Part shown: positions 1 to 31,105 of the stretch, one piece after another | Layout: each line of letters begins with the position of its first letter | Numbering within the stretch: position 1 is the stretch's first letter | Source: a virus | Strand: one strand, 5' to 3' | Virus record (IMG/VR): IMGVR_UViG_3300025130_000006 | Span: 1-31,105 of that record | DNA: 31,105 nt | Translations under genes and position numbers: made by a program | Notes under the pieces: model-generated | Databases searched by the model: none | The model's input: only the letters and a program-made list of their open reading frames with translations | What the model was told of the DNA's origin: nothing

Positions 1-2
1 GA

Positions 3-19
3 GCCGGGCGGAACCCGGC
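3..19. terminator. Short GC hairpin at left edge
   Basis: GCCGGG (3-8) pairs with CCCGGC (14-19) around a 5-nt loop. It could be the end of a terminator for a gene left of the window. There is no U-tract, so this is weak. Confidence 0.25.
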
Positions 20-24
20 CCGGG

Positions 25-38
25 TTTCAGACCTGAAA
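25..38. promoter_or_regulatory. TTTCAG-N2-CTGAAA palindromic site, copy 1
   Basis: Perfect copy of TTTCAGACCTGAAA, extended to GTTTCAGACCTGAAAC at 24-39. The two 6-bp half sites are perfect inverted repeats around a 2-bp centre, the geometry of a dimeric repressor or activator site. It lies 43 bp upstream of the -35 box of the first promoter. Other perfect copies are at 556-569, 2135-2148 and 6263-6276 (inverted centre), all in intergenic DNA. The binding protein is not identified. Confidence 0.75.
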
Positions 39-79
39 CGCAGCGGTGCCCGTCCCTGGCGCAGCGGTGCCGTCCCTGG
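39..79. repeat. Tandem 20/21-bp direct repeat
   Basis: Two adjacent copies of a unit starting CGCAGCGGTGCC and ending GTCCCTGG lie at 39-59 and 60-79. They differ by one C. They sit between the palindromic site and the promoter, so they may be part of its regulatory region or simply a local duplication. Confidence 0.6.
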
Positions 80-81
80 GC

Positions 82-110
82 TTGACGTAAGGCTTGACAG
101 CGGGTATGCT
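82..110 (+). promoter_or_regulatory. Sigma70-type promoter of first small gene
   Basis: -35 TTGACG (82-87), 17-bp spacer, -10 TATGCT (105-110). An overlapping TTGACA at 94-99 is too close to the -10 to work with it. The -10 and start region run into an inverted repeat at 110-124. The same arrangement recurs at 573-617 and 1052-1095. Confidence 0.7.
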
Positions 111-124
111 GGTGCACAGCACCA
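110..124. promoter_or_regulatory. Inverted repeat at transcription start (6-3-6)
   Basis: TGGTGC-ACA-GCACCA covers the expected +1 of the promoter at 82-110. The second promoter has a similar GTGGCGC-ACA-GCGCCAC, and the third has the same 7-3-7 geometry with an unrelated sequence. It could be a start-site operator or a 5'-terminal mRNA hairpin. Confidence 0.55.
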
Positions 125-138
125 GCCACTCCGGCTGG

Positions 139-152
139 GCAGAGACCTGAAA
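139..152. promoter_or_regulatory. Degenerate TTTCAG-N2-CTGAAA site in leader
   Basis: The right half and centre (AGACCTGAAA, 143-152) are intact, and the left half keeps only two of six bases. It directly abuts the Shine-Dalgarno (GGGG, 153-156) of the gene at 163, so a bound protein or an RNA-level effect could touch translation. It may be chance. Confidence 0.35.
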
Positions 153-162
153 GGGGTCAACC

Positions 163-381
163 ATGACGTACACCGTCATCAACTTCCGCACCAAAGCGGC
201 TCTCAAGCGGGCCGTCGAGAGCGGCCAGCCCGTCGTCGTGTACGAGCCGGGGGGCTGGCCGCTCCGCGAAGGGTCGGTGGCCCTTGAGGGGCCGCACTAC
301 CCGGAGCAGCACACGTGGTACGCATCGGCGCAGATCGCTCGTGCGCCGAGTGGCGACTTCGTGGTGACGAAGGTCCGCTGA
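163..381 (+). CDS. Small protein of unknown function
   Basis: This gene codes for 72 aa and starts at ATG after AAGGGG with a short spacer. No family is recognised. It is a soluble, mixed-charge protein with a beta-rich look: TVINF at the start, VVVYEP in the middle and DFVVTKVR at the end, with no membrane segment or signal peptide. It is a single-gene transcription unit, with its own promoter (82-110), a start-site inverted repeat and a very strong hairpin (388-428) just after the stop. That isolation, and the shared leader architecture with the gene at 660, suggest an independently regulated early or accessory phage function. Coding is supported by the SD, the codon bias and the terminator position. 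Confidence 0.75.
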   Translation: MTYTVINFRTKAALKRAVESGQPVVVYEPGGWPLREGSVALEGPHYPEQHTWYASAQIARAPSGDFVVTKVR

Positions 382-387
382 TCCCGA

Positions 388-428
388 ACGGGGGAGCACC
401 CGCTGCAGGTGAGCGGGTGCTCCCCCGT
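388..428 (+). terminator. Strong intrinsic terminator, 17-bp perfect stem
   Basis: The arms 388-404 (ACGGGGGAGCACCCGCT) and 412-428 are perfectly complementary around the 7-nt loop GCAGGTG. The stem starts 7 nt after the TGA of the gene at 163-381 and is followed by CTCGTTT. The U-tract is weak, as is usual in high-GC actinobacterial terminators. Confidence 0.8.
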
Positions 429-510
429 CTCGTTTCCCCCCCGGTCGGCGGCCACGGGCGCGTCGAGTCGCAACCGACGGCGACGGCACCCCGCCGGAGC
501 CGCCGGAGCC

Positions 511-554
511 CCATGATCATCTGCCGGCTCGGCCATGATCATCTGCCGGCTCGG
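511..554. repeat. Tandem 22-bp repeat pair A (reverse orientation)
   Basis: Two perfect adjacent copies (511-532 and 533-554) of a 22-bp unit beginning CCATGATCATCTGCCGGCTC. The reverse complement contains GCCGGCAGATGATCAT, the same core as the pairs at 989-1032 and 1965-2012 (GCC-GGC next to GATGATC). The pair directly abuts the TTTCAG site at 556-569. The 22-bp period is about two helical turns, so copies would face the same side of the DNA, as in iterons or operators. Confidence 0.75.
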
Positions 555-555
555 G

Positions 556-569
556 TTTCAGACCTGAAA
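556..569. promoter_or_regulatory. TTTCAG-N2-CTGAAA palindromic site, copy 2
   Basis: Perfect copy TTTCAGACCTGAAA (GTTTCAGACCTGAAAC at 555-570). It ends 3 bp before the -35 TTGACC at 573, so a bound protein would touch or overlap RNA polymerase at this promoter. Confidence 0.75.
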
Positions 570-572
570 CGT

Positions 573-602
573 TTGACCCAGTGATTGACCACGGACTACC
601 GT
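573..602 (+). promoter_or_regulatory. Promoter of membrane-protein gene
   Basis: -35 TTGACC (573-578), 18-bp spacer, -10 TACCGT (597-602). A second TTGACC lies at 585-590. The identification rests partly on alignment with the 82-162 module: both have TTGAC, a TAnnnT box, an inverted repeat with an ACA loop, then AGGGGTCAAC before the start codon. Confidence 0.5.
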
Positions 603-617
603 GGCGCACAGCGCCAC
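601..617. promoter_or_regulatory. Inverted repeat at transcription start (7-3-7)
   Basis: GTGGCGC-ACA-GCGCCAC is a perfect inverted repeat at the -10/+1 region. It shows compensatory differences from the first copy (TGGTGC-ACA-GCACCA), so the pairing or symmetry itself appears to be conserved. Confidence 0.6.
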
Positions 618-659
618 AGTCACTGGGACTGGCGCACGACACCAGAGAGGGGTCAACTC

Positions 660-983
660 ATGACCGCCATTCTTCGTTCGCACGTTCGCGTGGGACTGGC
701 TATCGCCGTCGGTTCGCTCGCCGTGCTGTCCGCCGGAATCACCGCGTACCAGATTGGGCTAACCGATGGGCGGATCGTCGGGCAGTCAGAAGGACGGGTC
801 GCTGCCGCGACCCTCGCTGATGAGGCACTGACGCAGGCAGTCCGCATCTACGCGGACGGCACCGTCCGCGTGACGCAGTACCACAGGGACGGCGACGCGC
901 TTGTCGGCACTCGGCACGTCTGGTGCGTCGATGGCGCGCTGTGCGACGACAGCGAGCCGACCACGCAAGCGCCGGGCGCTTGA
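660..983 (+). CDS. Small N-terminally membrane-anchored protein
   Basis: This gene codes for 107 aa. The ATG at 660 follows AGAGAGGGGTCAACTC, nearly the same ribosome-binding leader as the gene at 163. The in-frame upstream ATG at 585 lies inside the promoter, so I reject it. Residues about 10-33 (VGLAIAVGSLAVLSAGITAYQIGL) form one hydrophobic segment after a short basic N-terminus, consistent with a signal anchor and an outside C-terminal part. The C-terminal half has two Cys (VWCVDGALCDD) that could form a disulfide. It has no recognised family. It is a single-gene unit behind a TTTCAG site and a 22-bp repeat pair. A role in altering the host envelope or excluding other phages is possible but only inferred. 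Confidence 0.75.
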   Translation: MTAILRSHVRVGLAIAVGSLAVLSAGITAYQIGLTDGRIVGQSEGRVAAATLADEALTQAVRIYADGTVRVTQYHRDGDALVGTRHVWCVDGALCDDSEPTTQAPGA

Positions 984-988
984 GGATT

Positions 989-1032
989 GCCTGGCTGATG
1001 ATCTTCCGCTGCCTGGCTGATGATCTTCCGCT
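989..1032. repeat. Tandem 22-bp repeat pair B
   Basis: Two perfect adjacent copies (989-1010 and 1011-1032) of a unit that begins GCCTGGCTGATGATCTTCCG and adds CT. The core GATGATCTTCCG (997-1008 and 1019-1030) recurs at 1973-1984 and 2001-2012, and in reverse orientation with one change at 511-554. It lies between the stop at 983 and the next promoter at 1052. Confidence 0.75.
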
Positions 1033-1051
1033 CCGCCTCCTGCGCCAGGGA

Positions 1052-1081
1052 TTGACCTAGTGTCAGTCCCATGACTAGACT
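1052..1081 (+). promoter_or_regulatory. Promoter of HTH-protein gene
   Basis: -35 TTGACC (1052-1057), 18-bp spacer, -10 TAGACT (1076-1081). The box runs into a 7-3-7 inverted repeat. Its position rules out the ATG at 1071 as the start of the next gene. Confidence 0.6.
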
Positions 1082-1109
1082 GACCGAAGGTCAGTCCGGA
1101 AATGCCGGA
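1079..1109. promoter_or_regulatory. Start-site inverted repeat plus second small hairpin
   Basis: ACTGACC-GAA-GGTCAGT (1079-1095) is a perfect 7-3-7 inverted repeat at +1. Its half-site GTCAGT also occurs upstream at 1062-1067, between -35 and -10. A second short hairpin, TCCGG-AAATG-CCGGA (1095-1109), follows. Since the downstream gene encodes a HTH protein, these are candidate autoregulatory operators. Confidence 0.5.
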
Positions 1110-1136
1110 CGACCCGACCAGAAGGGAGAAGCCATC

Positions 1137-1907
1137 ATGGCTTCCGACACCACCACCACCGCTCTCGACACGCTCACCGAGAGCACGGACGGCCCCATCT
1201 TCCGGGCCGTGCCCATCCTCCGACCCGAAGACCTGCAGTCCTACGACGCAGAGACGCTCTCCGTTGAGGACAAGAACGCTCTCCGCGAACACGTCATCCT
1301 CCTCGCGGAGCGCCACGGCGACGTCGCCGTCGCGGAAGCGAAGGTCGCAGATCTCAAGGCCGCCATCAGCGGCTTCGACGCAAACGTCCGCCAGTACCGC
1401 ATGGCACTGGCCATCACGCTCTCCGCTGCCATGCGAAACGGACTCTGGCCAACCCAGAGCAAGATGGCCGGAGACATCGGCCTCTCCACGGCGACAGTTA
1501 GCAAGTACGTGAACGTCGGCCGTGCCCGCTATCTCGGACTCTCCGACGCCGCGACCCGCGACTTGTTCGAAGCCACCTTCGGCGGCAGCAACGCAGTCCA
1601 GTCCGCCATCACGCCTGGCGAAGTCGTCAAGGCCTTGACCGCCAAGGGCTCGTCGCCGCGCGAGGTTTCCACGAGGGTCCGCCAGACCATCGCAGACGCG
1701 AAGAAAGCGGGAAGCCGCAAGGCCCGGCCCGACGCTCCGAAGGCCAGGAAGAACGGCCCGGACGAGACGACGCCGTGGGGCGAGGTACGCAAGGCGCTGG
1801 ACGCCTTGTCGGTCGCGCTCACCTCGCACGCGGCGGCACTGTCCCCGGAGCAGCGGGCAGAGGTGAGCGCGACGCTCACCACGATGGGGGAGATGGTCGA
1901 GCCGTAG
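1137..1907 (+). CDS. HTH DNA-binding protein
   Basis: This gene codes for 256 aa. The ATG at 1137 was chosen because it follows AAGGGAG (1122-1128) and because the in-frame ATG at 1071 precedes the promoter -10. Residues about 106-128 (PTQSKMAGDIGLSTATVSK) read as a helix-turn-helix, with GDIGLSTATVSK matching the turn and recognition helix. Residues about 42-90 are helical and rich in Ala and Glu, possibly a dimer-forming coiled coil. The C-terminal third is rich in Lys, Ala and Arg (about 185-215) and then helical. It is a single-gene operon between two 22-bp-type repeat pairs, which makes it the best local candidate to bind either those repeats or the start-site inverted repeats. It could be a replication or transcription regulator. 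The exact function is unknown. Confidence 0.75.
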   Translation: MASDTTTTALDTLTESTDGPIFRAVPILRPEDLQSYDAETLSVEDKNALREHVILLAERHGDVAVAEAKVADLKAAISGFDANVRQYRMALAITLSAAMRNGLWPTQSKMAGDIGLSTATVSKYVNVGRARYLGLSDAATRDLFEATFGGSNAVQSAITPGEVVKALTAKGSSPREVSTRVRQTIADAKKAGSRKARPDAPKARKNGPDETTPWGEVRKALDALSVALTSHAAALSPEQRAEVSATLTTMGEMVEP

Positions 1908-1913
1908 CGGGTC

Positions 1914-1957
1914 GGCGGAGCGGGAGAGGGTCGGCAGGGCCGTTCTCCCGCTCCGCC
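1914..1957 (+). terminator. Terminator hairpin after HTH gene
   Basis: GGCGGAGCGGGAGA (1914-1927) pairs perfectly with 1944-1957 around a 16-nt loop, starting 6 nt after the TAG. It is not followed by a U-tract, as is common at high GC. Confidence 0.65.
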
Positions 1958-1964
1958 TCCCGCT

Positions 1965-2012
1965 GCCTGGGCGATGATCTTCCGGCGCCCCACGCCGGCA
2001 GATGATCTTCCG
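1965..2012. repeat. GATGATCTTCCG repeat pair C
   Basis: Two cores (1973-1984 and 2001-2012) have 28-bp spacing. Their left flanks are GCCTGGGC (1965-1972) and GCCGGCA (1994-2000), corresponding to the GCC-GGC flank of the other pairs. This pair is more diverged and not a perfect tandem. All three pairs lie in intergenic DNA of the left 2 kb. Confidence 0.65.
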
Positions 2013-2020
2013 AAGGGCGG

Positions 2021-2045
2021 GGTGCCGCGAAACCAGCGCGGCACC
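2021..2045. terminator. 9-bp-stem hairpin
   Basis: GGTGCCGCG (2021-2029) and CGCGGCACC (2037-2045) pair around a 7-nt loop. It is near-symmetric, so it could end transcripts from either side or be a protein site. No T-tract follows. Confidence 0.45.
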
Positions 2046-2134
2046 TCTCCGGTATTGCACGTCCGCCTTCTGGGTGTGTGGTGGTGGTGGGTATGTTGTG
2101 TTACGGAACATATTGTGTGTGACGGAATGAGCGG

Positions 2135-2148
2135 TTTCAGACCTGAAA
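2135..2148. promoter_or_regulatory. TTTCAG-N2-CTGAAA palindromic site, copy 3
   Basis: Perfect copy TTTCAGACCTGAAA in the large intergenic region. No promoter with good boxes is recognised right next to it, unlike copies 1 and 2. It may act at a distance, for example as a stoperator that blocks elongation, or the associated promoter has weak boxes. Confidence 0.7.
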
Positions 2149-2541
2149 GGTTGGGTGTTCTTCCTCTGACGGTTCTTCTCCGTCTCGTCGCCGCCCTTCC
2201 GCGTGTGCGGCGACCTCGTCCCGGTCCTGTGCCCCTACCTTGTTCCGTGGGGCGCGCGGAGCCCATCCCGCGCAGGGGGCTGTACCTCTACGACGAGGGG
2301 TTGACCCACGCTGCTCAATGGGCGACCTGCGGGTGACGGGCTGGTCAGTCGCGCCCGTGGTGCTGTCCTGCTGCGGCCCGTTCAGGCCGACCGGCGCCCT
2401 CCCGCTGCTCCGTGCTGGCGGGGGGCGCGCTGCTGGCGGGCAGCCTTCCCGTTCGCCGTGACTGCCGCCACTGACCCGCCACCCCGCCGGGGGGCGTCAA
2501 GCGTGACAGCCACCTGGAACTGTGGCTGCCCTGGTCGCATC

Positions 2542-2550
2542 TGATAGCCT
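2542..2550 (+). promoter_or_regulatory. Possible extended -10 promoter of methyltransferase/terminase operon
   Basis: TGATAGCCT is a TGnTAnnnT extended -10, almost the same as TGTTAGCCT before the capsid gene (12847-12855). No good -35 is visible at 16-18 bp. A start near 2557 would put the hairpin 2578-2622 in the leader of the operon beginning at 2647. Confidence 0.4.
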
Positions 2551-2577
2551 CTCTCTCGTCGCGGACAACGACACACT

Positions 2578-2622
2578 ACACCCCCCTGCGGTTGGTCACT
2601 AGCCTCCCACGCAGGGGGGTGT
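2578..2622 (+). terminator. 13-bp leader hairpin, terminator or attenuator
   Basis: ACACCCCCCTGCG (2578-2590) is perfectly complementary to 2610-2622, with a 19-nt loop. It lies 25 nt before the start codon at 2647 and downstream of the candidate promoter at 2542, so it may be an attenuator or a terminator insulating the terminase operon from upstream transcription. Confidence 0.6.
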
Positions 2623-2646
2623 GGTGTCTCCTGGTAGGTTTCGTGT

Positions 2647-2814
2647 ATGACGAGAGGCAGGAAGCCGGGCAGCGGCAGCGGCAGGGACGCGATGCTCAAC
2701 GTCCGCGTCCACCCGACGATGCTCGCCGCACTGGACGCCCTGGCCCGCGACAGCGGGCTGTCCCGCAGCGACATGGTGCGCGTCATCCTCGCCGAAGCCC
2801 TCACCGGCACGTGA
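2647..2814 (+). CDS. Ribbon-helix-helix (CopG/Arc-like) protein
   Basis: This 55-aa gene starts at ATG 2647. A basic, Gly-rich N-terminal arm (TRGRKPGSGSGR) is followed by the classic RHH pattern: a beta strand MLNVRVHP (residues 16-23), helix MLAALDALARDSG (25-37), a turn LSRSD (38-42) and helix MVRVILAEAL (43-52). RHH proteins bind DNA as dimers through the paired strand. The stop overlaps the methyltransferase start as GTGA, so the two are translationally coupled. The protein probably controls its own operon. The leader palindrome at 2578-2622 or the TTTCAG sites are possible targets. No strong SD is seen. Confidence 0.8.
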   Translation: MTRGRKPGSGSGRDAMLNVRVHPTMLAALDALARDSGLSRSDMVRVILAEALTGT

Positions 2815-3623
2815 TCCACGACCTGTTCTGCGGGATGGGCGGCTGGGGTGTCGGCCACGGCTACGACATCGACCCGTGGGCCGTCGCGGTGCACCCCGAC
2901 GCCGAGCGGGTCGATGTCCGCAGGCTCCCGCCCATCACCGAGGGCGGCATCGTCGCCTCCCCGCCCTGCCAGGACTACAGCATGCTGGGGTCCGGCAAGG
3001 GCCGCGCCATGCTCCACCGCATCGTGGCAGCCGTCGCCGACGTCACGCCGACCACGGTCCCGGCCGTCGCCTCCACCGGGGCGCGCCTCACCCTGGAACT
3101 CGCCCGCCACCGACCCGACTGGCTGTGCGCGGAGCAGGTGCCCGAGGCCCTGCCCGTGCTGGAGGCCATCGCTCGCCTGCTCCGGTCCGAGGGGTACTAC
3201 GTGTGGGCCGGGTGCCGGTCGGCGGAGCAGTTCTCCGCGCCGCAGCGGCGCAACCGCGCCCTCCTCGTCGCGTCCCGCACACCGCTGGCCCCGCTGCGGG
3301 CCACCCACGGGCAGTGGCCGTCCACCACCCCTCGCCCCGCCCGCACCATGTCCGACGCGCTCTCACCCCTCGGCCCGCCCTGGGACGGGCCGGGCTGGTG
3401 GAGGACCCGCCCCTCTCCCACCGTCACCACCAAGAACTACCTCCACCCGCTGCGAAGCGGCCAGCCACGCACGCCCATCACCGTCGCCGAGGCGGCGGCG
3501 CTGCAGGAACTCCCGGTCCCCCACGTCCCCACGTCCCACGCCCGCAGGCTCATCGGGAACTCCATCCCGCCCTCGCTTTCCCGTTCACTGATTGCTACTG
3601 TCGGCGTCCGTGCCGTCCCATGA
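2811..3623 (+). CDS. DNA (cytosine-5) methyltransferase
   Basis: This gene codes for 270 aa. The GTG at 2811 overlaps the preceding stop, and the protein opens almost directly at motif I. Visible motifs are I, DLFCGMGG (residues 4-11, SAM binding); IV, SPPCQDYS (50-57, with Cys53 the expected catalytic nucleophile); VI-like, CAEQVPE (106-112, in place of ENV); VIII, QRRNR (145-149); and X-like, GNSIPP near the C-terminus. It transfers a methyl group from SAM to C5 of cytosine. It is compact for the family, with a short target-recognition region (about 155-225), and its specificity cannot be predicted. No restriction enzyme gene is nearby, so it is an orphan phage methylase that may shield the genome from host restriction or mark it for packaging. 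Confidence 0.92.
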   Translation: MIHDLFCGMGGWGVGHGYDIDPWAVAVHPDAERVDVRRLPPITEGGIVASPPCQDYSMLGSGKGRAMLHRIVAAVADVTPTTVPAVASTGARLTLELARHRPDWLCAEQVPEALPVLEAIARLLRSEGYYVWAGCRSAEQFSAPQRRNRALLVASRTPLAPLRATHGQWPSTTPRPARTMSDALSPLGPPWDGPGWWRTRPSPTVTTKNYLHPLRSGQPRTPITVAEAAALQELPVPHVPTSHARRLIGNSIPPSLSRSLIATVGVRAVP

Positions 3624-4152
3624 CCTCACCACGCGCACCGTCCCCATCGCCGACCTGCGCCCACACCCGAGGAACGCCCGCAACGGCGACACCGACGCCA
3701 TCGCCACCTCGCTGCGCGTCAACGGCCAGTACCGGCCCATCGTCACGGCCAGCGACGGGACCATCCTCGCCGGGAACCACACCTACATGGCCGCGATGGA
3801 ACTCGGCTGGGACAGCATCGCCGTCGTCACCCTCGACCTCGACCCCGACAGCGCCGACGCCTACCGTGTCATGCTCGCCGACAACCGCACTGCCGACCTC
3901 GGCACCTACGACGACAGCCTGCTGCTGCACCTGCTCGCAGCGCTGGACGACGACCTGCTCGGCACCGGGTACACCGAGAGCGACCTGCTCGACCTCCTTC
4001 CGGACGACACGCCGCTGGACCTCGACGACGACGAGCCGCTGCCCCTGGTCCCACTGCCCCTGCTGGTGCGCCGCGACACCCAGGCCGCGTGGCGGCGACA
4101 CAGGGCCGGGTACCCCGACGACACCACCGCACTGACGGAACTCCTGCCATGA
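3610..4152 (+). CDS. ParB N-terminal domain (sulfiredoxin-like) protein
   Basis: This gene codes for 180 aa from GTG 3610. A TTG at 3592 is an alternative, and the ATG at 3620 is out of frame. The ParB/Srx fold is shown by VPIADLRPHPRNARNG (about 11-26), then I-ATSLRVNGQYRPIV, an AGNHTYMAAMELGW motif (GNH in place of GHR/GER), and MLADNRTADLG. ParB-like domains in phages sit beside methyltransferases and terminases. They act as NTPase clamps or, in some cases, nucleases. The C-terminal part is very acidic (DDTPLDLDDDE). The gene overlaps its neighbours on both sides (14 bp with the methylase, 4 bp with the next gene). A role in packaging, replication or DNA modification is inferred. Confidence 0.8.
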   Translation: MPSHDLTTRTVPIADLRPHPRNARNGDTDAIATSLRVNGQYRPIVTASDGTILAGNHTYMAAMELGWDSIAVVTLDLDPDSADAYRVMLADNRTADLGTYDDSLLLHLLAALDDDLLGTGYTESDLLDLLPDDTPLDLDDDEPLPLVPLPLLVRRDTQAAWRRHRAGYPDDTTALTELLP

Positions 4153-4592
4153 GCGCGCTCCCCGAACGGTCCAACCAGGCCAACGCCGCCGTCTCCCTGC
4201 GCGTCGCCGGGGCCACCTACGGCGAGATAGCCGAGACGCTCGGCTACAGCAGCGCCGCCAACGCCCGCAACGCCGTCGAGATATCCCTCGCCGCACGCGC
4301 CGGGGAGAACGACCGCGAGTCGCTCCGGCGCACCGAAGGGGCGCGCCTGGACAGGCTGCTGCGCGGCGTGTGGCGGAAGGCCACCGACGACACCCACCCC
4401 GAGCACCTCGCCGCCGTCTCCCGCGCACTGGCCATCATCGACCGCCACATCAGGCTGTTCGGGGCCGACGCCCCGCAGGAGATGATCCACTACACGCCCA
4501 CCCAGGAGCAGATGGACGCCTGGGTGGCGCAGATGTCCCGCCAGTACATCCCGGACGTGCCCGAGGCCGACGTCATCGAGATCGAGCCGTGA
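4149..4592 (+). CDS. Probable terminase small subunit
   Basis: This gene codes for 147 aa. The ATG overlaps the previous stop (ATGA). Residues about 11-50 contain a HTH-like segment, VAGATYGEIAETLGYSS followed by ANARNAVEISLAAR, which is the pattern of small terminases and other phage DNA-recognition proteins. The C-terminal part includes a short acidic tail. The small terminase recognises the packaging site and loads the large subunit. The call rests on the HTH, the size and the position two genes before the large terminase. No signature proves it, so another DNA-binding function is possible. Confidence 0.6.
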   Translation: MSALPERSNQANAAVSLRVAGATYGEIAETLGYSSAANARNAVEISLAARAGENDRESLRRTEGARLDRLLRGVWRKATDDTHPEHLAAVSRALAIIDRHIRLFGADAPQEMIHYTPTQEQMDAWVAQMSRQYIPDVPEADVIEIEP

Positions 4593-4918
4593 CCCGCGAC
4601 GAGAGCCACATCCTGCCTCGCCGACCGGACTGGCGGGAGACGATCCTCGCCACCACGTCCCAGGACTCGGCACGCTACCGCTGCGACGTGGTTCCCGTCG
4701 TGCTCCGCTGGGGGAAACGTCTCGTGGACGGGGCGCGCCTGTCGGCCCGCGCCGAGGGGATGACCACCTCCGGCTGGCTGCGGCGCTGCGTCGCCGTGCA
4801 GGTGGAGCGGGTCACCGGCGTCGAGGCGGCCATCCTCCTCGACGGCGAGGCGAGCCCCTGGCTCGACCGCTCCTACAACGCCAGGGAGGACTTCGCGGAC
4901 CTGGACAGGTTCCGATGA
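4589..4918 (+). CDS. Small protein with RHH-like segment, unknown
   Basis: This gene codes for 109 aa from GTG 4589, overlapping both neighbours by 4 bp (GTGA and ATGA). The segment VVLRWGKRLVDGARLSARAEGMTTSGWLRRCVAVQVERVTG (split here only for reading: strand VVLRW, helix KRLVDGARLSARAEG, turn MTTSG, helix WLRRCVAVQVER) looks like a ribbon-helix-helix fold. It is locked between the small-terminase candidate and the large terminase, so it may be a packaging accessory. It is also an alternative candidate for the DNA-recognition subunit. The fold call is tentative. Confidence 0.6.
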   Translation: MTRDESHILPRRPDWRETILATTSQDSARYRCDVVPVVLRWGKRLVDGARLSARAEGMTTSGWLRRCVAVQVERVTGVEAAILLDGEASPWLDRSYNAREDFADLDRFR

Positions 4919-6258
4919 CACAACTCGACCCCCGCGCGCAGGCGCAGATCGCCGAACGCATAGCGTCCATCCGCCACTCGCAGTGGAAGCCGTTCTACTG
5001 CACCGTCCCAGGCTGCGACGGCAAACCGCACGGGGTCTGGACGTGGCCGCATGCGCGCGCCGACCAGCACCCGCCCAAGGGTGCGTGGGCGTACTGGATG
5101 AACCTGGGGGGCCGGGGGGCGGGCAAGACGCGAACCGGCTCCGAATGGGTCCAGCGATGCACCCGCGTGTTCGGCAGGATCGCGTGCGTCGCACCCACCG
5201 GACCCGACTTCCGGGCGACGATGGTCGAGGGCGAGTCCGGCCTGCTCGCCACCGCGCACCCCGAGTTCCGGCCGCTGTGGGAGCCGTCGAAGAAGCAACT
5301 CACCTACCCGAACGGGGCCGTCGTCACCGGGTACTCGGCCGAGGAGCCCGACCGGCTGCGCGGCCCCGAGCACCACGCGGCCTGGTGCGACGAGCCAGCG
5401 TTCTACGCGATGGTCCAGCAGGTGTGGGACAACCTGCTGTTCGGCCTGCGGCTGGGGCGACGCCCCAGGGTCTGCCTCACCACCACCCCGAAGCCGAGGC
5501 CGTGGCTGCGGTCGCTCCTGAAGGACCCGGCGCTGGTCCTTGTGCGCTCCAGCACCTACGACAACCTGCACAACCTGTCGCCGGTGTTCGCCCAGCAGGT
5601 CCTCGACAAGTACGAGGGGACCAGGCTGGGCAGGCAAGAGATACACGCCGAGATACTCGACGACGTGGAGGGGTCGCTGTGGACGTGGGACATGCTCGAC
5701 GGCTGCCGGGTGGACGGCGCACCCACCCTCCGGCGGATCGTGGTCGGTGTCGATCCGGCGGGCTCCAAGGCGCAGGGCGCGGACGAGACGGGGATCGTCG
5801 TCGTCGGGATCGACAGCGACGGGGACCTCTACGTCCTCGATGACCGCTCCGGTCACTACTCGCCGCACGGCTGGGCGACAGCCGCCAACGCCGCCTACGA
5901 CGACTGGTCCGCCGACGCCATCGTCGCCGAGAAGAACTTCGGCGGCGAGATGGTCGAGCACACGCTGCGCTCGACCGGCTACCGGGACGCCCGCATCCTG
6001 GTCCGGCAGACCAGACGCTCCAAGGCGCTGCGCGCCGAGCCGGTCGTGGGCCGCTACGAGCAGGGCAAGGTCCACCACGTCGGCTCCTTCACCGGCCTGG
6101 AGGAGCAGATGACGACCTGGCAGCCCTACGAGACGACCCACTCGCCGGACCGTGTTGATGCGCTCGTCTACGCCGCGACGGAGGTCATGGGACGGTCGGC
6201 CGACGCGACCATGAGCAGCCCGACCAGGCTCAGGCTCCTCCAAGGTGGCTCGCAGTGA
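4915..6258 (+). CDS. terL: Terminase large subunit (TerL)
   Basis: This gene codes for 447 aa from an ATG that overlaps the previous stop. It is the DNA-packaging motor ATPase plus headful/cos nuclease. The N-terminus has a Cys/His patch (C29, C34, H39, H46). Walker A is GGRGAGKT (65-72), Walker B is AAWCDEP (155-161), and the coupling motif is TTTPKP (189-194). The RNase-H-like nuclease domain starts at VVGVDPAGS (D280), continues with the EKNFGG segment and ends with SPDRVDALVYA carrying a conserved Asp. The length is typical of actinophage TerL. The packaging strategy (cos or pac) cannot be read from the window. Confidence 0.95.
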   Translation: MTQLDPRAQAQIAERIASIRHSQWKPFYCTVPGCDGKPHGVWTWPHARADQHPPKGAWAYWMNLGGRGAGKTRTGSEWVQRCTRVFGRIACVAPTGPDFRATMVEGESGLLATAHPEFRPLWEPSKKQLTYPNGAVVTGYSAEEPDRLRGPEHHAAWCDEPAFYAMVQQVWDNLLFGLRLGRRPRVCLTTTPKPRPWLRSLLKDPALVLVRSSTYDNLHNLSPVFAQQVLDKYEGTRLGRQEIHAEILDDVEGSLWTWDMLDGCRVDGAPTLRRIVVGVDPAGSKAQGADETGIVVVGIDSDGDLYVLDDRSGHYSPHGWATAANAAYDDWSADAIVAEKNFGGEMVEHTLRSTGYRDARILVRQTRRSKALRAEPVVGRYEQGKVHHVGSFTGLEEQMTTWQPYETTHSPDRVDALVYAATEVMGRSADATMSSPTRLRLLQGGSQ

Positions 6259-6262
6259 CATG

Positions 6263-6276
6263 TTTCAGGTCTGAAA
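6263..6276. promoter_or_regulatory. TTTCAG-N2-CTGAAA palindromic site, copy 4 (inverted centre)
   Basis: TTTCAGGTCTGAAA is the reverse complement of the other copies and differs only at the 2-bp centre. It starts 4 bp after the terL stop, and the following AGGAAG serves as SD for the small gene at 6287. It is therefore placed to block elongation or translation within the late operon. Confidence 0.7.
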
Positions 6277-6286
6277 GGAAGCCACC

Positions 6287-6400
6287 GTGATCGCAACCCT
6301 CGCCCTGTTCGCCATCGCGCTCGGCGTGTCCGGCTGGATCGGCGTCGCCGTCCTCGCCGCCGTCGCCGTCAAGCACCTCGCCCGCCGGGTCCTCGCATGA
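6287..6400 (+). CDS. 37-aa single-span membrane protein
   Basis: GTG at 6287 follows AGGAAG. The product (MIATLALFAIALGVSG and onward) is one long hydrophobic segment (about residues 2-28) ending in a basic tail KHLARRVLA, so N-out/C-in is likely. The stop overlaps the next ATG (ATGA). Small hydrophobic proteins between terminase and portal are common in actinophages, and their function is unknown. A holin-like or membrane-tethering role is only speculation. Confidence 0.65.
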   Translation: MIATLALFAIALGVSGWIGVAVLAAVAVKHLARRVLA

Positions 6401-6705
6401 CACCGGACTGGCTCGTCCTCGCCGCCGCCGCCGTCGGCGTCCTCGGCACCGCCCGCGCCACCAGGCTCGTCGTGGACGACACCTGGCCGCCGGTGCTGTG
6501 GCTGCGCTCCTGGTACCTGTCCCGCGCACCCGAGCCGTGGCACGACCTCGTGCAGTGCGCGTTCTGCCTCGCCCCGTGGGTGGCGCTGCCCAACCTGGCC
6601 TGGGCCGTCCTGTCCGACCTGCACTGGTCGTGGTGGCTCGCCAACGGCTGGTTCGCCGCCGCCTACGCGGCGTCGATGGTCGTCGTTCGAGACACGCCCG
6701 ACTGA
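6397..6705 (+). CDS. Membrane protein, DUF1360-like
   Basis: This gene codes for 102 aa. It has an N-terminal membrane segment (about 5-20), an internal LVQCAFCLAPWVALPNLAW (Cys-x-x-Cys followed by W, a pattern I associate with DUF1360-type proteins) and a C-terminal hydrophobic span (WWLANGWFAAAYAASMVVV). It probably crosses the membrane two or three times. It is coupled to the 37-aa gene upstream and lies just before the portal. The molecular role is unknown, and the family assignment is from memory of the motif only. Confidence 0.65.
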   Translation: MTPDWLVLAAAAVGVLGTARATRLVVDDTWPPVLWLRSWYLSRAPEPWHDLVQCAFCLAPWVALPNLAWAVLSDLHWSWWLANGWFAAAYAASMVVVRDTPD

Positions 6706-6754
6706 CAGGCGCTACCGTTCGACCATCAGGCACGCCGACACCCCGGAGCAGTCG

Positions 6755-8473
6755 ATGGCGCGACCGCGCAAGCCCCACCCCGAACCGACGGCCACCAGCC
6801 TCGTCGCATCCGCCGTCCGGCTCCCCACCGTCCGCGAAGGAGCCGTCGCGCGCAGCGAGGCGTGGCAGACCGAGGCGTGGCGGCTGTACGACACCGTTGG
6901 TGAACTGAGGTTCGTCGCCAACTGGATCGCCAACCTGATGTCCCGGGCACGCCTCGTCGCCGTCGAGCACCGGCCCGGCACCGACCACGTGCTGCTGTCC
7001 GGCCCCGCCGCCGACGCGCTCGCCGAGTACTTCGGCGGCGAGGCCGGGCAGACCGAGATGCTGCGCCTCACCGGCCTGCACCTGGCGGTCGCAGGAGAGT
7101 GCTACCACGTGTACCGGGCAGCCGACAGCACCTGGAGCGTGCTCGCAGCCGACCGGGTGCGCCAGACCGGCAAGGGCGACCGGGCCGTGCTCCGCGCCGA
7201 CTTCGGCGACGGCGCCGGGCACGTCACCCTCACCCGTGGCAGCGACCTCGTGCTGCGCGTCTGGCAGCCGCACCCGGTGGACCCGCAGCGCGCCGACAGC
7301 CCCGTCCGCGCCAACATGGCGAGCCTGCACGAGATCGAACGTGCCAGCCAGACCGTCGCCGCCACCCTGAAGTCCCGCCTCGCCGGTGCCGGGGTGCTGA
7401 TGCTGCCGTCCGACATGACCTTCCCGGCACCCGACAACGCCCCCGAAGGGGCCTCCCAGGCCGACCTGTTCATGCTCACCCTCGGCGAGGCCATGCTCAC
7501 CCCCATCGCCGACCCCGACGACGCCTCGGCCGTCGTACCCATCGTCGTCACCGCCCCAGCGGAGGCCATCCAGGCCGCCAAGCACATCGAGTTCGCCCGC
7601 GACCTGGCCGAAGAGACGCGCATGACCCGCGACAACGCCGTCAAGCGGTTCGCGCTCGGCATGGACGTGCCACCCGAGGTGCTGCTCGGCCTGTCCGACG
7701 TCAACCACTGGAACGCCTGGCTCGCCGACGAGGCCAGCACCAAGGTCCACATCGAGCCCCGCCTCGCCATCGTCGCCAACGCCGTCTACACCGGCTACGT
7801 CGCCCCGGCCATCGCCGCCGACCTGCCCGTCGCCTCCTACGGTGTCGCCGCCGACAGCGCCGCCATCCGCATCCGGCCCAACCGCTCCCGCGAGGCGCTC
7901 GAACTGTGGGACCGGGGCGAACTGACCGGCGCGGCGCTGCGCCGCGAGACGGGGTTCGCCGAGGACGACAAGCCCAGCCGCAACGACCTCGCCGAGTGGC
8001 TGCTCCGCAAGATCGCACTCGGCTCCACCAGCCCGGAGCAGACCCAGGCAGCCGTGCAGGCCCTCGGCGTGGACCTGCCCACGCCGAGCATCGGGGCCGC
8101 CAAAGGACGGCCCGACGACCTGGACAACCGGCGCAGCATCGAACGCGACGCCCGCGACATCGGACCGCAACCGGCGCTGCTCGCCGCCGCCGAGGTGCTG
8201 GTCTACCGGGCGCTGGAGCGGGCCGGGAACCGGCTGCGGTCACGGCACTCCTACCGTGGCCCCACCCCGGCCGCAGACCTGTACCTGGAGTTCGACGGCG
8301 ACCCCGACGTGCTCCTCGCCGACGCCTTCACCTGCGTGGACCGGGTGACCGACGCCGCACCCGCCGACTTCGCGCTGCGCCTGCACGGCTACTGCTCGGG
8401 GCTCATCGCCACCAAGACCCCGCACAGCCGGTACGCGCTGGCCCGCCACCTCGACCTGGCCGCAGCATCGTGA
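6755..8473 (+). CDS. Portal protein
   Basis: This gene codes for 572 aa from ATG 6755. The portal is the dodecameric ring at the capsid vertex through which DNA enters and leaves. Support comes from its position after TerL and before MuF, its size, and sequence features of the SPP1/HK97-type portal family. These are an early RFVANWIANLMSRARLV segment, an acidic central region, the MTRDNAVKRFALGMDVPPEVLLG segment with LSDVNHWNAW, and a helical C-terminal stem with acidic D/E-rich ends. The stop overlaps the GTG of the next gene (GTGA at 8470-8473), giving coupled synthesis of portal and MuF proteins, which interact in the procapsid. Confidence 0.88.
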   Translation: MARPRKPHPEPTATSLVASAVRLPTVREGAVARSEAWQTEAWRLYDTVGELRFVANWIANLMSRARLVAVEHRPGTDHVLLSGPAADALAEYFGGEAGQTEMLRLTGLHLAVAGECYHVYRAADSTWSVLAADRVRQTGKGDRAVLRADFGDGAGHVTLTRGSDLVLRVWQPHPVDPQRADSPVRANMASLHEIERASQTVAATLKSRLAGAGVLMLPSDMTFPAPDNAPEGASQADLFMLTLGEAMLTPIADPDDASAVVPIVVTAPAEAIQAAKHIEFARDLAEETRMTRDNAVKRFALGMDVPPEVLLGLSDVNHWNAWLADEASTKVHIEPRLAIVANAVYTGYVAPAIAADLPVASYGVAADSAAIRIRPNRSREALELWDRGELTGAALRRETGFAEDDKPSRNDLAEWLLRKIALGSTSPEQTQAAVQALGVDLPTPSIGAAKGRPDDLDNRRSIERDARDIGPQPALLAAAEVLVYRALERAGNRLRSRHSYRGPTPAADLYLEFDGDPDVLLADAFTCVDRVTDAAPADFALRLHGYCSGLIATKTPHSRYALARHLDLAAAS

Positions 8474-11400
8474 CCTTCGACGTCGAGACGTTCGCCGCGC
8501 AACGCGACCGCGCCCTGCTCGACCTGGCCGCGACGCTGCGGCCCCGCCTTGCCGCAGCCCTGTCCGAACCGGCGCTCGCCCAGGCGGTCCTCGACGTGCT
8601 CGCCGACCCGTTCCGCCGACTGTACGAGGGCGAAGGCGGGAACGACTGGCGGGACGCCTTCGCGTCGCTGCGCGGCGACCTCGACGGCGCGCTCGCCCGC
8701 ACCACCCCACAGACCAACCCGGACCTGCTCGCCACCTGGCTCGCCACCGCCGTCCTCAACCGGGCCACCGTCCTCGCCGCCCCGCTGCTGTCGGTCAAGC
8801 AGTGGCTCTGTGTCTCTGGCGACACGCTGGTTCAGGCGCCGGGCGTGACGCATGTGTCGCGCCGCTGGCACGAGGGCTGGATGATTCGGCTACGCCTCCC
8901 GCACGCCACGCTCACCCTGACACCGGAGCACCATGTGCTGACGGGGCGCGGCTGGGTTGCTGCTCAGGCACTCGATGAGCAGGACAAGGTGTTCCACGTC
9001 GCCGGAGTTGATGCCGTCGGGACACCAGGCGTAGAGCACTCGCAGCCCAGCATCAAGGAGTGCTTCGACGCGCTCGCTGGTCGCTCTCTTGTCGAGCAAC
9101 GTCGGACTATGAAGGTGCCGATGGACCTCGACGGCCACGTCGCCAGCCAGGAGGTCGATGTTGTAGCGGCCGACAGCCGCCTGCGGCACGACCTGCAGGC
9201 CGCGTGCTCGCAGGCGCTCTCCGAGTTCGCGTTCCAGACGACCGATGTGCAACTGGCGCTCCTGGCGTGCGCGAGCCCGAGAGGCCAGTTGCTCGGCCGT
9301 CCACCGTCGCCCGACGTTGACCGAGCGCAGGTGGGTGGCGACACGCTCACGCTCGCCCGGCCGCTGACTGCGGACGAGCCCGGCTTCGCTGTGGGTTCGC
9401 ACATCGACACCGGCGAGTGTCAACTGGCGTCGGATGGTGCGCGAGGACACGTCGTAGGCCCCGGCGATGGTAGCCAGGGACTCCCCGCTGGAGTATCGCC
9501 GTGCGATGTCCTCTCGATCGAGGTCATCCCGTGGAGCGACCATGTGTACGACCTCTCCGTCACGTCATCGTGGTTTGTTGCTAACGGGACGATTGTACAC
9601 AACTCCATGCAGGATGAAGCGGTGCGTGACACGCACCGCCCGCTCCACGGGGTGCGGCGGCTGCGGGGTGAGACGTTCCCCGTCGGCGGGTTCGCGTTGC
9701 AGTACCCCGGCCAGCCCGTCGGCCCGCCCGAGGTATGGATCAACTGCGTGGCCCCGTCAACGAAGGTCGGCTGGGCTGGGCAGGGCGTACTGGCGATCAC
9801 GCGCCATGTGACGCATGGCCGCAGCGTGCATCTGCGCCTCATCGACGGACGCGACCTCACCGTGACCCCGAACCACCCGGTACTGACCCCCGAGGGGTAC
9901 GTCAAGGCTGACCTGCTGCGCCCAGGCGATGAGGTCATGGCAGCCCCGCTCTCCGTAGGGCCACAGGTAGCCGACGTGGAACCCAGCGCCGAGCAACTGT
10001 TCCGTGCGATGAGCAAGGTTGGGGTGGTAGAGCGGGTGGGTGTTGCTGCTGTGGACTTCCACGGCGACGTTCCCGACGAGGAAGTCCAGGTTGTATGGGC
10101 CGACGGCGACCTGGCGGCGGAACTGCGGGTACAAGGCGGCGACCAGGCTCTCGTCAGGCTGGGCGTACGAGAGGTCACGTTCAGCGACGCGAGCCTTCTC
10201 GATCTGGCCCGGGGTGAAGGTGTCGCGCTCCCGGCTTCCTCCGGTGCGGCGCGCGGCATGGGCGGCGGCGGCGTCGGCACGGCGCTCCTCGGGCGTCATG
10301 CGGGCCATGCGCAGCCGGTTGGCCTCGCTGGCACTGCGGGCTTCCGGCCCGAGCCGACGCAGGTAGATGTCGATGGTGCGTCGCTGGACGCCGAGTTCCC
10401 GCGCCATCTGGAGGACGCTCTGGCCCTCGGCATGGCGGCGACGCAGGTCGTCGGTGTCGAGCGGGGTGAGGGGCGGCATGAGTGGTACAACCTCCACACA
10501 GATAGGAACTGGTACAGTGCCAACGGCGTTGTAACACACAACTGCCGCTGCGTCCTCGCCGTCCTGCCGTTCACCAACATCGCCGACGCCTTCTCCCTGG
10601 AGTTCGCCGAGCACGACCTGCTGTTCCTGGAGAACCGCCGCACCCCCAAGGTCGTGCCGAGGGGCCAGCGGTACACGCCCAAGCCGAGCGAGGGGCGCAT
10701 CACCAAACGCCGCCACGCCACCAAGGACGAGGAGCGCGTCATCGCCAGGGACGACTGGCTGCGCGTCAACCAGGACGGGAAGAAGCCGGGACAGCCCGGC
10801 TACATGGACAGGCGCAGTAAGGTCAGACCGCAACTGAACGCCGTCGAAAGGGCAGAGCAGATGGCCGACACCGACGTCATGGATGACATCGACACCGACG
10901 AGGAGTTCGACGTCACCGACTTCGCACCCGACGAGCCGACCCCCTGGTACGGGGTGCTCGCACCCGAGGGGGTGCTGTCCGGCGACAAGCGTTCGTTCGA
11001 GCCGGGCGCGCTGTCCAGCCGCGACCTGCCGCTGCCGCTGCTGTGGCAGCCCAGCAACGAGTCCGGCCACGACGGGGCCGTCGTCGTCGGCCGCATCGAC
11101 CGGATGGACCGCGACCCCGACGGGCTGGTGTGGGGCGAGGGCGTGTTCGCGCAGACCGAGGAGGCCGACAAGGTGGTGGGCCTCATCGCCGAAGGGCACC
11201 TGCGCGGCATCAGCGTGGACGTGGACGACGCCGAGATGGCGGTGACCGAGGACGAGTCGGTGCGGTTCTCCAAGGGCCGGATCAGCGCCGCGACCATCGT
11301 GCCCATCCCGGCGTTCGCCGAGGCGTTCATCGCGCTGGGCACCCGCCAGCAGGCCGACGACCTCGTTGCCGCTGCGGTGGCGATGCGGGACTACACGCAG

Positions 11401-12669
11401 GCCGAGCGCGACAGGATGACGGAGACGGGCGAGGCCCTTGACGACGGGTCCTACCCGATCAAGGACGCCGACGACCTCCGCAACGCCATCCAGGCGGTAG
11501 GCCGGGCGAAGGACTACGAGAAGGCGAAGCGGCACATCATGCGCCGCGCCCGCGCGCTGGACCTGGAGTGGATGCTGCCCGAGGAGTGGGCCGGTGACAC
11601 CGAGGAGTTCAAGCGCGGCGCAGGGTGGGTGACGCACCCGGAGGAGACGCGGCGGCTGCACGCCTACTGGACACGCGGCAAGGGCGCGGCCAAGATCAGG
11701 TGGGGGATGCCGGGGGACTTCACCCGCTGCACCCGCCAGTTGGCGAAGTACGTCAACCCGTACTTCCTGTACCGGACGTGCGCCCAGTGGCACCACGACG
11801 CCCTCGGCTACTGGCCGGGCGAGTTGGGCAGGCCCGGCAACCCGCCGAACACGCCGGAGAACCGGCGGCGGGCAGCCCGCCACGCCACCGCGCTCCAGTC
11901 GTGCGAGGACTGCGTGCCGCAGGGCGTGTCGCTGGTGTCGGCGGCTGCGCCGGTCGCCCTTCCCGCCGACGCCTTCGCCGACCCGCACCTGCCCGGCCCG
12001 ACCGGGCTCACGGTGGAGCCCGACGGCCGCATCCGTGGCCACCTGGCGCTGTGGGACACCTGCCACATCGGCATCGACCGCATGTGCGTCACCCCGCCCC
12101 ACTCGGCGGCGCAGTACGCCTACTTCTCCACCGGGCAGGTCCTCACCGACGACGGCTACGTGCCCGTCGGCCAGATCACCCTCGACACCGGGCACGCCGA
12201 CCTGTCGGCCGACCCGTTCGCGGCCAAGGCGCACTACGACAACACCGGCACCGTGGTCGCCGACGTCGCGGTCGGTGAGGACGAGCACGGCATCTGGTTC
12301 GCCGGGATGCTGCGCCCCGACGTGGACGACGCGGCCGTCCACCGGCTGCTCGCGTCCGGCCTGTCCGGCGACTGGCGGGGCATCCGGGGCAACCTGGAAC
12401 TGGTCGCCGCGCTGGCCGTCAACGTGCCCGGCTTCCCGGTGCCGAGGTTGGCCGCGTCCGGTGGCAGGCAGACGGCGCTCATCACGCCGCCCGCGCTGGC
12501 GGCGTCCGCGCAGGAGTCGGAGGTGGTGGTGGACGTGCACGCGCTGGCCGTCGCCGTCCTCGACGAGATGGCTGCGCGTGCACGCCGCGCCCAGCGTGTC
12601 GATGCGCTGGCGTCCTTCGCCGACGAGGACCGGCGGGCACGCGCCCGTGCGCTGATGGAGGTGCGCTGA
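8470..12669 (+). CDS. MuF-capsid maturation protease polyprotein carrying two inteins
   Basis: The precursor is 1399 aa from GTG 8470. Removing inteins 114-378 and 426-691 leaves an 868-aa protein. Spliced residues about 100-170 give the SPP1 gp7/Mu gpF motif (KQWL-SMQDEAVRDTHR, HGVRRLRGETF, then WINCRC). Next is an HK97/S78-type prohead protease domain with LPLPLLWQ, SGHDG (His at 11068) and LRGISVD (Ser at 11212), matching the His and Ser of that family. A helical KDADDLRNAIQAVGRAKDY region follows, then a second protease-like block (LALWDTCH, TGHADL, LSGDWRGIRG, VNVPGFPV) typical of actinophage maturation proteases. It therefore couples portal-associated head assembly with scaffold cleavage. 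Active-site assignments are inferred. Confidence 0.88.
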   Translation: MTFDVETFAAQRDRALLDLAATLRPRLAAALSEPALAQAVLDVLADPFRRLYEGEGGNDWRDAFASLRGDLDGALARTTPQTNPDLLATWLATAVLNRATVLAAPLLSVKQWLCVSGDTLVQAPGVTHVSRRWHEGWMIRLRLPHATLTLTPEHHVLTGRGWVAAQALDEQDKVFHVAGVDAVGTPGVEHSQPSIKECFDALAGRSLVEQRRTMKVPMDLDGHVASQEVDVVAADSRLRHDLQAACSQALSEFAFQTTDVQLALLACASPRGQLLGRPPSPDVDRAQVGGDTLTLARPLTADEPGFAVGSHIDTGECQLASDGARGHVVGPGDGSQGLPAGVSPCDVLSIEVIPWSDHVYDLSVTSSWFVANGTIVHNSMQDEAVRDTHRPLHGVRRLRGETFPVGGFALQYPGQPVGPPEVWINCVAPSTKVGWAGQGVLAITRHVTHGRSVHLRLIDGRDLTVTPNHPVLTPEGYVKADLLRPGDEVMAAPLSVGPQVADVEPSAEQLFRAMSKVGVVERVGVAAVDFHGDVPDEEVQVVWADGDLAAELRVQGGDQALVRLGVREVTFSDASLLDLARGEGVALPASSGAARGMGGGGVGTALLGRHAGHAQPVGLAGTAGFRPEPTQVDVDGASLDAEFPRHLEDALALGMAATQVVGVERGEGRHEWYNLHTDRNWYSANGVVTHNCRCVLAVLPFTNIADAFSLEFAEHDLLFLENRRTPKVVPRGQRYTPKPSEGRITKRRHATKDEERVIARDDWLRVNQDGKKPGQPGYMDRRSKVRPQLNAVERAEQMADTDVMDDIDTDEEFDVTDFAPDEPTPWYGVLAPEGVLSGDKRSFEPGALSSRDLPLPLLWQPSNESGHDGAVVVGRIDRMDRDPDGLVWGEGVFAQTEEADKVVGLIAEGHLRGISVDVDDAEMAVTEDESVRFSKGRISAATIVPIPAFAEAFIALGTRQQADDLVAAAVAMRDYTQAERDRMTETGEALDDGSYPIKDADDLRNAIQAVGRAKDYEKAKRHIMRRARALDLEWMLPEEWAGDTEEFKRGAGWVTHPEETRRLHAYWTRGKGAAKIRWGMPGDFTRCTRQLAKYVNPYFLYRTCAQWHHDALGYWPGELGRPGNPPNTPENRRRAARHATALQSCEDCVPQGVSLVSAAAPVALPADAFADPHLPGPTGLTVEPDGRIRGHLALWDTCHIGIDRMCVTPPHSAAQYAYFSTGQVLTDDGYVPVGQITLDTGHADLSADPFAAKAHYDNTGTVVADVAVGEDEHGIWFAGMLRPDVDDAAVHRLLASGLSGDWRGIRGNLELVAALAVNVPGFPVPRLAASGGRQTALITPPALAASAQESEVVVDVHALAVAVLDEMAARARRAQRVDALASFADEDRRARARALMEVR
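8890..9543 (-). CDS. Antisense homing endonuclease candidate nested in intein 1
   Basis: This gene codes for 217 aa on the minus strand, wholly inside intein 1. ATG at 9543 is preceded by GGAGAGG (9558-9552) with an 8-nt spacer, and TACAAT lies further upstream (9597-9592). Residues about 8-45 form a HTH: DIARRYSSGESLATIAGAY then DVSSRTIRRQL. Residues about 115-172 look like a Vsr/DUF559-type PD-(D/E)XK nuclease: YNIDLLAGDVAVEVHRH (D130, E139, H141) followed by ERVEALLDAGLRVLYAW. The product would cut intein-free MuF alleles and drive homing. The related antisense gene at 9757-10479 has the same domain order. Openness alone is weak evidence in this register. The SD and domains carry the call. 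Confidence 0.8.
   Translation of the reverse strand: MVAPRDDLDREDIARRYSSGESLATIAGAYDVSSRTIRRQLTLAGVDVRTHSEAGLVRSQRPGERERVATHLRSVNVGRRWTAEQLASRARARQERQLHIGRLERELGERLRARGLQVVPQAAVGRYNIDLLAGDVAVEVHRHLHSPTLLDKRATSERVEALLDAGLRVLYAWCPDGINSGDVEHLVLLIECLSSNPAAPRQHMVLRCQGERGVREA
9552..9597 (-). promoter_or_regulatory. Antisense expression signals for nested nuclease 1
   Basis: On the minus strand, TACAAT (9597-9592) is a good -10 hexamer, formed by the sense codons ATT GTA near the intein C-terminus. No clear -35 is seen 17 bp upstream. A start near 9585 would give a leader of about 40 nt that contains GGAGAGG (9558-9552), 8 nt before the ATG at 9543. The SD is convincing. The promoter is a proposal. 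Confidence 0.5.
9757..10479 (-). CDS. Antisense homing endonuclease candidate nested in intein 2
   Basis: This gene codes for 240 aa on the minus strand inside intein 2. ATG at 10479 is preceded by GGAGG (10495-10491) with an 11-nt spacer. The open frame continues far upstream into extein DNA (to 12816), but that part is a high-GC shadow. Residues about 8-43 form a HTH: DDLRRRHAEGQSVLQMARELG then VQRRTIDIYL. Residues about 115-175 hold the nuclease-like core: YPQFRRQVAVGPYNLDFLVG, NVAVEVHSS (D132, E141), HRTEQLLGAGFHVGYLW. Alignment with the other nested gene is good over both domains (YNIDLLAGDVAVEVH against YNLDFLVGNVAVEVH). The last 45 or so residues lie over blocks A/B of the intein and may be unselected. 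It is the likely homing enzyme of intein 2. Confidence 0.8.
   Translation of the reverse strand: MPPLTPLDTDDLRRRHAEGQSVLQMARELGVQRRTIDIYLRRLGPEARSASEANRLRMARMTPEERRADAAAAHAARRTGGSRERDTFTPGQIEKARVAERDLSYAQPDESLVAALYPQFRRQVAVGPYNLDFLVGNVAVEVHSSNTHPLYHPNLAHRTEQLLGAGFHVGYLWPYGERGCHDLIAWAQQVSLDVPLGGQYRVVRGHGEVASVDEAQMHAAAMRHMARDRQYALPSPADLR
10491..10533 (-). promoter_or_regulatory. Antisense expression signals for nested nuclease 2
   Basis: On the minus strand TACAAC (10533-10528) lies at the same place relative to the intein end as TACAAT in intein 1, followed by GGAGG (10495-10491) and the ATG at 10479. It depends on the sense codons GTT GTA, which are unusual for this genome. No clear -35 is seen. 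Confidence 0.4.
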
Positions 12670-12670
12670 C

Positions 12671-12829
12671 GTGGGCTGCAACTGCGGCGGTGGGAGCGCG
12701 GGACGCAACCGCGCCATGTACGAGGTGACCAAGCCCGACGGCGGCAAGGTGGTCGTCGGGACGCTCGCCGAGGCGCAGGCCATCGTGCGCCGTGTCGGCG
12801 GGACGCTGCGCGCCACGCCGGTTGCGTGA
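12671..12829 (+). CDS. 52-aa Cys/Gly-rich small protein
   Basis: GTG at 12671 lies one base after the TGA of the protease gene. The sequence opens GCNCGGGSAGRNRAMYEV and continues TKPDGGKVVVGTLAEAQAIV to a basic C-terminus (RRVGGTLRATPVA). The CxCG opening plus a strand-strand-helix (YEV, KVVV, LAEAQAIVRR) resembles small proteins often found just before the capsid gene in actinophages. The two N-terminal Cys might bind metal. It has no known function. It is the last gene of the operon from 2647, and the capsid promoter overlaps its end. Confidence 0.75.
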   Translation: MGCNCGGGSAGRNRAMYEVTKPDGGKVVVGTLAEAQAIVRRVGGTLRATPVA

Positions 12830-12855
12830 CATCTCCACCGGGGGCGTGTTAGCCT
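12826..12855 (+). promoter_or_regulatory. Promoter of capsid operon
   Basis: -35-like GTGACA (12826-12831), 18-bp spacer, -10 TAGCCT (12850-12855) with an upstream TG (12847-12848), that is, an extended -10 TGTTAGCCT. It shares TGnTAGCCT with 2542-2550. A start near 12862 gives a leader of about 90 nt with a strong hairpin. It would let capsid protein be made in excess of the protease. Confidence 0.5.
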
Positions 12856-12867
12856 CCACGAGCAGTA

Positions 12868-12894
12868 GGACCGCTGTGGCCTAGCCAGCGGTCC
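12868..12894 (+). terminator. Leader hairpin before capsid gene
   Basis: GGACCGCTG (12868-12876) pairs with CAGCGGTCC (12886-12894) around the 9-nt loop TGGCCTAGC. The loop sequence plus C recurs at 12899-12908 (TGGCCTAGCC). Near the presumed 5' end it could stabilise capsid mRNA. It could equally end readthrough from upstream. Confidence 0.55.
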
Positions 12895-12951
12895 GGCCTG
12901 GCCTAGCCGGGGTCGTGTGACCGACCGATCACTGGCTCAGGAGGCCATCGC

Positions 12952-14598
12952 ATGTTCACCCTTCCCGACACCGGGCTCGACGGCCTGGACATCGACGCGC
13001 TGGCTGCGCTGGAGTCCGAGGGCCTGGCCGCGTTCCGCGACCTCGACATCAACGAGGACAGCGACGCCGACACCATCGCCGAGGGCGAGCGCATCGTCGC
13101 CGCCGTGCGCGAGGTGCGCGAGCGCAAGGACGCCCTGGCAGCGCAGGAGGCCGAGAGGCTGGAGCGCGTCGCGGCGATCAAGGACTTCGGCGTCCCGCCG
13201 GAGGCAGAGACGGTCGAGGCGGCGACCGAGGAGCCGACCACCGCAGCCGCCGAGCAGGTCGAGGAGGCCGCTGTGGAGCATGTCACCACCGACGCCGGGG
13301 TTCCGGCGAAGGCACCCGCCGTCGTTCGCGCCGCCGCGCAGGCCCCGGCGGTCGTCGTCCCCGCCGAGCGAAAGGTGGCCGTCCTCACCGCCGCCGCCGA
13401 CGTGCCCGGCTTCGCCACCGGCAGGGAGTTGGACGACTTCTCGCTGGTCGCGTCGGCCGTCGTCAACCGGATGCGGTCGTTCCCAACCGGGACCCCGGCG
13501 TCGGCGATGTTCAACCGCTACGGGACCGCCGTGGTCACCAAGCAGGGCTACGACGGGCTCAGCCAGGACGACTTCCGCGACGACCAGGCCCTCCTGGACG
13601 AGGCCGTGCGCCAGTCCCGGCTGCCCGGAGGGTCGCTCATCGCCGCCGGTGGCTGGTGCGCCCCGTCGGAGACGCTCTACGACTGGTGCTCCGACGAGGA
13701 CGCCAACGACCTCGTGTCGCTGCCTGAGGTGCAGGTGACCCGTGGCGGCGTCCGGTTCACCAAGGGGCCGGACTTCGGCTCGCTGTTCAGCAGCGTGGGC
13801 TTCGCCCTCACCGAGACGCAGGCCATCGCCGGGTCGCCCGACAAGACCTGCTACACCGTCGAGTGCCCGACGTTCACCGAGGTTCGCTGCGACGCCTTCG
13901 GCATCTGCATCAAGGCGCCGATCCTCACCAACGCCGGGTACCCGGAACTGGTCGCCGACGTGATCCGCAAGGCCCTCGTCGCGCACGAGTTGAAGATCAA
14001 CGCGGGCCTGCTCGGCAAGATCAAGACCGCCCTCGGTGCCGCGCTCACCCCGGCCGACCAGAAGTCCACCGTGTCGAGCCTGGAGGCCCTCCAGTGGGTG
14101 GCCGAGTCGATCCGGCAGAAGTACGGCTTCTCCGACCAGAAGGTCATCGAGGTCGTCATGCCGAAGTGGGCGCGCCTGTCGATCCGCGAGGACCTGGCCC
14201 GTCGCACCGGCGTGGACTACGTGAACGTGACCGACGCGATGATCGCCGAGTGGTTCACCGTGCGGAACCTGGCCCCGCAGTTCGTGCGCGGCCTGGACGA
14301 CCTGGACGTGTCCTCGGCCTTCCAGGTGAAGCCGAAGGCGTCGTTCCCGGCGCTCGTGTACCCGGCCGGGTCGTTCATCAAGGGCACCGGCGCGGTCATC
14401 ACGCTCGACTCGGTGTACGACAGCACCGACCTGGCGAGGAACCTGTACACCGCGCTGTTCGCCGAGGAGTGCGTGCTGCTCGCCAACCGCTGCTACGGCG
14501 GCGCGCTGGTCACCATCCCGGTGTGCGACTCCGGTCGCTCCGGGGCCGCTGACCTGATCGCGTGCTTCGGAACGGCGGAGCCGGTCCCTTCTCCGTGA
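12952..14598 (+). CDS. Major capsid protein with N-terminal scaffold-like domain
   Basis: This gene codes for 548 aa. The ATG follows a perfect AGGAGG (12939-12944). Residues about 1-135 are helical, acidic and Ala/Glu-rich (AIAEGERIVAAVREVRERKDALAAQEAERLERV is typical when read in parts), like the delta domain of HK97-type capsids that scaffolds assembly and is then cut by the prohead protease encoded upstream. Residues about 150-540 are the capsid fold: GFATGRELDDFSLVASAVVNRM, GGWCAPSETLYDWC, KYGFSDQKVIEVVMPKWA, and a C-terminal PAGSFIKGTGAVITLDSVYDS with ECVLLANRC. It is long because of the delta region. Many Cys (CYTVECPTFTEVRCDAFGICIK) could cross-link or bind metal. It has its own promoter before it and a strong hairpin after it. 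Confidence 0.9.
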   Translation: MFTLPDTGLDGLDIDALAALESEGLAAFRDLDINEDSDADTIAEGERIVAAVREVRERKDALAAQEAERLERVAAIKDFGVPPEAETVEAATEEPTTAAAEQVEEAAVEHVTTDAGVPAKAPAVVRAAAQAPAVVVPAERKVAVLTAAADVPGFATGRELDDFSLVASAVVNRMRSFPTGTPASAMFNRYGTAVVTKQGYDGLSQDDFRDDQALLDEAVRQSRLPGGSLIAAGGWCAPSETLYDWCSDEDANDLVSLPEVQVTRGGVRFTKGPDFGSLFSSVGFALTETQAIAGSPDKTCYTVECPTFTEVRCDAFGICIKAPILTNAGYPELVADVIRKALVAHELKINAGLLGKIKTALGAALTPADQKSTVSSLEALQWVAESIRQKYGFSDQKVIEVVMPKWARLSIREDLARRTGVDYVNVTDAMIAEWFTVRNLAPQFVRGLDDLDVSSAFQVKPKASFPALVYPAGSFIKGTGAVITLDSVYDSTDLARNLYTALFAEECVLLANRCYGGALVTIPVCDSGRSGAADLIACFGTAEPVPSP

Positions 14599-14709
14599 CG
14601 CCGGGGCCGGGCAACCCAACAGGTGGAGCATGTGCTGATGGATGGCAACTCGTCCAGACGGTCAGTGGGCCAGGACAGGTGGCGGTGACACCGTGACAGC
14701 AGCAGAGGC

Positions 14710-14756
14710 GGTGCGCGGGGGACCGGTAACCGGACCTTCCCGGTCCCCCGCGCACC
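14710..14756 (+). terminator. 17-bp-stem hairpin after capsid gene
   Basis: GGTGCGCGGGGGACCGG (14710-14726) is perfectly complementary to 14740-14756, with a 13-nt loop. It lies in the 180-bp gap between the capsid stop (14598) and the next ATG (14779). It is probably a partial terminator that lowers expression of the following genes relative to capsid. The rest of the gap shows no gene. Confidence 0.75.
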
Positions 14757-14778
14757 TTGACGAGAGGCGGTAGGGCAC

Positions 14779-15816
14779 ATGGCGGTGTTCGCACCCGAGC
14801 GTGTCGATGCCCCTGTCGTGGAGCGGCGCAAGGGCGGCCTCCTGTCGGTGGCCGACGTCCGCGACGACCCGTCGGGGAAGTGGATGTACGGGCTGGACTG
14901 GCAGCCCGAGCACTGCGGCACCGCCCACCTGACCAGCATCGACTGCGTGGACGGCCCCGCCGGGGCGAAGGTGTTCGACGGCGCGCCGGTGGTGCTGTCG
15001 AAGGCGTTCGCCGCGTACAAGGGTGTCGCCTGCGACTCGTTCGACATGGACCGCTACCGGCGCATGGCGCGGGTCGGCCTGGAGTTCGGCGAGGCCGAGG
15101 CGGTGGAGCGGTACGTCGCGCTGAACATCCTCGACGGCGGCACCGACCTGACCCCGACGACCGGGACGGCGGTGCCGCTGGAGGTCGGGCTGGGCATCAT
15201 CGAGGAGTGGACGGCCGAGAACTACGGCGGGGTGCCCATCGTGCACGCCGACCGGCTGGTCACGACCCTGCTCGACGGCGCGGACCTGCTGATCCGCGAC
15301 CCGGTGAACCTGCGTACCGTGCAGGGCAGCCTGGTCGCCAACGGCGCGTACCGGGTCGCCAACAAGGCAGGCGAGCGGTGGCTGTGGGCCACCGGCCAGG
15401 TGCTCCTCGTCCGTGGCTCCATCGGCGAGCACGACGCCCTCGACCGGGCGAAGAACCGGCACTACGCGCTGGCCGAACGTCCGTGGGCCATCGGGGTCGA
15501 GTGCTTCCTGGTGAAGGTGCTCGTCACCACCACCGGGGCTCCTGCCGTCACCGCCTCTCCGGTGGACAAGTCGGCCGCGCACCCCGGTGACGTGTTCACC
15601 GACCCGTCGGTCACCAACAAGGCCGCGCTCGCCACGCAGCGGTACGTGGCAGCGCCGAACCTGCCGTGGCAGCCCGGCTGGTACATCACCGTGGGGACGA
15701 ACAAGTACACCTGGGACGGGACCGCCTGGCAGGACTACGTTGCCCCCACGCAGTCCGGCAGCACCGGCGGGCCGTTCGGGTCCGCGTTCGCGCTGCCGTT
15801 CCGGGGGGTGCTGTGA
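14779..15816 (+). CDS. Virion structural protein, second head protein
   Basis: This gene codes for 345 aa from ATG 14779 after GAGAGGCGG. Two parts can be seen. Residues about 1-255 are globular, with GLDWQPEHCGTAHLTSIDC, VALNILDGGTDL and a late GGVPIVHADRLVTTLLDGADL, then TVQGSLVANGAYRV. This layout reminds me of a capsid-fold protein. Residues about 255-345 read as a flexible linker followed by a beta-rich end with WQPGWYITVGTNKYTWDGTAW, as in head fibres or carbohydrate-contacting tips. I do not recognise the family. Decoration protein, minor capsid or capsid paralogue are all possible. Its position after the capsid terminator suggests fewer copies than the major capsid protein. Confidence 0.6.
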   Translation: MAVFAPERVDAPVVERRKGGLLSVADVRDDPSGKWMYGLDWQPEHCGTAHLTSIDCVDGPAGAKVFDGAPVVLSKAFAAYKGVACDSFDMDRYRRMARVGLEFGEAEAVERYVALNILDGGTDLTPTTGTAVPLEVGLGIIEEWTAENYGGVPIVHADRLVTTLLDGADLLIRDPVNLRTVQGSLVANGAYRVANKAGERWLWATGQVLLVRGSIGEHDALDRAKNRHYALAERPWAIGVECFLVKVLVTTTGAPAVTASPVDKSAAHPGDVFTDPSVTNKAALATQRYVAAPNLPWQPGWYITVGTNKYTWDGTAWQDYVAPTQSGSTGGPFGSAFALPFRGVL

Positions 15817-16031
15817 GCCAGGTCATCTTCCCGCTCGACCAGCCGACGGCGCAGGCGCTGCTGGAGGCTGCCGACGTGGCCGGTCACCCGGCCTGGGTCG
15901 TCCAGGCGACGGCGGACGGGTTCGTGGTGCCCGACGACGTTGCTGACATCTTCCACCACGGGGGCGTCAGGCCCGACCAGAAGAAGGCTGCTCCCCGCAG
16001 CCGCAGCCGCAAGCCCGTCGAGAAGGAGTAG
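15813..16031 (+). CDS. Small head-associated protein
   Basis: This gene codes for 72 aa from GTG 15813 (GTGA overlap with the gene before). It contains SQVIFPLDQPTAQALLEAAD (strand plus helix), WVVQATADGFVVPDDVADI, and a basic, disordered tail DQKKAAPRSRSRKPVEKE. Small proteins of this type lie between capsid and tail genes in many actinophages. The function is unknown. The basic tail may touch DNA or RNA. Confidence 0.6.
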   Translation: MSQVIFPLDQPTAQALLEAADVAGHPAWVVQATADGFVVPDDVADIFHHGGVRPDQKKAAPRSRSRKPVEKE

Positions 16032-16034
16032 GTC

Positions 16035-16976
16035 ATGGCAAGCAGGACGTTCCCGCTGGTGCGGGGCCGCAAGATGCGGGTCACTCGGCTCGACGGCTGT
16101 GGCCGCCCGCAGTACGGCGACTGCAATCAGGTCGTCACGGAGGGGTTCGTCAGCGTGGGGCTCACCGCGAACGTGACCGAGGGTGAGTCCATCACCGTCA
16201 CGAACGCCAACGGCAAGACCTGCGTGTCGGACACGCCGTGCGCCGAGTTCAACGGGTACTCGGCGGAACTGACGTTCTGCAACGTGGACCCGGAACTGTT
16301 CGCCATGCTGTCCGGCCAGGAGCAGGTCATCGACGCGAACGGCGACGTGGTGGGCTTCCGCATGTCGCAGGACAAGTCGGGCTGCGACTACGGCTTCGCG
16401 CTGGAGGTGTGGGCCGGTGTGCCCGGCCAGGTCTGCTCGAACGACCCGAACGCGCAGGGGGCCTACGGCTACATCCTGCTGCCGTTCATGCAGGGCGGCG
16501 TGCTCGGAGACTTCACCATCGAGAACGCGGCGATCAACTTCTCCATCACCGGGGCGGGGTCGAAGGCCGGTTCGACGTGGGGCGTCGGCCCGTACGACGT
16601 GACGATGCAGGCCAACAACCAGCCCGGCCCGCTGCTGAAGCCGATTGCCCGAGGCGACCACCTGCACGTCCAGTACACCGAGGTCGCCCCGCCCGACGAC
16701 ACCGACGGCTGCTTCCCGGTGCTGAACCCGGAGCACACGGCCATCACGGACTTCACCGCGACCCCGGCTGGCCTGACGGTGACGGTGGCCCCAACGCCGT
16801 CCACGCCGTCGCCGACGACGGAGCCGCTGGTCGTCCTGTGGGGTGACGGGTCGCACACCTTCGTGAACACCGCCGGGCCGATCACGCACGCCTACTCGGC
16901 GGCGGGGACCTACAAGGTCACCGTGCAGCGTGGTCGCTCGTCGGTCACGAAGGATGTCACGGTCGCAACCCCTTAG
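16035..16976 (+). CDS. Major tail (tube) protein with C-terminal PKD/Ig-like domain
   Basis: This gene codes for 313 aa from ATG 16035 after GAAGGAGTAGGTC. Residues about 1-215 are the tube domain: beta-rich, with TRLDGCGRPQYGDCNQVV, repeated strands and GAYGYILLPFMQGGVLGDFTIEN typical of siphovirus tube proteins. Residues about 230-313 form an Ig/PKD-like domain: FTATPAGLTVTV, then LWGDGSHTFVN, HAYSAAGTYKVTVQRG and a final strand. Such domains decorate tail surfaces and bind host polysaccharide weakly. The gene ends GCA ACC CCT TAG, and the -1 frame stays open for 95 codons beyond (see the next feature), so an extended minor form is possible. Confidence 0.8.
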   Translation: MASRTFPLVRGRKMRVTRLDGCGRPQYGDCNQVVTEGFVSVGLTANVTEGESITVTNANGKTCVSDTPCAEFNGYSAELTFCNVDPELFAMLSGQEQVIDANGDVVGFRMSQDKSGCDYGFALEVWAGVPGQVCSNDPNAQGAYGYILLPFMQGGVLGDFTIENAAINFSITGAGSKAGSTWGVGPYDVTMQANNQPGPLLKPIARGDHLHVQYTEVAPPDDTDGCFPVLNPEHTAITDFTATPAGLTVTVAPTPSTPSPTTEPLVVLWGDGSHTFVNTAGPITHAYSAAGTYKVTVQRGRSSVTKDVTVATP

Positions 16977-17260
16977 CAGGGTCGGGGCAGCAGCCCACAA
17001 CCTCGACCCAGCAGCCGGGCAGCAGTGACGGGCCGTTCTCCGGCGACTTCGCCGACACGTTCAGGGCCGTTCAGGCATCGGCGGGTGCCACACCGGCCCC
17101 GCCTGTCGGCGACGTACCCGACGGCACGGTGGACGAGGTGTCGGCATGGGTCGGGCAGGATGCGGACCGGGCTGCCGCCGCGCTGGCGGTGGAGGAGTCG
17201 GGCAAGAAGCGGGTGACGTTGCTGCGCCGCCTGTCTGCAATCGTCGGCGACGGCGAGTGA
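16973..17260 (+). CDS. Possible -1 frameshift extension of tail tube protein
   Basis: After the tail-protein stop (TAG 16974-16976) the -1 frame is open from 16847 to the TGA at 17258-17260, with no ATG, GTG or TTG before GTG 17129. It encodes a linker (LAGSGQQPTTSTQQPGSSDG) followed by FADTFRAVQ and a helical end, TVDEVSAWVGQDADRAAAAL then GKKRVTLLRRLSAIVG, which reads like a real phage protein. A slip of tRNA-Pro from CCT (16971-16973) to CCC (16970-16972) just before the stop would add 95 aa, giving 408 aa. Alternatives are a separate 43-aa gene from GTG 17129, an unusual start, or a sequencing error. Confidence 0.5.
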   Translation, partial: LAGSGQQPTTSTQQPGSSDGPFSGDFADTFRAVQASAGATPAPPVGDVPDGTVDEVSAWVGQDADRAAAALAVEESGKKRVTLLRRLSAIVGDGE

Positions 17261-17270
17261 GGAGGCTGGT

Positions 17271-17585
17271 ATGGCTTGGGTGACAGTGACGGTGCAGGTC
17301 GCGGACAAGAACCTCCACGGCGAGCCGCCGATCGATCCCGTAGAGCGAATCTACTTCGACCCGTCGGGAGGGTCGGCGTGGGACGCCTCGAACTATGGCG
17401 GCAGCGCGCACATCCTTCCTGTCGGCGTGTGGGATCACCAGCAGGCGATAGCCGAGTTGAGGTCCGGGACGATCACGTACGCCAACGGGGTGTTCACCCT
17501 GCAGGATGTAGATGTTGATGACGCCGAACTGGCGGCAGCGCGCGCCGCCGGATGCGTCAACGTGGCTATTCATCCTAGCGGGTGA
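17271..17585 (+). CDS. Protein of unknown function in head-tail region
   Basis: This gene codes for 104 aa from ATG 17271 after GAGGAGG (about 17260-17266). It has a beta strand opening AWVTVTVQVADKNLHGEPP, a middle IYFDPSGGSAWDASNYGG and a C-terminal DVDVDDAELAAARAAGCVNVAI. It is acidic and soluble with no recognised family. It overlaps the next gene by 4 bp. Third positions are slightly richer in A/T (GAT, GTA, GTT) than in its neighbours, so it may be a recent insertion. Confidence 0.6.
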   Translation: MAWVTVTVQVADKNLHGEPPIDPVERIYFDPSGGSAWDASNYGGSAHILPVGVWDHQQAIAELRSGTITYANGVFTLQDVDVDDAELAAARAAGCVNVAIHPSG

Positions 17586-17920
17586 CGGGTGCTCCGGTGA
17601 ACGACATCGAGGACGTCCGCGCCGTGCTCGGCGAGGCGGTGTTCGCGCTGTTCCTCGTCGCCGTCATCGCGGGCATCCTCACCTTCGTGCTGCTGCGCGC
17701 CGCGTCGAAGCGCGCCGACGCGATGGTGACGATCAGCCTGTCGGTGCTGACACTGGTGTCCATCGTCGGGTTCATCGCCACCGGCAGCGAGACGCTGGGC
17801 ACGCTTGCGGGGGCCGGGATCGGAGCCTTGGCCGGGGCGTTGACGAACCTGTTCGGCCAAGGCCCGTCCGATGAGCCTCCTGGCGATACGCTGGGGGGGC
17901 CGTCGAGCAAGGAGGGCTGA
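17582..17920 (+). CDS. Membrane protein, two to three spans
   Basis: This gene codes for 112 aa from GTG 17582 (overlap GTGA). The spans are about residues 15-37 (LGEAVFALFLVAVIAGILTF), 46-64 (MVTISLSVLTLVSIVGFIA) and a Gly/Ala-rich 68-90 (GTLAGAGIGALAGALTNLF). The tail is hydrophilic (GPSDEPPGDTLGG). Hydrophobic proteins within tail modules can be holins or DNA-injection proteins. The small size and the charged tail fit a holin, but the endolysin is 11 kb away, so this stays open. Confidence 0.6.
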   Translation: MTGAPVNDIEDVRAVLGEAVFALFLVAVIAGILTFVLLRAASKRADAMVTISLSVLTLVSIVGFIATGSETLGTLAGAGIGALAGALTNLFGQGPSDEPPGDTLGGPSSKEG

Positions 17921-18765
17921 TGGGCTGCGTCCCGTACGACCCGGACATGGCGTGCTGCGACGACTGGACGTCTCACGACGCGGCCCTGCGGCAGCGTGCG
18001 ACGGCGCTGGCGTGGTCGGCGCTGCGGCACCTGACCGCCGGGCGGGTCGGGAACTGCCCGGTCCTGATCCGGCCCTGCCGCAGCGGGTGTGTCGGCGCGT
18101 CCGACAGCGTGCTCAACCCGGACTACCGGGACGGCAAGTGGTACAACACCGTCTGCGGCACCTGCGGCGGCACCGGCTGCTCCTGCTCGTCGGTGTGCGA
18201 GGTCGTCCTTCCCGGCGAGGTCGCCGCCGTGGGTGCGGTGTTCCTCGGCGGGGCGCGGCTGGACGAGACGGCGTGGCGGGTGGACAACGGCAACCGCCTG
18301 GTCCGCACCGACGGCGACTGCTGGCCGACCTGCCAGGACATGAGCCAGGCGTGGGACGGCCCGGACGCCTTCTCGGTGGTGTTCCTGCCGGGCGTGTGGC
18401 CCGGCCCGGACGGGCTGTGGGCGGCCGGGGTGCTCGCCTGCGAGTTCGCCAAGGCGTGCACGGGCGCCAAGTGCCGCCTGCCGTCGTCGGTGCGATCGCT
18501 GACCCGCCAGGGCTTGTCGATGTCGTTCACCGAGGGCATGTTCGCCGGGGGGCAGACCGGCATCCGCGAGGTGGACGCCTACGTCGCGTCACTGAACCCG
18601 TTCCACGTGAAGGTGCCGTCGCGGGTGTGGTCGCCCGACCTGGCCGCGTCGAACGGCCGGTACCAGACGCAGGGCTCGTCGTGGCCGCCGTTCATGCTGC
18701 CCGCCGGGACAGGCCCGTTCTCGTGGCACTTCGCCACCCCGTTCGACCGAGTGTCGCAGCCGTGA
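17920..18765 (+). CDS. Head-to-tail connector/adaptor-like protein
   Basis: This gene codes for 281 aa. ATG 17920 shares its A with the previous stop, and GGAGGG lies just upstream. It is Cys-rich at the start (MACCDDWTSH; CPVLIRPCRSGC; VCGTCGGTGCSCSSVC), with paired CxxC motifs that may hold Zn. Then comes VCEVVLPGEVAAVGAVFLGG, LFWP-type strands, VLACEFAKACTGAKCRLPSSVRSLTRQG, and a C-terminal FHVKVPSRVWSPDL. This arrangement (a few helices, Cys pairs, then a conserved RLPSSV segment with SMSF) matches actinophage proteins annotated as head-to-tail adaptors. The role is assigned by synteny. Confidence 0.65.
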   Translation: MGCVPYDPDMACCDDWTSHDAALRQRATALAWSALRHLTAGRVGNCPVLIRPCRSGCVGASDSVLNPDYRDGKWYNTVCGTCGGTGCSCSSVCEVVLPGEVAAVGAVFLGGARLDETAWRVDNGNRLVRTDGDCWPTCQDMSQAWDGPDAFSVVFLPGVWPGPDGLWAAGVLACEFAKACTGAKCRLPSSVRSLTRQGLSMSFTEGMFAGGQTGIREVDAYVASLNPFHVKVPSRVWSPDLAASNGRYQTQGSSWPPFMLPAGTGPFSWHFATPFDRVSQP

Positions 18766-19268
18766 CGCAGGCCCCCAACCCGCCGCTGCCGTGGATCGCA
18801 GAACGGCTCCTGGTGCTACGCCAGTGCGTCTGCGACGCGCTGGCGTCCACCCATGCCGGGCCGACCTGCTGGTGTGGCATCTGGCCTGGGTCGGAGGTGT
18901 CATGGGAGTTCTGCGGCGAGTGCTCGGGGGGCCGATGCGGGATGGGCTTCGTCCGCCTCGACGGCATGTACACGTCGTCGGGGTTCCCGCTGCCGGACGA
19001 GAACCCCACCTGTCGGGGGCCGCTCGCCTACTCGGTGGAGGTGGGTGCGTTGCGCTGCCTGCCGGTCGCCGACGAGGACGGGGCGCTGCCCGACGAGGGC
19101 GCGCTGCTCGACTCCGCCCTCGCGCTCACCGACGACGCGCTGGCCCTGCGCCAAGCCATCGACTGCTGCTTCGGCGGCACCCTGCACGCGATGGGCGAGT
19201 GGAGTGCGGTCGGCCCGCAGGGCGGCTGTGTCGGAGGGTCCTGGTCGGTCATAGTGGGGCAGCACTGA
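18762..19268 (+). CDS. Probable head-tail stopper or tail terminator
   Basis: This gene codes for 168 aa from GTG 18762, overlapping the previous stop. It has an N-terminal helix (PWIAERLLVLRQCVCDALAS), Cys-rich loops (TCWCGIWPG, FCGECSGGRCGMGFVRLDG), and a C-terminal strand GGCVGGSWSVIVGQH. The final strand after GPQGGC resembles actinophage proteins in this slot that complete the head-tail joint. No specific family is claimed. It is coupled to the adaptor upstream and to the gene at 19268. Confidence 0.55.
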   Translation: MTQAPNPPLPWIAERLLVLRQCVCDALASTHAGPTCWCGIWPGSEVSWEFCGECSGGRCGMGFVRLDGMYTSSGFPLPDENPTCRGPLAYSVEVGALRCLPVADEDGALPDEGALLDSALALTDDALALRQAIDCCFGGTLHAMGEWSAVGPQGGCVGGSWSVIVGQH

Positions 19269-19741
19269 TGGCGACCATCAGCGCGGTGAAGGTCATCATC
19301 CGCGAGGCGGACGTCATCACCGCCCTCAACACCAAGGGTGGGGCCGTCCGCGAGTGGGTGGACGAGGTGGGCATCGACACCCTCCGCAACGCTGAGGCGT
19401 CGGCCCCGGTGAACAACCCGCTGGACGCCCGGCACCGGGGCGGCGTGACGGGCACGTATGCCGCTTCGTTCAGGTACGACCGTCGGGGCTCACGTGGCCA
19501 CCGGGTCATCGGCCGGGTGACCAACAACGCCGACCACGCCATCTACGTCGAGGAGGGGCGGGGTGCGGCCGTTACCCCGTTCCAGGGGATCAGCAACACC
19601 GGGCGTCCCATCGGCGGCCAGCGGTTCTCCTGGACGGTGTGGGGAGGGGCGATACGCAAGGTCGAGTACACCGGCCCACGGCCGGGTCACCACACGCTTC
19701 GCAAGGCTTTCGAAGCGGCCTGCGAAGTGAACGGGGTCTGA
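19268..19741 (+). CDS. Tail completion protein (HK97 gp10-like)
   Basis: This gene codes for 157 aa. The A of ATG 19268 is shared with the TGA of the previous gene. It has an N-terminal helical part (REWVDEVGIDTLRNAEASAPVNN), then GVTGTYAASFRY, RVTNNADHAIYVEEGRG, and a late GPRPGHHTLRKAFEAA. The AxYVExGtG-type segment and the terminal helix after PG-H are typical of HK97 gp10/tail-completion proteins. Its position just before the chaperones agrees. Confidence 0.75.
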   Translation: MATISAVKVIIREADVITALNTKGGAVREWVDEVGIDTLRNAEASAPVNNPLDARHRGGVTGTYAASFRYDRRGSRGHRVIGRVTNNADHAIYVEEGRGAAVTPFQGISNTGRPIGGQRFSWTVWGGAIRKVEYTGPRPGHHTLRKAFEAACEVNGV

Positions 19742-19797
19742 GATGGCTCCCAGCGAGCGGACCCGTGACGTAGTACGTTATCGACCAGGAGGTCCCC

Positions 19798-20232
19798 ATG
19801 CTGGAGTTCGTCACTGCTGCCCGTCAGCACCCCGAGTCCGCGATTGCCGATGCGGAGCCGATCACGTTCACCGTGGACGGCGAGGAGTTCACCGCCCACC
19901 CACCAACCCCCGGCCAGTTGGCTCTCATCATGGCCGCGCAGACCAGCCGCTCGATGACGGAGCGGATCGCCGCCATCATCGACTTCATGGACTGCCTGCT
20001 GGACGAGAGCGGCCAGGAACGGTTCCGCGACCGGCTGATGGACCGGGACGACCCGTTCGACGTCGAGCAGGTGCAGGAGGTCATCTCCGGGTTGATGGAG
20101 GAGTGGACGGCCCGCCCTACACAGCGGTCGTCCGACTCGTCCTCATCGCAGGCGAGCACTGGACGATCCTCGACGGTCAAGCGGCGCTCCGGGGCCACGA
20201 CCTCCTCGACCTCCCGATCCGTCGGTTCCTGA
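19798..20232 (+). CDS. Tail assembly chaperone G (upstream frame)
   Basis: This gene codes for 144 aa from ATG 19798 after CAGGAGG. It opens MLEFVTAARQHPESAIADAEPITFTVDGEEF and is acidic and helical up to about residue 105 (VEQVQEVISGLMEEWTARP). From there the frame becomes Ser/Arg-rich (SSDSSSSQASTGRSS) and looks like a shadow of the -1 frame. It lies between the tail completion and tape-measure genes, the standard place of the G/GT pair that coats the tape measure during tail assembly. Confidence 0.75.
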   Translation: MLEFVTAARQHPESAIADAEPITFTVDGEEFTAHPPTPGQLALIMAAQTSRSMTERIAAIIDFMDCLLDESGQERFRDRLMDRDDPFDVEQVQEVISGLMEEWTARPTQRSSDSSSSQASTGRSSTVKRRSGATTSSTSRSVGS

Positions 20233-20390
20233 ACGCGGTCTACGCCTGGGCCGTCGAGCGGGTCGGGGACAGGGCCGAGTTCGACGCCCTGCTCGGCGAG
20301 CAGGACCTCGGGGTTGATGTCACCCCTGAGCAGGTGCAGGAGGAACTGGCTGACTTCGGCTCCTTCATGCAGGCAGTGGGGGTGCGATGA
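19798..20390 (+). CDS. Tail assembly chaperone G-T fusion by -1 frameshift
   Basis: The -1 frame after about 20100 reads PYTAVVRLVLIAGEHWTILD, LPIRRFLNAVYAWAVERVG, DRAEFDALLGEQDLGVDV, TPEQVQEELADFGSFMQAV and ends at 20390, with good coding character where frame 1 loses it. A -1 shift around 20085-20118 would give about 197 aa. I see no canonical slippery heptamer (such as GGGAAAG). A re-pairing of CCT (20116-20118) on CCC (20115-20117) is the best guess. The ATG at 19743 in the T frame is not needed. Such frameshifting is the rule for siphovirus chaperones. Confidence 0.7.
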
Positions 20391-20408
20391 TCTGGCAGGC
20401 TGACCGTC

Positions 20409-23400
20409 ATGGCTAGGCGGATCGGAAGCGTCTACGTCACGGTCCTCGCCAACACGCGGGGCGTGTCGAAGCAGATCAGGGACGAACTGCGTAAGTCAGG
20501 TCCCGTGGTCGGCAAGGACTGGGCCGACGGGTTCAACAGGTCGCTTCGGGACGCCGAACTGTCCGAGGCGTTCTCGGACGCCGCCGACAAGATCGTCGGC
20601 GAGTGGCGGGCCAAGACGAAGGCGATGGGCAAGTCGGTCCGCTACGGGATCGCCGACGCACGTCTCGCCGAGCAGATGGAAGGTGAACTCGAAGCGTTCC
20701 TGAAGTCGTTCAACCGAGCCCTGCCCAAGCGGCTGCAAGTCACGATGGAGGCTGCCGCCAACGGGATCGCACGATCCCTGGAGGGGGCGCTGAAGCGGGT
20801 CGAGGCCGAGGAGAGACGTGTCGTCCAGGACACGGAGCGTGCCATCCAGGCGTTGGACAAGCAGCGGGCAGCGGCGTACCTGAAGCAGTTCCAGGACGCC
20901 GAGCGCGAGCAGGCCCGGCTGGCGGCCGAGGCGGAGAAGGAGAGGAAGCGACGGCTCGACTTCGCCGACCGCATCGAGCGGACCCTGGTCCGGCAGAACA
21001 CCCTGGGCTCGGTCAACCTGTCGCTGGACCAGGCGCAGGTCGCGCTGGAGAAGTTGATGCTCGACCTTCAGGCCGGGCGGGTCGTCAACATCCGTGATGC
21101 CCAGGTCGAGTACACCCGCCTGACGACGATCATCGCCGAGCAGAACCGAGTCCTGCGTCAGCAGTCCGAGGCTGCCAACCGGACCGAGAGGTCCATGTTC
21201 AGGGCTGCCACGTCGTTCAGGGACGCTCTGCGCCGGGCCGGGACCGGCGGCTTCTTCGACAACGCGACCAACGTGCTCGCCGGGCTGACGAGCATCTCAC
21301 TGGTGGCGGCCAGGGTCGCGCGCCGCGCCGTGGAGGGGTTCATCGACCTCGGCGACGCCATCAGCCGGGTCGGCGACCGCCTGTCCAGCACAGGCACGAA
21401 TGCGTTCACCCGCAGCATCGGGGCGCTCGGCAAGACCGTCGGAGCGGCCATCTCGGCACTCGGCCCGTGGGGGCAGGCCATCGCCGCCGCCGCCGCTGCT
21501 GTCGTCGGCCTGGTCGCCGGGTTCCAAGCCCTGGGCGCAGTTGCCGCCGCCATCTCCGCCACCGCCGGGGTTCTGCTCTCCCTCTCCTCCGCAGCGACCT
21601 ACGCCGCCGGGTCGCTGGCCGCGCTGCTGCCGTTGGCCGCTGGCCTGGGCGCTGCCGCAGCGACCATCTTCGTCGGCTTCGAGAACGTCCCCGGAGCCAT
21701 CAAGGCCTTCTCTGCTGCACTGAAGGAGTCGGACCCGGAGAAGAAGGCCGAGGCGCTGGAGAGGTATGCCGACGCGCTGGGCCTGCTCACCCCGAACGCA
21801 CGCACCGCCGTGCAAGCACTGGAACCGCTCATCAAACGGTTCGGGGACCTGCGTTCCGCCGTGCAGGAGAAGTTGTTCGCCGGTCTGGCGGAGGAGATCG
21901 GCGGCCTCGGTGTCCTGTTCGACAAGGTGGAGGCCGGTCTGCTCGGAGTCGCAGACACGCTGAACGAGGCCTTCAAGGCCCTGTCGGGCATCTTCAGGGA
22001 GCCGAAGTTCCTCGCCGACCTGCGGAAGAACTTCGAGGGCCTGCGCCCGATCATCCTCAACATGACGACCGCGACCGGGAACTTCCTGTCCGGCGTCAAC
22101 AGCCTCATCACGTCGCTGCTACCAGCCGGGGAAACGCTGTCCGGCTGGTTCGCCGACATCGCCGAGACGTTCAAGGGGTGGACGCAATCCGCACGCGGCA
22201 AGAACACCATCGCCGACTTCATGGAGAGGGCGTTCGAGTCGGCCGGGAAGATCAAGGACATCTTGCTCCAGGTCGGGTCGGCCATCGGCACGTTGTTCTC
22301 CGGCTCCTACGGCTCGGGCCAGTCGTTCCTCGACGCCCTGCTGGTCAAGGCGCAGGAGTTCGCCGACTGGGCGCGGCAGGTCACCGCCAGCGGCCAACTG
22401 GAACGCTGGCTGGAGGACGTGAGGGAGATCGCTGGCGATGTCGCCGAGGTCGTCGGTGACATCGCCAAGGCGTTCGACCAACTCGACAACCCCGGCACCC
22501 GCTCCTTCCTCGGCGACGTCATCACCATCTTCGGCGACATCATCGAGGCCATCGGGGCCATCGCTGCGGCCATCGAGAACCCGACCTGGACGAGCCTCGG
22601 CGAGGCGCTGGCGCGACCGTTCATCACGTTCGCGGACATCGTGGGCTCCATCTTGGAGAACGTGCCGGGGATGCAGGGCCTGGGGAGCGCGCTGAAGAAC
22701 GCCGCCGACCAGGCGGAGCGTCTGCTGGAGCCGAAGGGTGCCGACTCTGCCTTCGACTGGGCTGCCATCGGTCTAGACGCCCTGATCGCCCTGAAGGACC
22801 AGGGCGTCCTCACCAACCAGGAACTCGACTTCATCATCAACGAGAGGGACGCGCCGAACTTCCCGCTGGTGCTGAAGAACAAGTTGGAGTCGCTAAAGAC
22901 CCAGGGGCTCATCACCGACGAGCAGTTGGCTGCCATCGTCGGCGACCGCACCCTGTCGTCCTGGCCGGAGGCTCTCGCCGGGGCGCTCCTCAACGACACG
23001 ACGACGGCGCAGGGCACGTCCGCCGCGCTCGCCACCGTGGTCGGCAACCGCCCGCTGCCGCCGTGGCTGCAGAACATGCTCGTGCAACTGGGGTCGGTCG
23101 GCCAGCAGGCCATCATCACCCAGGGCCGGATCGCGGCCATCCCCAACGACAAGCAGGTCCGCATCGGCATCACCGAGACGGGGTACAACGTCGTCTACGG
23201 CAAGGTCCGGTCGATCCTCGACCAGAACGGCAAGGTCGTCAACATCATCATCAAGGGGACGTCGGCCGGGACAGGTCCGGGCGGTCCCGCCAACCCGAAC
23301 TCCGCGTCGGGCGGGCTGTTCACGAACCCGTCGGCCAGGATCATCGGGGAGAACGGCCCCGAGGCGCTCATCCCGCTGTCCCGCCCGCTCGGCCAGGTGG

Positions 23401-23582
23401 ACCGTTCGGTGCGCGGGCTCGCCGCCCTGATCCGCCAGGGCGGCAGGGGTGTCCAGGCGTCGCAGGGCAAGACGGCCGGTAAGACGGTGAACGTCACCAT
23501 GAACGTCTACCCTGCACAGGCAGACCCGGAGGCCGTCGCGGCGGCGGTGATGAGCCGGGCCGTGACACTGGCGAGGACGTGA
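20409..23582 (+). CDS. Tape measure protein
   Basis: This gene codes for 1057 aa. The ATG at 20409 has only a weak SD (GGCAGG), and a 9-codon open frame, 20387-20416, bridges it to the chaperone stop. The N-terminal third (about 1-270) is helical coiled coil with repeated R/E/A/Q (DAEREQARLAAEAEKERKRRLD). The middle (about 345-420) has long Ala/Gly-rich hydrophobic segments (AAAAAAVVGLVAGFQALGAV) that may insert into the host membrane. The C-terminus (about 950-1057) has GPGGPANPNSASGGLF, EALIPLSRPLGQVDRSV and a final TVNVTMNVYPAQADPEAV. It sets tail length and escorts DNA. By the usual rule of about 0.15 nm per residue the tail would be near 160 nm. Confidence 0.9.
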   Translation: MARRIGSVYVTVLANTRGVSKQIRDELRKSGPVVGKDWADGFNRSLRDAELSEAFSDAADKIVGEWRAKTKAMGKSVRYGIADARLAEQMEGELEAFLKSFNRALPKRLQVTMEAAANGIARSLEGALKRVEAEERRVVQDTERAIQALDKQRAAAYLKQFQDAEREQARLAAEAEKERKRRLDFADRIERTLVRQNTLGSVNLSLDQAQVALEKLMLDLQAGRVVNIRDAQVEYTRLTTIIAEQNRVLRQQSEAANRTERSMFRAATSFRDALRRAGTGGFFDNATNVLAGLTSISLVAARVARRAVEGFIDLGDAISRVGDRLSSTGTNAFTRSIGALGKTVGAAISALGPWGQAIAAAAAAVVGLVAGFQALGAVAAAISATAGVLLSLSSAATYAAGSLAALLPLAAGLGAAAATIFVGFENVPGAIKAFSAALKESDPEKKAEALERYADALGLLTPNARTAVQALEPLIKRFGDLRSAVQEKLFAGLAEEIGGLGVLFDKVEAGLLGVADTLNEAFKALSGIFREPKFLADLRKNFEGLRPIILNMTTATGNFLSGVNSLITSLLPAGETLSGWFADIAETFKGWTQSARGKNTIADFMERAFESAGKIKDILLQVGSAIGTLFSGSYGSGQSFLDALLVKAQEFADWARQVTASGQLERWLEDVREIAGDVAEVVGDIAKAFDQLDNPGTRSFLGDVITIFGDIIEAIGAIAAAIENPTWTSLGEALARPFITFADIVGSILENVPGMQGLGSALKNAADQAERLLEPKGADSAFDWAAIGLDALIALKDQGVLTNQELDFIINERDAPNFPLVLKNKLESLKTQGLITDEQLAAIVGDRTLSSWPEALAGALLNDTTTAQGTSAALATVVGNRPLPPWLQNMLVQLGSVGQQAIITQGRIAAIPNDKQVRIGITETGYNVVYGKVRSILDQNGKVVNIIIKGTSAGTGPGGPANPNSASGGLFTNPSARIIGENGPEALIPLSRPLGQVDRSVRGLAALIRQGGRGVQASQGKTAGKTVNVTMNVYPAQADPEAVAAAVMSRAVTLART

Positions 23583-23586
23583 TCGC

Positions 23587-25038
23587 GTGCTGCACGAGTG
23601 GCTTCGCTACAACGGTGTCGAGATCGCGAACGCGCTACGCACGGAGGCGTACGTGGCGTCGTTCGGGCTGCCAGCGTTCAAGGGGTGCTCGGAGTGCCCG
23701 TCGGTGTTCGACGCGCTGCGGCACGAGTGGACCTACGGAGATGTCGCTCGGGACTACCTGTCGTACCAGGAGGTGCTGGACCGTTACAGCGACTACGCCG
23801 ACCTGCGGGGCGGGGCGTCCGGCGAGCCGTACTCCAGCCCGCAGCAGGACCGCGCCCCGTGGTACGACGTGGACAACGCGGACACGTGGGGGTTCCTCGG
23901 CTTCTACGTGCTGGAGGTCGTCGGCCTGGACGACTCGACCCGGACCGCGACGGTCACCGAGCGGGTCGCCGACGGGGCGTCGGTCGGTCGCATCCGGGCC
24001 AAGTCGCGCAGCATCTACGTGCGCGGCCTGCTCGTCGGCCTGGACGACGCCTCGGTGCAGGCGGGCATGTCGTGGCTGGAGAGTGTGACCAGCCCGCCGT
24101 TCTGCAACCCGTTGCCAGCGTGCGTCGGGCCGACGCTGGAGTTCTTCGCGGCCTGCCCGGTCACCTGCGCGTCGGCCCCGGACTGCTACGACGACTGCGC
24201 CGCGCCGTACCGCCGCCAGGTGTTCGACGCCTACGTGGTGGACGGCCCGCGTGTGATCGAGAAGTACACGCCCACCGAGGGGGTGATGTGGGAGGTCGAG
24301 TTCACCGTGGTGGCGGGCAACCCGTGGGTGTACGGGTCGAGCGTGGTCATCTACGACCCGGACAACCAGCACGTCGGGCCGTCGTACGGGCCGTTCGACT
24401 CGGCCGACTTCGGCACGGACTTCGACCAGGGTGTTCCCCGACCGCCGCTGAACCCCACCCCCACGGTCACCCAGGTTGCTCGTGGTGCGCCGCTGGTGGC
24501 CGGGGTGCCTGCGGTGTCGTCGGCGACATCGTGCCTCACCGACCCGGCGTGCCCACCTACGCCAGCGTTCCCCGGCGCGCCGCAGTCGGTGGGAGTGGGC
24601 TGCCGACCCGAGCACACCGGGCAGTGGCGGCGCAAGACGTTCGTGGTGCGGGCCGAGCAGGTGCCGCAGTGGGCGGTGGCGGTGCCGGTGCTCACGCTGG
24701 AGTTGCCCGCCTCGTCTCAGGGGTTGCGCGACATCACCGTGTCGTTCTACCAGCGGCCGTTCGTCGCCCCGGCCAGCCAGATGAGGGTGTCGTGGCTGGC
24801 CGGGGGCGCGCAGTTGCAGTTGGACGGAGCCCGCGACCAGATCATGCTCGACTGTGGCGGCGACGTGGTGCGGGCCGAGCATGCCGTGAGCACACCCACC
24901 ACCCCAGGCCAGTTCCGGTGGCCGCTGGTGTCGTGCGGTGACGAGTGGATGATGACGGTCGAGGTGCCGGACACCGTGTCGGCGGCAGACTTCGACGCGC
25001 TGAAGGTGACGGCGCTGCTGCGGGTGCGGCACCTGTGA
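23587..25038 (+). CDS. Minor tail protein (distal tail-like)
   Basis: This gene codes for 483 aa from GTG 23587, 4 bp after the tape measure stop. It opens MLHEWLRYNGVEIANALRTEAYVASFGLP, typical of siphovirus Dit/minor tail proteins that attach below the tube. It continues with VGRIRAKSRSIYVRG, Cys-rich CNPLPACVGPTLEFFAAC and PDCYDDCAAPYRRQVFDAYVV, then FTVVAGNPWVYG, and a C-terminal beta domain (FVVRAEQVPQWAVAVPVL, MTVEVPDTVSAADFD) that could be a galectin or Ig type. Cys pairs suggest disulfides in the extracellular virion. It overlaps the next gene by 4 bp. Confidence 0.75.
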   Translation: MLHEWLRYNGVEIANALRTEAYVASFGLPAFKGCSECPSVFDALRHEWTYGDVARDYLSYQEVLDRYSDYADLRGGASGEPYSSPQQDRAPWYDVDNADTWGFLGFYVLEVVGLDDSTRTATVTERVADGASVGRIRAKSRSIYVRGLLVGLDDASVQAGMSWLESVTSPPFCNPLPACVGPTLEFFAACPVTCASAPDCYDDCAAPYRRQVFDAYVVDGPRVIEKYTPTEGVMWEVEFTVVAGNPWVYGSSVVIYDPDNQHVGPSYGPFDSADFGTDFDQGVPRPPLNPTPTVTQVARGAPLVAGVPAVSSATSCLTDPACPPTPAFPGAPQSVGVGCRPEHTGQWRRKTFVVRAEQVPQWAVAVPVLTLELPASSQGLRDITVSFYQRPFVAPASQMRVSWLAGGAQLQLDGARDQIMLDCGGDVVRAEHAVSTPTTPGQFRWPLVSCGDEWMMTVEVPDTVSAADFDALKVTALLRVRHL

Positions 25039-26144
25039 GCGGCGGCGTGCTGGGCGTCGGCTACCACGAGGTGTGGATCGCCGACCGTGGCGGAACCCGC
25101 ATGGTGGGCCGAGTCACGGGCGTCACGTCACTGTCGTACGACCGGGTTCGTGACGACATCTCGCGTGCGCTGGTGCGGGTGGAGTCACCGGACACGGCGT
25201 GCTGCGACCTGCTCGCCGAAACGCGCACGGTGCGCCACGAGGTGGTGATCTTCCGCAACGGCGAGCGGGTGTGGGAGGGGCCGATCACCCGGCTGGAGTA
25301 CACCGACGACATGGTGGAGATAGAGGCGCAGGACGTGCTGTGGTTCGCCTCCCGCGCAGCACTGGAGCAGACCCTGGACTACCGCTCACCGAGGGTGACG
25401 TCCGTCGTCACCGTCATCGGCGTCATCCTCAGAGACGCCTTCGGCCCACCCGACTCGTCCGGGTTCAACGTGTACCCGTTCCTGACGCCCATCGTCGGCC
25501 CTGGGGACCCGCGCACCGCAGCCGAGTACCTGGCCTACTCGACCACTGTGTGGGCGTTGCTCGACAAGTTCGCCGTATCGTCGGGCATCGACTACACGGT
25601 GGTCGGCCGTCGCATCCTGTGGTGGGACACCCACCTGCGGGCGCACGTGCTGCCACCGCTGAACGACACGCACTTCCAGGAGTCCATCGTCGTGTCCGAG
25701 TACGGCTCGGAACTCGCCACCCGGTCCTACGTCACGAACAACACCGGATACGCCTCCGTCGCAACCGCCGACCAGCAGTGGACCGCCTACTACGGGCTGA
25801 TCGACAACGTCGTCACCAACTACGAGGAGGCGAAGGGGACGGACGCGCCGACACCCGCCGAGGCGGAGGCCATGCTGGAGCAGGCCCGGCGTGACATCGA
25901 CGGCAGGACGCCAGCACCGGTCAGGCTCAGGCTGCCCGGCGCGGTGTCGCTGGCACCCGACTTCCCCGTGCCGTTCGCGCAGTTGATACCCGGCGCATGG
26001 TCGCGGCTCACCGCGACTCGCACCTGCCGGAACGTGTCGCAGTGGCAGAAGTTGAACAAGGTGTCCGTCCTCGACGATGCGGGCGGTGAGCGCGTCTCCA
26101 TCGAGATGACCTCGGCGCCTGTGGCTGCGGTGGACCTGCCGTGA
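25035..26144 (+). CDS. Minor tail protein (baseplate hub/Tal-like)
   Basis: This gene codes for 369 aa from GTG 25035, overlapping the previous stop. It begins GVGYHEVWIADRGGTRMVG, a strand-rich start like phage hub proteins (gp27-type), with VRHEVVIFRNGERVWEGPITRL, DDMVEIEAQDVLWFASRAAL, a central VWALLDKFAVSSGIDYTVVG, and VVSEYGSELATRSYVTNNTG. The last part (DIDGRTPAPVRLRLPGAVSL, CRNVSQWQKLNKVSVLDDAG) resembles the fourth domain of such hubs. It anchors the receptor-binding apparatus and opens the tube. The specific family is inferred from order and layout. Confidence 0.72.
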   Translation: MSGGVLGVGYHEVWIADRGGTRMVGRVTGVTSLSYDRVRDDISRALVRVESPDTACCDLLAETRTVRHEVVIFRNGERVWEGPITRLEYTDDMVEIEAQDVLWFASRAALEQTLDYRSPRVTSVVTVIGVILRDAFGPPDSSGFNVYPFLTPIVGPGDPRTAAEYLAYSTTVWALLDKFAVSSGIDYTVVGRRILWWDTHLRAHVLPPLNDTHFQESIVVSEYGSELATRSYVTNNTGYASVATADQQWTAYYGLIDNVVTNYEEAKGTDAPTPAEAEAMLEQARRDIDGRTPAPVRLRLPGAVSLAPDFPVPFAQLIPGAWSRLTATRTCRNVSQWQKLNKVSVLDDAGGERVSIEMTSAPVAAVDLP

Positions 26145-26734
26145 TCGGCAGCCTCGGCGACATCGTGGCGTGGATGCGGACCGTGGAGCGACGCCTCGCC
26201 GCGTTGGAGCAGCGCAGCCCGTACGGGGCCGGTGCTGCGCTGGTGTCCGTCGGGCACCTGTACCTGGGGCTGTCCATCGGCTCCGACCCTGGGCTGTGGA
26301 ACCTGTTCTGGCGGGCACCCGTCCACGCCGACCCGCAGTCACCCGTGACGGCGGTGCAGGGCGACAGGCTGTGCGTGACGTGGCGTGGCGCGACCTCCCA
26401 GTTCCAGCGGTTCGGGCTGGGCGAGACGACTCTCCCGCCGGGCGGGTCGCTGCGGGTCACGATGGACGTGGACACCACGATTCCGTTGCAGATGGAGTTG
26501 TCGGTGCTTGTCGCTGGCAGCGGCCACGCCGACTACTTCGCACCGGGCGTGACCGTCTACAACGACCCGGACCTGAACGACGTGCCGGTGGGGACGAGCA
26601 GGCAGGTGTTCGTGATGCCGGTTCCGAACGTGCAGCCGGGCACGACGATGCAGCCCTACGTGGTCATGTTCCCACCGCCATCGGCGGCGGGAACCACGTG
26701 CGTGTCCGCTGTGGCCGCTACCGTAAGTACCTGA
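26141..26734 (+). CDS. Minor tail protein
   Basis: This gene codes for 197 aa from GTG 26141 (GTGA overlap). It has an N-terminal helix IGSLGDIVAWMRTVERRLAALEQRS, a likely trimeric coiled coil. A beta-rich C-terminal domain follows with GLWNLFWRAPVHADPQSPV, DTTIPLQMELSVLVAGSG and PVPNVQPGTTMQPYVVMF. The short coiled-coil-plus-beta build suits a small fibre or baseplate protein. No family is recognised. Confidence 0.65.
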   Translation: MIGSLGDIVAWMRTVERRLAALEQRSPYGAGAALVSVGHLYLGLSIGSDPGLWNLFWRAPVHADPQSPVTAVQGDRLCVTWRGATSQFQRFGLGETTLPPGGSLRVTMDVDTTIPLQMELSVLVAGSGHADYFAPGVTVYNDPDLNDVPVGTSRQVFVMPVPNVQPGTTMQPYVVMFPPPSAAGTTCVSAVAATVST

Positions 26735-26763
26735 TGGTCGTCTAGTAGGAACAGAGGGAGCCG

Positions 26764-26976
26764 ATGCCGACGACACCGCGCCACACGCTGCGCTACCCGT
26801 CGCTGGACGACACCATCGACCCGCAGCGTGACGTCGAGAACCTTGCCGTGGACGTGGACAAGTTCCCCAAGCATCTGTACGGCACGTCGGCGACGGTGCC
26901 GCTGGCGCAGATGGAGGATGGGGACCTGTACTTCCAGTACGAGGCGACGCCTGCTGGGACGACGGTCGGCCCGTGA
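26764..26976 (+). CDS. Small tail-associated protein
   Basis: This gene codes for 70 aa from ATG 26764 after CAGAGGGAGCCG. It begins PTTPRHTLRYPSLDDTIDPQ followed by RDVENLAVDVDKFP. This 'RYP-D-x-D-V-P/Q-x-D' opening is the same kind as at the start of the tail protein at 28271 (FGLPYPVLSDTPDVPRDIKALA), and is common at the N-termini of actinophage tail fibres, where it probably docks to the tail. Here it is almost the entire protein, so it may be a docking adaptor or a truncated fibre. Its stop overlaps the next gene. Confidence 0.65.
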   Translation: MPTTPRHTLRYPSLDDTIDPQRDVENLAVDVDKFPKHLYGTSATVPLAQMEDGDLYFQYEATPAGTTVGP

Positions 26977-28271
26977 CAGCGCGCCTCGTCCGCGACGACC
27001 CGTCGGGGCTGCGTGTCCACTGGGTCCGGTCGATACACACCAAGGTAGGCGGCCAGGCGGTCGAGGTGGTGAAGGTGTGGCGTGCCGAGGGTGGCACGGC
27101 GCGGCTCGTGTACGAGCGGGTCACCGACGTGGTGGTCACCCCGGTGTGGCCGTCGTCGGTGACGTTGGGTTCGGCGTTCACGGTGACGGGGACGGCCACG
27201 GACGTGAAGGGGCTGCCGGTCAACCAGGGCTCGGCGTTCGCCGAGGTGCTGAAGCAGGGCGCGTCGGCGTGGGAGCGGCTGGGGTCGGGGTCCCCGATCA
27301 GCAACGGCCAGTTCAGTATCCCGGTCGCTGCCCCGACGTACGGGGGCGCGGTGAGGTACCGGGTGTGGGTGGACGTGAACCCTCCGCTGCTCGACTCGGC
27401 CAGCGCCGAGCAGGCGTACACGGTGGCGTTGCCGACGATGGCCCGCCCCACCGCGTCGGCGCTCACCCACACCAGCCTCACCCTGGCGTGGACTGCCGTG
27501 CCGGGCGCGGACGGCTACCAGATCGGCAACAACGGATCGGTGATCGGCACGACGGCGGCGACCTCGCTGCCGGTCACGACCGCTCAGGCGACGCAGTACA
27601 ACTTCCAGGTCCGCGTCTACGAGGACACCCCGAGTGGCCGTGTGTACGGGCCGTGGTCACCGATCCTGTACTTCAACGGTGGCAGGCCGGAGGTGCGCGA
27701 CTCGGGCGCGGCGACGGTTCACGTCAACTGTGTCGGGTCGGGCTGCCACCGCAACGACACCGGCTGGAACAACCCGTACGTGCGGCAGGGGTTCTTCTCG
27801 TCCCCCTACGGCGGCGACGGGTACGTGGGCATCTTCGACTACGGCGACTGGGGTGTTGCCAACGCGATCATCAACGCGCTCGGCCGGAGCCGCTACGACA
27901 ACGGGTCGTGCACCCGTGCGATCACCCGCGTCTACAAGCGTGGCGACGTGGGCAACACGTCGTGCGTGCCGGTGAACTTCTACACGGGCACGTCGTGGGT
28001 GGGTGGGAGCAGGCCGGGCCTGTACCGCTACCTCACGTCGCCGACGCTCTGCTACAACACGTGGACGCAGATCGAACTAGGCGCCGCCGCCGGTAACGAC
28101 CTGGCCCGCCAGGTCGCGGGCTGCCGCAACATCGCCATCTACGCGAACAGTTCGGCGCAGTACGCTGCGCTGAACAACCACACCGCCGGTTCCGAGGATG
28201 GGGACCTGTGGGTGGACTGGTCGTGGAACTATGTGTCTCAGTCGTACATCGCACCGAGGACGTGGACCTGA
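26973..28271 (+). CDS. Tail fibre-like protein with Ig and FN3-type domains
   Basis: This gene codes for 432 aa from GTG 26973. Residues about 1-50 lead in. Residues about 50-155 form an Ig-like domain (TPVWPSSVTLGSAFTVTGTA, then VRYRVWVDVNP, SAEQAYTVALP). Residues about 155-235 form a fibronectin type III domain (ARPTASALTHTSLTLAWTAV, ADGYQIGN, TQYNFQVRVYED). The C-terminal 200 residues are rich in Tyr, Gly, Asn and Trp (WNNPYVRQGFFSSPYGGDGY, GVANAIINALGRSRYDNGSC) with scattered Cys, as in receptor-binding ends. It is coupled to its neighbours by overlaps. The expected role is binding to cell-wall carbohydrate. Confidence 0.7.
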   Translation: MTARLVRDDPSGLRVHWVRSIHTKVGGQAVEVVKVWRAEGGTARLVYERVTDVVVTPVWPSSVTLGSAFTVTGTATDVKGLPVNQGSAFAEVLKQGASAWERLGSGSPISNGQFSIPVAAPTYGGAVRYRVWVDVNPPLLDSASAEQAYTVALPTMARPTASALTHTSLTLAWTAVPGADGYQIGNNGSVIGTTAATSLPVTTAQATQYNFQVRVYEDTPSGRVYGPWSPILYFNGGRPEVRDSGAATVHVNCVGSGCHRNDTGWNNPYVRQGFFSSPYGGDGYVGIFDYGDWGVANAIINALGRSRYDNGSCTRAITRVYKRGDVGNTSCVPVNFYTGTSWVGGSRPGLYRYLTSPTLCYNTWTQIELGAAAGNDLARQVAGCRNIAIYANSSAQYAALNNHTAGSEDGDLWVDWSWNYVSQSYIAPRTWT

Positions 28272-28975
28272 TGCCTCAGACGTCGCAGTTCGGACTGCCC
28301 TACCCGGTGCTGTCGGACACGCCGGACGTTCCTCGTGACATCAAGGCGCTGGCCGACGCCACGGACGCGGCGCTGGCGAAGGTGAACGGCGACGTTGGTG
28401 CCACTATCGACCAGCGGCCGCTGATCGGCGCCGAGTTCCAGGCGATGAAGGCGAACCCGAACATCGGCGGGTGGTTCCAGTTCGGCAACCAGCCGGCGTG
28501 GCAGTCCCGCTGGGACTCGGTGTGGTGGACCTCCCGCTGGCCCGGTGGGGCGGCCGCCATCCAGAACGGCCCGGCCGGGGCGCCTGGCGCGGTCGAGTTC
28601 CCCTACAGCGGCATCTGGTACATCACACTGCACTTCGAGGCCGACCTGGGCAACTCGGTGTGGATCGCGTCGGTGGACGTGCCAGGCCGCTACCCCTACG
28701 GCAACCGCTGGGCGTGGCTGTGGGACATGCGCATCAACCACGGCATGGTCACCGGGCGCGAGTACTACGTGGCGAAGGGTGACAAGTTGTCGTTCCTGGC
28801 CTACTGCCGGGAGGCCAACGGGCGCACCAGCGGCACCGTCGGCAGCAACGTGTGGATGCGCGTGATCGCCCGCTACCTGGGTCCGCTGGAGGGTGCCACT
28901 ACCGGGCTGCCGATCCAGGTGACCTCGATGACCGACCCGACCGACCCCGCCGTCACCGCCAACCCGCTGCCGTAG
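28271..28975 (+). CDS. Tail fibre/minor tail protein with N-terminal docking motif
   Basis: This gene codes for 234 aa. The A of ATG 28271 is shared with the previous TGA. The N-terminal PQTSQFGLPYPVLSDTPDVP then RDIKALADATDAALAKVNGD is the common actinophage tail-fibre start (docking motif plus coiled coil). The C-terminal domain is Trp-rich (FQFGNQPAWQSRWDSVWWTS, NRWAWLWDMRI) with beta strands (GIWYITLHFEADLGNSVWIA), like C1q/TNF-type fibre heads. It ends GLPIQVTSMTDPTDPAVTAN. It is probably receptor-binding or a structural tip. Confidence 0.7.
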   Translation: MPQTSQFGLPYPVLSDTPDVPRDIKALADATDAALAKVNGDVGATIDQRPLIGAEFQAMKANPNIGGWFQFGNQPAWQSRWDSVWWTSRWPGGAAAIQNGPAGAPGAVEFPYSGIWYITLHFEADLGNSVWIASVDVPGRYPYGNRWAWLWDMRINHGMVTGREYYVAKGDKLSFLAYCREANGRTSGTVGSNVWMRVIARYLGPLEGATTGLPIQVTSMTDPTDPAVTANPLP

Positions 28976-28983
28976 GAGGAGAC

Positions 28984-29115
28984 GTGACCGAGACGCCTGA
29001 CGTGACCCCTGAGGCCGAGTACCCCGACGTGGACGTGCAGAACCCCGCCGAGGTGGACGACCCGGACCACCCCGACTGGCACCCCGACCTGGACGAGCCG
29101 GAGGTGGAGTCGTGA
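28984..29115 (+). CDS. 43-aa strongly acidic protein
   Basis: GTG 28984 follows TAGGAGGAGAC, a strong SD. The product (TETPDVTPEAEYPDVDVQNP and then AEVDDPDHPDWHPDLDEPEV) is almost entirely Asp, Glu and Pro, with no hydrophobic core, so it is probably disordered. Its stop overlaps the endolysin start (GTGA), so its translation may set endolysin level. It has no known function. It could be a small virion decoration or an inhibitor. Confidence 0.65.
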   Translation: MTETPDVTPEAEYPDVDVQNPAEVDDPDHPDWHPDLDEPEVES

Positions 29116-29768
29116 GGTCGCCTGCCAGCGCGCTGGCCGAGTTCCGTCGATGGACCACCTGCCGGGTCGGCATGTGCCTCTGGACCATTCAGCAGGTCTA
29201 CGGTGCGCCGCACGTGTTCCCCGACGCTGCCGCCCAGTGGAACAACTCCCGCCACAAGCACCCCGGCGACCGCAACCCGCCACCCGGGGTGCCGGTGCTG
29301 TACCTGGGTGGCCGCCACGGCCACATCGCCCTGTCCACCGGGCACGGCATCCGCTCCACCGACGCCCCGGTCAACGGACGGGTCGCCGAGGTGGACCTGG
29401 ACTGGCCCTACCGCCGGTGGGGCCACCGGTACGTCGGCTGGATCGGCGACCTCGGCGGCGTGCCCATCGCCGTCCCACCCGCACCGCACCCGGCGGTCGG
29501 GTCCGGTGCGGGTGGGGTGTACCTGGGGAAGTTGCACCAGGGCCAGACCGACTCCGACTCGGTGCGGATGCTGCAGCAGGCCCTCAACGCCCACCACCTG
29601 GCCCCACCCGGCAACATCACCCTGCCCGTCACCGGCACGTTCGGCGTCAAGACAGCGACCGTGGTGCAGGCCTGCCAGCGGCAGCACGGGTACGGCAACG
29701 ACCCGATGGGCCGGGTGTCGGTCGGGCCACGTCAGGCCGCGCACCTCGGGCTGCGCGTCGTCGGCTGA
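29112..29768 (+). CDS. Endolysin: CHAP/NlpC-like peptidase plus peptidoglycan-binding domain
   Basis: This gene codes for 218 aa from GTG 29112. Residues about 10-115 have the papain-like layout: CRVGMCLWTIQQVYG (Cys22 the likely nucleophile), WNNSRHKHPGDRNPPPGVPV, GGRHGHIALSTGHG (the catalytic His) and GIRSTDAPVNGRV. Residues about 140-215 are a type 1 peptidoglycan-binding domain: LGKLHQGQTDSDSVRMLQQA, TGTFGVKTATVVQACQRQHG. It would cut peptide bonds in host peptidoglycan at lysis, or act as a virion-associated lysin given its place among tail genes. No signal peptide is seen, so a holin is needed if it is the lysis enzyme. Confidence 0.8.
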   Translation: MRSPASALAEFRRWTTCRVGMCLWTIQQVYGAPHVFPDAAAQWNNSRHKHPGDRNPPPGVPVLYLGGRHGHIALSTGHGIRSTDAPVNGRVAEVDLDWPYRRWGHRYVGWIGDLGGVPIAVPPAPHPAVGSGAGGVYLGKLHQGQTDSDSVRMLQQALNAHHLAPPGNITLPVTGTFGVKTATVVQACQRQHGYGNDPMGRVSVGPRQAAHLGLRVVG

Positions 29769-29793
29769 CACCCGACGCGCACGTCTGTACGCT
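29765..29793 (+). promoter_or_regulatory. Candidate promoter of last fibre gene
   Basis: -35 CTGACA (29765-29770), 17-bp spacer, -10 TACGCT (29788-29793), starting within the end of the endolysin gene. A short hairpin, ACGAC-GAGGGA-GTCGT (29814-29829), then shows the SD in its loop just before the ATG at 29832. Confidence 0.5.
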
Positions 29794-29831
29794 GAGGCGC
29801 GGGTCCGTAGAGCACGACGAGGGAGTCGTTG

Positions 29832-31105
29832 ATGGCGTTCACGCCCACACCTGAGTCCTCGATGCCGACACCGGACGCGGTGCTGGCACAACTGCAACCT
29901 GAGCCGTCCGACCCGGACCAGACGAAGGGGTACATCACCCCGGACGACATCGAGTTCGGGTGGCAGGTGTTCCTGTCCAGGCTCGCGCACCACGACACGG
30001 CGTTGCAGGCGTTGCAGGCGGCTCAGGCTGCCGTGGTGGCGCGTGTCACGGCGCTGGAGGCGGCAGGGTCGGCAGGGTCGGCGCAGCCGCAGTTCCTGCG
30101 GGTCGCGTCGGAGACGAGCCTGCCTGCCGGTACGGATGGTGCGCTGCTGCTCGCCGAGGACACCGGCCAGTGGTTCGTCTACCGGAACGGTACGTGGAAC
30201 CGCCTGGGGTGGGACACCCCCACCGTGGTCGGCAACGTCGGCGCGGCGCTGAGCCGCATCCAGTCGCTGACCCAACTGCTGGACGCTCTGACGAGCCAGA
30301 CGGTGCTGCCGTACAGCCCTTCGACGCAGTACCCGGCCGGGTCGGTCGTGTCGAGCGGTGGGAAGGTGTGGCAGTCGCTCCAGCAGGTGCAGGGCACGAC
30401 TCCGAGCGCGAACACTCCGGCGTGGGCGTCGCTGACGCTGCCTGACCTCGCCGAGAAGGTGCGGCAGGCGCTGGCCGCGACGGGTGCGAGCGGGAACCTT
30501 CCTGCGGCTGCGGACCCGGCGGACGACGGGAAGGTGCTCGTCGCGCAGGGCGGCAAGGCCGTGTGGGGTCACAGCGGGCTGAGCATCGCTGACATCACCG
30601 GGTCGGACCCGGTTGACTACGACGCCACGCACGCCTACGCCGACGGTGACATCATCCGGTTCCAGGGGTCGTACTACGTGGCGAAGTCGGCGACGACTGC
30701 CGGGCAGGACCCGACGACGCACGCCGGGAAGTGGCTGGCGTTGGACATCGACGCCATCGCGTTGAAAGCCGCGCACGCCGCCAACCAGAACGACGACCTC
30801 ACTACTCGGATGGTGGCCGTCGAGGCGAAGAACACTCAGCAGGACACGGACATTGCCGCAAAGGCATCAACGGCTGTGGTGACGGCGTTGGCAGCGCAGT
30901 TGCCGCCTGCGGCTGCCACCCCCGCCGACGACGGCAAGGTACTCACCGCTGCTGGCGGTCACGCCGCGTGGCAGCCAGCAGCGCGGTCGATGACCGGCGT
31001 GTTCACGTTCACGCGGCCGTCCCCGTCGTCGCCGTCCACGCAGGGCATTCACGCAGCGGACGTTCCAGCCGGAAGTATCTTCCTCCGCCAACTCGACAAC
31101 AGCGG
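29832..31105 (+). CDS. Tail fibre with carbohydrate-binding repeats (partial, runs off window)
   Basis: ATG 29832 follows GAGGGAG. The frame stays open to the last base (424 codons), so the 3' end is missing. It has an N-terminal Pro/Glu-rich stretch, then GYITPDDIEFGWQVFLSRLA and a coiled-coil segment (LQALQAAQAAVVARVTALEA). Two CBM5/12-like motifs follow: LPYSPSTQYPAGSVVSSGGK with VWQSL (about 157-200), and DYDATHAYADGDIIRFQGSY with YVAKS (about 257-300). Such motifs bind chitin or other cell-wall glycans. A short element P-AADPADDGKVLVAQGGKAVW recurs near the end as PAAATPADDGKVLTAAGGHA, suggesting internal duplication. It is a likely adsorption fibre. Confidence 0.72.
   Translation, partial: MAFTPTPESSMPTPDAVLAQLQPEPSDPDQTKGYITPDDIEFGWQVFLSRLAHHDTALQALQAAQAAVVARVTALEAAGSAGSAQPQFLRVASETSLPAGTDGALLLAEDTGQWFVYRNGTWNRLGWDTPTVVGNVGAALSRIQSLTQLLDALTSQTVLPYSPSTQYPAGSVVSSGGKVWQSLQQVQGTTPSANTPAWASLTLPDLAEKVRQALAATGASGNLPAAADPADDGKVLVAQGGKAVWGHSGLSIADITGSDPVDYDATHAYADGDIIRFQGSYYVAKSATTAGQDPTTHAGKWLALDIDAIALKAAHAANQNDDLTTRMVAVEAKNTQQDTDIAAKASTAVVTALAAQLPPAAATPADDGKVLTAAGGHAAWQPAARSMTGVFTFTRPSPSSPSTQGIHAADVPAGSIFLRQLDNS

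Follow-up and report, generated by a model that had tools for sequence, protein, structure and literature searches.

The window analysed here, the whole stretch of 31,105 nucleotides, is a GC-rich (70%) tailed-phage record in which terminase and portal genes lie upstream of a gene for a MuF-like head protein (Table 1). The assignment of this gene rests on matches to PHROG head/portal families and to the HK97 protease, and its GTG start at 8470 is inferred. The MuF domain, two inteins and the HK97-type protease region together form a single reading frame of ~1400 residues.

Table 1 The interrupted head protein gene of the window, its two inteins and the genes encoded opposite them.
Feature	Position	Strand	Remarks
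Host gene: MuF-like head protein fused to prohead-protease region	8470..12669	+	Interrupted by two inteins
Intein 1, 265 aa	8809..9603	+	Pfam Intein_splicing; blocks A/B/F/G in alignment; Hint-fold hits
Sense linker of intein 1, blocks B to F	~9001..9500	+	Mostly disordered by prediction
Antisense nuclease gene 1, 217 aa	8890..9543	-	HTH and PD-(D/E)XK/Vsr-like core; E104, D130, E139, R158
ATG of gene 1	9541..9543	-	Opposite block F His codon CAT
Shine-Dalgarno GGAGAGG of gene 1	9552..9558	-	Opposite block F codons; 8-nt spacer
-10-like TACAAT of gene 1	9592..9597	-	Opposite block G codons (ATT GTA)
Intein 2, 266 aa	9745..10542	+	In the same MuF domain; junctions read from sequence
Antisense nuclease gene 2, 240 aa	9757..10479	-	Homologue of gene 1, inside intein 2
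Shine-Dalgarno GGAGG of gene 2	10491..10495	-	11 nt before ATG 10479

Intein 1 is inserted after W-L and before S-M-x-D, and displays C1, TPEHHVL as block B, HVYDL as block F and the junction VHN↓S (the arrow marks the splice junction here and below). Intein 2 is inserted at I-N↓C-R-C. Both carry block A, B, F and G residues, and C1, T38, H41 and N265 are invariant in the intein alignment, i.e. the splicing residues of a homing-type intein are present. In the AlphaFold (AF2) model of intein 1, the splicing blocks (residues 1-60 and 231-265) are confident, mostly at a pLDDT of ~90 or more, and return Hint-fold/intein hits, while residues 101-112 and 127-224 fall under 50. The fold and the blocks are thus established computationally, and splicing of the sense product is inferred from them. 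A domain-family search found no in-frame endonuclease family on the sense strand of either intein.

A preliminary description, made from sequence alone, had placed gene 1 and its ATG at 9543, Shine-Dalgarno sequence, HTH and core motif opposite an intein with normal splicing blocks and no sense-strand endonuclease. Its coordinates and all of these features held, the intein by its match to Pfam Intein_splicing and the lack of an endonuclease by the failure to find any such family. The description was incomplete in one respect: intein 2 of the same gene also contains an antisense nuclease gene, the product of which is 34% identical to that of gene 1 over 185 residues.

Could these antisense frames be open by chance? 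In this alternative, a long open frame arises from reading a GC-rich gene in the mirror register, and what is conserved is the sense linker. The window itself lends this reading some support. Both antisense frames are in mirror register, antisense codon position 3 facing sense position 1. Given the sense protein and the codon usage of the gene, the probability that the gene 1 antisense frame is open is 0.68, and 30 frames of 217 aa or longer are free of stops on the minus strand of the window. ORF length was therefore rejected as evidence for gene 1, an open frame not being significant in a 70% GC window alone, and gene status rests on relatives, not on the window. Also in favour of chance, a sense motif, DFHGD..EVEVV, is itself conserved; on the other strand, the same DNA encodes the nuclease core YN(L/I)D..G.VAVE.

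Relatives were abundant. A tblastn search with the antisense protein matched 103 phage records, annotated merely as MuF, head morphogenesis or hypothetical, and in every record opened the nuclease is antisense to the annotated MuF, head or hypothetical gene. A profile scan yielded 76 viral loci, and a scan of bacterial genome contigs using a strict peptide pattern yielded two loci. Across 69 listed loci (GC 0.39-0.73), the nuclease and host frames are both stop-free and in the same codon register, and in nearly all of them intein blocks B and G are present or the contig end truncates the element. Phages with antisense-nuclease inteins include those of Gordonia, Mycobacterium, Salmonella, Klebsiella, Pseudomonas, Vibrio and Aggregatibacter. 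Besides MuF, the host genes encode RecA, UDG-PolA, minor capsid 2 and a terminase-like protein, the last identified by sequence features only. At locus L012 (890-5104, minus strand), a phage UDG is fused to DNA polymerase A and the antisense-nuclease intein lies within the UDG domain. The sole exception to the antisense-in-intein arrangement is one gene seen twice (loci L106 and L107). At L107 (2767-3639, plus strand), the family is represented by a free-standing gene for a 290-aa protein. It converges on a MuF gene that has no intein, overlapping its 3' end, and may represent either a stage outside inteins or a form of collaborative homing.

High-GC relatives are uninformative in a stop-codon test. 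The antisense frame is open in relatives with a GC content of 42-51%, where the odds of this range from 8e-4 to 1.5e-8. The probability of an open frame is 5e-7 in Aaphi23 and 1.5e-8 in a Vibrio phage, both at 42-43% GC, and about 1e-5 to 1e-3 in the Salmonella and Klebsiella phages.

We then compared selection on the two strands. In three sets of close relatives, differences in the exteins and splicing blocks fall mainly at sense codon position 3, while in the linker they concentrate at sense position 1, which is the antisense wobble position. The sense linker of intein 1 likewise varies where antisense codons are synonymous. Amino-acid differences in the three sets number 76, 22 and 50 for the sense protein versus 39, 6 and 28 for the antisense protein. 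Pairwise substitution tests are modest when taken singly (P from 0.08 to 0.0005), but all eight pairs point in the same direction. When the linkers of 28 diverse inteins are aligned by their sense protein, the antisense proteins are still more alike than the sense proteins (identity 0.32 versus 0.23; mean BLOSUM62 1.20 versus 0.48). The reverse is true of blocks A-B and F-G, where the sense proteins are more alike. Finally, AlphaFold applied to the same DNA read both ways predicts a folded antisense protein (pLDDT 92.8) and a sense linker most of which lies under 50. Together, these comparisons of relatives show that, across the linker, the antisense protein is under stronger selection than the sense protein, and that both strands are protein-coding over roughly 650 bp.

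The start signals of the antisense gene are located within the intein's own splicing blocks. Block F reads GHVYDLQT and its opposite strand is typically CTGGAGGTCGTAGACATG, i.e. a Shine-Dalgarno sequence followed by a start codon. The block F His is encoded by CAT (antisense ATG) in 34 of 41 loci versus 30% in exteins (P 4e-11), and the Leu by CTC or CTT (antisense GAG or AAG) in 37 of 41 versus 41% (P 1e-10); CTG is never used. Expected numbers of complete signals were obtained by synonymous resampling. An exact antisense TATAAT opposite block G occurs in 11 of 48 loci (1.7 expected), a match of 5/6 or better in 29 of 48 (about 7.2 expected), and an antisense SD..ATG in blocks F-G in 35 of 48 (about 5.7 expected). 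No such excess was seen on the sense strand or in the N-terminal blocks of the same loci, and the excess survives both resampling from pooled block codons and permutation within loci. The controls for these codon statistics were the loci's own exteins, N-terminal blocks and sense strand, and did not include a set of canonical bacterial inteins; the counts are uncorrected for relatedness, although most loci branch deeply (median end branch 0.69). A single-locus sigma-70 scan did not reveal the -10 signal, which became apparent only when loci were compared. In the window, a plain scan found no full sigma-70 promoter for the antisense genes and no convincing -35 at intein 1, and the -10 of the intein 2 gene is weak. 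Any -35 box would be situated within the extein, the sequence of which varies between insertion sites. These codon statistics show that codon choice in blocks F and G is selected for antisense start signals; expression from them is inferred.

The comparative tests thus contradict the chance reading, which we regard as all but excluded: the frame is open at 42-43% GC, substitutions collect at antisense wobble positions, the antisense protein is the more alike even on a sense alignment and the one predicted to fold, and start signals are found on the antisense strand only.

What does the antisense gene encode? The AlphaFold model of the gene 1 protein comprises a HTH and a restriction-like core. 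Pfam detects HTH_38 (E 1e-4) and, around YNIDLLAGDVAVEVH, REase_MTES_1575 (E 0.0014), the latter at 19.1 bits against a curated cut-off of 38.2. Among 56 relatives, at a threshold of E<=0.01, MTES_1575 is matched by 39 (best 6e-9), DUF559 by 16 and Vsr by one. The best PDB match of the nuclease model is the homing endonuclease I-Bth0305I (3r3p; Z 10.0 over 93 residues), which also takes ranks 1 and 2 in Foldseek (prob 1.00, E 0.003-0.007), followed by the DUF559-like 3hrl (Z 9.1) and Vsr (Z 8.4). A PDB search with the window protein as a single sequence gave nothing useful; a 56-row profile matched I-Bth0305I at E 0.008. D130, E139 and R158 are invariant in all 56 relatives, E104 is found in 48 of 55 and Q121 in 47 of 56, and Y127 and N128 are also conserved; the core is read as E..D..E..R. 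In a comparison with EDxHD residues, made without residue-level superposition on 3r3p, H141 and H146 were variable among relatives. The selection pattern and the fold together show that the antisense product is a HTH protein with a nuclease domain of the Vsr/PD-(D/E)XK type; that it cleaves DNA is inferred. At locus L028 (628-1350, plus strand), an HNH nuclease with a C-terminal HTH of the same kind directly follows a same-strand MuF gene, from which we infer that the DNA-binding part and the nuclease swap as modules.

A second alternative is that these genes are relics, formerly active homing nucleases decaying after fixation as the homing cycle predicts. The variable His after the core acidic residue is compatible with this view, and some host groups are possibly fixed for the intein. 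Against it, there are no internal stops in the relatives examined, amino-acid constraint persists among close relatives, the start signals are maintained and E139, D130 and R158 are invariant. We therefore consider decay very unlikely.

Precise empty alleles are known from relatives, not from the window's own phage. The Gordonia phages Fitzgerald and Stultus have a MuF gene without the intein, with a precise junction at N↓CRC, and over 113 aa their joined extein matches a query built from intein-bearing relatives at 100% and 99% identity; Sedona and Kewpiedoll provide the filled alleles. The nucleases found at the W-x↓S/T site, five in number, all fall in one clade (support 100/98), as expected if nuclease lineage determines the target. 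Precise insertion and site-specific nuclease lineages are thus shown computationally. In near-identical Vividuovirus MuF exteins, one N↓CRC site is occupied by two quite different inteins, of 316 aa in L032, L036, L037 and L038 and of 275 aa in L040 and L042, which suggests replacement or competition between elements; Vivi2 and Kewpiedoll typify the two inteins at this site. Splicing-block and nuclease identities are only weakly correlated (Mantel test, r 0.21, P 0.008); thus, strict co-inheritance of the two over deep time is unproven.

These observations bear on a third alternative, in which a genuine, expressed antisense gene has a task other than homing, for example regulation or the cutting of competing phages' DNA (exclusion), the intein merely sheltering it. 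In its favour, the HTH-nuclease belongs to a broad restriction/repair fold, there are no cleavage data, and one relative stands free beside an intein-free MuF gene. Against it stand the precise empty alleles in near-identical exteins, the nuclease clade that tracks insertion site, the fact that the closest solved relative is a homing endonuclease, and the presence of the unit in several unrelated host genes. On balance, we think a non-homing role unlikely.

The reading we prefer, and consider likely, is that each intein is mobile and has its homing endonuclease encoded by a separate gene on the antisense strand, although cleavage, transcription and homing are inferred and there are no RNA or peptide data. 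In this model, reading of the plus strand as part of the capsid gene would produce a Hint-fold intein that excises itself through blocks A/B and F/G, and the residues between the splicing blocks would be a mostly tolerated, disordered linker. The minus strand of the linker would be an independent gene for the HTH and Vsr/PD-(D/E)XK-type nuclease, with its start codon, its ribosome-binding site and, in many relatives, its -10 box specified by synonymous codon choice in blocks F and G. The nuclease would cut the same site wherever a co-infecting phage or a prophage lacks the intein there, and use of the intein-bearing copy as repair template would spread the whole unit. Cutting and repair-driven spread are inferred from the empty sites, the site-specific clades and the similarity to I-Bth0305I. 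A bolder reading, towards which we lean with less assurance, is that these elements represent an old and widespread intein class, with a single stretch of DNA coding for protein on both strands and the F/G motifs doubling, by codon choice, as the -10 of an antisense promoter, ribosome-binding site and start codon. If so, loss of the nuclease control region would also damage splicing, and the two functions would be genetically locked together while their proteins and expression remain separate.

Where the preliminary description went beyond the locus, its claims fared well. The homing-endonuclease-like nature it gave to the antisense gene is supported, with gene status coming from relatives and cleavage inferred. 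Two checks it had proposed, a fold comparison of the protein and a search for similar antisense frames in inteins of other actinophages, came out in its favour, the first with the HTH, the restriction-like core and I-Bth0305I as best PDB match and the second with the same domain in many phages. Selection on the sense linker only, which it had named as grounds for refutation, is the opposite of what was found. It also knew of no well-described system of this form, and, within the open PMC subset, our literature searches turned up no intein described as containing an antisense gene for a homing endonuclease. Inteins of actinobacteriophages with a "non-canonical architecture" are the subject of a preprint by Gosselin, Arsenault and Gogarten (2025; bioRxiv 10.1101/2025.01.02.630785), which has been cited for reading frames that overlap and may already cover part of the present findings; the breadth beyond actinophages and the F-G promoter, ribosome-binding and start signals would, we can only guess, remain new.

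Several known systems share part of this arrangement. Like the elements described here, canonical homing inteins (PI-SceI; the mycobacteriophage TerL inteins, PMC5050341) have Hint-fold splicing blocks, with the information for a nuclease lying between B and F, are inserted in conserved motifs and have empty alleles. They carry LAGLIDADG or HNH nucleases in frame, whereas the window has a separate gene on the opposite strand with a Vsr/PD-(D/E)XK-like fold. We infer that the window elements work like homing inteins; they are not canonical ones, because the defining in-frame endonuclease is absent. I-Bth0305I and the EDxHD (Vsr-like) homing endonucleases (3r3p; PMC3943268) share the nuclease-domain fold, a phage homing context and extended DNA-binding domains. 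I-Bth0305I is intron-encoded (PDB title "mobile intron protein"), whereas gene 1 lies antisense inside a continuous intein and has an N-terminal HTH. VSR-like nucleases of fractured genes with split inteins have reportedly been described (Dassa 2009).

In nuclear group I introns, the homing endonuclease gene of I-DsqI is expressed from the strand opposite the host gene and its product cuts the empty site (PMC9548176). The opposite-strand gene is as in the window, but the I-DsqI intron is removed as RNA, so that its sense strand needs no reading frame, whereas both strands of the window element are coding over ~650 bp; the latter has protein-splicing intein blocks and a sense frame continuous with its host gene. 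The hidden HNH endonucleases of the ShiLan type sit in phage methylases (PMC11855218) and, similarly, are out-of-frame nucleases in a phage-gene insertion that leaves the host frame open. They are on the same strand in a different frame, of HNH type and without a splicing domain, in contrast to the opposite strand, Vsr-like fold and intein blocks seen here. These features make the window elements unlikely to be a group I intron with an antisense endonuclease gene and set them apart from ShiLan-type insertions; each of the two is nonetheless a useful precedent.

Inteins are thought to carry their homing endonuclease in frame, so that nuclease dose equals host-protein dose. A nuclease with its own strand and start signals could allow homing to be timed apart from capsid synthesis. 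The elements also add a Vsr-like nuclease class to continuous inteins, provide a natural case of ~650 bp that is protein-coding on both strands with selection measurable on each, and are directly testable in laboratory phages. They explain hundreds of base pairs so far annotated just as head-protein sequence in phages of seven genera. In Salmonella phage PK2 (locus L030, 2920-3729, plus strand), two hypothetical proteins are annotated opposite the head morphogenesis gene, and the longer of them covers the antisense nuclease, indicating that some gene callers already detect it.

Follow-up and report, generated by a model that had tools for sequence, protein, structure and literature searches.

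The major tail (tail tube) protein gene of the actinobacteriophage described here runs on beyond its stop codon in the -1 frame, and this extension is genuine and coding. It is most likely expressed by frameshifting, and the best reading of the site is probably a stop-coupled -1 slip of the proline tRNA from CCU to CCC. The stretch of DNA analysed, hereafter the window, is a 31,105-base IMG/VR record represented by a single metagenomic contig, and the record is probably a fragment.

The tail gene and its neighbours

PHROG matches in the window include terminase, portal, major head protein (12952-14598), major tail protein, head-tail adaptor (17920-18765) and tape measure (20409-23582). The major tail protein gene lies at positions 16035 to 16976 of the plus strand and codes for a protein of 313 aa, which matches the PHROG_792 major tail proteins over residues 2-305 and along the full-length profile with an E-value of 5.1e-93, and which possesses a C-terminal PKD-like domain, the match for which is weak (E 0.0023) and under the Pfam curated cut-off. 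The final codons are GCA ACC CCT TAG. Since the alignment of protein ends places the end of the 0-frame product within two residues of the ends of the proteins of Wilde, SilentRX and others, the tail stop in the window is considered native.

The gene directly upstream of the tail gene is found at 15813 to 16031 (plus strand). The next gene downstream (17271 to 17585, plus strand) codes for 104 aa with no PHROG or Pfam match, and the first base of its Shine-Dalgarno sequence AGGAGG (17260-17265) is at the same time the final base of the stop codon of the extension. In the region 6755-12669, the portal ORF 6755-8473 (PHROG_776) overlaps ORF 7099-12669, the second half of which has matches to PHROG_859 and to a profile for head maturation proteases.

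The proposed shift site and the -1 frame

The proposed shift site CCCCTTAG occupies positions 16969 to 16976 of the plus strand and is found once in the whole window. It includes the last codon CCT (16971-16973) and the stop TAG (16974-16976), while in the -1 frame the codons read here are CCC (16970-16972) and TTA (16973-16975). The initial annotation had placed the last codon within CCCCT, and the sequence ACC CCT TAG confirms this, a proline codon standing directly before the major tail stop. The open stretch of the -1 frame reaches from 16847 to 17257 and, counted from TTA 16973, it provides 95 codons followed by TGA at 17258-17260 (extension 16973 to 17260, plus strand), which gives 408 residues in all, exactly as had been claimed.

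None of the codons ATG, GTG, TTG, CTG, ATT, ATC and ATA occurs in this frame between GTG 16838, which precedes the frame's own stop at 16844, and GTG 17129. The earlier statement that the frame has no start for 280 bases is thus right as to the missing starts, but that distance was counted from the upstream stop; measured from the tail stop, the stretch free of starts covers about 150 bases, GTG 17129 being the first start.

Related tails were collected in eight scans of viral contigs, one scan of genome contigs and 13 phage records, giving 163 distinct tail genes with stops after the removal of tails cut off before the stop and of those identical in the last 150 bases plus the stop. The collection comprised 143 distinct tails from 248 matches and reached 163 in all; pattern scans 7 and 8 returned 113 and 81 stretches, nearly all of them unrelated, and only five new distinct tails were gained from the later loci together. 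In 20 of the 163 tails the -1 frame stays open over 95 codons or more, in eight it runs for 52 codons or more ahead of any start, and six tails combine the two features. Because openness is this common among related tails, openness and missing starts alone are not beyond chance.

The last 75 bases of the tail gene in the window contain no canonical heptamer of the X_XXY_YYZ kind. A +1 slip was rejected as the +1 frame is closed at 17026; the '+1 shifty stop' pattern, defined by CCC before the stop and an open +1 frame, is not what the window has, with CCT before its stop and the +1 stop at 17026. The Shine-Dalgarno-like stretch GAAGGA at 16949-16954 was read as conserved TKD codons and not counted.

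The extension consists of a linker of 51 codons (16976-17128), rich in Gln, Ser, Thr and Pro, and a module part of 43 codons. The codon model was built without two doubtful ORFs (2876-4135 and 7099-12669), and under it the linker score is weaker than with them. The linker scores higher than every same-strand wrong frame and 99.9% of base shuffles but lower than 99.9% of true segments of equal length, and in its choice among synonymous codons it exceeds shuffles only narrowly (p about 0.05), so the linker is only weakly coding. The module part has a codon score like that of the phage's own genes and higher than all same-strand wrong-frame segments of the training genes.

The conserved C-terminal module

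The last 40 or so residues of the extension form a conserved module, TVDEVSAWVGQDADRAAAALAVEESGKKRVTLLRRL, predicted to be helical and located at 17120 to 17239 of the plus strand. An HMM built from 14 copies with the window left out found it with an E-value of 2.9e-7 among 476 six-frame ORFs of the window; this was the sole significant match, the next one having an E-value of 0.71 and the best reversed-sequence control 2.1. The protein-like content ascribed to the -1 frame by the initial annotation is borne out by this match and by the codon score of the module part.

Iterating the HMM resulted in 17 distinct module copies in the fetched loci, all 17 ending no more than ten residues from the C-terminus of their ORF, and the copy in the window agrees with the family in both sequence and C-terminal position. 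Judging by these matches, the module is real and, in the copies seen, always C-terminal. Fourteen of the 17 copies belong to the gene immediately upstream of the tail gene, among them those of Wilde gp22, SilentRX gp23 and Jayden gp30, where the module forms the C-terminus of the product; the corresponding gene in the window lacks it. Two of the remaining copies are elsewhere (L007 and L347) and one is that of the window. In L007 the module belongs to the gene after the major head protein gene, starting with a GTG that overlaps the stop of the latter. Genes that carry the module and have proper starts do exist in relatives, but they lie before the tail gene or elsewhere; the arrangement that the initial annotation would have taken as refuting a frameshift, a separate gene after the tail gene, is never found among these copies.

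The predicted structure of the module consists of three helices, with low confidence (pLDDT 62). Searches with the short module gave no match by tblastn in phages, none in Pfam and none in four phage genomes, and the best E-value against the PDB was 1.7. The whole extension matched only two ssRNA phage records in the database search, at an E-value of 0.7 that corresponds to chance, and no close relative of the extension was found in the collections. In the Arthrobacter phage Wilde locus (L010, 2471-4557), two major tail proteins, gp23 and gp25, are annotated in tandem with a 40-residue gene between them.

Tails ending in CCT-TAG

Only three of the 163 distinct tails end in CCT-TAG, namely those of the window, L145 and L194, which have C-CCT-TAG in common; none of the 15 loci from the scan of genome contigs has this end. 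All three have a protein-like -1 continuation, compared with 13 of the other 160 tails, for which hand arithmetic gives a chance near 8e-4 with the continuations judged unblinded. In L145, a 71-codon -1 continuation (3855-4082) behind the same CCCCTTAG is a second copy of the tail protein's own C-terminal domain, sharing 48.6% identity with the in-frame domain and 66% with the domain of L037. In L194, the continuation LEGFGFGPFGLVPFGS (3919-3975) is found behind A_GGC_CCT_TAG, with GGCCCTTAG as the site, and is of the GFGPFGxVPFG kind. Its 16 residues in the -1 frame are homologous to the -1 tail LTGFGFGPFGMVPFGQ of L174 (3044-3101), also of the GFGPFGxVPFG kind, which follows the heptamer G_GGC_CCC. 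As L194 has no heptamer whereas L174 has one, the homology of the two suggests a shared step of tRNA-Pro re-pairing, and the step that matters appears to be the re-pairing of the proline tRNA on CCC beside the stop. The minor longer tail protein proposed in the initial annotation, made by a -1 slip of the proline tRNA, is the best-supported explanation, with three of three CCT-TAG tails continuing and 13 further tails continuing behind a canonical heptamer, although the window itself has to do without such a heptamer.

A candidate 3' hairpin of -17.4 kcal/mol is located directly after the stop in the window (16976 to 17012, plus strand). Canonical -1 sites have a stem-loop or pseudoknot 5-9 bases downstream; here the main stem lies five bases after the CCT but at the stop when the CCT is in the P site. 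Folds of this stability or better occur in about 5% of 37-nt windows, or in 14.5% when the best of 10 starts is taken. Hairpins begin at the stop or within three bases of it in all three CCT-TAG tails. Folding 45 bases gives values of -18.9, -22.6 and -16.9 kcal/mol; this stability is unexceptional (ranks of 0.095, 0.061 and 0.209 among 148 tails), and the hairpin was rejected as strong evidence for the shift. A joint fold of only three sequences carries no weight.

Alternative explanations

The tail gene and its extension might be one continuous gene in which a base is missing from the CCCC run, the stop being an artefact. An error at the C run would indeed join the frames, and the window is a single metagenomic contig with no second assembly found, nor does any other contig in the collections carry the junction. 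This explanation is nevertheless unlikely, as the 0-frame stop coincides to within two residues with the stops of relatives, which an error need not produce, and as the joined frame would use TTA, a codon with no occurrence among the 3381 clean codons of the window (and none among 6303 by a looser count). Moreover, L145 has the same site, and there two assemblies agree: the contig L159 of a different metagenome aligns to L145 without a gap along 4011 bases, 12 of which are mismatched. The -1 shift itself also requires this absent codon to be read, as UUA.

It is distinctly unlikely that the module is a separate small protein translated from GTG 17129 (43 aa) or from 17138, perhaps by re-initiation after the tail stop. 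GTG 17129 stands at the edge of the module as the earliest start of the frame, and the codon score is much better past it; against this, the aligned module starts before the GTG, no Shine-Dalgarno-like stretch was seen before 17129, the distance from the tail stop to the GTG is about 150 bases with an other-frame GTG at 17025 in between, and each of the other 16 module copies forms the end of a longer protein. It is very improbable that the extension is a relic of a gene or of recombination that is neither translated nor maintained: this would suit the weakly coding linker and the absence of the module from its usual seat in the gene before the tail gene, but the frame is open to the module's end and closes exactly at the ribosome site of the next gene, the codon use of the module is that of translated genes, and L145, L194 and further tails repeat the arrangement with different content.

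Proposed mechanism and comparison with known systems

According to the preferred reading, a stop-coupled -1 frameshift of tRNA-Pro, the tail protein made by most ribosomes would end at TAG 16974, while a fraction of ribosomes would pause while the last CCU occupies the P site and the stop codon waits in the A site. The tRNA-Pro could then release and re-pair one base back on CCC, perhaps assisted by the hairpin after the stop, and reading would resume at UUA, adding 95 residues, the linker first and then the helical module. The resulting 408-aa tail-tube subunits would be mixed into the tube, and the module might be displayed outside it, like the C-terminal decorations of other tail tubes.

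Major tail proteins are known to be extended by a +1 shift at CCC-stop where the host is a low-GC Gram-positive bacterium, and by a -1 shift in a few other phages. The window would represent this already known kind of tail-protein extension, with the -1 slip at CCU-UAG as a different site. In the tail gene tsh of Listeria phages PSA, A118 and A500, a +1 shift occurs at CCC_UGA (PMC5009743). The comparison with PSA made in the initial annotation is right in kind, the extension of the major tail protein, known in the one case and proposed in the other, starting from the proline codon that immediately precedes the stop, but the direction and the codon differ, with +1 at CCC in the Listeria phages and -1 at CCT-TAG in the window. 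The tail-tube protein of SPP1 is similarly extended by a slip of tRNA-Pro at CCCUAA, which adds 87 residues to gp17.1 and yields gp17.1*, the two being present in the tail at 3:1 (PMC6316719, PMC8718954). The SPP1 slip is +1, from CCC to CCU, with an FN3 cargo, whereas the slip proposed here would be its mirror image, from CCU to CCC, with a helical module. The major tail gene of the lactococcal 936-group phage PhiC0139 has also been described as ending with a stop-coupled slip: MTP-TpeX, made at the CCC.UAG 'shifty stop', adds a structure to the surface (PMC4759559), this time in the +1 direction and with a carbohydrate-binding cargo. Since the slip proposed for the window is -1 while PSA, SPP1 and PhiC0139 slip +1, it falls outside the '+1 shifty stop' class.

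Lactobacillus phage A2 is said to use a canonical slippery site with a downstream structure, unlike the window. The -1 frameshift extensions of the major virion proteins of A2 (PMC5009743, PMC4759559) resemble the shift proposed for the window in direction. As it has no heptamer, the window site is not a canonical -1 heptamer site. The motifs listed in PRFect include non-heptamer backward ones, among them 'twofour' (PMC10885494), and AACCCC in the window could be such a motif, judged by the motif name. The tail tubes of lambda, T5 and YSD1 carry C-terminal Ig-type domains in frame and in one form only (PMC8718954), resembling the long form proposed for the window in the decoration of the tube surface and differing in that no frameshift is involved.

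Searches of the open-licence literature brought up no description of a frameshifted tail protein for these phages; in its accessible text, a survey of Microbacterium phages gives frameshifts for the tail assembly chaperones of cluster EA and not for the tail gene of cluster EG (PMC7302621). A -1 slip at CCU-UAG that needs no heptamer would, if it is real, be a type of site overlooked by searches for XXXYYYZ.

The -1 continuations in related tails

An accepted -1 continuation was found in 16 of the 163 distinct tails, several of these 16 being close kin. Thirteen have a canonical heptamer, which is CCCTTTC in ten, GGGAAAA in two and GGGCCCC in one. Among 143 tails, heptamers are enriched at the tail ends, where they occupy 17 of 1287 positions versus 60 of 36,698 in the gene bodies, and none of these tails has a +1 continuation that both runs for 25 codons ahead of a start and has a positive codon score.

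The ten tails with C_CCT_TTC just before the stop continue with a conserved GHGPxGHG tail of 19-22 residues in the -1 frame, such as VGPGFGYGHGPYGHGPYGH or LSPGSGFGFGPFGHGPFGHSPV. They belong to Phinky (L008, 3436-3505), Jehoshaphat, OneinaGillian-like phages and metagenomic contigs, the other loci being L064, L071, L072, L093, L094, L096, L209, L255 and L403. In Phinky, Hyperion, Squash and OneinaGillian, the -1 shift would yield a minor form about 2 kDa larger that includes the peptide GHGPYGHGPYGH or GHGPLGHGPLGN. A GHGPFGHG tail is also found in L150 (3855-3933), behind G_GGA_AAA and on a tail protein of another clade. In the 11 sequences of the GHGPFGHG type, L150 included, the pairwise differences over 33 bases are distributed 90/66/379 by -1 codon position, and the -1 frame of this type is therefore translated and under purifying selection. 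The annotated records with CCCTTTC end the tail gene at the 0-frame stop, and since not one of the 13 phage records with annotation indicates that the tail gene is joined, current annotations miss the extension.

The second tail with G_GGA_AAA, L051, has a 215-residue -1 continuation (3888-4550) with no start for 185 bases and a positive codon score; an Ig-like fold was considered for it and dropped, the best Pfam E-value being 0.33. Seven tails end in C-CCC-stop, with a continuation in L174 only, so a slippery proline beside the stop is not enough. In some relatives the same add-on is found in frame, as in the double domains of L086 and L039, and both PKD and TIG domains occur in frame in related tails, the latter in L021 and L035.

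In this family of actinobacteriophage tails, the 16 continuations among 163 tails use slip sites of four kinds and carry add-ons of at least four types unrelated to one another, a wider pattern that is more interesting than the window alone. According to an old idea, recombination lands decorations in or out of frame, and frameshifting rescues those that are out of frame. With in-frame and -1 add-ons present in one family, this becomes directly testable in the cultured Microbacterium phages of cluster EG. It may tentatively be suggested that actinobacteriophage tail-tube genes have repeatedly gained swappable -1 add-ons via CCCTTTC, GGGAAAA, GGGCCCC and a -1 'shifty stop', CCC_UUA_G. At the last of these, reading would always resume with UUA, the codon that these GC-rich genomes use least, and the long form would therefore depend on a UUA-reading tRNA. 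In Streptomyces, the UUA-reading tRNA is the developmental regulator bldA.

L023 and L205 (3934-3985 in both) are alike after the tail stop, where a conserved hairpin, GGCCCCTACC...GGTAGGGGCC, is located a few bases downstream; the differences between the two are distributed 9/4/5 by codon position, and the region was rejected as coding and read as a terminator-like hairpin. In unrelated viral contigs, proteins with repeats of the FGVFGFGPFGVFGF type were observed at the ends of ORFs of about 170-280 residues (L374, L375, L371, L391 and L428).
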